A stretch of DNA of 64,000 bases from Branchiostoma floridae (Eukaryota > Chordata > Leptocardii > Amphioxiformes > Branchiostomatidae). The notes under the pieces were generated by a model. It searched no databases. It saw only the letters and a program-made list of their open reading frames with translations, and had not been told where the DNA came from. Shown one piece after another: positions 1 through 64,000 of this stretch (positions are counted from its first letter, which is position 1; each line of letters starts with the position of its first letter). The DNA lies in contig NC_049984.1 of assembly GCF_000003815.2 (NCBI RefSeq), positions 14,865,048-14,929,047 on the forward strand, read 5' to 3'. Both the position numbers and the translations under genes were made by a program.

Positions 1-2445
1 CAAACTGAAGAAAAAGTTAAAAGCTGATCTTTCTAGCATAAGGAGAGTAGTCTCTAACCATTTACACACCTAAAGCTGTATTGAAAAGCGCTCAGGTTAC
101 ACTTTGAAGCATTTTATGAGAGTGCATAATGCATTGTCAATAAAAGGTACAGAAAGTAAGAAATCAGCCCCCAAAACACTAAAATGGCAGAATTTCTTAA
201 GAAATTTCAGTCAGTTGAGTCAGGTAAATCCTTTCTATTGCCCACATAACCAATTTGGGGGAACACATTAGCCCCCAAGGATATATAAGCCCCCAAGGGC
301 ACACCTACACCCCCCCCCCATTCTGTGCACTCCCAGTATCTGCTCCAAAGTGTGGTTGAACAGCATTTAGATACAAATTTTGGTGTCTAAATTGATGGAG
401 AGTAGTCTCCTTGTGACAGGGTGAGCAGATTTTACCATTTTCCCCTGTTTGTGTCACTTTTTGCTAAGCAATATGAAGTCTAATCAAAGCCACAGGCCTT
501 ACCACAGGCCTCCTGACACCTGTGCTCCCTGGGGACCAATCCTAGGGGTAGGGTCTCCGTGAAGTCTTTGAAACTTGTGATGATGCTTGACAACCCTTCC
601 CGCGTCACTTGGAGTGTCTTGTCACTTGCCAATTTTGAACTAGAATACCCTACCGAAAGCATGCACCCCCCTGAACTTGAGAATTGACAAATTTCAATCA
701 TCTCACATGATGCGGGTAAGAGTTGTCAAACATTATCCCAAGTTTCAAAGCTTTCTGACCAAGAATGCTCCCAGGGGAGTAGATCTCATGGCAGGTGTCA
801 GAGGACTTTCCTCAAGGCTTTGGCAGTGGTCTGAGGCATTTGATAGGCGCCATAGCATTCACCAAAAAGTGACACAAACTGAAGAAAAAGTTAAAAGCTG
901 ATCTTTCTAGCATAAGGAGAGTAGTCTCTAACCATTTACACACCTAAAGCTGTATTGAAAAGCGCTCAGGTTACACTTTGAAGCATTTTATGAGAGTGCA
1001 TAATGCATTGTCAATAAAAGGTACAGAAAGTAAGAAATCAGCCCCCAAAACACTAAAATGGCAGAATTTCTTAAGAAATTTCAGTCAGTTGAGTCAGGTA
1101 AATCCTTTCTATTGCCCACATAACCAATTTGGGGGAACACATTAGCCCCCAAGGATATATAAGCCCCCAAGGGCACACCTACACCCCCCCCCCATTCTGT
1201 GCACTCCCAGTATCTGCTCCAAAGTGTGGTTGAACAGCATTTAGATACAAATTTTGGTGTCTAAATTGATGGAGAGTAGTCTCCTTGTGACAGGGTGAGC
1301 AGATTTTACCATTTTCCCCTGTTTGTGTCACTTTTTGCTAAGCAATATGAAGTCTAATCAAAGCCACAGGCCTTACCACAGGCCTCCTGACACCTGTGCT
1401 CCCTGGGGACCAATCCTAGGGGTAGGGTCTCCGTGAAGTCTTTGAAACTTGTGATGATGCTTGACAACCCTTCCCGCGTCACTTGGAGTGTCTTGTCACT
1501 TGCNNNNNNNNNNNNNNNNNNNNNNNNNNNNNNNNNNNNNNNNNNNNNNNNNNNNNNNNNNNNNNNNNNNNNNNNNNNNNNNNNNNNNNNNNNNNNNNNN
1601 NNNTCATCTCACATGATGCGGGTAAGAGTTGTCAAACATTATCCCAAGTTTCAAAGCTTTCTGACCAAGAATGCTCCCAGGGGAGTAGATCTCATGGCAG
1701 GTGTCAGAGGACTTTCCTCAAGGCTTTGGCAGTGGTCTGAGGCATTTGATAGGCGCCATAGCATTCACCAAAAAGTGACACAAACTGAAGAAAAAGTTAA
1801 AAGCTGATCTTTCTAGCATAAGGAGAGTAGTCTCTAACCATTTACACACCTAAAGCTGTATTGAAAAGCGCTCAGGTTACACTTTGAAGCATTTTATGAG
1901 AGTGCATAATGCATTGTCAATAAAAGGTACAGAAAGTAAGAAATCAGCCCCCAAAACACTAAAATGGCAGAATTTCTTAAGAAATTTCAGTCAGTTGAGT
2001 CAGGTAAATCCTTTCTATTGCCCACATAACCAATTTGGGGGAACACATTAGCCCCCAAGGATATATAAGCCCCCAAGGGCACACCTACACCCCCCCCCCA
2101 TTCTGTGCACTCCCAGTATCTGCTCCAAAGTGTGGTTGAACAGCATTTAGATACAAATTTTGGTGTCTAAATTGATGGAGAGTAGTCTCCTTGTGACAGG
2201 GTGAGCAGATTTTACCATTTTCCCCTGTTTGTGTCACTTTTTGCTAAGCAATATGAAGTCTAATCAAAGCCACAGGCCTTACCACAGGCCTCCTGACACC
2301 TGTGCTCCCTGGGGACCAATCCTAGGGGTAGGGTCTCCGTGAAGTCTTTGAAACTTGTGATGATGCTTGACAACCCTTCCCGCGTCACTTGGAGTGTCTT
2401 GTCACTTGCCAATTTTGAACTAGAATACCCTACCGAAAGCATGCA
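1..2445. repeat. Tandem array of 874-bp palindromic unit, ~2.8 copies
   Basis: The sequence at position 1 recurs at 875 and 1781. Copies look identical wherever I compared them, including a 10-C run. The second period is 906 only because 100 Ns replace 68 bases. Each unit is also a long imperfect inverted repeat: about 320-662 pairs with about 663-1005, around GCATGC at 659-664. Matching landmarks are GTGTCACTTTTTG against CAAAAAGTGACAC, and CTTTGAAACTTG against CAAGTTTCAAAG. The third copy leaves the array at 2445, within 3 bp of the palindrome axis. The short ORFs here overlap on both strands, match no family I know and are not called as genes. Confidence 0.9.
1504..1603. other. Assembly gap (100 N)
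   Basis: One hundred Ns of presumably arbitrary length. By comparison with copy 1 the missing stretch should be 68 bases (equivalent of 630-697), centred on the hairpin tip of the unit. Confidence 0.95.
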
Positions 2446-3139
2446 GGCTAAATTTCAATATTTCCTATGCATATTCTTAACAATGGGAATCATGGGAGAA
2501 AGAGGCTGTCAAAAATCACCTACCTGACTTTTAGAACATGAAAAACTCACATTGGCAAGGTTGTCCGACCTCTGAAGAGTAATTTAACGACAAAAAAGGG
2601 AAAAAATTTACGGCGGAATTATATCATACGCCATGAAAACATAGGTGGGAGACCTTTTCACCCCCTTTCACTGCATGTAAACAACACCAAAACACCTAAC
2701 TTCTAAGGCCTACTGCAACCACAAATATCACTAAAAATCTGTTTTTTCAACACAATATAGAAGCTACAACCCTTGCCTATAAGATGCACCCCCAAAATCC
2801 AAACATATCCCAAGAAAAACAATTTTACAGCCACTTTTCCCAAGCCTACCTAAGCATTCTGAGGGCACTAAAACTGGGTCATCTGCGCAAGTCCGGAAAT
2901 ACTGACATTTGCCCTGTGGGGGGTTCTGAAGAACCCCCCTGGCTACGGCCATGTTGTGAATAACGGTGTCTGTAAGCGGTGTCCATACTCGTAGTATTCT
3001 AACTTACCTTAGTATGGAAAGAGCTGACCGGGAAGCGAAGGGCCTCTGGGTTTCCTATGTCTGCGTGATGGCCAACTACAGGCGATTTCGGCCGCCGTGT
3101 CAGGAGAAGACTCGTTTGTTGACCTTGCCACCGGACAAG
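2446..3139. other. No gene recognised
   Basis: Unique-looking sequence between the palindromic array and the next inverted repeat. It has short ORFs on both strands without recognisable motifs or paired splice sites. Confidence 0.5.
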
Positions 3140-3410
3140 GGAAGACTAGTCTCTACCAGACTCCGGATCGCTGGAAAATCGTAGAAATGGAACAAATAGA
3201 GAGGAAATATAACCCNNNNNNNNNNNNNNNNNNNNNNNNNNNNNNNNNNNNNNNNNNNNNNNNNNNNNNNNNNNNNNNNNNNNNNNNNNNNNNNNNNNNN
3301 NNNNNNNNNNNNNNNGCTGTTCCTGGCCGGTTATATTCCTCTGGCCGGCTTACTCCTGATTTGTTCCATTTCTACGATTTTTCCAGCATCCGGAGTCTGG
3401 TAGAGACTAA
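3140..3410. repeat. Inverted repeat split by a 100-N gap
   Basis: The left arm (3140-3214) carries CTCTACCAGACTCCGGATCG and AAATCGTAGAAATGGAACAA. The right arm (3329-3410) carries the reverse complement TTGTTCCATTTCTACGATTT and CATCCGGAGTCTGGTAGAG. The Ns (3216-3315) sit at the centre. A diverged relative lies at about 54,990-55,100, so this is a dispersed family, probably the terminus of a DNA element. Confidence 0.8.
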
Positions 3411-3649
3411 GGGAAGGCGCTGTGTTTCCAAATTCTACCCAACATTTCCCTCGAACCTACGATCGAGGTTGTTGTTTCTCCACTTAGTGCACTCGTCGCC
3501 CATCAGGTAAGATTATTCATATCGTTATTACTTACACAATGACTTGTTTTTTAACAGTCGGGGCACCGTAGTTCGCCCCCCCCTCCCCCATTTTGTCGAT
3601 ACATTATCAAGTTATTTGTGGTCCTCTCTGGTTCGAAAACTAAACTTTG

Positions 3650-4597
3650 ACCCTATTCAGACGGGGTGGGGGGGGGGGTGGGTTGAGGCCTGCGCCAATT
3701 TTGATGTCCTATAACGCCAGAACGGCTTACGCTAGAGCCACCAAATTTGGTGAGTTTTCCTAAATATTGTTGGCAACAATTAAAAAAAGTTTGACAAATT
3801 TTCCATTTTTTCGTGTTGCCATGGCAACCGTTTGTTGACAGGCAGTTTTGCCAAAAATCACTATTTTTGGTTCTAACAATGCATTTTTCACATTTGCTAT
3901 ATTACTATTTTGTTGCATAAATAAAATCGTGTATTATTTAGCATATCTTTCATAATGCATAAATTATGCTAATTTGATGACGTCATCAGCCCAAAATGGC
4001 GGACCGTATGGCCAGATCAAGAATAACAACCTTACTTACTAGTATTATCCCTTAAAATGTGTAAATCCCTGGTATTTTTTCATCAAAAACCATCTAAATG
4101 AATGAATTTAGTCTATTTCCATTGCCCTTTGTGATTATTTGTTGCAAAAAAAGTATTTTTAAAAATTCAAGGTGGTGGATATAATATGGTGGAGCCCAAC
4201 TCATGTCTTTGATGTGCATGACGTCATTTTATGATGTCATTTTGACGTCATTGATGTTGCTATTGGCAACGCAAGTTGTAATAAACATTATTATTCTGTT
4301 ATCTGCACTTGTTGTTACATTTTTGTAGCATAACTTGAGTTTTCTGAGAATACCCTTTTTTCATGGGTTCGGCCAATATAATCAAATTGATGGCGCCATA
4401 GTTACGTTATATTACGTCAACGTAACGTCAAACGTACAAAACTTGTCAGAAATTATGTCGACATAATGTCCTGAAAATTTGGTGGCCGTACGGCACGTCG
4501 TGTTAGAGTTATAGGACTTAGAAGTGGAGGGCCTCAAAAGCCCCCCCCCCCTCCCCCCGGTCCAGGGATGACCAAAAAGGCCCGGTCTGAATAGGGT
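3650..4597. mobile_element. TIR element (~948 bp, non-autonomous)
   Basis: It begins ACCCTATTCAGACGGGG and ends CCCGGTCTGAATAGGGT, forming a terminal inverted repeat. Pairing continues inward: GTCCTATAACGCCAGAACGG near the left end matches GTTAGAGTTATAGGAC near the right end, and CCACCAAATTT matches AAATTTGGTGG. The interior is AT-rich, has several TGACGTCAT-like palindromes and no convincing ORF. No clear target-site duplication was found, so the superfamily is not assigned. Confidence 0.75.
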
Positions 4598-4904
4598 TTA
4601 AAAAACACACACACAAAAAAAAAAACTTATAATATCAATACAAATCAAAAAGATTACTGAACTAAAAAATTAGGTTTCCCATTTGTTCTTACTTTCATGT
4701 AGTTTTCATTCCCCTTGTTGTGATACTCCTACCCAACGAAAGAAATAGTCAAGTCTAGTATGTTCAAATGTTACAAACGTTTGTGAGTGACACTATATTG
4801 ATGACATCGTGTAAAGGGTGGCATGATGTCTTAATACTTTGGAAATATGTCTGCACTACCTTCTACTACCTGTGACATTGTGTTCAAACTTGCACTCATT
4901 TCAG

Positions 4905-5648
4905 ATACATCGATATGAGAGTATCTGGATACAAGGCAGTACACTTGAAGACACCAGCAGACATCAAACAGTATCTCGGTACACCAGATCAGAATGTTCG
5001 ATTTGGTAAGTAACCCAATTATACACAATATAAATATAGTATTCTTGTATGATTTCTTTGGTCCTCATCACAGCCACATGAACAAGAATTTGCCTTATCT
5101 TTTCTGGTCAACAAAATGCAACTCAGGATTTAAAATTAAAACAATACAACAATAACTGTTATTAATTCATACACAAAAGTGAATCAGAAACAATCGAATC
5201 AGAACTACATTCTACGGCGCCTTATCGAGAGCCATCCCCTCCCTATTGCACTCTTGGCTGTGGACGAGGCTCACTGTATACTTCAATGGTAAGCTATTAT
5301 CGATAAAATAAATTCTTGGTTTACTATAAGCATTTATAAGGCATCAATTTTCCTGGTGTGATCCTTGATAAAAAATTATTAAGACAACGCTACACTAGTA
5401 TACTATTACTAAAAGTCTACATGTTCTCCATAAGGGATGATGACTTCCGGAAGACTTTCAAAGAGCTTGGGAGTCTGCGTGCCCTCTTGCCTCAGAAGGT
5501 GCCAGTCATGGCCTTGACTGCCACTGCAACCCCTGCTGTGGTGAAGGCAGTGAAGGACACCCTCCACATGGATGACTTTGTGACAGTGAAGGGCTACTTG
5601 GACAGGCCAAACATCCATCTCCTGCGGAGGAAGATCAAGAGTATGAAG
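4905..5648 (+). pseudogene. RecQ-like helicase exons (copy 1, partial)
   Basis: Three exon-like blocks. 4905-5005 (after TTTCAG, before GTAAGT) reads GYKAVHLKTPADIKQYL, plausibly the motif Ia/Ib region. About 5203-5288 ends IALLAVDEAHCILQW, the RecQ motif II DExH box, with the final Trp codon split by GTAAGC. 5435-5648 continues DDDFRKTFKELGSLR and then VPVMALTATATP (motif III) and DRPNIHLLRRK, ending at GTAAGC. The second junction is exactly in phase (TG|G); the first is not, so an exon may be missing or broken. Walker A and motifs IV-VI were not found nearby, so the copy is incomplete. RecQ-family enzymes are 3'-5' DNA helicases; in this setting it is more likely a transposon-borne relative than a host BLM/WRN gene. 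Confidence 0.65.
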
Positions 5649-5889
5649 GTAAGCATTTTTCATCAATACAGGTTTTTGACTTGTTAATCAAATTCATGCC
5701 AAATCAGCAATCTATTTTTATATTTCAGCCATACATAATAAGGGGGAATATAATGGAATCCGAAAGGTTTCCTCCTCCTTTCTTCCCCCGGGCAATCTTC
5801 AAAGGGATTCATCTCCGCCGTTCCTGGACCGAATGACCTGAAATTCGGCACAGGGGTAGAGTGGGCCAATACCTTGATGCTTTTTTCTC

Positions 5890-6550
5890 ATTTTTTTCAT
5901 ATCTGCCTCTAAAGTGATTTTATTGAGATTTTTTGGTCAATTTTAGACCAAAACTGTATATTTTGGCCCCTGTACCCTGGTATTACAACCAAATGAGCTG
6001 AAATTTGACAGAGATGTGCCTTGATAATGCCCCCATATAAATTCGATAACACTTTTGGTGTACAGTACAACAAAATGCTTATTTTTGCGATTTTTTGACC
6101 AATTTTTGACCAAAAAAGGACACTTTTGGCCCCTGTACCCTGGTATTACAACCAAATGAGCTGAAATTTGACAGAGATGTGCCTTAATAATGCCCTCATA
6201 TAAATTCAATAACACTTTTGGTGTACAGTACAACAAAATGCTTATTTTTGCGATTTTTTTTACCAATTTTTGACCAAAAAGGACACTTTTGGCTCCTGTA
6301 CCTTGGTATTGCAACCGAATGAGCTGAAATTTGACACAGATGTGCCTTGATAATCCCGTCATATAAATTCAATAACACTTTTGGTGTACAGTGCAACAAA
6401 ATGCTTATTTTTGCGATTTTTGGCCAATTTTTGACCAAAAAAGGACACTTTTGGCTCCTGTACCCTGGTATTACAATTAAATGACCTGAAATTTGGTATA
6501 GATAGGCATTAGATACTTGGTAACAAGATTCAAGTAAAATTTTTGACATA
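5890..6550. repeat. 163-bp tandem repeat, ~4 copies
   Basis: TGTACCCTGGTATTAC or a close variant recurs at about 5971, 6134, 6297 and 6460, a spacing of 163 bp each time. The unit is T-rich and includes CTGAAATTTGACAGAGATG and TTTTGGTGTACAGT. 163 is not a multiple of 3, so the long minus-strand ORFs through it switch frame between copies and are not taken as genes. Confidence 0.9.
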
Positions 6551-7790
6551 AACAACTTTAAAATGATTAATTTTGGCACTTTTCTGAGGGGAAATTTGTT
6601 TTCTTTTGGCCTCCTGACGTGACCTTCCGTGACCCCGCACAGAGCCACACCTGTGCGCGTCAGCCGGAGAGTTAATTGAATCAAAGACCTAGCCAATCAG
6701 CGAAGAGGAGGCCAAAGGCTAATTAATATTCATAAGCGGGGCCTCATGATCCCGTATATAGCAGTGTTCCCGCCAGGGGGAGCGAAGCCCGCCTAAGGCT
6801 CTCGCATTTTAGACTATTCAGAAGGCTTTATATTGTATCAGTTCTTAGGGGCATATCTATGATAATCGCAGCAGTCACTTAACTTCTCTTCAGGAGTTTA
6901 GCGTAACACTATTTCAGTTCAAACCGTCAAAGGCAACTAAAAACAAACTTTAACGTTACTGAGTTCAACAGTACTTATAACTTGTTATCCGAAGTTGAAA
7001 CGCTAGCGATGGTATTTTCGCTGCGCTGTTAGCTCCGTGCGACTGTTGTTGACGGTCTTATAACGGTATATTTTGCACCCCTGTACCCTGGTATGAGTAA
7101 CATTTGGTATAGATAGGCATAAGATAGTTGGTAATATGATCCAAGTAAAATTTTTGGCATAAAGTACTGTAAAAGGCTTAATTACAGCACTTTTTTTTAG
7201 GGGAAATTGGTTTTCTTTCGTTCTCCATGCCATGACCTTTCGGACGTTCACCCCACAGAGCCGACATCTGCACCTGCGTCTAGCCGGCAGGAAGAGTTAA
7301 TTCAATTAATGGTTCAGCCAATCAGCGAAGAGGAAAGCGAAGGCTAATTAATATTCATAAGCGGGACCACACAATACGTTAACTTGAAGACTCAGGCCGT
7401 ACAGACTTCTCGCCAGGATTTTTTCAAAGCGTCGGACAGGGGTCCGGGGGCCGCCGAATGTCCCTGGCGGGGTCCAGGGGCAGGGCCACTGTGGGGGGGA
7501 CCCAGGTGGGCGAAGCCCCCCCCGGAAGCTCTTGCATTTTAGACTATTGAGAAGGCTTCTTTTATCAGTTTTTTAGGGCCATATCTACGATAATCGTAGC
7601 AGTCACTTACTTCTCTTCAGCAGTTTGACTTTAAAATATTTCGGGTCAAAGCTTCAAAGACAACTAAAACCTCATAAACAACAAACTTTACTTAGCTCAA
7701 CAGTATACAAAAATATTGTACGGGTTGAAGCGCTTATTTATAGCGCTAGTATCTTCGCTGCGCCGTTAGCCGCCGTGCGACTTTTGTTGA
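6460..7790. repeat. Diverged tandem duplication (~0.6-0.7 kb) with CCAAT-box block
   Basis: 6460-7060 and 7075-7790 are diverged copies. Shared landmarks are GGTATAGATAGGCAT, GCCAATCAGCGAAGAGGA (about 6693 and 7318), CTAATTAATATTCATAAGCG and GCATTTTAGACTATT (6804 and 7534). The second copy has about 105 extra bases, GC-rich, near 7400-7500. The CCAAT element followed by an AT-rich box resembles a compact promoter, but no downstream ORF starts in phase in either copy. Confidence 0.8.
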
Positions 7791-10700
7791 CGTTCTGATA
7801 TCCCTACGTCGCCGCCTCGCTGATATTCCCACGGACATGTTTCAAGAAAAATACCCAGCAAAAAACGCTGTTCTGCGTCAAATTCTATTCTATACAACAT
7901 GTGGGACTCAGTGTTACAGTCTAAATATTTTGTAGAAGCACCGCTGTAGGAAAGAAGGTCCAAGCAATGTAAAACATCACGTAGCATGAAGTTCGCTGTC
8001 AACTGGCACACAGCACATGACTGTTTGAAACTCTAAGTCTAATCAACAGCCGTGTTTGATTGATAGCCGGCGGTCCTTTGATGAAGTCGGCGAAAGGTGC
8101 GTTAGTTAGAAAATCTGCGTTTAGTTTTGATACGTAATTATAAGTTAGACAGTGGCGAGAATGATTATTTTCTCATCAATATTTCTCTTCAGAATTATTT
8201 GAACTTAATTGTACATCTAAACAATTGGCTTACCTGTGCAATGTTTATATGATTAATGATCAGTGTACTGAAATCATGTGTAACGTATGGCTCCTAGTCA
8301 ATAGATCAGCATTTTCTCTATAGTGACCACCTGTCTATAGTGGCCACATTTCTATCACTGGACTAGAACTTGCGAAAACTGCTGTATTTTCTCCAGAGCA
8401 AATGTATGTGTTCCTAGTGCTGTTGTTGTTTGACATAAACTTTGAACATTTAAATTGTAAGTAACTTTAAACTGTCAGAGTTTCAGCCCAATAAAACACT
8501 CTCAGCGCCAGGGTATGAACAGACTGACCAGACAGACGAAAATAAATCCTCGAACAAAGTTCAATCGTATCTTCCGGGTCTGGCAGGAAGTTGTTAAACT
8601 AAAATAAGAATAGGCTCGATGGCTGATTGCATACAAAGTAAAACAGTTTAACAGTTTTACAGCTTGAAGAAAACAAACGCTCCTACAGTACCTGCACCTG
8701 CTTGATAATTATTAAATCGTATGCCCTACTTGAATAAAAAAAAGTTCACTGCAATAATAAATGTACCCACATCACAAGGAGCTTATACTTTTTTAAACTT
8801 ACACCTAGTTATCGTACTGAAAATTGTTAATGACATTACATGAAGTCATTCAACAATTTTCAGTCATGATGAAACTTTTCTGAATGGAAGGTGTGATTAT
8901 TGTCATTTTCTGAAAAATAGAAGCAAGCTCTGTTTTTACCTGGAATCAATTCACAATACCAGTCCACTTTGGGGGATAATGTACTGTTAAGAGGATGTTC
9001 CATTTTTGCGCAGGGGTGATTTGGAACAGTCCAATGTTGCGTGGGAAGGGGTATGGCTGAAATATGCTGTATTTGCTCTTAAGAAAATGTCGGCCTTTCT
9101 AGTTATAAAATAGTTTTTTTGCGAGGATTTGGAGTTAACGACGAGGTCATTTGGACGGTAGCAGAAGGTACGCGTTCCTTGAACGTCAGAGTACATGTCT
9201 TTGTCGATGAATTTGCCAACATTCCGCGTAGCAATATCAATCATTTTCGGCAGATTTGACTTTGGCAGGGTAAGTTGAGACAATCGAGGAAATGTTACTT
9301 GGCGGAAATCGCGGGAAAATTGGCGAGTTTAGATTTGACAAGTAAGTTTAACAATGGCGAGAATGATTATTTCCTCATCAATATTTATCGTTAGAATGTT
9401 TTGAACTGTAAATCTAAACAATTGTGTTACCTGTGCAATGTTTATATGAATAAACATACATTTTGCCAGCACGATGTTGCAGCAACATGATAACTTTATG
9501 TCTGTATTATGCCACTTTTATTGTTGAAGGCGCGTAAGCAAATGAACAAGCATGACAAAAGAAATGTTATGATACTATTTATTCGGTAACATTCACTTTT
9601 ATTCACGATTCTAATTTGCAATGCCTGCAAACTCCGATCGGAATCACCCAGACCTTGTACGATTTAAAATGCATTTAACGTGAAATTGGAATTTATGACG
9701 AATCCGACACGTTAGTTCAAGGAGCTTTTATCAGATAAAAGCTCCTTGGTTAGTTCAGATTCTTTTCTCAGTAGTCACGCTTCCTATTTTCATAGTTTAA
9801 AAACTATCGACAAAGGAAGCGTTAAAGAATGTTTTTCTCCTGGTGCAAACTGTAAACACATGTCACCCACCACTCGTCTCCGATGTGACGAAGTCATTCG
9901 CGCCATTTTTATTGGATTTTAGACGGACTCGACAGTCGAGCCGTCCACCGCGGCCTTGGCATCGTTTCCTCGCGATCGGTGTCAGCCCTGACTGCACCGC
10001 TGCCCCTTGTCGTTGTCCCTCAACTTAGTTGTAGTAGAAGCAATAGTTTCCGCGTCGTCAACTTGTTGACAGGTCGACGCCTTAGCGAGATACTTGTGTA
10101 TGTTATCCAGTCCCAAACATCGCAGTTTCTCGGTTTATTTTCGCAAAGTTTCGTGCCTCTTCTTGATTGACGTTATGTTACCGCCTTTGTTGGAGCCGCT
10201 GCTGGCTGTGATTGGTCGCAAGTTAATTCGATTTTTCGCATAAAGTGGCACGCCCTGTCTAATCGGTATATCTAAAGACTGCAGCCAAGGCTGTTGTCAT
10301 GGTAACGACACGTATAACAACATTTCCCACATGCGAATCGGGTTGGGCACGTCTTGTAAAATTAGCGTAGCGGATCCGCTCCAAGTATAAACTTCGACCC
10401 CTATATGTTGCTTTTGGTAAGTTTTTGTCGACACATCTTGGCTTCCGGGTATCGCTCCGAGGACGCAAACAGTGAAGCACCCCGGGCAGCTTGACCGATA
10501 ATGTCATCGCTACGGGCTTTCGAAATTCATTAGGATATTGTGAGATTTTAGGTCCTACAATTTTCTTGCAAATCAGATATGTTAGACCAGATGGTACATT
10601 TTTACTTCCTGTATACTGTATAGGTGTAGTTCCCGGGGAAAATTTTGTTTGGAAATACGGCGTCGTTGAAAATAGTCTCTTAACTATACGTTTCAATGGG

Positions 10701-10850
10701 GGCGAGAAACTGGGGTGTGCCCCTAAATGTTCCATTTTCGAGCAGGGGTTATTTGAGACAGTTAAATGTTGTATGGGAAAAGCTATGGCTGAAATATGCT
10801 GTATTTGCTCCTAAGCAAATGTCGGCCTTTCTAGTATACAATATACAATC
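7791..10850. repeat. Repeat-rich stretch, no gene recognised
   Basis: Two repeat families are present. One pair is about 8150-8255 and 9345-9450, sharing GGCGAGAATGATTATTT and TTACCTGTGCAATGTTTATA. The other pair is about 8990-9110 and 10,725-10,845, sharing GGCTGAAATATGCTGTATTT and AATGTCGGCCTTTCTAGT. No ORF shows a domain I recognise. The ORFs at 10,259-10,735 (minus) and 10,491-10,814 (plus) overlap each other and the repeat, and look fortuitous. Confidence 0.7.
9719..9749. repeat. Perfect hairpin (15-bp arms, 1-nt centre)
   Basis: CAAGGAGCTTTTATC is followed by A and then GATAAAAGCTCCTTG, an exact inverted repeat with essentially no loop. This is more perfect than its surroundings. It is not adjacent to a called gene, so no terminator function is claimed. 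Confidence 0.9.
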
Positions 10851-10859
10851 ATAGATGTA

Positions 10860-11185
10860 TATGTCACAGTAGAGATCACGATCCAGTAGAATCGTCGATT
10901 CTCCTAGGAGTGATCGCGATCGGAGCTGGTCCTAGGGCCAACTCTGATCTGGATCTCTCCTAGGAGAATAGGCGATTCTACTAGTACAGATTGCGATCGG
11001 GGTCTCTCCTAGGGCCAACTCCAATCTAAACTCAAATGATGCTAAGATATGGGAAACAGACTGCGATCGGGATCTGTCCTAGGACAATCGGCAATTCTAC
11101 TAGTACAGATTGCGATCGGGATCTCTCCTCGGACCAACTCGGATCCAAACTCAAATGATGCTAAGATATAGGAAACAGCAATATT
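10860..11185. repeat. 119-bp satellite, ~2.7 copies
   Basis: CTAGTACAGATTGCGATCGG recurs at 10,981 and 11,100, and TCAAATGATGCTAAGATAT at 11,032 and 11,151, a period of 119 bp. The unit is full of small palindromes (CTCCTAGGAG, CGATCG, ACTAGT). A more diverged partial copy lies at 10,860-10,980. Confidence 0.85.
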
Positions 11186-11391
11186 TTTTTTTTTTGGATA
11201 AACAATTATTTTATTTAGTATCAATGCAAACCTCCTAACTCATTACCAACTACACACATTGAAGTCTACTTGGAAAATGTACGCAATAGGTGTGAAATTG
11301 TGAGTAATATCAAAAAACGGACCTTTATCGAGAGTACAAATCAGCACCTACCCAGCAAAACTGGACGAACTATACAAGGTGTAAAAACACA

Positions 11392-11802
11392 CTCACCTTG
11401 GAACTCCGTCGTGCAGAACGTGAGTATAACAACTCCATCGGCGACAACATCAAAAGTCCTGACGACTGCAAACTCCTGTGGTCGGTACTGAAAAACGCTA
11501 CCGGAAAGGGAAGGATGGGTATCCCTTCACGTCTCTACCAGGGTCGTACTCTCGACAAGGACTGCGAGAAGGCTGAACTACTGAACAACATATTCGTTCA
11601 GACAACTATGGACAGCAAACACCCGGACTACATGAAGAGACTACCACTGTACACAGACAACGAGCTCAGCTCCATACAGCTGTCGACCGAGGAGGTCTAC
11701 GACGTGCTACTGGGACTACCAACAAACAAGGCTCCCGGACGGAATAACAAACCGCCTACTCAGAGAAGCAAAACTTACACCACAATGTCTCAGCCTCAAT
11801 AG
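11392..11802 (+). mobile_element. LINE fragment: linker before reverse transcriptase
   Basis: The frame reads ELRRAEREYNNSI, LLWSVLKNATGKGRMGIPSR, EKAELLNNIFVQTT and LLGLPTNKAPGRNNKPP. This is the stretch between endonuclease and reverse transcriptase in CR1/Jockey-group non-LTR elements, with the EKAxLLNxxF and NKAxGxDxxP signatures; the Asp of the last is replaced. The frame ends just where the reverse transcriptase should begin. Truncated and inactive. Confidence 0.75.
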
Positions 11803-11967
11803 CCGTCCGACTCTAAAATAGCATGTCCAGTCTCATGATAGCTCTGGGCTGTGAACTGAGTAAAGTCTCATAACAGTTTTTTATGTATCCTCTTGTGTTG
11901 CTTAAATATTACATTTGTCATTATTTCAGTTAACCAATAATATTCTTTCCATTTCCCCTCTCAAGTC

Positions 11968-14032
11968 ATGAGCTTGCACAGCCTGAGGTGGGAACAGTTA
12001 CCAGCAATTGTTGCCGGCTTGGATGACAACACAGTCATCCTCACAAGCACGGAAGATGGTGTGTTTCCATTTTTCCCACAAAATTGTATTCCTGCTTAAA
12101 CATACACAAAGAGAAGTGTATCAAATAAGTAATGCTGTGCAGTTAATGGTAATGGCCTGCCCCAAGGTGTGTTTGGTGTCATAACGCCATGTACTAGTCT
12201 TTGACAAAACAAGCAAATGAAACCACCAAGTGAACAGGCGGGTGTAAACATTGTTGTTATACAGCCTTTCAGAACTAACCCATATGAAATGTACACATTG
12301 TGTATGATGCAAAGATTCCTAAATGATATACTTGAAAATATATTTGTCAATTTCTGAGGAATGAATTTATTGGTAAAAATTTTGTTTAATATGCACACTT
12401 TTCAAAATTTAAAATAAAGAAAATTAAAGCACATGTTGTTTCAATTCTAATAGAACTCTTTGAGAGACAAAAATTTAATGAAAAAGCATATTTTGAAATA
12501 AATGTACTAGGAAAAATCACAAAGGGAAAGAGAAGGAACACCCACAAAATAGAATTTGTCCAGTTCAAAATGTGTTAAGGAAGTTTGTGAACTTATATGG
12601 TGTGATTTGATTAGATATTCCCCTGTTGCATAATTATGTGGTTTATTGTCCACTACAGACGGTGTGCTTACACTGTGCACATCTGCCACTTCACCCATGG
12701 AACAGGCCAGCACGAGTGGCATGGAACAGGCCAGCACGAGTGGCATGGAACAGGACAGCACGAGTGGCATGGAACAGGACAGCACGAGTAGCATGGAACA
12801 GGCCAGCACGAGTGACATGGAACAGGACAGCACGACTGGCATGGAACAGGACAGCACGAGTGGCATGGAACAGGTCAGCACGAGTGGCATGGAACAGAAT
12901 AGCACGAGTGGCATGGAACAGAATAGCACGAGTGGCATGGAACAGAATAGCACGAGTGGCATGGAACAGAATAGCACGAGTGGCATGGAACAGGCCAGCA
13001 TGAGTGGCATGGAACAGGACAGCACGAGTGGCATGGAACAGGCCAGCACGAGTGGCATGGAACAGGACAGCACAGGTGGCAGCTTAACTCAACCTACGGA
13101 ACAGACCAGCATGAATGGCAGCTTAACTGAACCCACGGATCAGGCCAGCACGAGAGGCAGCTTAAATAAACCCACAGAACAGGCCAGCACGAGGGGCAGC
13201 TCAGCTCAACCCATGGAACAGGCCAGCACGAGGGGCAGCTTAACTCAACCCATGGAACAGGCCAGCACGAGGGGCAGCTCAGCTCAACCCATGGAACTAG
13301 CCCTAGCAACTACCAGACAGCACCCTGCAGAAGCCCTCAGGATGCATAGACAGTTTCGTGAGTGTATTTTTTATAAACAAATGAAATGTGTTAATTGCTT
13401 ATTGTTCATTGACTCTTTTAGTTGTTGACAGGAAGAAATAATTACACTGAACTATCAGACACATAACATACAAAACATATAACATGTCATTAAAAGAATA
13501 ATTAAACGAACACATGTGCCTTTTATTAAGTCCCTCGTGTGCCATTAGCCGAGTTTTGCATGTGTTTCACTAGCTGCTTGGATGTACTCCCAGTTTGCAA
13601 CTCATGCGCTAGTTGGTTCCATTCAGATGGTGGTTGATATGTGAGGGATTTCTTAAGGCTATTTGTTTTTAGTTTCTCCGTTCTAAAGTGTTTCCATGTT
13701 GCATGTCTTGTACGTTCCTTGGGATAAAGTACTTTGTGAAAAGTACACATGTTGCTAAATACATAGAGTCTTTTACTTGTGTGCTAGTCTCAATCAAATA
13801 CCCATCCTGATATTAAGCCAAACTTTTCCAATGACAGTTAAATTCTTCTTAGTGAAGGAAAACACACTCGTAACATTATTTGATGTGTGCTGGCTTTGTA
13901 GGTCCGATCGGGAGGATGCAAGGCCGATACCTGACCAGCCCATACCACCGGGTCTTTTTCCTTCCCAACTCTGGCTGGTATGGCCCATACCTGATGACAT
14001 ACAGACCGAGGGGGAATTTCCACCAGCATTAA
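11968..14032 (+). CDS. Three-exon gene with Ser/Thr-rich coding minisatellite
   Basis: The exons are 11,968-12,058, 12,659-13,357 and 13,902-14,032. All junctions are GT-AG and in phase (split codons G|AC and C|GT), and the last exon ends at TAA. The first ATG is at 11,968, but a possible acceptor (CTCTCAAG) lies 2 bases upstream, so more 5' exons may exist. Exon 1 reads RWEQLPAIVAGLDDNTVIL. Exon 2 holds 16 copies of an 8-residue repeat (GMEQ-A/D/N-STS, 24 bp) and then about 5.5 copies of a related 13-residue repeat of the form SLTQPMEQASTRG (39 bp). Exon 3 is aromatic-rich (RYLTSPYHRVFFLPNSGWYG). No known domain was recognised. It may be an independent gene or the 5' part of the same element as the downstream DUF6589-like gene. 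Confidence 0.55.
12659..13300 (+). repeat. Coding minisatellite, 24-bp units then 39-bp units
   Basis: The 24-bp unit (GGCATGGAACAGGCCAGCAC plus GAGT) repeats 16 times from about 12,697. It then gives way to a 39-bp unit that keeps the GAACAGGCCAGCACGAG core and adds GGCAGCTTAACTCAACCCA. Both lengths are multiples of 3 and no stop occurs in the plus frame. Confidence 0.9.
13530..13760 (-). mobile_element. Probable LINE C-terminal tail fragment
   Basis: The minus-strand frame reads LKKSLTYQPPSEWNQLAHEL and STSKQLVKHMQ. This resembles the carboxyl tail of many non-LTR reverse-transcriptase proteins, where a pattern close to WNxLPxxLR...SLxxFKxxLK occurs. It lies inside the intron between 13,357 and 13,902. 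The fragment is short, so the call is tentative. Confidence 0.4.
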
Positions 14033-14599
14033 GATTGCCACGAGCTACTTTCTATACCCTTTGTTAAGAATGAAAGAATAGAAAGATCACGCCACGTCAC
14101 CAAACGAGTTCCCTATTGACGCTTAGGCAGACAAGGAAACAACTAGGAATCATAGCATGTGTAAGATGCTATCATAGGGAACTCATGCGGTGACGTGGCG
14201 TAATCTTGAATACTGTTGTCTTCAAATATTAACTTGCTACATATAAGGAACAAGAGTTAGACTAAGTACGAAATATGTGTTACATGAACAAGTAAACAAA
14301 TAATATGGTAACAACAACTTGAAATAGAGTTCTTTTGTAACCTTGCATTAGGTTGGAAGATTTCAACCTGTCATCACATGAGGTTGGTAAATACCTGAAG
14401 GCAGAATTCCCCATCGTCAGAGTGAAAAGAGGAAGGACTGCCGGAACGGCATACTCGGGTGTATCCCTCTTTCAGCCGATCCCAAGATCAACTTTGCTGC
14501 CTATTCAGCTCGGCTTAACTGGGCCACACCAATTCAACCCTTTCCACAGCTACAGTCATGCTTCAGCGGTAGGTTTTTCGTCTGCAACGCTGCATGCGC

Positions 14600-15165
14600 A
14601 CCAAGGCTTCAGCTATGTCCACAGTCCACACCGTCCAGTCACTCAATCAACACTGTCGTCATCGACAAACAAGCCTGCGGTAGGTTTCTCAACGCTGCAA
14701 GGTGGATTCAACTCAGTCCACACCGTCCAGTCGCTCAATCAACACTGTCGTCATCGACAAACAAGCCTGCGGTAGGTTTCTCAACGCTGCAAGATGGATT
14801 CAGCTCAGTCCACACCGTCCAGCCTGCGGTAGGTTTCTCAACGGTGCAAGATGGATTCAACTCAGTCCACACCGTCCAGTCGCTCAATCAACACTGTCGT
14901 CATCGACAAACCAGCCTGCGGTAGGTTTCTCAACGGTGCAAGATGGATTCAACTCAGTCCACACCGTCCAGTCGCTCAATCAACACTGTCGTCATCGACA
15001 AACAAGCCTGCGGTAGGTTTCTCAACGCTGCAAGATGGATTCAGCTCAGTCCACACCGTCCAGCCTGCGGTAGGTTTCTCAACGGTGCAAGATGGATTCA
15101 ACTCAGTCCACACCATCCAGTCGCCCAATCAACACTGTCGTCATCGACAAACCAGCCATTTGGCG
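14600..15165 (+). repeat. Higher-order 92/149-bp tandem repeat in a coding exon
   Basis: TCGCTCAATCAACACTGTCG or a near variant occurs at 14,639, 14,731, 14,880, 14,972 and 15,121, spaced 92, 149, 92 and 149 bp. The long unit equals the short one plus 57 bp. None of 92, 149 or 241 is a multiple of 3, so successive copies are read in different frames and the frame entering the array stops at 14,775. Each unit carries GCGGTAGGTTTCTCAACG, a donor-like GTAGGT. Confidence 0.85.
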
Positions 15166-18164
15166 ATGATGTTGTGAAGTTATGGAAGAAAATAGAATGT
15201 AAGAACACAACTACAGAAGCACGCCAAGCAGCAGCCATCTTGGATGGGGCCACAATGGGGAACAAACTGCAGATGGAGATAACTGCCGCTTTGCTCCAAC
15301 AACAGCCCACTATCAACCACAATCAGAACAATATCCGACATTCTGCAATTCAGCGTCCAGGACACCACTGCTTACATGATGACAAATGCGCCAACAATAT
15401 ACAGCCTAATCAGCAACTTGATAACACCAACATACAAAAGAAGCACAGAGGACCGGTCGCAGTCTTTAGCCATAGTAATAATATCAACCATAGCCAACCA
15501 CCACAGCCACAAGACAACAGGAATCCAGACCATCCTGTCACTGGGATCCATGGCAAGAACTTGTAATAACCAGGTATGTGTTTATTAGCCAATTAATTGC
15601 ATGTCGGATAAATGCACACTCCGGTCAATTGCATAAAGTCCCCAAATTCCCAACAAACTCCCATTCACTCCATTGTTAGTGGCTTTGCTTATCTGCACAA
15701 CGAAAAACCACCAATGCCGGATAATGGCACATAATTTTGTCAAACATTGTGGACAAACAGACTCAATAAAATTTGTTCTCTACCCCCCATTGTTTACTTA
15801 TTGTAATTGAGATTGCGGGGAAAGACTTTTGCGTGAATGAGAGAAATTAAAAAGTTTTAAGTTCTTGGCATCCAGTTGGAAACCACACAGTGACTCTGGT
15901 CCTATAGACGGTAGTAGCAGTCTCTTTGAGCAGTGCGTCACTTTTGTGATATCAACTGTCAGTCAGTGCCTGCCCTCTGGATACAGCACAGTGTACTACC
16001 ATAGTGTTGGCAGTCAAACCTTTCCCAGCATTAGACAGGACACTACTCTGGACTGATCCATAATCATGGACGTGTCACAGTGCACAGTCAGCTGAAACGT
16101 ATACGGTCCAACTTTTTAACTCCGCATTATTGCACACGCCGGACAATTGCACGAAAAACGCTGGCAAATTGGTTGTGCAATTAAGCGGCTTCTACTGTAT
16201 TTGAAGGATTTTGTGTCTCTTTGTTGGTGATCAGTTTTTGTTGGGTGTGCTGAGTCCATACTTTCTATGTCTTTACTATTTTTAAACAACCATTTTTGAT
16301 ATATTCATTCTTTTCAGGTACAGACGGTCCTGAACCATGCGGACATGGCAGTGTCGAAGATTATCAAAGATTACGCTGCCCAGATGCGGTCCACCCCCAT
16401 CCCAAGTGAAGGGCAGATATGGGCATATGATAACCTTAATATCATGGTGCGGGTGCAACAAATCAGAAAAGGTATGGTATGAACATTTGAGACTTTTAGC
16501 ATATGTATATTTTGCATTGATCTTGAATCTTGAGTTTTTACCACTCTATCTGTATTTTCTATGTCGTATAACACAGAGATTATAAATGGTCTGGATGTAG
16601 CATACCATTGCTCTGCTTTAACTGAGTTATTTTACCATCCTTTGTATAGGACACCACGGGGAGATGAAGATTTGGACCACACGTTTGTCGGTGCCATTGA
16701 GGTACAACCCTCCTGCTGAGCTGTCCTCAGAACCTGCGGTAAGATTTTATATCCAAGTTCCCTTCTTCGCCTACCAAAAGGGCTTGATTGTAAAGTTTGG
16801 TGTACATGTTCTTCCACACGAAATTGTTTATAGTATCTTTTTCTACTATTAATGCATGATATTCTGTTACATTCTACAGGGAAGACGCAGGGATCTCTGT
16901 GCAGCAGACCTGCTGCCTTCCAGAGAGGACATGGACAGCCTAAAAGGCAGATTGGCAATACATGTGAAGAAGCTGTTGTGCACACACTTCACCAGGTTCA
17001 AGGATCTCAGCCGACCCCAACCTAGCAGGGCAGTTACAAAGTCTACATACCGCCCCCTGGAACTGATGGACAAGGATGAGGCTAAGACCTCGGACAATAT
17101 CAAGATTTTGAGAGAATTCGCTACAGAGGCGGGGATGACACCAGACCACTGCCCTGATCAGGTTTGATTCCAGCTATGAACTTATTTATGTGAAAGTGTG
17201 TGTTTTTGTAAGTTGATGTAATAAGATTCTTCATAATCTTTCATCATTGCTGCTCTAACTTTCTATTGAAGTCTTGCAAAACAAATATCTTTACTAGTAT
17301 CAATATCTATAATCGATGTATTAATGAGCATCATTTGTTTAGGACATTATGTGATAATACAGTAATGCAGGACCCCTTTTAGCAGACTTGACAGATGTCA
17401 TGTGATTGTTGCCTCTCTGTTGTCTGTAGGAAATTGTTGGAGACCAAGCGACTTGCAAAAACATACGAGGAGCAAAACGTTTCCGGCAGCATGATGAAGA
17501 TGATCTGGAAAGGTTGCAGTGGGCAAAGGAGTGTCCAGGTGAGTTCATTTGGAAGTTTTCTGGTGATGTCAGAGGGTGGCTGGGAAGCGTGTAGTCAACT
17601 TGTTTTATGACGACATGTACATGTGCCAGTTTGTGTCAGTCTGTATAATATTATGTTTTCACTAGTTGTGATTTGTATTTCATCCTTAACCCATGTTTAT
17701 GTAGGTTCCACTTTCAGTGGGAGACTGGAAAGTGTCTCTCCATGACGAACTGGTCTTCCTCGCGTAATGTAGAGACACTAAGCCACCTCAGGGATTTAGT
17801 CGACAGAAGAAATGTACGTCGACAGATTAGGTACGTACCTATTCATATTGTGTAACCCATTCAATGCCTGTCATACAGATGTAAATTCTGACCATATGCA
17901 TAAAATATAGATTTCAATGATTTTGATCTGATTACATAATATTCATTTTAATTATGTCCATGTTTTGCTGTCATCACTACAGGGAAAAACTACAATGCAC
18001 TTGATGAGTTTCTTCATCATGCGTGCAGGGCACACCTGACAGCAGCCCTGTTACAGCATCTCGGTATGGAGTCTCCATCAAACGAGCTGCCAGGAACAAG
18101 TGAAGAGGAGCTGGATGGCATTATAGAGTCCTTCTTGCTGTGCAGGTATTTGTTGTTTGCCTTG

Positions 18165-18538
18165 AACGTGCCAGCTGAATTTACTATATATAATAATGCC
18201 CAGATAACAATAGTTTGTCACGATTTCTACTACATTACTATACAGGAAATGGCAGTCTTTAGGCAGACGACCTCCCTTACTAAAGACAATTACTTTTGTC
18301 TTCTTAAGATTTACATTCAAATGCCACGATTTACAATAGGTTTCTAATCTACATAAAGATGTTTGTAGACCTTGCTCGGTTTCAGAGAGAAGCACAAGAT
18401 CGTCTGGATATAATAAGCAGGACACTATCTTATTATACAATGTTGGAGGACTACAATCATAATCATTAAACTCGTCTATTAAATCACTTATGAATAAATT
18501 AAACAAAGTAGGACTAAGATTTATTGATCTCTTGCCTT
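18165..18538 (-). mobile_element. Antisense LINE reverse-transcriptase fragment
   Basis: The minus-strand frame gives LSPTLFNLFISDL, then CLLYPDDLVLLSETEQGLQT, WHLNVNLKKTKVIVFSK and NYCYLGIIIYS. These are the reverse-transcriptase palm and following block of a non-LTR element. The catalytic YADD box is YPDD here. Both ends are truncated. It sits in the DUF6589-like gene, behind the exon ending at 18,145 and antisense to it, so it is a later insertion. Inactive. Confidence 0.75.
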
Positions 18539-19260
18539 TTTAGGAACGTTTTGTGTTACCTTGTCCGCGTGCAAGAGGTCATGGGAGGTTCATTACAATA
18601 GATTTATTCACCGTCGATCGCACGAGCCTCGCTTATATGTGACGGGGGCAGTTTTTGGGCGAAAAATACGCAAGACCATCTGAAGGTCTTAAAATCAGCC
18701 GGCCTTCCTGTGATCGCGAAGTACGTGCGAAGATCGTATATAATGTGAGGGGAGCACAAAATGACGAAGCTTTGGTCTCACGCCAAATGAGAGCAAAGCA
18801 GTCGCCAGACATTATTACAGCAACTGTGGGGAATTCCCTTGCTCGCTGCGCTCACTCACAGTTTAGGTCGCAGTGTGACGTCTTGACAGTCTTTTACTAA
18901 CGATGCTTTTTTTTAATATTGGCAGTTTCTCATGTCCCAATATGAGCTAGCAGCAAACGCCAAACGTCCGAACAATGAGCTGGCCAAATTGAAAAGCTAC
19001 ATCGGTCTGCGGAACAAGGGAGATGAAAGGCCAAGAGGACTCACCAATAGTACAAAAGAAAGGGCAAGAGCAACCGACACAAACGCACCTGGCACAAGCT
19101 CACCTGACTCTGAAGGTGAGCATCATTTAAGTCTCACAAAAGTTCACTTTCATGAAATAGAACTCATCTATGTTCAAAATTGAATCAATGATAAGAGGAA
19201 TTTTCGAAAGAATACTGAGAAAAGAGACTGTTTAGTCACAGGTGCAGAGGTTGCTATATT

Positions 19261-19541
19261 TACCTTCGCCAAGAAGTTTATATTTTGGGTAGCGTTTGTA
19301 TGTATGTATGTAGAAGACCAGCACATCTCGATAACACTTGGATGGATGGATTGATATTCGGTATGTGGGTAGGTCTTGATGGGACCTGAAAACATTAATT
19401 ATGCAAATGAGGAATTCATCAATGAATATAATTTATGCAAATGAGGTCCTTATTTGCATAATTATTGGAAAACAGAATTTATACAGCAGTTGTAAAGGGT
19501 AGATTCATTTGGTGAAGGTATGGGGTCGTGGAACTCTTGTT
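19261..19541. mobile_element. Short MITE with TACCTTCGCCA TIR
   Basis: It starts TACCTTCGCCA and ends TGGTGAAGGTA, followed by GGTCGTGGAACTCTTG, a flank also seen after the element ending at 50,718. The interior has ATTATGCAAATGAGGAATTC and TCCTTATTTGCATAATTATT modules. It lies in the intron before the last exon of the DUF6589-like gene. It is a short relative of the two larger elements at 47.9-50.7 kb. Confidence 0.75.
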
Positions 19542-19932
19542 TAATGTATAATTGCTATCCGTCAGTTACAATTTGCTTTACCGCCAGATATTACAGGGGA
19601 CGGTGCAATTCCGGCTAGGACTGAGAAGAAAACGGTGCAGGAAGAAAGTGGCAACAAGCAGAAGTCTTTGGAACTCGTAGGAACACTTGACTCAGAGAGC
19701 TCAACATTGGATTTGACTGATATGGTGCTGTTCAACAGAAAAGTTACAGTTTAACAAAAAACTTTGTGTGTTTGGACCCTTATTGTGTTTTTTGGTAAAT
19801 CTGCAGGGGCCGATCGTGTGTACGTGTGTCGCAGCGATGCCACAGTTAAAGGTCTTGGAAGTCAAATTGTGCTTTGTACATGATTAAGCTATTCAATTTT
19901 TTCCTCATAAAATGACTTGCCTTTATTTCCAG

Positions 19933-20883
19933 GAAGCAGGAAAGAAGTTGAAAGCGTTAGTTCCGAAGATGCAACTACCTGCCATGAAGCCAAGTATGTT
20001 GAGTTCAAAACATTCAATTTTCAAAGCAATTTCATAATAAAAAAATTCCTCACTTGTATAATGCACCACCTATCGACAAATGAAAACTGTAGCTACTTTT
20101 GGATTGAGCGCACCTATGTACCTAGATATTTGTCAACACAATATACAGTATATTCCTCAATTCTCTTTATTGAACAAGATGCACGCACTACATCTAAGGA
20201 TGACTTATTGTTTTCTTTCTTATTAAAGTCCTGTATTTTTGTTTGTTTCCTTAATATAGGGTTTCGACAACAACAAAACGTGCAAGTTGCATTGCAGCTT
20301 CTTGCTGTCGTTCCATACGTGGCAAACATCGTCAGCGAGTCATTTGAAAAGTCAAATGGAACAGAGGACGCTGCACTTTTCAGCGATGGCGACAAAACTA
20401 TTCTGAAAGCCATTAACAGTGTATGTGAATCATCAGAACAATTTGTGTTGACTAGTATCGAGCACTTTTCACTTTATGACAATTCCTTTAACATGGATGT
20501 ATTTGTTGATCGCAATATGAGAAGCAGGCTACTTTAGGATCATCCTTAAAATCTTGCATGGAAATCTTGAGAAAAAAGCCTTGACCTTGTCATCACACGT
20601 CATAATGATAGTCAGGCAAATGTATGTTCACCAAAAGTTTATGAACCGACAGGAAAGAAATATATAGGAGGTACCATAGGTGATAGACGTTTTCAATGGC
20701 CGATATAATGACATATTTTGAATTTCAGAACGACGTTGATGACGCTGATTCGGTAAGATTTGCTTGGTCCGAATTTCAAAGACAGATGGCAGTGATGGCA
20801 TTTTATGAACGCCTAGTGGACGACCCATCCTACTCTTCGAGTGCACAAAAATCGTATGACCATTACGTCCGATGGTATCAATG
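19933..20883 (+). CDS. Unidentified exon-like ORFs
   Basis: Three blocks look coding. 19,933-19,992 (after TTTCCAG) reads SRKEVESVSSEDATTCHEA. About 20,260-20,537 reads VQVALQLLAVVPYVANIVSE and TILKAINSVCESSEQFVL, then a stop. About 20,723-20,883 (after TTTCAG, before TAA) reads VRFAWSEFQRQMAVMAFYER and HYVRWYQW. I do not recognise a family. Phase between the first two blocks does not fit, so whether they belong to one gene is uncertain. They could be remnants of the same element as the flanking genes. Confidence 0.35.
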
Positions 20884-21446
20884 GTAAGCTTGTAAGTTTC
20901 ATATTTGTTATATGTGATGAGTGTTCGCATCTGTATCATATCTATTTCCCTTTGCCGCATTTGTATGGAGTTTGGCAAGTCGTCTGCACGCAGATGCGTT
21001 AACATTCCCCTTTTTCACAGTAGATATTTTTATATTTGATGTAATGTTTTTTGAGATCACCACTACGTCCTTCTGTATTATCTACTTATCAAGATTTGCC
21101 AAAATACATACCATGTGTTGACACAATCTCTCGCTGGCTGGGGTTAATGATCCCTCCAGGGCGGCGGAAATTGTTTCTTGTTACTGTTAGGAGACACTAT
21201 TTCACGGCGACCACACCCGTATTGTGGCCCAGGTCTGCCTTATCTCCGTGTGTTGGGCCTTGTGGTAATTTGATATTGCCAAGTAGATGTTGCGTGATAT
21301 TCTCTGATCTAAAAACCACCCCACCCCAAAAACATTGACAGAAGTGTAGCCTTAATGTTCGTTGCTACACAGGATAAGTAAATGCTGTATAGCCAAAAAA
21401 TTCAAATCGCATCACAGCTTAATCTCACTGTCCTTTGTGATTGCAG

Positions 21447-21620
21447 ACTTTCCCCGGGGCCAGGGTATTGGCGATTTAACAAATCCCTTCTCAAGGACAA
21501 AGTTTTCTGCTTTCGTTTCGAAAACAATGTCGGCACTGCAAACCCACAGATAGTTTGGGATGCATCTTTCGAGGACATTGCATCTAATTCTCCAGTTATA
21601 AAAAATACTGCCAAACAAAA
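21447..21620 (+). mobile_element. LINE fragment (endonuclease-RT linker)
   Basis: The frame reads GPGYWRFNKSLLKDKVF and NPQIVWDASFEDIA. The GPGxWxxNxSLLxD motif lies just after the endonuclease domain of many L1-like and RTE-like non-LTR retrotransposons, followed by a W-D block. It abuts a copy of the repeat at 21,605. Short and inactive. Confidence 0.6.
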
Positions 21621-21735
21621 TTGAAATTAATACTGTTCATTTTGGGATTTGCAGCTGACAGCACTGGAAGTCAAGACTCCTGTACAAAAGTGTCTAGTGG
21701 CAAAATATATAAGATACTTCAAAGACTTGTCTCTG
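21605..21735 (+). repeat. Dispersed repeat family, copy 1 of 3
   Basis: AATTAATACTGTT, GATTTGCAGCTGACAG and CTGGAAGTCAAG are shared, with mismatches, with about 26,490-26,710 and 32,540-32,760. All three have an acceptor-like TTTGCA(A/G) before CTGAC(A/T)G. Here the block leads into the helicase frame (LTALEVK...). Confidence 0.7.
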
Positions 21736-21971
21736 ATGCAAGATCAACTGAAACGTCAAAAGAGAAGAGGGCTTTCAGCGGTATAGATAGGCGAGACGCA
21801 CAAAGACCCAGAGATCAAGCGAGGCGTTGTGAATGGTAAATACAGCCTGGTCTTCGCGTCTCCAGAAGACTTGCTGAACTAGAAACCATGGCGGGGTATG
21901 CTAACCAGCTCCACTTACCGGGAGAAGCTTGTCGGCGTGGCGGTAGATGAGGCGCATTGTGTAACAACTTG
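21650..21971 (+). pseudogene. RecQ-like helicase copy 2, motifs Ia-II (stops)
   Basis: One frame reads SLMQDQLKRQKRRGLSAV, stop (TAG 21,784), IGETHKDPEIKRGVV, GKYSLVFASPEDLLN, stop (TAG 21,880), then EKLVGVAVDEAHCVTTW, and a GTAAGT donor at 21,972. LMQDQ (Ia), FASPE (Ib) and VDEAHC (II) are standard RecQ helicase landmarks in the right order. The Trp codon is split TG|G, as in copy 1. Two in-frame stops show decay. Confidence 0.75.
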
Positions 21972-22045
21972 GTAAGTCACAATGGAAAGTAAATCACAAT
22001 GTATGATTCCGTGGTATGATATCGATGGAAAATGCATGAATCTAA

Positions 22046-22404
22046 GGCCACACCAATTTAATTTCTTGGTTCACGGATTCGCTCGCTCCTATTTTTTGGA
22101 AAAAAAAAATAATAAAAATTACCACTCAGCAAATTTTCACCATTAATGAAGCCATTCACCAACTTTCTGGTGTAGCAAATTGGCCTTTATATTATAAGCT
22201 CCTTAAAGTGTGGGTACAGGTGCTGTTACTGTACAATAATAGTGTTTTTGTACTTTTTTCAAGCTGAAAACTTGTTTTCTTTATGTTTTGGATTAGTCGT
22301 TACCTTTACCCCAACCATTTTACAATTTTTATTTTTATTTCGCCCTCTCGCTCCATATTTTTTATAAAAAAATCCGTGAACCAAGAAATTAAATTGGTGT
22401 GGCC
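22046..22404. mobile_element. Harbinger-type MITE (359 bp, TAA target duplication)
   Basis: The TIR of about 34 bp, starting GGCCACACCAATTTAATTTC, is repeated inverted at the right end (GAAATTAAATTGGTGTGGCC). It is flanked by TAA on both sides (22,043-22,045 and 22,405-22,407). A 3-bp TWA duplication is typical of PIF/Harbinger elements. The element sits in the intron between helicase motifs II and III. No ORF. Confidence 0.85.
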
Positions 22405-22904
22405 TAACGGGAAGATTCAGGTTCATGTGGAAGATCGGTGTATTTGCGTATTAAAATACGTAGGTATAACTTTGTTACAGGAGTTAAAAATGGGAGGGGG
22501 GTATATCGCGAGATTTTGTGTAAACACAGGCTAGCTTCCGCGTTGTAACTTTTGTCTTGTTAACCTCGATGTACCGCGCGCGGTAAGATACGTGTTGTAA
22601 GGCGTGCTTTTGTAAATTATGGACAAGAAGACGTGCACACGAAGTTAAGATAAATTAGATGCTCTTTCCTTTTTTTGTTGAAAAAAAGACAAACTTATGC
22701 AGTTTCTAGTTGTAATGATGTTATGAAACTATTAGCATATATATAACGTTTTATGTTAGATTCTTTGTCTAAGTCAATAAAGGTTAACCTAATTACACAA
22801 TAGGATATTCGCCCTTTTTCTATATCTGGCACCCTGATTGGATGAAAAATCAGTTAATTTTTGAACTTGAGTATCTTAATCACAATGTCTATTTTGGTTG
22901 ACAG

Positions 22905-23620
22905 GGGAGAAGAGTTCAGAAAGGACTACAAGCGGCTGGCTGAGCTAAGGATATTGGTTGCTGATGTTTCTGTCCTCGCGCTAACAGCCACGGCCTCAGA
23001 CGATATTAAACAGGCCAAACATTATGTACCATGCAGTAAGCTGCAACCTACAACATGAAAAAGGAGTTCCACTGGCTGCTGTCTGAACTGAAAGGACAAT
23101 AATGCCGGAAGGTCATTATATACTGTAGAAACATCAAGTCATGCTCCCAAATGTATGAAGTTATTATGGACTTGTTGGAAGATGATGGATACAATCTTGA
23201 ACATGACCAGGCAAAGTCATATAAGAATACGTACGTATTATGTTCGTACAGCTGACACGAAGAAGAATTTTGTGCTGGAACAGTTCACAAAGACAGTTCG
23301 TATAACAATTGCCACAGCGGCATTTGGAATAAATGTGCCTGATGCATTTGCAGTTGTACATTGGGGGGCACTACGAAATGTTGAGGGGTTTTACCAGGTG
23401 ACTGGAAGAGCGGGCAGGGATGGTCGACCTGCTCATTCTACATCAGAGCAGAACTCTAGCAAAAGGTTCATGCTCACCCAGCATGGCTGCCTACTACAAG
23501 CTGGATAAGGAGTCTTGTAGGAAATATTTGATAGACTCTATCGCACTGAAGAGTTGTACCATTACAGAGGCGCTGTCAGTAGAACACACCTGTTATGACT
23601 CTTGTGGGTATAGTTCCACT
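22905..23620 (+). pseudogene. RecQ-like helicase copy 2, motifs III-VI and Zn site (frameshifted)
   Basis: After TTGACAG at 22,904 the frame completes the split Trp and reads GEEFRKDYKRLAELR, then VLALTATASDDIKQ (motif III). From about 23,055 it reads MKKEFHWLLSELKG, a TAA stop, then KVIIYCRNIKSCSQMYEVI (motif IV). A different frame carries NFVLEQFTKTVRITIATAAF, HWGALRNVEGFYQ and TGRAGRDGRP (motifs V-VI). A third frame carries SRTLAKGSCSPSMAAYYKL, ESCRKYLID and EHTCYDSCG, matching the RecQ zinc-binding cysteines. So there are at least two frameshifts and one stop: a clear pseudogene of a full RecQ helicase core. Confidence 0.8.
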
Positions 23621-23639
23621 CTACCTTGGCATGAAACAA

Positions 23640-23884
23640 ATTTAAACCTGTCATCTACTTCAGAAATCTCAGACGAAGAGCTTTTAAAACTAACAGGAGG
23701 ATGGAGGATACATGGCACACAAGTCTGCCCACACTCAGTAGGAACATAAATGCAAGAAAACTCCACTATACCGACACAGTTAAAGCCCATGTCACTCCAA
23801 AGTATGACACCTGCGGAAAGCTCTTTCACCACCCATCCTGTAAGCTGTTGAGAAGTCACCTCAGCCTTGTTATAGACAAATGTT
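23640..23884 (+). pseudogene. Tail of decayed helicase or adjacent gene
   Basis: Short frames continue after the zinc site: TSEISDEELLKLTG, then in another frame HVTPKYDTCGKLFHHPSC, ending at TGA near 23,884. There is no recognisable domain beyond paired Cys/His residues. Probably the C-terminal part of the same pseudogene. Confidence 0.3.
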
Positions 23885-24118
23885 GACTTTCCATGGATAA
23901 CTTAAGAGTAAAATGTTAACTTGAAAGTTATGTGTGTTACGAGAAGTGGATTGTTCATTCCTTGACAAAGACTGGAGCTGTTCGGTGAAAATTTGGGAGA
24001 GGCCAATTTTTGTGTTGCATATTACAGTTAAACTAGTTCATTAGGAGTAAAATGTGTTTCAAGTGTTAATGTCAGCTTTAATAACAATGTCTGAACCTGT
24101 TTAAATGCTACTTTACAG

Positions 24119-24310
24119 GAAACAACTCCAATGTACTGGATGAGTTCCTCCACCATGTTCACAGTACCAGTTTGACAGCAGCATTGCTGACACACATGAA
24201 GATGGAATCCAAAGCAGATGACTACTGGGGTGAGGAATGCATCGACGACATATATGGCCAAGTCTTTCCTACGGGCATTTGTGTGCAAGAAGAAACAGGA
24301 GAGCACAGCT
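24119..24310 (+). pseudogene. Second DUF6589-like exon fragment
   Basis: After CTTTACAG the frame reads NVLDEFLHHVHSTSLTAALL, THMKMESKADDYWGEECID and DIYGQVFPTG. This aligns with the exon at 17,983-18,145 (ALDEFLHHACRAHLTAALLQ). It shows a second, diverged copy of the DUF6589-like gene directly behind the decayed helicase. No other exons of this copy were found; it is cut short by a stop at about 24,310. Confidence 0.65.
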
Positions 24311-26480
24311 GACGACTCCACATACTCCCTTTTCCACATCTCTGCTGTACCACCTGATGCTGTATGTCGACCTCCGCCAGTCCATAAAGTATGATACAAG
24401 CGTATAACTTTGCTTATTATGAGAATCGCCACCGTATAAACACCTACGATGTTTGCCATGACAATAGAAAATGTATGTCAAAATTCTTTTTTATTTGAAG
24501 GAATTTCACAAGTGTCATCCCTGCGAACTATACATAGAACACATGACTCGAGGCAGTCACATTTAAGGACGAGATCGGAAAAAAACTCCGGTCCGAGTCC
24601 TTACTGTCATCCAAGCTTACTGTAGTAAAATGTAGATGTGAGTCCGTCTTTCTTGAGCAAACAAGATGGCAGACGCCGAAGAGTTGCACAGACTGTACAA
24701 TCTGATGTATCGATGTGTACTCTACCATCCGAAATGCCACTAGAAGACTTCCCAGAGAAAATGCTGCACTTAATTCCTTCTCTCTGAAGCGTGCCTGTAC
24801 ACGTCGATCTGGAGGTCAAGTTGGACTTCCTCGAGGAAGGTATAGACGACCTATCAGAATCATCCACATGCGGCAGCACTATTAGAATTCCGACTGGAAT
24901 ACCATACACTGAGTAGTCTCTCTGGTAGAGACTAACACTGATTTCAGACGAAGGTTGATTTTGTTATATTGGCACGGATCAGTCCTAAAAGAAAGTAAAA
25001 CTTGAAATTAAAAGGCCTACTACGCCGTGCTAACATACATGTGTATACCCCTAAGTCAATTCTCACATTTTACATCGGTAAATTCTGGATTGGGCTAACC
25101 AAGCCATGTTCACATTGCTGAGCAGCATTGCCAGAGCCATTCCACTATGATGCAAATTTTAAATGATCACAGTTGCCACAATGTCACATTTATTCAGCCA
25201 ATGTGGGATTATGTTTGAGTGCGTGCAAAGTGCATCTCAGTGGAATTTCACCAGGGTACATAACAATGCTGCTTATCAACTTCCAGTGCACAATTTCAAC
25301 CAAGCTGGGATAATCAAATGTAGGATGGACGTGAGAATTCAACGTAAATGTAACAGACACATTCAATATGAAGTTCTTCTTTCCTTCAAACATTTAGAGC
25401 TTTCCTTATGAGTATTTAGTCTTTGAAGTGTTAGCTGGTTTGTTTGTTAGTTTGATGTGTTTACTCTTGGAAACAATAGTTCTACCATCGCGCTCTACAG
25501 TATTCAGGTACCAATAATCTGTTCAAGCACTGTTCAAGCACTTAGTGACGTTACTTACTAGTTGTAAAATTGACACAAAGACAGCCAATGAAGGTGTCGG
25601 GACACTTAATTATGCGACTTAATGTGTAACTGCCAGCCTACGTTGAGGCAGAAGTTGTCTACACACAGTAGTCTCTTGCCACTGTGTGTTTACATTAACT
25701 TTTGATACACAGGAAAGACAACCTGTTTGATGCACATGAAAAAAACAACATATGACTCTGATAAAGAGCTACAGAATAAGTGCTTAACATATTTAAATAG
25801 AAAATCTCAAAACAAGCCTGTCAACATTTGATAGTGTCGTTCCTGAAAACTATAGAACACATATGCACAGATATAGGGCTACAGAATTTCCTATTCTACA
25901 GAATTCTCAAGACAGTCCTGAAGAGATCAGGTGGCCATCTGACATGCAAGTATGCAAAAGAAGTGCCACTAGCCGTTGGATAAGGTACGGAGATTCTGCA
26001 GCCAGCAGACCGTGAGACACACATCGCCATCCGCAGACATCAAAATCATGGTAGATCGCCTAGTAGAAGATTGTGTGTTCTGTGTCATTCCAGGAAGACG
26101 CCTTTTCTTGGGGAAAAAGTTTGAAGACCCAGTGACAAAGGGTGTCCAAAATATTACAGAAGGAAAGTGGTTGGAATAGTTTCTACAGAAAAGTCACATT
26201 TTGGAATATGACACAGACACGCAGGCTAATGCTACTGATGATGTCCTAGATACAGATGATTTGATGGATGAATAACTGAGAATGGTTATCGGTTCAAATT
26301 TGTAACATCCTTCAGAACTGGCCTTCTGTTTTTCTTATTCAGTTTCTCAGGGATGAAACTGTCAATAGTTGCTATGATTGTTTCGAGATAATGTTCTGAC
26401 ATTCCTGTAATGCCTTTGACCATTTTAAGGTCCTCAGATGTATGGATAGTGTGACAGTTGGCCTTAATTCTTTGTACCGT
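24311..26480. other. Mostly no gene recognised
   Basis: 24,650-24,912 has an exon-like stretch (MPLEDFPEKMLHLIPSL, then a stop, then VDLEVKLDFLEEGIDDLSES) without a family match. A short palindrome TAGTCTCTCTGGTAGAGACTA lies at about 24,914-24,934. 26,020-26,110 reads GRSPSRRLCVLCHSRKTPF, a Cys-x2-Cys tail weakly like the C-terminus of piggyBac proteins. On the minus strand, 26,286-26,492 reads IHTSEDLKMVKGITGMSEHY, weakly like the extreme C-terminus of RecQ-type proteins. None is firm. Confidence 0.4.
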
Positions 26481-26489
26481 ATCATCAGA

Positions 26490-26712
26490 CATGAAATTAA
26501 TACTGTTGATGTTTGGTTTTGCAACTGACAGCCCTGGAAGTCAAGGAGAATGCAAAACTCCCGTATAAGAGTAGGAAAGCGGAGTCTGGTGACAAAACAT
26601 TTAAGATAATTGATCAAGACTTGGGTATTCTGTGAAACAGGATAGTAAGGGCAGTTAGAGAAACCCTGGCAGATGTCGCCATCGCAATACCCTACTTCAG
26701 AACAAGGCACCC
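26490..26712 (+). repeat. Dispersed repeat family, copy 2 of 3
   Basis: The frame LTALEVKENAKLPYKSRKAE is followed by CAAGACTTGGGTATTCTGTG, AGGGCAGTTAGAGAAACCCT and ATACCCTACTTCAGAACAAG. The last blocks recur at 32,690-32,745 and 34,030-34,070. Stops interrupt it. Part of the decayed multi-copy exon family described at 32.5-34.7 kb. Confidence 0.6.
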
Positions 26713-29700
26713 CTAATAAGGGGTGAAGAGGTGTAAAAAGAACATACCAAAATTAGGGAGAGGCAGAAAGATTGTACTCCATTCACTTAAGATTGCCCAG
26801 GCCTGCCTTGCCAGATATCTCATTTAAATATGATTATTAGGTACTTGAATATTGAAATGAGCCAAGTGCGAGCACATAGCTTGTAAATATGCAGTAGTTT
26901 GAGTGATAATTGCCGCCTAGTGTCCCGCCTTCACTTTGCATCCCAATCAGGCGCTAATCTGTCCTGGTGAGGTAATTGCTCGCACTCAATATCTAAAATC
27001 TGAGGAATCTCAAAGTAAAGGACAAGACAGTCGTGTGTTTATACATACAGAATACTGGTTCATGGCCACTAATGATTTCGACAAAACAAGAAACAATACA
27101 CATCTGTGAAACGCAGAATGGGAATATGGGAATACACGCGCTTTGATTAACTTTCATTCTATTTTCTAATCGTCATTTCTTTTTTCTTATTGATTCATTT
27201 TCTTTAACCATAAATTTGACACTTAAATATGACACTTTTGAGTTTGTCAATCACAGCAAACATGGAAGCTTCTTTGTTCAATCCTAAATTTCAGCAGGGC
27301 AGCCATTGTAAAAGTTGTATTTGCCACGGCGTATGTGTAGTCTGGTCTTTTGTCTCTGTCCGGGTGTGAACGACAAACAAAAAGTACCTTCTTCACAACC
27401 AGGGAGAACTACAATCTAACCCATACAAAAGATGGGGAAAAAATCACAGTCTCATACACAGATAGATGTTTGAAGTATTTGACATGCTTCTGAAAGTTTT
27501 AACCACTCCCGCTGCTCTATAAACATTTATCAAAAATGTTATGCATCATACTTGAAGTGCTTCAGGTAAACTGCAAAAGAGCACAGCACAACATAAACAC
27601 ATTAAATAGAAGACACCCTATATATTTCTATATAAACTTCTTGCCCTAAATGACCAGACTTTTTTGCCCAATATAACAGTCGGGGAAAGGGCATTTCACC
27701 AACATGGGCGTTTCTGATAAGGGAAGCACAGGATCCTAGCTATAAAAAGAAAAGAACATACGAGTTGAATTAGTGTGGCTATTTTCCTTTGTCGGCCTAG
27801 ATCATATATATGGTTGTCTGCCTGGACCAACCGCCAAATAACACAACTTATTTACAATTGTCTTGGGGTAAATCTAGAAGGAGGAGACCAATGTCACTTT
27901 TTTCACGTTTTTCTACAAAAGTTTACACATCGAAGTATACTGTACATGCAGGGTGGATTTCAAATTCTTTTCATCATGGGCAATTTTACTCCGACAGCCC
28001 TAAACAAACATTCTAATCAGTAATGATAACAAACATGGCGACAGGCCAGAATCATTATGGCTGTAGATTGCATAGTATTCTCTAATGATTTGTTGTTCTC
28101 ATGGTCAGTTTTATACACTATTTCATGCAAACTATAGCGACCCGTATTATGCCTTATTTCTCAAAGCACACAATTTGGCTCTCTGTTCTATTCTGGAGCG
28201 TTCGAAAAAATTGTTGGACCAAAATCGCGTCATTTCATACCCCAGTTTGGCAGTATTGAGTCAAGGAGGTTGTAATGTATTGAGCAAGGGGGTTAATATC
28301 TGAGCTATATAACTTATCTCCAAGCAGAACTTGCGGTAGCATAAGATAGTATTAGTGAGGAGTTTCATTAGCCTCCGCCTTCCTTCCCAAGCTAATGATG
28401 CTATCTGATGCCACGGCAAACTCCCTTACTCGGCAAACCAAGCTCCTTGGGCAAAACCCCTTTCCCGGCGCATGAAAACGTAGCTAAAAGTTGGAAATCG
28501 CGAATCAACGCCCCCCCCCCCATCCCCAATAAAAACCAGCCCCGTTCGAAGACTGCAACAGAGGCAAAGTCGGACTTGTTTTGAGCGAATTTTGCTGAGT
28601 TTTTGCCGAATAGTACAGTCTCTTGACACCAGGGATTCAAAGCCGCGCTGCGGGGCCAAAATGCCCGGCCCAGTTGGTGGCGCTTGAACCCTACTTTTAC
28701 ATTTTGTACGGCTTTCTGGATGTGCATCTTGTAGAATCCATCTCCAACGTAAATAGAGAGACTGATTCTCTAAGACTGCCTAAAACTTTTCTCGTTCTAT
28801 GAGCATAATAACAATCTTGCTACAAAACAACTGTTTATACCAACAGACTAGTCTACGCATAACAATAAACCTTGGTTCTTTTGTCATGGCACAAGTGCAA
28901 ATTACAGCTAATTCCTTCCCATGGAGGTGCTAATTACGACCTGTCACGTTGAGTGATGGGCAGATTTACTAAAACATGGCTTACAGGGTAAAAATTGATG
29001 GTACAAACTTCAAACCTTTGTAGAAAACGGTAGCAATGGCTTAGAATGATTGAAAAGGAAATTAAATCGTTTGAAATGTCCTGTTCTACACTCAGGTGTA
29101 GTTGAATATATTGTATATGGTCTTTGTTTTTGAGTTATAAGGTGATTATAGAAAAGGGTACCCTAAAATTATATGCATAAATGTGAAAAAATCAATATTT
29201 TTCACAGAGCAGGAACATGTTTCTCAATAAATCTCACTAGTTCTGAAAGGGAACATATGTCAGTATGTACTAAAAAAATTTCATGTAATTTGCGCGTCGG
29301 GAATGGTTTTCTAGACTACATTTTGTTGGAAAAATTATACATCATAATAAATTGTAATATCTCAAAATTCAGAGTATGTAACTTCATAAATGACTCATGT
29401 TTGCATTCTTATAGTTGTGTTTTTCGTATACACCAGATTTGAGGCATTTTCAAGCTTCAATGACGGAGTTATGACAATTTTCCTACAGGACATTGAAAGT
29501 AGTGCTCATATGCCCTGGGCCATCTTAAGTCAACAGAGTAAGGAAGTCTGATTCAGACTCAGACGTGCCATTGTCAAAATACCAATAGATGAACATTGGT
29601 TGAATTGGATTACATGTACATAAGGAAAGTAGTGTATCATGGTTTGGTTTAGTCCATTGAGATCTCAATTAGTAATACTCTTACTGGAGTCCACATTAAA

Positions 29701-30143
29701 ACGAATCAAAATATAACAGAATTATGCACATAAAATAATAATCTTTTGAAACATACTAAAGGATATTGTACCTCAAGGATTTATTCTAGGCCTAGGTTGT
29801 AAGTAGTCGACTCTCTGAGATAGTTGTGTGAAGTGCATTGTTTATGGTTCTTAGGTAACCTATGTCATACATACATGTTGTACATTGTATATCCTGGTTT
29901 TGCAGTGGCCACCATTCCCATATCTCACCATAACCAAATTGTTTAATGTATGCATTTCTCTTATCATCCAGAAAAGATGTGTGAAACTGATGCTACATCA
30001 CTCGAAATCATTAGCATAATTTGGCAAAAAAAAAGTAGTAGAAATCTAGTCTAAAAGGTGCTTAAGAAAATGTACTACTGTATGCTATCACATGCCCCAT
30101 GACACTAAAAAATCTCAGCATGTAGTGCTTGATTCTCTTACAG
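26713..30143. other. No gene recognised
   Basis: There are short ORFs only. A GC-skewed patch around 28,440-28,680 has an 11-C run and overlapping minus-strand ORFs. I see no domain, TIR or tandem array that I can support. Confidence 0.5.
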
Positions 30144-30231
30144 GATATCTCGGACCAGCAGTCTGCGCTCAAATGGACAATGGGACGGAATTTCGGAGCC
30201 ATGTTCATAAGCTATTTAAAATACCGGGGTG
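30144..30231 (+). pseudogene. Integrase-like (DDE) fragment
   Basis: After TCTTACAG the frame reads YLGPAVCAQMDNGTEFRSHV and HKLFKIPG, then TGA. QxDNGxEF is the signature around the second catalytic Asp of rve-type integrases (LTR elements, Polintons, Ginger-like). The final Glu block is not seen. A small isolated remnant. Confidence 0.45.
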
Positions 30232-30669
30232 ATCAGAAGTGCTTCCTATCATCTTTAATCAAACGGCAAGGTCAGTAAAAGGGAAATTACTAAATGAGAA
30301 GCACTTAAAACAATTCAGTTATAAAGGTGGAACTCCAGTTTTCTCTTATCATGTTAAGCTCAGTTTCGGATAGTTCATTCCTCTGCAAGATTGTTGTTTT
30401 AATATGAGGTACAGTCATGGCCTTCAAGTTGCTGATCAGCATATCTAGCTTTTCTAATCCTACTACGAAGACTTCAGTAGCAACCTGTTAGAACACCCCC
30501 TTTCCCAGCATACAGTCCTTAGCAAATGCTGAAAAACTCGAATCAGCCCCTTCCCCAATGCTAGAGCTCCCGATGTCTGCGAAGGAGCCTATGATATGTG
30601 TTGGTTCACAAAACCTTGCCATTACACATTTGGTGCCAAATATAAATCGGTATCTATTTTATTTCTATA

Positions 30670-32760
30670 GGACTGGTGGAAAGACAACAAAGGAGTTGGA
30701 AAAATACATGGATTATGACTTCGGAACGGTGACTGGAACTAGGTACAAAACCTTGAAAGTATGCCAGACTGCATAACACTTCACCACACAAAGCCTTTAG
30801 ATTTTTTTGGGCGTCGCCTCAAGGGCTAGCCTAATAGTATAGAGGCTTCATGTCAATTTTCCACCCACGAGGTCATGTATGGCCGGCCATAAACACCTAT
30901 CTGCTTCACAGCCAAATGAATTTAAACTACACAAGGCCAAAAAGGTTACATGTGAAGCAATTATTGACAATAAAACAAATTAAGAATGCAGTCCATATTA
31001 TCATGATGATTATGTGGGAAAGTGAAGATTACCACTTTTCATTGTTTCAAATCTCTGGTGAGGATTAGCACTTAATTGACTTAAAGCTCAATACAGCATA
31101 CTGATCCGTTTCCTTTCTTAATAGATTAGTATTTCATACGACAAAGAAGAACAGACGAGGGGCTTGTGGGTGGCTCATCTTAAACAAAACATGACACACA
31201 AGTCGCAGAAGGAATAATTAGGCGGTATCTCAAAGCCCTGTACTCATTAGAGGAAAAGGTGCTTGCCAGAATTCCGTGTAAGGCATCAAAAAAAGTAAAC
31301 AACGAGGGCGGTACAGGCAACAATTCTGAAGAGGAATCCAACAACACACAGGTATGGTAAAAACCTGCAAATGCAATTACAACTGAATCATTGGTGTGCA
31401 TTAAGTTTGTCAATTTGGATGGAAACAACCATTCTTCATAAATGGTAACTCACTTGTATGCACATTGAATTTGATTTGTACAAAATCAGCTACATAGCAC
31501 ATGATGGAAAGTGTTAGAAGACAATCCTTAGCGCCAACGACCTGACTGCAACTACATATGAGATGGAGGAGATAAAGGAGAGGGAATCTGTTGACCTAGG
31601 TGATTACGATCCCAATTTGAAGTTATCAGTTCTGCATTCACTCACTGCAGTTGCTAAGAAAAAAACGCGAATTGTCTGTTTCCATGATATGCACCATACA
31701 ACATTGATGGAAAGTAACACACTTATAATGTCCAATTACTGATTAAAATATACAGCCTTAGCTTAAATAGGTAAATTGTCTTTCTAGAGTGTCACTTCTT
31801 AAATTATTTCCAAACCTTTCTTACAGCGAGACGGAAGGGACTACAAGCATGCTCTCACTGAGGTGATGTGCTTCCCCGCTACATAATAATCAGCCCCACT
31901 TGTGGACAAGTCAGTTGAAGTTCACAAGGCAACTTATGAAAATGGAGGTACACATTGAGCAAAATGAAGGGACGAAATTGAACTTCCTCAGTACATGCCA
32001 CTGATAAACCAAGCATCGTAGAATGCATTGCTAGAGGTGAACTAAAGATGGCACCACGGAATATGTTCACTTGTGAGGCATTAGTAGAAGAGATAAAGTC
32101 CCAGTCACTAAATCTTTTGGAAGAAAAATATAAAACTGACACCTATAAATTGTGACTTCATTTGACGGAAAACCAGTGCGCTTGACCTAGAGAACTAATC
32201 CTTTGATAAATTCCAATCAGACCTGAAGCAATTGTTACCATTCTTAGTAAAGCAACTAACAACTCTAGAAACCTACCTACCTACCTACCTAGTCCCTTGA
32301 CCTCTAGAAACCACATCTGTGCTTCAGTAGCCATACGTGGCCGGAACAATCAGCTCTCGTGTACAACACAAGAAAATGGACGATCGGATTGAAGCAGTGG
32401 GAGTTGACGAGCACATGTGGGAAAGATTTAAAAGCAATGAAGAAGTTGGAAGCACACACTCTGAAAAATCAGCAATCTAATGGATACGTAGTTACCTCAC
32501 CAAGTGGATACGTAGTTACTTTTGAAACAGTAAATAAAATTAATACTTTTGTTGTGTGGGTTTGCAACTGACTGCACTGGAAGTCAAGGAGAATGCAAAA
32601 CTCCTATAAGAGTAGGAATGCGGAGTCTGGTGACAAAACATTTAATATACTTCAAAGAGGTGTCAAGTATTCTGTGATACGTAGGATAGTAAGGGCAGTT
32701 AGAGAAACCCTGCTAGAACCCTACTTCAGAAACAAGGCACCACTAATTCCGACATGGCTC
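30670..32760 (+). pseudogene. Decayed exon blocks shared with 35.4-36.2 kb
   Basis: Pieces recur elsewhere. About 30,895-30,970 (CAAATGAATTTAAACTACAC) matches 36,170-36,220. 31,541-32,150 (GACCTGACTGCAACTACATA, RIVCFHDMHHTTLM, GACGGAAGGGACTACAAGC) matches 35,398-36,150. 32,540-32,760 is repeat copy 3. The block at 30,670-30,727 reads RTGGKTTKELEKYMDYDFG. No frame stays open; I do not recognise the domain. Confidence 0.5.
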
Positions 32761-34790
32761 ATGTAGTTTATGAGCGTAGCCAGATCAACCTCACTGATCT
32801 AACTGGACACCCTGGAGCTGAAACTCGTGAACACTGTCCTTGCGTCAGATATAGACACTGATGGAAAAATGGAGAAGATCCTTTGCCGTTTGCTGACAAC
32901 AGCTGAATCATGTGTTGATACTTGATGGATACTATAATTATTGCAAATCACGAGTAAATAACTGGTGTTGACTGATACATTTTACATTTTACTATTTCCG
33001 TATACGTTTGAAACTAGATATATATTGCTATACTCCGAATCGTGATGTACTCCCTTATTTTCAAGTGTATACAAGGTCAGTATAGCCCCGAAAATATTTT
33101 TTCCTTCTGCTGCACTACTTTTGATCACTTATATCTCAAGTCGGGAGCTGAATAGATACACCACAAACTCTTGACTTTCATGTTACGGTGAATTTATTTA
33201 CACTAAAACAATGTGGTTGGTTGATGGCTTGGTTGGTTGTTGACAAACCGTCTCAAAGAATTGTGTTTTGTTACGTCTTTCCTACAACTCTGTCTATAAT
33301 TTTTCAGAATGCAGTGCCATGGCATGCTGTACAACATGGTCAGGCGGGAGGGGAGATTGTTCGCTTAGGGGTCTATATAACATCAGAGACTGGCTCAAGC
33401 CGCCGATAGCGACAATAAAGGGACAATCCCAGCCTGGTCAGTTCCGATTCCGTTTAAGCAAGGAGGACCCTGATGTAGTTGACATGTTTTACCGAAAGGG
33501 ACAGGGCCAACTTTGGAATAAACTAAAAAATGGAATGTTTAAGAGATCAGGTCTGCAAAACCCGTTCGGCCTACACGAATACCGAAAATCATTCCTGTCT
33601 CCTTTCAAAATAGAAACATCGATGCACAAAAGCTATTAGACGAGAAGCTACCAAAATGGATCCCTTATCTTTACTCTGCCCAGGAACAATTCGTGTGGGA
33701 AAATTATCTAGGTCAGATGATCAAATCAGGTAAAAGCGCTACAGCTATGGCAGCATATTCTCAAGTTGGGACAGGATGGGTCCTGACCAAACTTCTACGG
33801 TACGTTGAACAAAACTGTGACGATGAGGAGTCAGCAGTCCCTGATGACCTGAGAAACTTGCTGGAGACAGAGAACCCAGAGGTAACGGATACTTGATGGA
33901 ATTGACCTGTTGATAAAACTATCTTTGTAATCTGATACTACATATATTGACATAATAATATGAAATCGTGATTAACGGGATGTGGAACACCTGTATATTG
34001 TCTACTTTGCAGCAACTGTTACTCTTCAGAATGAAACCCTGCTAGTACCCTACTTCAGAAACAAGGCACCACTAATTCCAGTCATGGCTGATGGAGTTCA
34101 TAGCGTAGCCAGACTGACCTCGCAGATCTGTCCGGACACCCTGGAGTTGAAACTCGTGAACACTGTCCTTGCGTCAGATATGGACACAGATGGAAGAATG
34201 GAGATGGTGGAGAAGATCCTTCGCCGTTTGCTGACAACAGTCCAGAGTAAGCTAAATCATCTGTTGATACTTGATGGATACTATAATTATTGCAAATCAC
34301 GAGTAAATAACTCGTGTTGACTGATACATTTTACCATTTCCGTATACATTTGAAACTCGATATATATTGCTATACTGCGAATCGTGATGTACTCGCCTTA
34401 TTTTCAAGTGTTTATTTGTACAAGGTCAGCCCAGCCGCGAAAATATGTTTTTCCTTCTGCTGCACTACTTTTGATCACTTATCTCTCAAGTCGGGAACTG
34501 AATAGATATACCACGAACTCTTGATTTTCATGTTCCGGTGAATTTATTTACACTAAAACAATGTGGTTGGTTGATGGCTTGGTTGGTTGTTGACAAACCG
34601 TCTCATAGAATTATGTTTTGTTACGTCTTTCCTACTTATCTCAAACCCTTTTTATTTTTTCAGAATGCAGAGCAATGCTGTACAACATGGTCAGGCGGAA
34701 GGGGAGACTGTTCGACCAGCGCCAGCGGAAGAATACGAGTTGCTAGCAGTTGACATCCTGGATGCTGCTGAGTGATGGTAGCCCCTGAAA
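32690..34790 (+). repeat. ~1.35-kb tandem duplication with exon fragments
   Basis: 32,700-33,370 and 34,040-34,715 are close copies at an offset of about 1,350 bp. GAATTTATTTACACTAAAAC is at 33,189 and 34,539. The first copy has lost the frame. The second reads ETLLVPYFRNKAPLIPVMAD, ICPDTLELKLVNTVLASDMD and MEMVEKILRRLLTTVQS, and its last block ends in a stop (EEYELLAVDILDAAE). Between the copies, 33,370-33,890 reads GQFRFRLSKEDPDVVDMFYR and YLGQMIKSGKSATAMAAYSQ, ending at a GTAACG donor. Domain unknown. Confidence 0.65.
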
Positions 34791-34809
34791 TACTTTTGAC
34801 TTTTAATCT

Positions 34810-35348
34810 TTGTATACCTGTCAATGCAAAGCATGTGGCGGTTGGCAACGCCGAGTAGTTCTTCAAAAGTTCTTTGTTTCTGTAAAGCATGTGGCGGTAC
34901 GAAGTACGTTTCTGAGAGGGCATATCGTGACCACGCGCGGGAAAACAGTTGGCAAAACGTCAGAGGCAAATGTATTGGCGCCGGCGATAAACCAACCATA
35001 ATGATAACAGTTCTACTTGAAGACCAACATGACATCAGGAACGGGCCAATAATCTTCACTACCGGACCCTTGTCCCTCAAATGGACACAGATTGGCTTCA
35101 CATCCCGTTATTTGAAAATAAAGGCCGACAATGCCAGTGTATCGCAGAAATGTATTTCGGAGATCCTGTCTCTTTTCAAAACAGTATCGGACGAGTCTCT
35201 TCTGTCCTCTACGGCGTGCCAGAAATTACCCGACAACTTCAAAGGCATGGTGAGAGGGTATAAGAAGACGTGCCGAGGTTCATTTCGGACATACAAGAGA
35301 CTGCGAGATGAAAAGAAATGTACGGCATTCAAGGATTCTTCAATGTAA
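34810..35348 (+). CDS. Unidentified exon with N-terminal Cys/His motif
   Basis: The open frame reads CFCKACGGTKYVSERAYRDH, then PTIMITVLLEDQHDIRNGPI, ISEILSLFKTVSDESLLSS and YKKTCRGSFRTYKRLRDEKK, ending at a possible GTAAGT donor at 35,345. CxxCG...YxSERxYxxH resembles the Cys/His module found at the start of several metazoan transposase-like proteins. No catalytic domain is visible. It is the longest intact frame in the 30-36 kb block. Confidence 0.4.
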
Positions 35349-35389
35349 GTCTGTTCGTTGTTTCTGCTTTGTGTATTGCAAATAGCGCA

Positions 35390-36225
35390 GAATACAGACC
35401 TGACTGCAACTACATATGAGAGGGAGGAGATAAAGCAGAGGGAATCTGTTGACCTAGGTGATTACTTTATTTCAAGACCTCAGTCACATTCCCTTTAAAT
35501 GCACACTGCCGTTTCTCAATAAAAAAATAAATATTTCATGAAATTGAGGATCTTATACTTCAACCTACGCAGCTGCTAGAGGACTCTTTCCGCAATGGAG
35601 CCAAAGAAGAAGATCCCACCAAAATGTTAATTCATTCCACTTTTGAAGTTATCAGTTTCTGCACTATGATTCAGTCACTAAAGTTGCTAAGAAGAAACCG
35701 CGAATTGTCTGTTTCAATGATATGTACCATAGCACATTAATGTAAATTAACACACTTATTATGTGCAATTACTAAAATATTCTGCCTTTGTTATTTTCTT
35801 TCTAGGGTGTCACTTTTAAATCATTTCCTAACTTTCTTACAGAGAGATGGAAGGGACTACAAGTACGCTCTCACTGAGGTTGACGTGATACCCCGCTACA
35901 TAATAATTAGCCCACTTGTGGACAAGTCAGTTGAAGTTACTCTTAGGTTACACATTGAGCAAAATTAAGGGACAATACTGAACTTCTTCAGTATATTCCA
36001 CTGATGCATGTAAACCAAGCATCGTAGAAAACATTGATAGCGGTGAATTGAAGACGGCACCACAGATGGAGTTCACTTGTGAGGAATTTGTAGAAGAGAT
36101 AAAGGCCCAGTCACTGAATCTTTTTGGAGAAGAATGTACAAACCTGATAGCTATAAAGAGCTCCTCAGCCAAATGAATTTGGACTACACAAGGCAAAAAA
36201 GGTAACACGTGAAGCAATTATTGAA
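35390..36225 (+). pseudogene. Decayed exon block, second copy of 31.5-32.2 kb
   Basis: This is homologous to 31,541-32,150. Frames such as RDGRDYKYALTEVDVIPRYI (after TTCTTACAG) and KKPRIVCFNDMYHSTLM are better kept than in the other copy, but stops and frame changes occur. Domain not recognised. Confidence 0.5.
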
Positions 36226-36860
36226 ATTACAAAGTGGATACGTAGTTACCTTGGAAACAGGAGACAAAGCAGTATTCGTAAATGGTAGCTTTTCATCTTA
36301 TGCTGAAACCAAGTGTGGAGTACCACAGGGCAGCTGCCTTGGTCCACTACTATTTTCCATGTTTGCAAATGATCTTCCACAGTAACAATGAATAGTACGG
36401 TAGTTATGTATACAAATGACTCTACCCCTTAAGCATCGGCCCCACTGTGCCACAGTTGGAAAACAAATTGGAGTGTATCTGGAAGTGGGTGAAAACAAAT
36501 CCACTTGTACTCAACATTGGCAAAACAAATTCAATAAAGATGAGTACACAACAAAAAACTGAACGGAACACCAAATTACGTACAACTAAGAATTAAAGGA
36601 ACCGACATCACACAGGTAGAACAGACTGAACTGTTTCACTATTGATCAACTACTTACATGGGCATCACACGTCGACAAAACAAAGATGAAAATGTCAGGC
36701 GTCCTAGAACAATATGAAGACATACAAAGTACTCCACCAAATGCATATTATGAACGGTTCTGCAAACCCTGGTCTTAGCACATATTGATACTGCTCCGCA
36801 CTACTGCCTCCGCACCCCAAACATGATAAGATAAACTTCAAGTGATCCAGAATCACGCTG
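36226..36860 (+). mobile_element. Decayed LINE reverse-transcriptase fragment
   Basis: Frames read KWIRSYLGNRRQSSI, then NGSFSSYAETKCGVPQGSCL followed by GPLLFSMFANDLPQ, then LENKLECIWKWVKTNPLVLN. GVPQGSxLGPLLF is the standard palm block of non-LTR elements. The YADD block is destroyed (YTNDS). Frameshifts occur between blocks. A stub of the same kind (KWIRSYL) lies at about 32,500. Confidence 0.7.
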
Positions 36861-36884
36861 CTCGCTAAAGACAACGGTGACGAA

Positions 36885-39165
36885 TTTTTTTTAAATTTTT
36901 TTATTGGTATACATGTAAGACAAGACACAGTGGTAAATGAACTCTAGCAAAGCTAATATTAACATTACCACTAGGACATTTGAAAATAAAATAAACAAAG
37001 GACAAAACAATGTGAGATCAAATAAAACAGTAGTACAGCAATGGGATGACGGATCCAACAAATAAATGTATATACATACAAGATTTAAGGAAAATGTTCA
37101 ATCAGTTTGAAAACGGTTGGTCTGGAGTATGTATGTCTGTGTAAGCTGCATAATGTGGTTATTTGTTTCTGTTGGTAAAGTGGGTGAACCCCTGAGTAAA
37201 AGTTGGGTTTAGACTGGGTCAGACGTAGTTTTCAAATCAAGGGTTAAAAGGTCTTGAAGGTTGCAGAGAAGGGTTTTTCTAAATTGGTTGTAGTTAGGGC
37301 AGTACAATAAATAGTGGACAACGCTTTCACATCGGGAGCCACAGCTACAAGAAGGACTATCGACTAAATTACGTGTGAATAAGCTCAAGTTCAAACTACA
37401 GGTCCCGATGCGGAGGCGTGTGAGTAAAACGCAGGCGTACCTGGGGCCTTGACTAAAATGTGTGTTAGGGGAAGGGCGAACCAATTTTATTAAGTAGTTT
37501 TTAAATATCGAAGGATTAAATGACCGAACAGCTATATCAAGACCATTCCAGTGATATGTAGCATACGGAATAAAGGACCTTTGGTAACGAGTGGTGGTAC
37601 AAGCCGGTGACTGTAAGTTGTGTTTGTTTCGAAGGTCGTAGGGAGTAGAGGCAGAGACTTCAGGAGTGATCAACTCCTGAAGGTACTGGCGAGTGTGACC
37701 ATGAACAATTTTATGAAACATTGTCAAAGAGTGAATATGGCGACGGTCAGACAGTTTTTCCCACCCAAGTTCAGAAAGGAGTGACAAATAAGAGGACCCT
37801 CTCACAGCACCTGATACTGTGAGTGAGCACTCATATTGTACTCTTTCTATACGTCGGGAGTCCGATATAGTGCAGCCATGCCACACTATGTCAGCATACT
37901 CAAGAAGTGGACGAATAAAGGACTTGTAGATAACTTCGAGTACATGTCGTGGCAATTTGAATTTAAGTTTGTTCAGTGTGGACACACGTTTTGATACTTT
38001 GGCAATCATGTGAGTAATATGTTTTTCCCAAGACATGGTGGACGTAAGAAAAACACCAATATGCTTGTGGTCTTTTGCAGATTGAATGACACAGTTATCA
38101 AGAAAAAGGGGAGGATGGCAAGGGGCATCGATTTTCCTGGAAAAGCACATTTCCTCAGTTTTTAAGGGATTCAGTTTCATAAGCCATGTGGAAGCCCACG
38201 ATGATATCTTACTAAGATCAGAATTTAGACTTGACGCAGTTTCGGTTGGGCTATCCACTATATCTACTAAAGAACTGTCATCTGCAAAAAGAAACGGGCA
38301 AGATGATAAATCGTCCACCATATCATTGATGTAAACAAGAAATAAAAGGGGGCCTAATACAGAACCCTGTGGTACGCCTGCGCGAATATTACACCAATCT
38401 GAATGCTGGCCATCTATAACTACTCTTTGTACACGATCAGAAAGATAGCTGTGGAACCAATTTAGAACCGGACCCTCGACCCCATTTCTTTGAAGCTTGA
38501 AAATGAGGCCATTATGCCAAACTTTGTCAAATGCACGTGAAAAATCTAAATAAACCGCTCGGACCTCTCTATTAGAGTCAAGAGCTTCAAGAATTTTGTC
38601 AGTTACACAAACAAGTTGGCCTACTGTTGAATCTCCACGGATAAATCCAGACTGGAGAGAATATAATAAGTTTTGGGACATCAGGTGGTTGTACAAGTGT
38701 TTAAATACAATTTTTTCAAGGATTTTAGACAGAGAGGGGAGTAGGGATACAGGTCGGTAATTCGACACATCCTCGGGGTCCCCCTTTTTGAAAATTGGTA
38801 CCACATTTGCTCTTTTCCAGGATTCAGGGAAGACTCCGTGATTTAGAGACATATTAAAAACATATGCAATTTTGTCAGAGATATAAGGACATATGGATTT
38901 AAGAAAACGATTGTCTACATTATCATAGCCACATGCTTTAGATACTTCTAAATCTGAGACATAAAGTTCTATCTCAGTAGCTGATGTAACACACTGTGTA
39001 AGACGAGCACTAGTAAGGAAATCAAGGGGTGGAAGTCTAGCACTGGAGTCATCCACTGAGGCCTGAGAAGAGAAATACAAATTAAACATAGTTGCCTTTT
39101 CTCTTGAATCGGTTATAAAACAGTTGCCAGACTTAAGCGGTGGAATAGTAGTCCGAATTCCTGAT
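36885..39165 (-). mobile_element. 5'-truncated LINE, CR1/Jockey-like
   Basis: A minus-strand element. Its 3' end carries AAAAAAATTTAAAAA near 36,885-36,905. Its 5' break is near 39,165, where the open frame meets a TAA and non-LINE sequence. It contains the 626-residue frame at 37,209-39,089. The endonuclease half is missing, as is usual for target-primed insertions that ended early. Confidence 0.8.
37209..39089 (-). CDS. Non-LTR retrotransposon reverse transcriptase
   Basis: A single 626-residue frame without stops. It carries YRPVSLLPSLSKILEKIV (about 111-128), YLDFSRAFDKVWH (180-192), GVPQGSVLGPLLF (238-250) and the catalytic FADDSSL (268-274), then WLMKLNPLKTEEMCFS and RPLLEYADIVW. At about 582-600 there is a CCHC-type cluster (CSCGSRCESVVHYLLYC). 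Order and spacing fit CR1/Jockey-group LINEs. The frame is open upstream of the chosen start as far as about 39,150. The amino-terminal endonuclease is absent, so the copy is not autonomous, although the polymerase domain looks intact and is probably young. Confidence 0.9.
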   Translation of the reverse strand: MFNLYFSSQASVDDSSARLPPLDFLTSARLTQCVTSATEIELYVSDLEVSKACGYDNVDNRFLKSICPYISDKIAYVFNMSLNHGVFPESWKRANVVPIFKKGDPEDVSNYRPVSLLPSLSKILEKIVFKHLYNHLMSQNLLYSLQSGFIRGDSTVGQLVCVTDKILEALDSNREVRAVYLDFSRAFDKVWHNGLIFKLQRNGVEGPVLNWFHSYLSDRVQRVVIDGQHSDWCNIRAGVPQGSVLGPLLFLVYINDMVDDLSSCPFLFADDSSLVDIVDSPTETASSLNSDLSKISSWASTWLMKLNPLKTEEMCFSRKIDAPCHPPLFLDNCVIQSAKDHKHIGVFLTSTMSWEKHITHMIAKVSKRVSTLNKLKFKLPRHVLEVIYKSFIRPLLEYADIVWHGCTISDSRRIERVQYECSLTVSGAVRGSSYLSLLSELGWEKLSDRRHIHSLTMFHKIVHGHTRQYLQELITPEVSASTPYDLRNKHNLQSPACTTTRYQRSFIPYATYHWNGLDIAVRSFNPSIFKNYLIKLVRPSPNTHFSQGPRYACVLLTRLRIGTCSLNLSLFTRNLVDSPSCSCGSRCESVVHYLLYCPNYNQFRKTLLCNLQDLLTLDLKTTSDPV

Positions 39166-39208
39166 CGTTACCAATTACTATAGCAAATTCTTCGAGTTTG
39201 CGAAACTC

Positions 39209-39347
39209 AGCAAAACAAAGTCCACAGATGTCATCATCAATCCTGAAAGATCACCCCACTTCACGGCCATTGGTTGTCCTTGACACTATCTTGGACGACT
39301 CTGTGATCAGTGACGAGGAAGAGACCTCTAGCAGTGCGATAACGAAG
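39209..39347 (+). CDS. Acidic exon, unidentified
   Basis: The frame reads MSSSILKDHPTSRPLVVLDT and DDSVISDEEETSSSAITK, ending at a GTATGG donor. It is Ser/Asp/Glu-rich and looks like a disordered nuclear-protein segment. A short block at about 40,019-40,072 (EPTMLLLECPEEPLLVE, then a stop) may be a later exon, but its phase was not confirmed. Confidence 0.35.
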
Positions 39348-40460
39348 GTATGGGGAAAACATTTCAGTCTACATTATCTTATTTCCTTTGTAAATATTGG
39401 TGCTTTTCAACAGTAGTACACATATATGCAAAGTAAATAACGACATAACGGAGGTAGCTGGGAAGATGGAGATGCATGCTGTAGTTGGGAACATGGAGGC
39501 ACATGCTGTATATGGGAACAACCAACAGTAACAACAGAAGATTGCTGTGACCTTGTATTTGGCTTCCTGGTCCCTCCAATAGAACCGGAATGCCCTCCAC
39601 CCCACCGCCATCAAAGTAAAGTGTCACGATCGACAACTTGGACTTCTTCAAACACACACATCGCCAGTCAGAAAGAGAAACTATTGACAACGCTGAAGTA
39701 TTGAGTCAGCGGTCACTACGACGGTACTCAGGCTACAAAGTTCCATCAGACTAACAACTGAGTAGGCATTTGCAAGTTTTTTCATCCAACTGTAATGACT
39801 AACAATTTAAATATTTAAAATATTAAAACAAGTGCATATTTTTACCGAATTGTCACGCAGGAAAGGGAAACAATGAGACTTGGGAATACAAATTAGAAGC
39901 AATCTGTAGACATCACCAAATATACAGGTATATATAATATACATACAAATATATGTGTTGGCGTAACATTAAAATCCTTGCATCATAACCTAGTTGATTC
40001 TTTTCTCCTTAACAGGCGGGAGCCCACCATGCTGTTACTTGAGTGCCCTGAGGAACCTCTACTAGTAGAGTAATGATGGAATACAGGGAACTTTATGCGT
40101 TTACACTTTACCACGCAAAGTTTTCTTCACGTCTGTTTCTAAGACCTTTCCCGTACATGCCTTGTGTTACTTGTTCGCTTCATTAATGTCCTTTTTAGTT
40201 ATTTACTTTATACCGTAATATACCAATTTTACCTTGCTTTCTCTACTACATTGTTGGTTGATACGTAATCTATAGCTACCTTTTATGTTTTTGTTTTGTA
40301 GTGGTGGTCTTGATCCATATGTAATCATTTTCGAACCACTTCAGTGATATTTCTCGTTTGTAAACTGATTATAAGTTCTATCTTTGTATGATTAGAGAAT
40401 GATTTCCCATTGGGGATCCTTCATGTTATCATGTACGTCCGCACTTTCGATCAGGCCTAG

Positions 40461-40672
40461 GTTAGGGCCAAGATCAGAGATCTGAAGAATGACGTCAAGA
40501 AAGCATGGCAGCACAATCACAAGAGCGGGAATGACCGCGTCTCGATCCCTCATTACGACGCGCTGGATCGTTTTCTCGGCGGTAGAGGAGAGGCCATGGA
40601 ACCCAGTTCTCTCAATACATCTGTGCAGGCAGTTCCAGTGCTCTTTATGTGTATGTGCATTTATATGTAGGG
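40461..40672 (+). CDS. Myb/SANT-like DNA-binding exon (partial)
   Basis: The frame reads KIRDLKNDVKKAWQHNHKSG, then VSIPHYDALDRFLGGRGEAM, and stops at about 40,672. The pattern K-hydrophobic-K...W...N.KSG...(F/Y)(Y/D)xLDxxLG is that of the third helix region of Myb/SANT-like (MSANTD/trihelix-type) domains, found both in host regulators and in Harbinger-associated Myb-like proteins. The amino-terminal helices are not visible upstream; a possible acceptor (GGCCTAG) precedes 40,461. Only about half a domain. Confidence 0.5.
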
Positions 40673-41201
40673 GTACGCAAGAGCTAAAGTGAGGAAATAC
40701 TGAATGTTCAACCTGGCAGCAACATGTTTCCAAGACAGGAAGACTGCCTCATTTACTTAATATAATTCTGTCTCTATACAGGAGAAGAGAGAGGATGTGT
40801 CGAAAGTTGGAAGACAATAAAACGTTGAAGGAAAAAAAAAACACAGAGTTGAAAAAAAAAACAAGTTCACATGTATAGCAAAGAGGGACTAGGTAGACCC
40901 AATCTACATTGTTGACAATCATGTTCGACTGTCAAAAGATCAAAAGACGTCTACCCTTTCCCCTCCCAAAGGCCGAGGCAAAGCGTCTTGAAGAAAAAAA
41001 ACCAGATGTACTGGAATACTGCGGATCAAGTTTCTTCTTAATACAGTACACATAAGCTGACCCTTTCTAATATCTTTGATTGTAGTCAAAACAAGATTAT
41101 ACAGTTCTGCTGAACGTTATAGTTATTGTTACAGTAAACTTCGTAAAGATTGAAACATGACTGCCACACGTTAAATTACTAAACCCTTATTGTTTCATCA
41201 G

Positions 41202-41843
41202 GCCTACAAGCAAGTGGAGGCGCGTTCACCATACACTAGCGCCACCGTGCGATCCACTCCGATCCAGAGGAAGAACACCTCACATGTCGCGACCGGCTTC
41301 AGCATTGACAGTTTGCTGATGCAAGTCAGTACGACTTTGACACCCATCTGTCACTTAAGCCTTGTAGATTTAATGTGTTCAATTCTACTGTTACTTTGTC
41401 GTACTCTTTACATGACATGAATTGTGATAGATTGTATTAAATGTCTATCTGAATTTTAAGCCTTTCAACCATAGCGACATTATCATCCAATAGGTTTTTA
41501 AATTAGTGACATTTCATAAATCACCAATTGATTTAATATCTCCTTCATAGTTTGTTCGTTGTAAATGGTGTGTAGACTTGTTTTGTCTTTTACTCATTCA
41601 CGTAGGTTTCAGTATGCTGACATCGCAATACCGAAAACCAAAGGCAGTGCAGACCATGATGTTGCTCTCAGTTCGAGAGCCACAGGCGCCAATGCAGCCA
41701 ACATACCAAGAGAGGCCACCAGGTACTTCACGGCAAGGCTGCAGCAGCCAAGACGTCAAGTTTTGTCCTGTGACATGACTATCTCAGCCATTCTCGTGGC
41801 TTTAAGTTTCTTCCAAACCCTACAGGGCACATACATATTATGA
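41202..41843 (+). CDS. Two-exon fragment with eh1-type motif
   Basis: Exon 41,202-41,324 (after TTTCATCAG, before GTCAGT) reads AYKQVEARSPYTSATVRSTP and HVATGFSIDSLLMQ. Exon 41,613-41,843 (after TTTCAG) reads YADIAIPKTKGSADHDVAL and EATRYFTARLQQPRRQ, ending in TGA. The junction is phase 0 on both sides. FSIDSLL fits the eh1 Groucho-binding consensus seen in many homeobox, T-box and forkhead repressors. No DNA-binding domain lies in these exons; the Myb/SANT-like exon upstream is the only candidate partner. A second frame is also open across the last exon, so the reading is uncertain. Confidence 0.4.
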
Positions 41844-42091
41844 TCATCGTCTGTGTTTTGAAGCGTCGTTAGTTTAAGGTGCCAATAGCAAAGAAGTTAT
41901 TGTTAGTTCCAGCATTGGAAGTTCTTTCTAAAGCTGGAAATGGGGTAACATTCCTCTACATGTAAATACTTAGTGAGACATGTTTTAATTACTGGTGTGT
42001 ATACATGTGGATTGACAAGTAGAAACAGAGATCCACGAAGTCTTGTAATTGTCTGGGTTCTCTTTGTGCCCACATTTGCGTGGTGGAATTT

Positions 42092-42221
42092 CCCTGGCCA
42101 GTCTTATGTGTATAGCACGGATGGCGGGTTGAGCAATGGCCATCACCAGAGCCAGATGTTCTTTTTCAGGACTTTATGTACTACTTCCTCAGCTCTAATT
42201 AATCTTCAAATAGAACATTAA
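42092..42221. repeat. Short segmental duplicate, copy 1
   Basis: CAGTCTTATGTGTATAGCAC, AGCAATGGCCATCACCAGAG and CTTCAAATAGAACA recur, nearly identical, at about 46,135-46,260. Together with the exon copies this marks a block duplication about 4.05 kb apart. Confidence 0.85.
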
Positions 42222-42375
42222 ATAATCTCTGATCAAACATGTCAAAATCATCCCAGTTGACCTATTCACCTGTTGAGAAAGCTAAGATAAAGAAATGATA
42301 TACACAAACAAAACAGATATACTATTGATTACTCTAACCAATCTATAACCATTGCTCTATTTTTGTTTCCATCAG

Positions 42376-43309
42376 CGGAAGAAGAAAGAGGCGAAGGGGC
42401 AGAGAGATGGGAAGATCTCACCCGCCAGCCGGCCTGAGGGCTCCTCGTCGTCGTCGTCGGACAATAGTGTGCTGGCCTGCTGGGTATCAAGGTAAGATGG
42501 TCTAGTCAAAGTTTTAGTCAGTGACCTTGTAATTTGCCATTTTCACAAGTTTTGAATGGACGGAGAAGTTTGTAAGTAATGTGATTTGACAGAAAACATA
42601 TAGACTATTGATTATTCTCACTAATCTAAAACTATTGCTCTATTTTTGTTTCCATCAGCAGAAGAAGAAAGAGGCGAAGGGCCAGAGAGGTGGGAAGATC
42701 TCACCCGCCAGCCGGCCTGAGGGCTCCTCGGAGGAAGACAATAGTGTGCTGGGTATCAAGGTTAGATGGTCTAGTCCAAGTTTCAGTTGACTGTCAGTGA
42801 CCTTGTAATTTGTCATTTTCACAAGTTTTAGAATAGAAGGAAAAAAATGTAAGAACTGTGATTTGACAAAAAACAGATATACTATTGATTATTCCCACCA
42901 ATCTATAACTATTGCTGTTTTTGTTTCCATCAGCGGAAGAAGAAAGAAGAGAAGGGCCAGAGAGGTGTGAAGATCTCACCCGCCAGCCGGCCTGAGGGCT
43001 CCTCGGAGTCGGAGGACAATAGTGTCCTGCAGCTGGGTAGGAAGGATAAGGTAAGATGGTCTTGTCCACGTTTTAGTCAGTGACCTTGTAATTTGCCATT
43101 TTCACAAGTTTTAGAATAGAAGGGAAAAAAATGTAAGAACTGTGATTTCACAGAACTATTGATTATTCCCACCAATCTATAACTATTGCTGTTTTTGTTT
43201 CCATCAGCGGAAGAAGAAAGAAGAGAAGGGCCAGAGAGGTGGGAAGATCTCACCCGCCAGCCGGCCCGAGGGCTCCTCGGAGGAAGACAATAGTGTGCTG
43301 GGTATCAAG
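42376..43309 (+). CDS. Four tandemly duplicated charged exons
   Basis: The exons are 42,376-42,491, 42,659-42,760, 42,934-43,050 and 43,208-43,309, each after TTTCCATCAG. They encode RKKKEAKGQRDGKISPASRP and close variants, then EGSSEEDNSVLGIK. Lengths are 116, 102, 117 and 102 nt; the last three keep frame, the first does not. Donors read GTAAGA, GTTAGA, GTAAGA and finally CTAAGA, so exon 4 has lost its donor. Introns are also duplicated (unit about 275-283 bp). The protein is Lys/Arg-rich and then Ser/Glu-rich, as in nucleolar or chromatin-associated disordered proteins; no family is named. A diverged fifth copy is at 46,591-46,702. Confidence 0.7.
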
Positions 43310-46130
43310 CTAAGATGGTCTAGTCCAAGTTTTAGTCAGTGACCTTGTAATTTGCCATTTTCACAAGTTTTGAATGGACGGAAAAGTTAATTTAAGGCAC
43401 CTGTCATTTGATCCCAAAGAGAAATATTTCCGAGTTGATCATCGTCTCACATGCCAAGAAATTGAACATGCAAGGGATCTCCATGATCATGATTGTACTT
43501 AACCTACTGATTCCTGTGAGAAGGCAGACATCGCCCAGACGACACATCATACCCCAGACCCAACAGCCATTTGCCATACGAGCACCAGCTGAACTTACCT
43601 TAGTCACTAATTTAAGTTTGTCAACAAAGGTCATCAAAGACATGTACACAGTAGAGTTTCCTGGCAACCATGTTACCTCAGTTTCCCACCGAACGAAAAA
43701 GCGTGCCAACAGCTGTTTAGGAACTGGTTCACGTCATGGAATCGTCATTTACCAATATCCAAGTTGCTCCAGTTATATCCATGATGGAGCAACAAAGGTG
43801 CCCACACGCACTGCGGTTCCGTAAAGGGCTCGATAACGACCTCATTGATTCAGTAAATACTGATCTCATGCGAGAAATGTCCAGTGTTGACAACACAACA
43901 AAAGCACGCCTGGCATCAATATATGCAGTTGATGCCGTTGATCACTTTTTGCATATCATTATCAGTGTACTATTTATAGCATTGCATTGCTTGTCTATCT
44001 AGCTAGTGATAGCTGCATATTTTCTGTACTTAGTCCATTGTGACATATTACATGTTGACATGCCATTCAACAGATGATAGAGCTGATGCCAAATGGACAT
44101 CTTCTAAGTTGTCTGCCCTGGCGACCGTGGGTTGGGACGCACCAGTCAATGTCCTCCTGATCCACGGCAACTGTTTCAGAACTTACAAGGCGGCGTTCGT
44201 GAAACACCTTCCTACTAATAGTGGACCTTTGGAAACCCACACTTTACGCCTGGCATTTCTACCACAGGCATCCCGCTGATGGCAAGAAGAATGATGAACA
44301 CGACAAGCTGTATAGAGTCAGGTCCTAGATCTGGTACGTTGGAGACTTTAAAACTGCTGAAAGTGGATTTGCTGTATACAGATACAATAATGGATTATTA
44401 AGATTTTCCAACCTTGACAGATGCAAGTCTTTACTGATTAGAAATACATATAAACATGTATGTAGTCAGCTGAAAGTTTTTGTAAGTAACTGTGCAACTA
44501 AGTTATAATGAGCTCTTGCATGAGACTGGATGGTGTGCCATCTTGCTTGTGCCTGCTACATGTACATGGGTCAAATTTCTTTTACATCGTTTTGTTTAGA
44601 ACAAGCTGCATATCAATTCCGGAAAAACAATTTTAAATTAGTTTGGCTGCATGGATAGTTGGATGTTACAAAATATTTGATATAAGTAATGGATAACACC
44701 TTTATTCAGAATGAAGCTGACCTGCAGGCCATTTGCGAACCGCCTAAGAAATGAATGAATAACAATCGTTAATACACAAGAAAACTAGGTCATCTCCCTA
44801 CAGGGGAGCATTCTATGACAGTGCCTGTGACGTGGACTAGGACCTACATATTTGGAAACTAAGGAACCAGGAAGTGAAACCAACTCCATGTAAGGAGAGG
44901 GACTCTAAGAAACTACCTGATGATGATAGTCTTAGGAATGTATGAGTAATATTACGTAGGGGGACTTCCTGTCCAGTTACATATAACTTGGTCAGTCTGT
45001 TCGAGTCGGCCAGTCAGTGTGTTTGTGGGACCAAGAAGTGCAGTCAGTTTGTTGAAGGAAGTCTGCCCGTCTGTTTGTGTTCGACTGGTCAAGTAAGTGA
45101 TAGCTATTGTATACACAACGCAATGTCCTAATGTTTTAGTGTCTTAAACCGGCTGGTAAAACTATATAAAGACCAGATAATATAAACTATGGTCTTCAGT
45201 ATGCTACAGGCACCCGTGCAGTTAACATCAGTGGTGGGCTGGCTGAGAAAGTACAAGTTACTCTTCAAATCATGTTTGAAATCTAGAGACAACAGATAAG
45301 AAATTGAAGTAAGACTACACATCATAGAGAAATTAGCTTGTTGAAGAACATTTAGCCCAGAATATGAAGTAATGACAATACTGGGTTGCTATTCAGTGTG
45401 AGACATCAGCTGGCAGTTTTATTTTGTACAGTTCTACAGAGCATAGGTCTATACTGGTCTCTTACTATAAGTCAATTATTACAAGTCATGTTTCTACACA
45501 CACAACTCATGAGAGCTACATGTATAAGTCGTAAGGAATACATTTTCAAGTTCGAAATGCAGTAGATGCAAGTAGATGCTTTGATACAATTTTGACAAGG
45601 ATGATTTGAAATTTGAAGAAAGTTGTTTTTCCAGAACTGCAGATAGTATTATCTTATTATCACGTGATCTTATCTAATTAAAACCTTGCATTATGTAACT
45701 TTGTTAACACTTACTTTGGGTCATTCTGTATGATTTGATAATGTTCCTATGAAAACCAGTACAGAATATTTGAATCAGTGACCAGTAATATGCAAATCTG
45801 TCTCTGACCATTGTTTCTAGCTGGTAGACAGTCTGAGATGTTTATGAGTTTATGTGGTTATGGGGGTCAATCCACCATTCAAACTGCTGGACAAGTCACA
45901 GTGGGAGCACTTCCTTATTGTTCTTACCCTGGGTAAGAAACCAGCCGGTTTAACAGCAATTGTTGATAGTGTAACGGTTAAAGTACAGTATCTGTCGTAA
46001 CTTGTCTTGATAATAAACTGCTATACACAAGAATACAGAATCCCGTGAACGAACATTATTTCTGCTTGAATATATAGATATTTAAGGACGTTAAAGCAGA
46101 ACTGGGTATCGTTACACAAGGGAGATTGCA
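43310..46130. other. No firm gene; scattered ORFs
   Basis: ORFs at 43,408-43,824 (plus) and 43,404-43,709 (minus) overlap on opposite strands. A frame at 44,040-44,279 reads KLSALATVGWDAPVNVLLIH and is unidentified. 44,300-46,130 holds no ORF that I can support. Confidence 0.45.
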
Positions 46131-46131
46131 C

Positions 46132-46260
46132 TGACCAGTCTTATGTGTATAGCACGGAAGGCGGATTGAGCAATGGCCATCACCAGAGCCAGATTATCTC
46201 TTTCAGGACTTTATGAACTACTTTGTCAGCTCTATTTCATCTTCAAATAGAACACTAAAA
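46132..46260. repeat. Short segmental duplicate, copy 2
   Basis: Near-identical to 42,092-42,221. It lies just upstream of the exons at 46,380 and 46,591, as the first copy lies upstream of the four tandem exons. Confidence 0.85.
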
Positions 46261-46379
46261 TTACAGGAGCTTACTAGAGTTTATCAGAGTTAAACTTCAA
46301 GATTAAAAAGCATCATGCCAAGTCAATTCATTTTTTTCTGGGAAAAGTCAATTCATTTTTTTTCTGGGAGAAGTCAGCT

Positions 46380-46702
46380 CACCCCAGCCCATGAGAAAAG
46401 GAAGGAAGAGGTTGCTGTCAGGAAATCTGAGTCTGAAGCAACTCTGAAAATCATGCGTAAAGTTAAAGAGGTAATTATCACAGGCAACAGTTCCATCAAA
46501 ACGATTAGATGGTTTTAACACTTAAGACGGAAAAAGAACACATTTTTTGTTGTCTCGAATCGATATGTATTTTTCTCTTCGCTTTCCAAGAGACTAAGAA
46601 GAAACTGGCTGTGACAAAAGGTGCCCGACAGGTGAGGAGGTCCCACCCGCCTTTCCCTCAGGCAGCCTGTCAGACAAAGTAAGTAACGCCCAGGATATCA
46701 AG
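46380..46702 (+). pseudogene. Duplicated charged exons, decayed
   Basis: An exon of about 46,380-46,471 reads HEKRKEEVAVRKSESEATLK and IMRKVKE, before GTAATT. A second at 46,591-46,702 (after CTTTCCAAG) starts TKKKLAVTKGARQ and ends in AGGATATCAAG before GTAAGATGGTCTA, the same donor and intron start as the exons at 42.4-43.3 kb. An in-frame TAA near 46,680 breaks it. Probably a decayed outlier of the tandem exon family. Confidence 0.5.
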
Positions 46703-46759
46703 GTAAGATGGTCTATTCCAAGTTTCAGTTGGCTGTCAGTGACCTTGTAATTTGTCATT

Positions 46760-47875
46760 TTCAGAAGTTTTAGAATAGAAGGAAAAATTGTAAGAACTGT
46801 GTTTTGGCAGAAAACAGATATACTATTGATTGTATAATGAAGTGCTGAGATTTATTATGCTCAAAATTACATTCCAGGGTGTGTCTGAGACCCATAGACA
46901 GGCATGCTGCACGGAAGATTGAGAGGGTTTTGTGACACACGCTTATATAAAATGCAATACCCTTGAAATTAAGCGCTTTCAAATGTTCTTGTGGTTAATT
47001 GATAATGTACCTGCCTTTTCTGATGTATGCTGATAAATAATGCACCTGCCTTTTCTGATGTATGCTGCTATGCCTCTCAAGATATTGATCGAAATAACTA
47101 TTGACATTGAATGCTTGATTAATTGAAAACCTGTCCTTAACATCATGAATTTTCAAACCATTGTGTTTCTAAATTGGAAAAATATTTTTCCTTCTCTGCA
47201 ACGGAAAGTACCAAGCTTGTATTAGCACCCTTTATCATATTTTTGTACAGTAAGCCAGATTAAATGTGCTGAAGTAAGAACCACCCTCCAAAAAGGGTTT
47301 GGATATCTGAGTGACCAGGAACTAGGTAATGTATGAAGACAGCTTTTCCAGGTATCACCCGCAGAAGGAAGCAAGTTGGAGGTAAAAGTTCTCACTACTA
47401 CTGTGGTCTACAGCTTATCATAGAGCCCATAGAGTCACATTCTGTACTGATTAAATAATACATTAGGTAAGTAAGTAAAGGCCCTCGTCGGTATGGAAAG
47501 TTCATATACACAACACATTAAGTAATGATGCTAGATTAGTACCCTACAGTAAATAGTTTGTAGTTTATAATGATACATGTTATCTGCCATACATGCTACC
47601 TATTGCAATCATCAACAATGACTGTGTACTTGTATAGGGTCGCTAGTGCGGGCATCAGTGAGTGCTCATAAGAGGACAGACACCTTGTGTTCCTCACTTC
47701 ACCGGCCGTAGGGGTAGCAAGTCCGTCTAGGACTTCCCTTAAGTCGCTTCTACTGTCGCAGTAACAAGCGACAGTACAGCTTCTACTGCCGCAGCGACAA
47801 CTGGTGGCACAGCTTCGCAGTAACAACCAACAGCACAGCTATATATATATTTTACTTTGAGCAGGTTAATATTTT
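46760..47875. other. No gene recognised
   Basis: Intronic or intergenic sequence with a small imperfect duplication (GTACCTGCCTTTTCTGATGT, twice near 47,010-47,050). Around 47,745-47,820 there is a local repeat of GACAGTACAGCTTCTACTG-like sequence. Confidence 0.5.
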
Positions 47876-49183
47876 TACCTTTGCCAGAATGGCTAAGGTT
47901 ATGTTTTAGGCTTGTGAGTCTGTCTGTCTGTGTGTTAACAGTATAACTCAAGAAGCCTTGGATGGATTCCGATAATATTTGGTAGGTGTCGGGAAAACGA
48001 AGGTCAAGTTCGATTATGGGCCCCCTAGCGGCTTGCTAAGGTACTGCAGCAGAATCTCAATTTTTGATATCTCGTCTTCTGGACATGCTGTGGTTATGAT
48101 TTTTGAGTGGTAGATAGCCCTTGGGGCAGAGAGTAAGTGCTGTAAGTTTGGACCCCCTAGCGGCTTGTTTGGAACTGCAGTCGCCGATTTCCTTTCAAAC
48201 TTTGGACGAGAGTAACTCGAGAACGTGTAGATGGATCGTCATGATTTTTGGTATGTAGATAGCCCAAGTAACAATGTACAAAATAGAATACTAATTATGC
48301 AAATCAGTAACTAATTTGCATAATTAATGAGGAAAGTTTATAAATCCACTGCATTTCATGATAGGACTTTCAAACTTGTCACATATATAGATAAGAGAAA
48401 TATGAATGCATATTAATTATGCAAATGACTGCCTCATTTACATAATTAATGACAAAATACAAACGTGTTGAAAGATCGTCATGATTTTTGGTATGTAGAT
48501 AGCCAAAGGGAAGACTTACATGATGGAATTCTAAATATGCAAATCGACAGGTAATTTGCATAAATGAGGAAAGTGTGTAAATCCACTGCATTCCTTTATA
48601 GGACATTCAAACTTGTCACATTTGTAGCTGAGAAAGAAAGAAATATCAATACATATTAATTATGCAGATGATCTCATTTGCATAATTAATAGAAAATATG
48701 AACGTGTTGACGGAGCGTCATGATTTTTGGTATGTAGATAGCCTAAGTAAAAAATTACACGAGATACTAGTTATGCAAATTAACAGCTAATTTGCATAAT
48801 TTATGAGGAAAGTTGGTAAATCCACTGCTTCCATGATAGCACTTTCAAACTTGTCACATATGTAACTGAGAAAGATGGCAGAGAGACATGTTTGGGTCCG
48901 CTAAACGTCTTTTCTTGAACTGCAGGAGCCGGTTTAGTTTCCTACTTTGAAAGAGAATAAGTCAAGAAGGGATGAAAGGATCATCATGATTTTTGGTAGC
49001 TTAACAGGTTAAGTTATGCTTGATACAATTTAATATTAGTATGTAAATAGGATCGGATTTGTATAAGCAATGGCGAAATGTTATGAACCAACTCCAGGCA
49101 TATAAAATAAAACGTAATGAGTAACACATTTCTGTCTACAGACATCATTCTACATAACAAACCTGGTTTATTTGGCAAAGGTA
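47876..49183. mobile_element. TIR element A (ACCTTTGCCA termini)
   Basis: It starts TACCTTTGCCAGAATGGCTA and ends TTTGGCAAAGGTA. The interior has three to four copies of a module of about 230 bp containing CATGATTTTTGGTATGTAGA, AATTATGCAAAT...TAATTTGCATAATT and ATCCACTGCATT. There is no transposase ORF, so it is non-autonomous. Confidence 0.8.
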
Positions 49184-49201
49184 TGTTTTTGAACTGTTAC
49201 T

Positions 49202-49370
49202 ATGGCGGAGGCTAGGAAAGTAGGGAAGAATGAGTCTGAGAGGAGACGTGTGTACGAGTTGAAAGCGGCATTGGAGAAGTTGAGATTTGTGCTTCGAGGT
49301 ACTGGAGTTGACAGTACGAAGATGCCGAAGGTTGAGCTTATTCATGCGGCGATCCAAAAGATAGAAGGAT
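49202..49370 (+). CDS. bHLH-domain exon (first exon of a putative transcription factor)
   Basis: ATG at 49,202 opens a frame reading MAEARKVGKNESERRRVYEL, KAALEKLRFVLRG, then TKMPKVELIHAAIQKIEG. N10-x2-ER-x-R is the basic region; residues about 17-32 form helix 1 with the LR pair, 33-40 the loop, and 41-56 helix 2 (KxPKVxLIxAAIxKI). This is the basic helix-loop-helix fold used to bind E-box DNA as dimers; helix 2 looks achaete-scute/Myc-like, but no subfamily is claimed. GTAAGT at 49,371 is the likely donor; a second (GTAAGC) is at 49,425. The basic region lacks the usual first Arg (Ser instead). The ATG lies 18 bp past TIR element A, and element B begins 280 bp later. Later exons were not found. 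Confidence 0.6.
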
Positions 49371-49648
49371 GTAAGTGTGTGGTGTTGCCTGCGTGTGCGG
49401 AGGGTGATGTCAGTTGTGGGAGAGGTAAGCGGTTAGAAGTTAGGAGGTTGAAGTTATTGTGGGGCGTGCACGTGTGTATTGTGATATGTTAGAAAATGGT
49501 GAGGAATTTGTGAAGTTTGTTTAGTTCGGAAATGAATAGGATGAGATGTTGATATTGAGGTTGTTGACCTGTCATGATGGTTTTGTGTGGTATTACGGGT
49601 TTAGAGTGATGATGACAAGTGGGGGTGTATGTACGACAGGAAGGTTGT

Positions 49649-50740
49649 TACCTTTGCCAGAATGGCTAAGGTTATGTTTTGGGCTTGTGAGTCTGTGTGT
49701 GTGTCTGTGTGTCTGTCTGTTAACAGCATAACTCAAGAAGCCTTGGATGGATCCCGATGATATTTGGTAGGTGGGTAGGGGTCGGGAAAACGACGGTCAA
49801 GTTCGATAATGGGCCCCCTAGCGGCTTGCTAAGGTACTGCAGCAGAACCTCAATTTTTGATATCTCCTGTTCTGGACATGCTGTGATCATGATTTTTGAG
49901 TGGTAGATAGCCCTCGAGGCAGAGAGTAAGTGCTGTGAGTTTGGGCCCCCTAGCGGCTTTTTTGGAACTGCAGGCGCCGGTTTCCTTTCAAACTTTGGAC
50001 GAGAATAACTCGAGAACGTGTAGATGGATCATCATGTTTTTTGGTATGTAGGTAGCGTAAGTGAAGACAAACATAATGAGATACCAATTATGCAAATCAA
50101 CAGCTAATTTGCATAATTAATGAGGATATTTTATAAATTCACTACGTTCCATGATAGGACTTTAAAACTTGTCACATATGTAGCTGAGAAAGAGAGAAAT
50201 GTCAATACATATTTATCATGCAAATGATGATCTCATTTGCATAATTAATGAGAAAATATGAACGTGTTGACGGATCGTCATGATTTTTGGCATGTAGATA
50301 GCCTAAGTGAAGACTTATGTAATGTGATACTTATTATGCAAATTAACAGCTAATTTGCATAATTGATGAGGAAAAGTTTATAAATCCACTGCAGTCCATT
50401 ATAGTACTTTCATCAAAGTTGTCACATATGTAACTGAGAAAGAGGGAAGAGAGTAAGAGGTGTATTTAAAGACTTTGAAAGAGAATAAGTCAAGAATGGA
50501 TCAAAGGATCATCATGATTTTTGGTATGCTGATAGCTTAAGTTATGCTTGATACAATTTGATATCAATTAATTGTAACTTGGGATCTAATTTGCATAATC
50601 AATGCCGAAATTTTATAAACCAACTCCAAGCATATAATTATGAAGAAAATGAAATGAGTAACACATTTGTCTACAGACATCATTCTACATAACAAACCTG
50701 GTTTATTTGGCAAAGGTATGTGTTCGTGGAACTCTAGTTT
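49649..50740. mobile_element. TIR element B (ACCTTTGCCA termini)
   Basis: It starts TTACCTTTGCCAGAATGGCT and ends TTTGGCAAAGGTATG plus GTTCGTGGAACTCTAG. It is colinear with element A over most of its length (CGGGAAAACGA, GGGCCCCCTAGCGGCTTGCT and the TTTGCATAATT modules) but has fewer internal modules. Same orientation as A. Non-autonomous. Confidence 0.8.
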
Positions 50741-51278
50741 TTAAATTTTTTTGTTTCATGTCAATAAACATTACAAAGACATACAAAAAACGACATGTAC
50801 AAAACGTAGATGGACACAGACAGAGAAGGACCTTTCATCTTACATGTTAGAATTTTTAGTTGTAAAAGGAAATGTCTGATACTGGGTTTAATGTTTGAGT
50901 TAAGCAGATGTAAAGACTATATTTTGCTACCGTTATACAAAAAGCAAGGTATGCTCGTTCTATTACACACTATATTATCGTATTCTCGCTTAAACGTATA
51001 TCTTGCTTTGTCACGCTTTTCCACCAATATCTAAATTGTTGCCAAAATGCTGTAGTATAGCTACAATGAATAAACAAATGTTCTATGGTATGCTTTTCAT
51101 CGCAATTGTTACAGCTGTCTTTCTCTAATAGATTTACTTCACCAACTGTTAGTCGGCAATAAAAAGCTTTGTAAGGGCGTGACTGCGTTTTACACATTTC
51201 ACCATTTTGAAGATAACTTAGCCCCCAAATAATGTTAGGAAAGCCACTTTGTTCTGGATGTAATAAGAAGTGTGTCAC
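50741..51278 (-). mobile_element. LINE 3' fragment with Cys/His tail
   Basis: The minus-strand frame reads AFYCRLTVGEVNLLEKDS, CNNCDEKHTIEHLFIHCSYT and TAFWQQFRYWWKSV. CxxC...EHLFxxC...FW is the zinc-binding tail of many non-LTR proteins. The 3' end (low coordinates) reads AAAAAAATTTAAAAA on the minus strand, as does the intact LINE at 36,885. Truncated. Confidence 0.7.
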
Positions 51279-51299
51279 AAAGAAAACACGCTTTTGCCA

Positions 51300-51770
51300 A
51301 ATCCTCAGCTAAGCTTTGGCAAAACGCTGAGTGCAGTGGGAAGGGCGCGTTATCCCATCGATGATGACAAGTTCGTCAATGCCGTCAAGGAGGCGAAGAA
51401 CAACATATTGGACTGTTTCAGTGGCAACAGTTCAAATTGCAAACGTGTCATGTGCCTGTAAGGCGAGACTGAAAGACCCCGTTTACAAGCCATGCCAATT
51501 GCCCTGGAAGCCAAGTCTCTGCAGGACGGCAGAGGACAGGGAACAGCTCATGACCGCACAAGTCCGCTGCTGAGTATACATTGTCAACCAACATGATTTT
51601 ACAGCAGTGGAACTAACTAATGTAAAGCCCATCACCTGCGCACACAAGTCGCTTCCAGACTTGAAAATCTACAAGCGGAATGCAGCAGGTACGGCAGCAA
51701 GCGCCGCTCATTCAGCTGCCATCGGTGGCATGGGCGAGTCCATACAGATAACAAAATTGTAGCGGAACTC
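51300..51770 (+). CDS. Unidentified exon-like frames
   Basis: About 51,460-51,573 reads CACKARLKDPVYKPCQLPWK and ends in a stop. About 51,590-51,762 reads DFTAVELTNVKPITCAHKSL, IYKRNAAGTAASAAHSAAIG and MGESIQITKL, then a stop. They look coding but match nothing I know. They may be transposon-derived. Confidence 0.3.
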
Positions 51771-52740
51771 AGACCTTATATACAAGCCAATTCATTTCAT
51801 GATGCAGGCTCCACACCACCTTGCTCTGTGGCAACAATATTACTCCAGGCATGCCACACACACAACCGTACACAATGCATTTGAGGATGCTGGAGGGATT
51901 CCGAGAGACTAAGAAAATTATTTCTGTACCAGGCGATACAGGCTCTGTAGGTATTATTTCAGTGACAAGTGTCTGTTTTTTTTTTGTCAGGCTGCAACTC
52001 TCTTGTATTAAATTTAGCTCTATTGTTCGCTTTTAGGGTGAAACTCTCCGGACGAGCATATGTTCATAAATTTGGTTAGAAAGTTTTTGTTTAAACTGCT
52101 TAACCCAAATTAAGCTCTCATCATCATTTGGTAGTTTCGTGTTTGGATGCCCATACACAATGATGAAAGGCCAGCACAGACCCACACCAGGAAACACTAG
52201 CCTTGACCAAGGAAAGTGCAACTGTGGCATTGAGAACAAGAGCAAAATTAATATTTCTGGTCATAACATCCAGCAAACCCATCTAACTAAGCTGAACAAG
52301 CCCCCACTGTACCAGAGGCACAGTCCCCGAAGTCTGGGTTTCCAAGAGGCTTGACAGCTGTATTATGTTGAGACCTGACTAATAACCCGAGTAAGCTGGA
52401 TGCTCTGCCGTTGCCAATACAATAGTTTTGCTCTTTCACCCGTTTTGTTCAGTATTTGGGTAAACAGAAGAAAGGCTGATAGTGTCGTCCCTGCATCGTC
52501 TTTTCCATCCTGCTGTACATTATCCAGATGAATTCCCACCATTGTAGAGAACACTTCCGAGATCACCAGACCCACGTGCCATGCTGAAAACTTCTGTGGT
52601 AACCTGTGGGAGAGAAATACACATTATAAATATGACACAATTAAAATTAAGCAGACTAGACCGTAGAACTACAACGGGCGAATTATCTTAAAATATTTTA
52701 AGTTGATAGGTATTATCTGATTACACGGATCGAGCCGGTT
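51771..52740. other. No gene recognised
   Basis: Short ORFs on both strands without motifs. No repeat structure seen. Confidence 0.45.
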
Positions 52741-55700
52741 TAGTTGAGTATAAGTACTATACATAACGCGTGACCTGACCATGCCGCCACGGTCCTTTGT
52801 TCTCTGACAACCGGCCTCCAAAGAAACGGACCTTTACACTCATGAAAATCACAAAGGTATGGTCTATAGCGTTTGGGTTCCGTGCAAAAAACAACAGTGA
52901 TTACACCTCGTCGGAATTGGCGAGAAATTCGGCCAAAATGGTACTCTTCACTCAGACATTCAACGACAGGAAAATTCCACCACATACGGCCAAAATGGTT
53001 CTCTTCACTCAGACATTCAACGACAGGAAAATTCCACCACATAAGGCCGCCATGCATGCATGACCCTCACAAAAAAGTTTTCCTCAAATTATAGCTTTTG
53101 CACCTTTAAACTACAATGTGCTAACTCACCACCGAAACAGCTATACTACACTTTACTAGTATTAGACAACTGGGAAGGTTTTGGAGGCAAAATAAGATAC
53201 ACGAAAACACATTTTTCTGGTATTAAAGGAGTAACGAACCTCACCTCACAAATATTGCCGCCCTGCACTGACTGAAGTCCTGAATTCCATACAGGACAGA
53301 AGCACTTCTCTTCTGTCATATCAGTGCGCGTAAACATCTGAAATGCCGCTTAATCAATGACTTACGTACAGCTTACATGGTCAAAAAGTACGAACATTAG
53401 AGTAAATTATCAAGAATAGACAACATGTTCAAATGTAACGACCTATTTTTTAATACTTCATTTTTGGCCGCACTATTTTATGGCGCGCATGTGTATACTC
53501 CGTCTGGGGGAGGGTATTTGGTGGCGGCTAGCGAATGACGTACCAAGTGCATGGAGGCTTACTTGAGGGTTTTCGAGGCAGCGCTATATAAACAAAACGC
53601 AAACCACGTAATGAAGCAAATTCTCATTTCTTTGACGGTCGTAGAACTTGAATAAAGAAACAGTTTATGGTTATTTTTAACTATTTTTTCAGTCGCGCAA
53701 AACAATCCTTAAATCTGCTTGCAACCGAAACCTAGTAGAGGTTTGGCTTCGGCTGTTCAGTCAAGTTTTAAAATTAAAAGGCGTTTTTTCTAGGGCTTTT
53801 AATTTTGTACCGCTTTCTATATGTTCACCGCCTAAAAAAAGTCAAACAACAGATGGTGTCGAATCATGCTTGGATCGTACTGACAGATACCGAAAAGGCC
53901 ACAGCAAGAAGTAAATTTTATGAATGACATCTTCTGCTGACTAAAAATCTAATGTCGTAGGCAAAAAAGCACTGAGGTAGACAAAAAGAAGATGCTCATA
54001 TTTTCAAAACTGGAGACATGGACTTGACTTGAAGATTGCAAGGAATGAAACACAACCAACAAGACTTTTTCTATATATTCAATGATACAGTGGTGTCAAC
54101 ATCATCATCATCACGAGAGAGTTACACGGACCAGTAAACTCCCTCCTTTGTTTTTATTATGACATCTCCATTTTGTCTGTAGATCGGTAGCTCTGTTCAA
54201 CACATTCATAGACTTTAATTTAAAAGCTGAATATTGTATAGAGAAATATCTCGGACTTTGTGACTTTGTGCAGCGTTCCGCTACCTGTAAGATTATTAGT
54301 GCCCAACCCATGGAAATCGAAAAAGGATTTGTTATAGTAGATATAGATATGTTAAACTACCTGTGTCTGAGAGGATTTGTAAATATTGCCCGTCAAATGC
54401 TGTGGAAGACGAGAGTCATATTATCTCTAATTATTCATTTTATGATTAAGAAACCAATTATTCATGAGTTTATCCAAATTTCACACTTTCTTTCAAACTA
54501 AACAATGAGAAAACAATCCTATTACATGTATTAAAATCAAAGAACCCACATATTATAGAAGAAGTGGGTAAATTCGTATTCCACTGCCGAAAAAGAAGTC
54601 AAACTCAAAGAAACTAGCATTATATTATAGAATTTTATGGAACCAAAAAGAGCACAATTCAAGGTATCCTTGTTTGGTTTTAGGCAAAGTATATGATATA
54701 TTTGTTGTAAGACAAATCCTAGAGAAAGCTAAGGAAAGAAAGGTCAAGCGAGACGCGTGCCAGGGGTTGCTTTTCAAACTACGGTATCATCACTCTTGGA
54801 AGATGTTCCAGTCACGGGGGAGCGCGCGGGAACTCGGGTAACATGATACCCTTCCTTTCAGTGGAAAGTTACCCTGGCAACCGACCACCGTGCCTCACAT
54901 AGCTGATCACTGATGATAGAAAAGATCATGGAACCGGCGCCTGTGGAAACGTCAACTGTGGAAACTCCGTCTGTGATCCAATCGGAGAGTGTTTTTTACT
55001 GGCCGGCCGACTCCCCTAGCTTACTATTGACTCTATATCTGTCCAATTTCTATAATTAGACCACCGATCCACGGAGCCTGGTAGATGCAACGAAAAACCC
55101 CTAGTAAACCTCTGTGTGCTTCATTCATCCTCCACCGAATACCCTCCCCAGAATATACACAAGCGCCGCCACAAAATAGTCCGGGAAAGAAAAAAAATGT
55201 TTTATGAATATGTCGCTACATTGGACAGGTTTTTGTTGTTGTTGACATTGTATTCTAATGTTTGTATTTTTTGACGGGGTATTCTGTACGCAAGTCTTTC
55301 CTTAGGAGCTTAGCGACATTCCAGATGTGTACGCGAACTGATACAAGGCAAGCGAAGTGCTTCTGTTCAGTGTGGAATTTGTCAGTGCAGGGCGGCCATT
55401 GCGAGGTGAGGCTGGGTACTTGCAACAACAGAATTTGTTTTCGCATTTTATCTTTTTTCACCTAAAAGCTTGAGCAGTTATCTTGTAGTGTATCTGATTC
55501 AGTCGTTACTTAGTACATTACAGGTTGAAGCTTCAAAATTTCTACTGTTTTGTTGCGAGGTTCATGGCGGGCGTTTGTGGGGGAATTTTCTGGCGTTAAA
55601 CAAGTCGGGACAAAGAAAACGATGTTTTGACCGAAATCCTCGTCAATGCCGGTATACCAGTCATTTGTTTTTGTGGAACCCGGAGGCTGTAGACTCAATT

Positions 55701-55810
55701 TTTATGAATAAGGGTCCGTTTCTGTTACGTCTAGTTTGAGAGAACAAAGGACCGGGGTGGCGTGGTCAGATCACAGTATAGCAGTAGCCACTAGTTTCAT
55801 GGTTTCATCC
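52740..55810. mobile_element. Large inverted repeat (~0.75-0.85 kb arms)
   Basis: The left arm, about 52,740-53,590, is colinear with the reverse complement of about 55,060-55,810. Matching landmarks: CCGGTCCTTTGTTCTC/CACGGTCCTTTGTTCTCTG; GAAACGGACC; GGTTCCGTGCAAAAAACA/GGGTTCCACAAAAACA; GAAAATTCC; GCCGCCCTGCACTGAC; CAGAAGCACTTC; GAGGGTATTCGGTGG/GAGGGTATTTGGTGG. Arms are diverged (roughly 70 percent by eye) and the middle, about 1.5 kb, holds a LINE tail. It could be a long-TIR transposon or an inverted duplication; no clear target duplication was seen. The left arm also has a 57-bp tandem duplicate (GACATTCAACGACAGGAAAA twice, 52,920-53,040). Confidence 0.75.
54150..54650 (+). mobile_element. 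LINE C-terminal fragment
   Basis: Frames read RICKYCPSNAVEDESHIISN, then IIEEVGKFVFHCRKRS. The CxxC...EDExHxx block and the final xxGKFxxxCxxRR block are the carboxyl tail of many LINE-type proteins. Stops interrupt it. It lies between the arms of the large inverted repeat, so it probably inserted there. Confidence 0.6.
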
Positions 55811-57037
55811 GCGGAATATGTACAATAACACGTACATGTTTTTCTTTTTCTACAGGTTAACCCAGAGGTGTAAAGCAATGAATATGGGTCTCGTCTCTGC
55901 TGATCTCTGAAGTGTTTGGAAGTGGAAAATCGCCTCAAACTCCAGAGCAGGATGCTGAGGCAACAGTACCAGGCCATTGAGTTGCGAGCACAGCAACAAC
56001 AACAACAGCTTTTGTCATTGATCTTCCATACACACAAATATAAACGTATGTTACAGAGCAAACTTATTGGCAACGGCAGGACATTTAGGTTACTCAGGGT
56101 TTTGTTAGTCAGGTCTGTTTTTAAAGCTGTCCAGCCTCTTGGAAACCCAGACTTCGGGGACTGTGCCTCAGGCACAGTGGGGGCTGGTTCAGCTGGTTCT
56201 TATTGCTCTTGTTTCTGATGTTATGCCAACTCTTGGGGCATTAAGAGCAGCTTTTCCTGCGCTCTGCACCTTCCGTCTGTAGCCCCTTTTTCTTTATCAC
56301 TTTCAGTTGCAGTTCAATTTTAAGCCTTAAAGTAAGCCAGTACATGGTTATACATGGGTGAATGTCTCATTTCCTCAAGTGTTCGTATTGAGCAACGTAC
56401 ATAGGTGCTATGGTCTGAATACGGTAGGAGCGCTCCCGGCGCTCTATCGTCTCTTTAGCACTGGACCAGGAAACAGTATCATTCTCCATGCCATGGCATA
56501 TAAAGCAAAGGCATGCATCTCCTGAAAGATGTTCCACTCATAACATGCTGCGTTGAACATCAAGTCCGTGGAATGTTAATGTAGATAAGTCATTATACGT
56601 TACAGTTGAATAGTTTCATATGTGAGCTGCACTTTGTGTTCTTGTGGTTGAGGTCAGTGGAGAACTCGCCCATGCATCCAGATTGCTGGTTACCACTGGG
56701 TCCCGAACTCCCCCATGGTGTTTGTTTATCTTGCTGATGATACGTTTGGTGTACGAGTTCGAGTTGTCTGAGGATAGGTTGGCCAGTTTCTGAATGATGA
56801 ACATGAGACCATCGAGTTGATCCTCTGACCCTCCGACTTCAATGATAGAATATCCAATAGTCTGTTCTGTCCTTTGTTGTTATTTCATAGTCTCCAAACT
56901 TCTGCTGGTCCTCACTGGTGCCATCACTATGGAGGGTCATGTTGGTTGACTTGTCAAGTTCATCTGCTAGTTGGTAGGATGAAGCCAGGTTTTACTCCAT
57001 CCGGATGTGCTGGCAAAACGTTGTTCCAGATAGCTCA
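55811..57037. other. No firm gene; two exon-like frames
   Basis: 55,916-56,050 (plus) reads MEVENRLKLQSRMLRQQYQA and IELRAQQQQQQL, a short coiled-coil-like segment of the kind found at the end of Myb/SANT-type proteins. 56,616-56,804 (minus) reads MFIIQKLANLSSDNSNSYTK. Neither is identified, and neither joins another exon in phase that I can show. Confidence 0.35.
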
Positions 57038-57780
57038 CTAAGGCCCCGTTCATGATACAAAAAATGAAACGGTTCTATCGGTTACTATCGGTTAGGCCAG
57101 CTGAAACGGATAAGTTTTGTCATCATGGACGGTCCGAAACGGATCTGAAGCGATAGGAAACGGTTTGTTCGGAACCTCCTCGCGAGGTAGTATTGAAACG
57201 GTTTCTTCCTTATCCGGAATTGCGAATTTGTATCATGAACGCAAAAGCGGCGCGATCCGTTTTACATCCGGGCATGTGCGTTCATATTTGGTGGCGCCAC
57301 GGTGCAAAAGTACAATTTCTAACCTGTCATTCGGGTGTTTCGGCCGCGTTTTCAATCGTACGATTCGTCAGTCTATAATCGGGCTGCCTCTTGGTCGACT
57401 GAGGAGCTAGCATTCCTGATATCGTAAGGGGAATGTGTCAGGAGATCCAGTGGAAATGTCATAGCATGGCATATATCGGGACCACAATGTTTTCAGAGAC
57501 ATTTGCAAGGTCATAACAGAACCCAGCTTCGAATTCAGTAAGACATTGGTTCAATTTCGATCAAAGACCAATAATCTGACACAGAAGTACAAGTTTGGAC
57601 AAGATCACAACAACCTCAGGGGTCAGAGGTCGCGTTACCTTGCCTTTTCAAGGAACTGAAACGGTTTGCAAGTTTGCATCGTGAACGCAAAATGCAAACC
57701 GTTTCCTGTCGTTTGCTGTCGGATTTCCAGGCCTAACCGATAGAACCGTTTCATTTTTTGTATCATGAACGGGGCCTTAG
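57038..57780. mobile_element. MITE with ~48-bp near-perfect TIR
   Basis: It begins CTAAGGCCCCGTTCATGATA and ends TATCATGAACGGGGCCTTAG. Pairing continues through AAAATGAAACGGTTCTATCG and GGCCTAACCGATAG. If the element proper starts at AGGCCCC it is flanked by TA on both sides. The interior repeats GAAACGG/CCGTTTC words in both directions. No transposase. Confidence 0.9.
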
Positions 57781-58449
57781 ATCGATATCTTGTTTGCACA
57801 GCGTGGTCAGGACACAATTGATTACTTCTGATAGTTTGGTGGCAGAAACATCACAGGAGAGCCGTTTCATGCAACAGAGGCAGAAGTCAATTGTAAACGG
57901 ACTTGTGCACAGCCATTGCCTGCCAAGCTGGTACTTCAACCAAGCCGGTATGACATGAGTTAAGAAGGTACTTATTGGGGATATTTAACCTAAAGTCCTT
58001 TTTTTTAGTTTGAAAAAGGAAACAAATTGGTTCGGAAAATAGAATTGGATGAAAAAAGTCCTTGTTAAAATGACCTGATTCCCAAATCTACTTGTATATC
58101 TGTCAGGACCATTTTTAAGACAATTGGTGTAAGGACGTGAACAGTTCCTGCGTAAGTATTTCTGCCATGACTTTGGGGTGAAAGTATTCATTATCCACAG
58201 CCTCTTCAAGCCTATTGAAGTTTCCCTTTTGGAGTTTTTTTTTGTCTGTATAGATATAATTTCATAAACAAAACACAGAATGGCATTCTGGGAAAACACA
58301 AAAATCTGTTAAACACAATCAGCTGGAAGAGTTTCTGTCCAACATTATCCAACTCAAGCATGCAATAATGCAAAGCTGCAAAAATCTTTCTTTCCCCATA
58401 TTTTTTTAGGTTCCATACACAGCAACTGCGCTGTGGTATAAATGTGATC

Positions 58450-58823
58450 CTTAGCACCAACCATTCCTCTCCTTGTCTTTCCCTCTCCATATCGTACTTC
58501 AAATCCTTCTGGGTGGTTTTACTCATTGCCTTTGCCACATTCTGAATCTTGTGAGCAGCACAAGTAATGGCATATATCTTCTTGATATGCGGCAAAGGTG
58601 ATGGCGATGATGGTATCTTCTTTCTCGTCTCCTGCTCCTCTGGAGATGCTGCATTCCAGCCGGGGACAGTTTCCTGAAACTTTTCACATGTTGAGTCCTG
58701 CAACAACCGGGTAACTTTAGTTTCCATTACTGCCCTATCTTTCATGTGGCTTTTGATTTGGCCGACATGTACAAAGCTCCCATCCATCCCTAGCATGGTG
58801 CCCACATCTTGAAGCTCATTCAA
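58450..58823 (-). CDS. Unidentified exon, minus strand
   Basis: The frame reads DVGTMLGMDGSFVHVGQIKS, AVMETKVTRLLQD, VPGWNAASPEEQETRKKI and IYAITCAAHKIQNVAKAMSK. It is hydrophilic, well balanced and coding-like over about 120 residues; it then runs on as a less protein-like tail to 58,212. An in-frame stop lies just upstream, so it would begin at an acceptor near 58,830. No family recognised. Confidence 0.35.
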
Positions 58824-58929
58824 TGTACATGTATCTGTTCAGTTTGATCCCTATGATGTCAGCAGTTTCATTGTGTACACGGGCAATCGGGAAAGAAAAT
58901 TGCGTTTGTTTCCTCCTCTATGGCACTCA

Positions 58930-59225
58930 GAACCTTTTCCCCCTGGGGTACTGGCAAGCATGCTGCTCTCATGTGTCTTCTGAAGGCCTTCTGCTAGACG
59001 GCTGTCTTCTCCCCATGGGGTACTTGCAGGCACACTGCTCTCATGTGTCTTCTGAAGGCCTTCTGCTAGACGGCTGTCTTCTCCCCATGGGGTACTTGCA
59101 GGCACACTGCTCTCATGTGTCTTCTGAAGGCCTTCTGCTAGACGGCTGTCTTCTCCCCCTGGGGTAGTTGCAAGCACACTGCCCTCCTGTGTCTTCTGAA
59201 GGCCTTCTGCTAGACGGCTGACTAA
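58930..59225 (-). repeat. 72-bp minisatellite, 4 copies, open on the minus strand
   Basis: CTCATGTGTCTTCTGAAGGC recurs at about 58,968, 59,040 and 59,112, with a variant at about 59,184, a period of 72 bp (24 codons). On the minus strand it encodes EDSRLAEGLQKTHESSVPAS plus TPWG, on the plus strand a Leu/Cys-rich peptide. The minus reading is hydrophilic and on the strand of neighbouring exons, so I prefer it. It starts after a TTTTTAG acceptor-like site at about 59,220. Confidence 0.8.
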
Positions 59226-61040
59226 AAATACGACTATAGAATACTAACTTACTTCTTTGCGTGTGTGTGCTTGTTTTTTGCCATTAAATACAACAGAAAG
59301 CATTTTATGGGACAGCCAGTGTAGTTGACCTCGAGTGGTATGGTCGCTTTGATAAGCTTATTAGCTATACCTTTGTGTTCACGCCTGGCCCATACTTAAT
59401 GAAGTTAATCCCTTGATTGTGGCAAGGTACTAGTAGCCAGCTTCGACTTTCATTCGCTGGGCTGTAGTTCTCTTTTACAATTTGATTTCGGTATTGATTT
59501 CTGTTAGATTCTTCAGTACTTTGGTTACAACGTCTTCAATAATGTTGCATGAAACACCAAAAGTAAAAAGATGATAGTACACAGGACGGACTTCTGCTTT
59601 GTACGACTTGCCACATTTTGTCTTCAGTTAGTTCGTCTACCCGTTGTTTCAATTGAACTTCCCTGTCTTCAGATTGCTCCAGTCTTGCTTACAGCTCACT
59701 AGTTATTCCTTCATAGAAAATTTCAGTGGCTTCTTTCATTTTCTACATTTCCTCAGCCACTATCATTTTACATTTCAGTTCTTCTCAGTGTCTCTCTTCT
59801 GTATTTTCATTTCGGCATCAACACTCCTTCTAGGGATCTCATTATATATAAGCCTGGCTTGGCGGCATGCGCTGTTTGAGAAGTATCCATAAATGCTTCC
59901 CTGTAGCCTCTGGTAGCGCTTCAGGGAAGGGATGTTCTTTGCTGCGCTGCCAGGTTCAGTTAATGTGGTGCATAGTGTGATGGTCAGGTTATCTCCTTCA
60001 AGTCTGGTGACGACTCCGTCATTCCCACTATTACCGTTGCCACGTCCGTGCACAGTCCTGTCGCAGAGTTCAAGTCTATGTTGTGACGCGTCAGTCGCGC
60101 CTTGAAAGTGATACCAATGGAGACCGCATCACAAGTAGTGACCTTGGTTTGTCACACCACGATCCGACATTGTGGAATTGTATGATGTGTGACAATTTTT
60201 CCTCAGTTTTTTTTTTATTACATCCTCGCCAGACTTGCAAAGTATCTCAACCAACTGTTTGCAGGACTTTGAGAAGGTTGACATAATTCCCTCTACGTCT
60301 CGAGTTTGGATCTCTGTCATGGACATCGCTGATGTCCTGCCTGAGGGTAGTGTCACGGGAAAAGTCAGATATTTTTTAAGAACTTGGATTCCGTCCTAAT
60401 GGAGGCAGTTACCTTTGTCATGTCTGTCTTGACTCGAAACCTTTGCTGAAAAGATATGTATATATATGTATTTACGAAGGAGGGAAGAAAATAAAAAAGG
60501 ATGGTTTCTGTCCATCCATTTCACAAACAAATGCTCCGTACATCTTTCCTAATGCATGACAGTACTGTCACCGTTGCGAACCAGAGTGACTATGTCTGCA
60601 TTGATAAAGGTAGTGTTCAGTGAATGAGGGAACACATACTCTGCAGTAGTTGTGCCCGTTTGGGAATGCTGTAGCAGCCTTCACTTCTCCAATACTGAAA
60701 GAAAGCTGTGTGATGATGATGATGGGTGTGCTGCTGTCAGTCTCCATTCAAAACAAAATGATGCTCATGTATTAATGAAATATTAACAGTTTTATGGGTA
60801 TTGCAGAACAGGTCGTAGATGTTTTTGGCTGTTTGGTCGATGAATAATAGTTATGGTTTCATTTGAATTCGTTGTATTATGTGCATATTAGACAGCTGCT
60901 GTGCTTAATGTGACATCAAAATAGCCCGATTTATTCTTCATTCGTCTGTTTGGGCCTTTGAACTTTGGTTGGATATCCACAAGTATATTCTCTTGACTTC
61001 AGATTGTAGTTAACGTATGTGTAACGTGTGTAATGTTTTC
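59226..61040. other. Exon-like minus-strand frames, otherwise nothing
   Basis: 59,775-60,053 (minus) reads DGVVTRLEGDNLTITLCTTL and RYQRLQGSIYGYFSNSA. 60,129-60,356 (minus) reads GIMSTFSKSCKQLVEILCKS. Both look coding but are unidentified. 60,360-61,040 shows nothing I can support. Confidence 0.35.
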
Positions 61041-61045
61041 AAATT

Positions 61046-61320
61046 CTAATCTAATGGCGTTTGGCCCACTGTGGTTATCATCAGACATGATCGTGCATGT
61101 AACGGAGGGGCACCAGCCTTTCTGTCCTCATCTAGGTGGCTGGTTGTAAGATGACATACTGGGTAGCCCCTTTGAAATGCATCACGGACAGGAATGTAAT
61201 ACTGGTTGGTCCCATGTGTGTCATCGACAAACAGGAACTCCTTGACTGTTTGGTTTGAAGCCCTACAACAAATACTTTTTTGCATGAGGTAGGGAATCCA
61301 TTTCTCATTCTCAAAATTAA
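61046..61320 (-). pseudogene. SWIM/MULE-like transposase fragment
   Basis: The minus-strand frame reads EFLFVDDTHGTNQYYIPV and RDAFQRGYPVCHLTTSHLDE; a shifted frame then gives MSDDNHSGPNA. DxTHGTNxY...GxPVxHxxxxxxDE is the core of ZSWIM-type proteins and their MULE-like transposase relatives, where the Asp is catalytic. A one-base shift separates the two parts. An isolated, decayed fragment. Confidence 0.5.
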
Positions 61321-62016
61321 ACCTTATGTCATAGAGGCTTGTATATCAATACGTCCCATTTTGAGCTTTGCTATCAACTGACACGTGGGCCTCTTTTGTT
61401 CTCCTTAACATGTAGTTGTAATGGATGCAATATTGGAGATTCCAACAAACAGTATGGCACACTCTACCTGTAATTATTATAACAAAAGATTGAATTTTAT
61501 TCTGGCCGCAGCCAATGTTATCATACATATTATTAAATTTACAACTTAGCACAAACTGGTGTAACAACTGGTTCTTCAATGAAGTTCCCATGAATAATTT
61601 GTGCCTATTAGTTACACAAGCCAAAATTCATCTTTTGCCTTAATGATAACAACAGACTGAATAAAGAAACGTAGAACTTGGTATCTATATTCACTACATT
61701 CACATGCAAGAAATGCTTGAAGATATTAAGTTCAGTACTTGCACTCTCGGTTTTGTGTGTATTCATCTGACGAGCGTTGGGGCAGCTGTGGAATGGCTGA
61801 TGGATATTTTCTTTCTAGATGTGTTGAAAACCAGCTGAGCACTTGACCAGTGGCTGCTCCGCTGCCTTTCCGAGATCTCGCAATCGACAAAACCTGCCTC
61901 AATGATCACCACGCCAGCCAGAAAAATGAATACTGGGTTTACTTGAGTTTGTTAAAGTAGCAGCAGACAGGCCACATGCAAGACAATGTTACCATCTGTC
62001 ACCCAACATCATCTGC

Positions 62017-62200
62017 TTAAATGATTATTTTGTATTGGTGGTAGATCATGTCATTATGATTTACCTTTCTAAAGATTCGAAGGTGCACCTGCCAGGTAGC
62101 AAAAGCAATTATTATTATGTACTCGTTTTTACATTCCTTTGCTGAATTGTCCAGCTGTAGATACAAGGTATTGGCATGGTGGCCACTGTAGTCTTGCACA
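62017..62200 (-). pseudogene. DUF7869-like fragment
   Basis: The minus-strand frame reads QDYSGHHANTLYLQLDNSAK and ECKNEYIIIIAFATWQV. The pattern LxLQxDNxxxExKNxYxxxxxAxxV resembles the conserved block of DUF7869-type, transposon-associated proteins (QxDNxxxxNKN...). A single exon-sized block, no partner found. Tentative. Confidence 0.35.
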
Positions 62201-62834
62201 TTAAACAGAAGAAGGCTTTAGACATTGAATGCTTAATACTGTTCCATCTTCTTCTGCATGTTATTTTCCTTTTAGCCCTCAGTGACCACTATTTCTTTAC
62301 CTTTTGGTCGTTGTCAATGGCCACCTCGCAATCAACTTTCGGAAAAGGCAAAGTATTTACAGCTATGGTTTCAAGGCGTGACTTCTCATTGGCTATCATA
62401 CCACCAGAGGAGACTTTGCCAAGCATGTTAACCACAAGTGTGGCGATATAACATATCAAGTTGCGAGTACTACTAGAACAAGTGTCGCTATGTGATATAT
62501 TTGCTCTAATGTTATTACTTTTGATGCCGTGGTGGTCTTCTCGTCTGCCAGCCCATCAACAAAACTTGTGCAGATACTATTCCGGTTTGAATAGTAGGTT
62601 ACAGCATCAAAGTTTGATGATGTCTGTGGCTCTTTGTGTAACTCTGCAATTGTTCTGGTGTCTTGGTGTATGGAATGCCAATGACATTGTGCTGCAGCCT
62701 TCACAGCACTGGTAGTGGTATGTCAATAACATCAGGTTCGTTGGCATGCACCCACTTTTATCTGTGTGCCTATCGAAAGGTAACTTAAAAGATTTACATT
62801 TGTTCTAGAATAAATACTAACTAGCTGTGGGAAA

Positions 62835-63300
62835 TATACCTGGACATGCGGTAAACCATATTTTGTACATTGACGGAGTACTATGCCTTTCTGTTTCAGT
62901 TCTAATAAGGGATATGTGAGCCGTCTATCTCTCCTGCACACATGGGAACCCCTCACATTGTAGCCCTGGGTCGTTTCTTTTAACTTCTGTCCGGTAGGAA
63001 AGGAAAGATAGTCTCGGAACAGTACATGGTTTATGACATTACACGCTTCGTGCACAGTGACGCAACGCGGCAAACCAAACCTTCGCTGACTCCGAAGATG
63101 TCCGCCACACTCCTCATCAGGTCGCCAGAGGCTAGCCAATATCAAGTTGCCAATATCAACATCGCCACTCTCTTGCTTGCTGGTATTGCAGACTGCATCC
63201 GAGTGTCTCTCATTCCCTGTACCGGGTCCAGCTTGTCACAAAAATCAGAAATGTGCCTCTCGTCATCCTGAACCGCTTGGTGAACTCTGCATCACATAGT
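62835..63300 (-). pseudogene. Decayed Harbinger (HARBI1-like) transposase
   Basis: Minus-strand blocks, in order: EFTKRFRMTRGTF; then, in another frame, MRDTRMQSAIPASKRVAMLI, a TGA, and LASGDLMRSVADIFGVSEG; then VLFRDYLSFPTGQKLKETTQ; then, shifted again, GVPMCAGEIDGSHIPY; then NRKA, a stop, YSVNVQNMVYRMS. These match the order in Harbinger DDE transposases, where GxIDGxHI holds the first catalytic Asp and YxNRKGxYSxNVQ follows. At least three frameshifts and two stops. The rest of the catalytic domain was not found downstream. Confidence 0.75.
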
Positions 63301-63588
63301 GTGCCATAGACAATTTTATGCCAAAAGGTGGCAGGTACCCTTACATAATTTCAAATCGCCCGGTGGATAGGATCGCCACCTCGTGCCAAAGCAATGGCAG
63401 CGGGGAGGTAAGCAGGGTGAAGCTGGGAAACGACTCAACAACATCTACCGGTACCTTAGTCGTCTCTTGCGCGCTAGCCTTACTCCCTACCTCATGTTGG
63501 ACAAATCGCAATGAGATACGTAGACAAAAAACATCTGAAACATGGCGAGCAAAAAGTGTGGTGGCTCTCCCTAGCCTGGAGACCTACC

Positions 63589-63632
63589 TTGTTAGCTTTG
63601 TTCCGCTCCCGAAGGTCGCTACTCGCCGCCAT
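63589..63632 (-). CDS. Possible 5' exon upstream of the HARBI1-like remnant
   Basis: On the minus strand ATG at 63,632 opens MAASSDLRERNKANK, ending at a GTAGGT donor (63,588-63,583). It lies 0.3 kb upstream of the Harbinger-like blocks on the same strand. Short, so weak. Confidence 0.3.
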
Positions 63633-64000
63633 ATTGATTTGTAGTCTATTGTTGAATTTTGGATTCGCTGATTGGGTGGCGGCGCTGCTGTACGCATTCC
63701 AGACCTCCCTCCCTGATCGTCTGTACGGAACATACCCATGCGACCTGTTTTACTGTTGCGGAAGCGAAACAAGAACATCTTGCATGGCATGGGCTAACTA
63801 CAAATGGCTCCAACCAGGCTTGGACATCATACAGACCACACATAGCCGCCGTGTCCTGTAGTTTCTTCGGGAGTTGCTTTGGTGTTCGAGCTTCTTCAGG
63901 CCTTAGGTTGTCAGCTATCTTACTTGTATAATGTGTTCACAGGTGAACGAATATCCACGTACGAGTCTGTTACTGTGTGGTGTAAAAGTTGGCAATTAAA
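63633..64000. other. No gene recognised
   Basis: Overlapping ORFs on both strands (63,511-63,931 plus; 63,584-63,843 minus) with no family match. Confidence 0.4.

Follow-up and report, generated by a model that had tools for sequence, protein, structure and literature searches.

Do the two RecQ-like helicase fragments and the two DUF6589-like fragments that lie in one stretch of the Branchiostoma floridae genome represent two copies of a single large transposon? The stretch analyzed here (the window; 64,000 nucleotides, C6:14865048-14929047) carries all four fragments on its plus strand, and a first-pass annotation suggested that they may be two helicase-transposase pairs from one Academ-type element. 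We conclude, at a probability of roughly 0.8, that the window instead contains broken pieces of two or more large DNA transposon families with RecQ and DUF6589 genes, whose complete relatives lie elsewhere in the genome and are probably AcademH elements. A profile of five plasmid RecQ proteins, run over both strands of the window at E values up to 1, matched 3049-5639 and 21727-23439 and nothing else, and a profile of the first DUF6589 gene (DUF6589 no. 1) matched only its own exons and 24112-24246; the two profiles found no additional copies of either gene in the window, and all of the RecQ and DUF6589 pieces are broken.

We searched the whole genome (513,431,437 bases in 431 contigs) for both genes. 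The DUF6589 search gave 55 matches among 82 candidates scored, and no match in 14 control genomes; the RecQ search gave at least 33 matches from the best 32 of 254 candidates scored, the window's own RecQs not among them. Clustered at 10 kb, these make 47 DUF6589 loci and at least 26 RecQ loci. Thirteen of the 26 listed RecQ loci have a DUF6589 locus no more than 15 kb away, compared with 0.07 expected from random placement, which bears out the proposal that the two genes are neighbors elsewhere in the genome. By a hand count from the strands, 3 of these 13 loci have RecQ followed by DUF6589 on the same strand (type I; C17, C11 at 6.30 Mb, and C193), and 10 have the two genes convergent (type II). 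Approached from the other gene, 20-kb stretches around the best 10 DUF6589 loci contain a RecQ in 8 cases; the two exceptions are C8, without a RecQ, and C193, whose RecQ falls outside the stretch, 12 kb off. At least 30 of the 47 DUF6589 loci have no RecQ nearby among the matches listed, which may reflect the scope of that list, decay, or a real lack of the helicase gene.

Four elements holding both genes have definable ends: each runs from TAG to CTA, shares the start TAGCCTG, and is flanked by a target duplication, of 9 bp in three cases and 8 bp in the fourth. The C17 element (C17:8972475-8984524; 12,050 bp) has the 9-bp flank CATACGGGA on both sides, the C16 element (C16:2513525-2523353; 9,829 bp) has ACAAAGTTC, and the C10 element (C10:22670920-22682939; 12,020 bp) has TGATGATTA; both RecQ and DUF6589 lie inside all three. 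The C9 element (local positions 8336-13903) starts with TAGCCTGG, has the 8-bp flanks ATTAACCT, and encloses RecQ and DUF6589 pieces plus an N gap; on inspection it looks real. Among the first 20 bases, 11, 20, 14, and 15 are inverted matches at the two termini of the C17, C16, C10, and C9 elements, respectively. Thus, the terminal inverted repeats and target duplications that the first-pass annotation had proposed looking for are present elsewhere in the genome, as common ends, inverted termini, and 8- to 9-bp duplications.

The end scan that covered 10 loci (TAG to CTA, 9-bp flanks that match exactly, no more than 2 mismatches across the 8-base termini, spacing of 4 to 16 kb) returned three 9-bp pairs, those on C17, C16, and C10; simulation yielded 2 pairs altogether over 20 sets. 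When TAG/CTA pairs were counted by duplication length, we obtained 7 pairs at 6 bp, 1 at 7 bp, 3 at 8 bp, 3 at 9 bp, 0 at 10 bp, and 1 at 11 bp, so that 9 bp is not set apart by count alone; the four elements are distinguished by having the TAGCCTG start in common and, at the same time, enclosing both genes. Dropping the TAG/CTA requirement gave 42 pairs of length 9, compared with 18 to 37 in simulation. The remaining two 8-bp pairs are one pair in two copies, located within a type I element and with poor termini; a fourth 9-bp pair, also with poor termini, was taken as chance. No clean pair of ends was found at the other loci of the ten scanned. In a genome search with the leftmost 300 bases of the C17 element, 11 of the best 40 of 142 candidates started exactly at base 1, and the others among those 40 matched inner parts. 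C9 and C10a share a common right end, reading CCCAGGCTA.

To which kind of transposon do these elements belong? Academ elements have terminal inverted repeats, and Kolobok makes a TTAA duplication. Within the Academ DNA transposons, AcademH is the lineage with a helicase gene (Kojima 2020, as cited in PMC10045372 and PMC10799480), placed by the title of that paper in animals and fungi; PMC10045372 describes it as helicase-encoding, with target duplications of 9 or 10 bp. In PMC10799480, transposon helicases are attributed to AcademH, KolobokH, and Helitron; passages of PMC10294476 and PMC9004415 add nothing on helicases. The B. floridae elements resemble AcademH, as so described, in carrying a RecQ superfamily II helicase inside complete elements beside a transposase-like protein, in the 9-bp duplications of three of the four complete elements, and, like Academ generally, in their inverted termini; they differ in that the C9 element has an 8-bp duplication. 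The proposed Academ-type identity is supported in part: neighboring RecQ and DUF6589 genes, common ends, and duplications of 8 to 9 bp fit helicase-bearing AcademH, and the elements are most likely of this already described kind.

That they are instead a separate lineage, or KolobokH-like, seems unlikely but deserves consideration, because the KolobokH described in PMC9587614 also carries a RecQ helicase with its transposase, and because one of our duplications is 8 bp. However, that source places the RecQ gene of KolobokH downstream of a DDD/E transposase, and states this from fungi only, whereas here RecQ precedes DUF6589 (type I) or lies on the other strand, none of the 13 paired loci having RecQ downstream, and the duplications are 8 to 9 bp long. 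A somewhat less likely extension is that DUF6589 is the transposase of a diverse RecQ-bearing group, with same-strand, convergent, multi-exon, and intronless-helicase forms in one animal genome; such a group may stand outside AcademH as its own lineage, and the position or strand of its helicase would have changed more than once.

The preferred AcademH reading would give the DUF6589 protein the part of transposase. Pfam files this family (PF20231) as of unknown function. In the C17 element, DUF6589 is a single open frame of 711 amino acids that spans profile positions 10 to 407 of 410 (PF20231, E = 4.7e-38); in the C11 copy the open frame is 906 amino acids, with a longer repeat array at its start. 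Alignment of the DUF6589 pieces, in which the C8, C9, and C10a sequences are nearly identical to one another, shows GD in 4 of 5 rows, the fifth beginning only at the D. An acidic residue precedes a conserved H by two places in 4 of 5 rows and by three in the remaining one, and 8 of 8 have D-x-x-x-E toward the C terminus. These conserved acidic residues would suit a DDD/E transposase. DUF6589 had no sequence match in the PDB, no family in PHROGs, and no relatives in the viral and prokaryote sequence collections searched; two stretches returned by the latter search were dropped, as they show no real similarity. Searches of the literature for DUF6589 by name, alone or with "transposon," found no mention. 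We envisage that the DUF6589 protein, acting as a DDD/E-type transposase, would cut both element ends and open the target with a 9-bp stagger, and that the RecQ helicase would unwind the ends or the joined product, allowing such a long element to move.

Within the window, the fragments are less complete. The first DUF6589 gene had been placed at 14.4 to 19.8 kb; the gene is real (PF20231, E = 3.2e-33, profile positions 3 to 219 of 410), but its exons begin only at 16.3 kb, and the frames at 14.4 to 15.6 kb are a tandem repeat. Six exons on the plus strand make up 16318-18147 (16318-16471, 16650-16738, 16880-17161, 17430-17542, 17705-17830, and 17983-18147), with one frame inconsistency about the fourth to sixth; the second half of the DUF6589 domain is not detectable in this gene. 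Its nearest relatives are at 19.62 Mb on C7 (44 to 66% identity by exon), 26.7 Mb on C6 (58 to 60%), and 15.26 Mb on C9 (45 to 61%). Just downstream, the minus strand carries a fragment of a reverse transcriptase (18081-18539).

The helicase fragment upstream of this gene (RecQ1, plus strand) had been recognized at 4.9 to 5.7 kb; it is indeed a RecQ (joined pieces, TIGR00614 E = 2.5e-38; Pfam DEAD E = 2.4e-13), but it starts at 3.05 kb, its first exon having been missed. That exon (3052-3506) encodes motifs 0 and I, from 3052, and motif Ia, up to 3506, and is interrupted by an N gap and by a short inverted-repeat insert at 3147-3409, whose termini (TAGTCTCTACC) match at 20 of 20 positions and whose flanks, AGGGAAGAC and AGGGAAGGC, agree over 9 bp with one mismatch. 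Removing the insert and joining its flanks restores an open frame through motif I; the exon that follows the first exon does not continue the RecQ1 frame. The further pieces are a second exon (4906-5008), recognized from its translation and with its own match in the genome comparison, the DEAH exon (5215-5288), whose 3' end lies inside a Trp codon (TG/gtaagc), and an exon with TATATP, motif III (5435-5648), which is the last piece found. Motifs IV to VI are absent from the window outside the second RecQ (RecQ2) when both strands are scanned with the five-sequence profile at E up to 1; RecQ1 is without its C-terminal half in the window.

Could RecQ1 have arisen by duplication of a host RecQ gene, then decayed, and come to lie before DUF6589 no. 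1 by chance? This is doubtful, albeit not far-fetched, since the two loci elsewhere in the genome that it matches best, C7:12557095 (51%) and C17:15001882 (52%), both lack a DUF6589 gene nearby. Against it, these two genes are unbroken at the Trp codon, whereas RecQ1 is split there, as are many element RecQs; moreover, RecQ1-like genes that break at this Trp on C298, C9, C2, and C17 (4.13 Mb), to which RecQ1 is 44 to 50% identical, are each convergent with a DUF1-like gene (resembling DUF6589 no. 1), 2 to 4 kb apart. The C2 and C17 (4.13 Mb) loci appear to be duplicates. RecQ1 and DUF6589 no. 1, by contrast with these convergent relatives, are on the same strand and 10.7 kb apart, and neither could be tied to any complete element. 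We conclude that both belong to older lineages with relatives in the convergent layout; they may never have formed one element, because RecQ1 is 44 to 50% identical to its DUF6589-paired relatives and 51 to 52% identical to the unpaired loci.

RecQ2, also on the plus strand, consists of two pieces. The first (21727-21971; motif Ia to DEAH) contains in-frame stops at 21784 and 21880, ends within the Trp codon, and is 84 to 85% identical in DNA to the type I elements on C17 and C11. The Trp intron holds an inverted-repeat element (22045-22405) with perfect arms of 35 bp, missing from the relatives on C17 and C11. The second piece (22905-23696; motifs III to VI) carries frame-breaking indels relative to C17. 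This RecQ had been credited with motifs Ia to VI plus a zinc site; the helicase is real, with Pfam DEAD and Helicase_C domains and a TIGR00614 E value of 1.9e-39 (like that of RecQ1, below the model's full-length cutoff), but the zinc site is seen by eye only, without a Pfam match. Compared with type I RecQ genes, RecQ2 DNA is 81 to 85% identical in coding parts and 67 to 75% in intron parts. Judging from its DNA identity of 81%, RecQ2 is a fossil of the same-strand (type I) RecQ-DUF6589 family.

The neighbor of RecQ2 has another origin. The second DUF6589 fragment (DUF6589 no. 2) is a single exon, starting at 24119 on the plus strand, that alone gives no Pfam match; it was rightly recognized as DUF6589-like, being 51% identical in amino acids to the matching exon of DUF6589 no. 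1 over 53 residues. The window DNA at 23400-24700 splits in two: 23400-23696 matches C193, C17, and C11 at 81%, and 23893-24510, the exon with its flanks, matches another family, C1:31154236-31154834, at 80%. Among the 51 matches listed (best 40 of 1310 candidates), the window alone covers both halves. Since RecQ2 and the adjoining exon match different families, pieces of two families meet between 23.70 and 23.89 kb. The DUF6589 gene of type I elements lies about 5 kb beyond their RecQ; at the protein level it has no tblastn match (E = 1e-3) to either DUF6589 fragment of the window, and it is reached by the DUF6589 no. 1 profile at 3.5e-07.

A shared intron had been noted in the two RecQ copies. 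The same intron does split the Trp codon after DEAH in RecQ1 and RecQ2 (TG/G), and the intron before the LDEFLHH exon has the same place and phase in both window DUF6589 copies. Of 9 element loci inspected, 7 also have the split Trp (a literal DEAH did not turn up in C16 and C11b); on the other hand, the matches to a RecQ1 query that cross this Trp (residue 71 of the query, counted by hand) unbroken include loci without a DUF6589 neighbor and also RecQs beside DUF6589, on C1, C7 (14.75 Mb), C12, C10 (1.79 Mb), and C6 (19.83 Mb). The Trp intron is common to several element families and absent from others, and thus is no proof that two copies represent one element. Although gene order and strand are alike in both pairs, the two introns are common to both, and the DUF6589 exons are 51% identical, it is very improbable that both pairs derive from a single large element, a reading we reject because RecQ2 and its neighboring exon match different DNA families among the best 40 of 1310 candidates. 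In addition, RecQ1 and RecQ2 are only 27.7% identical (38 of 137 positions, a value lowered because both have decayed), no nearer to each other than to bacterial RecQ, the pairs have no common ends, and no long-range inverted ends around them were convincing.

Since adjacent fragments in one window can stem from different families, gene order by itself is an unreliable indicator of the structure of such elements. The C17 and C11 copies are 98 to 99% identical over long stretches, which suggests recent movement, in this genome, of a transposon equipped with a RecQ helicase of its own. DUF6589, an uncharacterized Pfam family, is here tied to complete helicase-bearing transposons with defined ends, and thus could be tested as a transposase.

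The contig that carries the window, C6, is crowded with DUF6589 loci: 13 of the 47 clustered loci in the genome-wide set lie on it, and it makes up at least 27.7 Mb of a 513-Mb genome. By hand count, 16 of the 36 matches to the first DUF6589 gene (window positions 16318 to 18147) that fall outside the window are also on C6.

The complete type I transposon on C17 (12,050 bp), in which RecQ and DUF6589 lie on the same strand, carries near its 3' end, on the minus strand, another N-terminal half of a RecQ, which has diverged (L017:3751-4512). This half was detected by tblastn (E = 2e-5 at C17 local positions 13751 to 13963) and shows inverted similarity to the element's first RecQ; a Pfam search with it returned no helicase match.

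Several other features lie in the window. Between positions 1 and 2445, repeats with 100% identity flank an N gap (1504 to 1603) and are perhaps a tandem array that was collapsed in the assembly. One repeat, whose reading frame lacks a Pfam match, is present in three copies that are 69 to 82% identical (21624 to 21731, 26491 to 26717, and 32534 to 32747); these flank the second RecQ fragment and its neighboring DUF6589 exon on both sides. The reverse transcriptase domain RVT_1 is present (E = 1e-29) in a 652-aa open frame on the minus strand (37212 to 39167).

The repeat at 6840 to 9103 is 94% identical to the DNA immediately beyond the end of C10a, another RecQ-DUF6589 element; because the right end of C10a adjoins a copy of this repeat, C10a probably inserted into that copy. 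Within the first exon of the first RecQ fragment, a short inverted-repeat insert (3147 to 3409) has TAGTCTC termini and 9-bp flanks with one mismatch. Since its termini resemble RecQ-DUF6589 element ends (TAGYCTG), this insert may be a nonautonomous relative of these elements.
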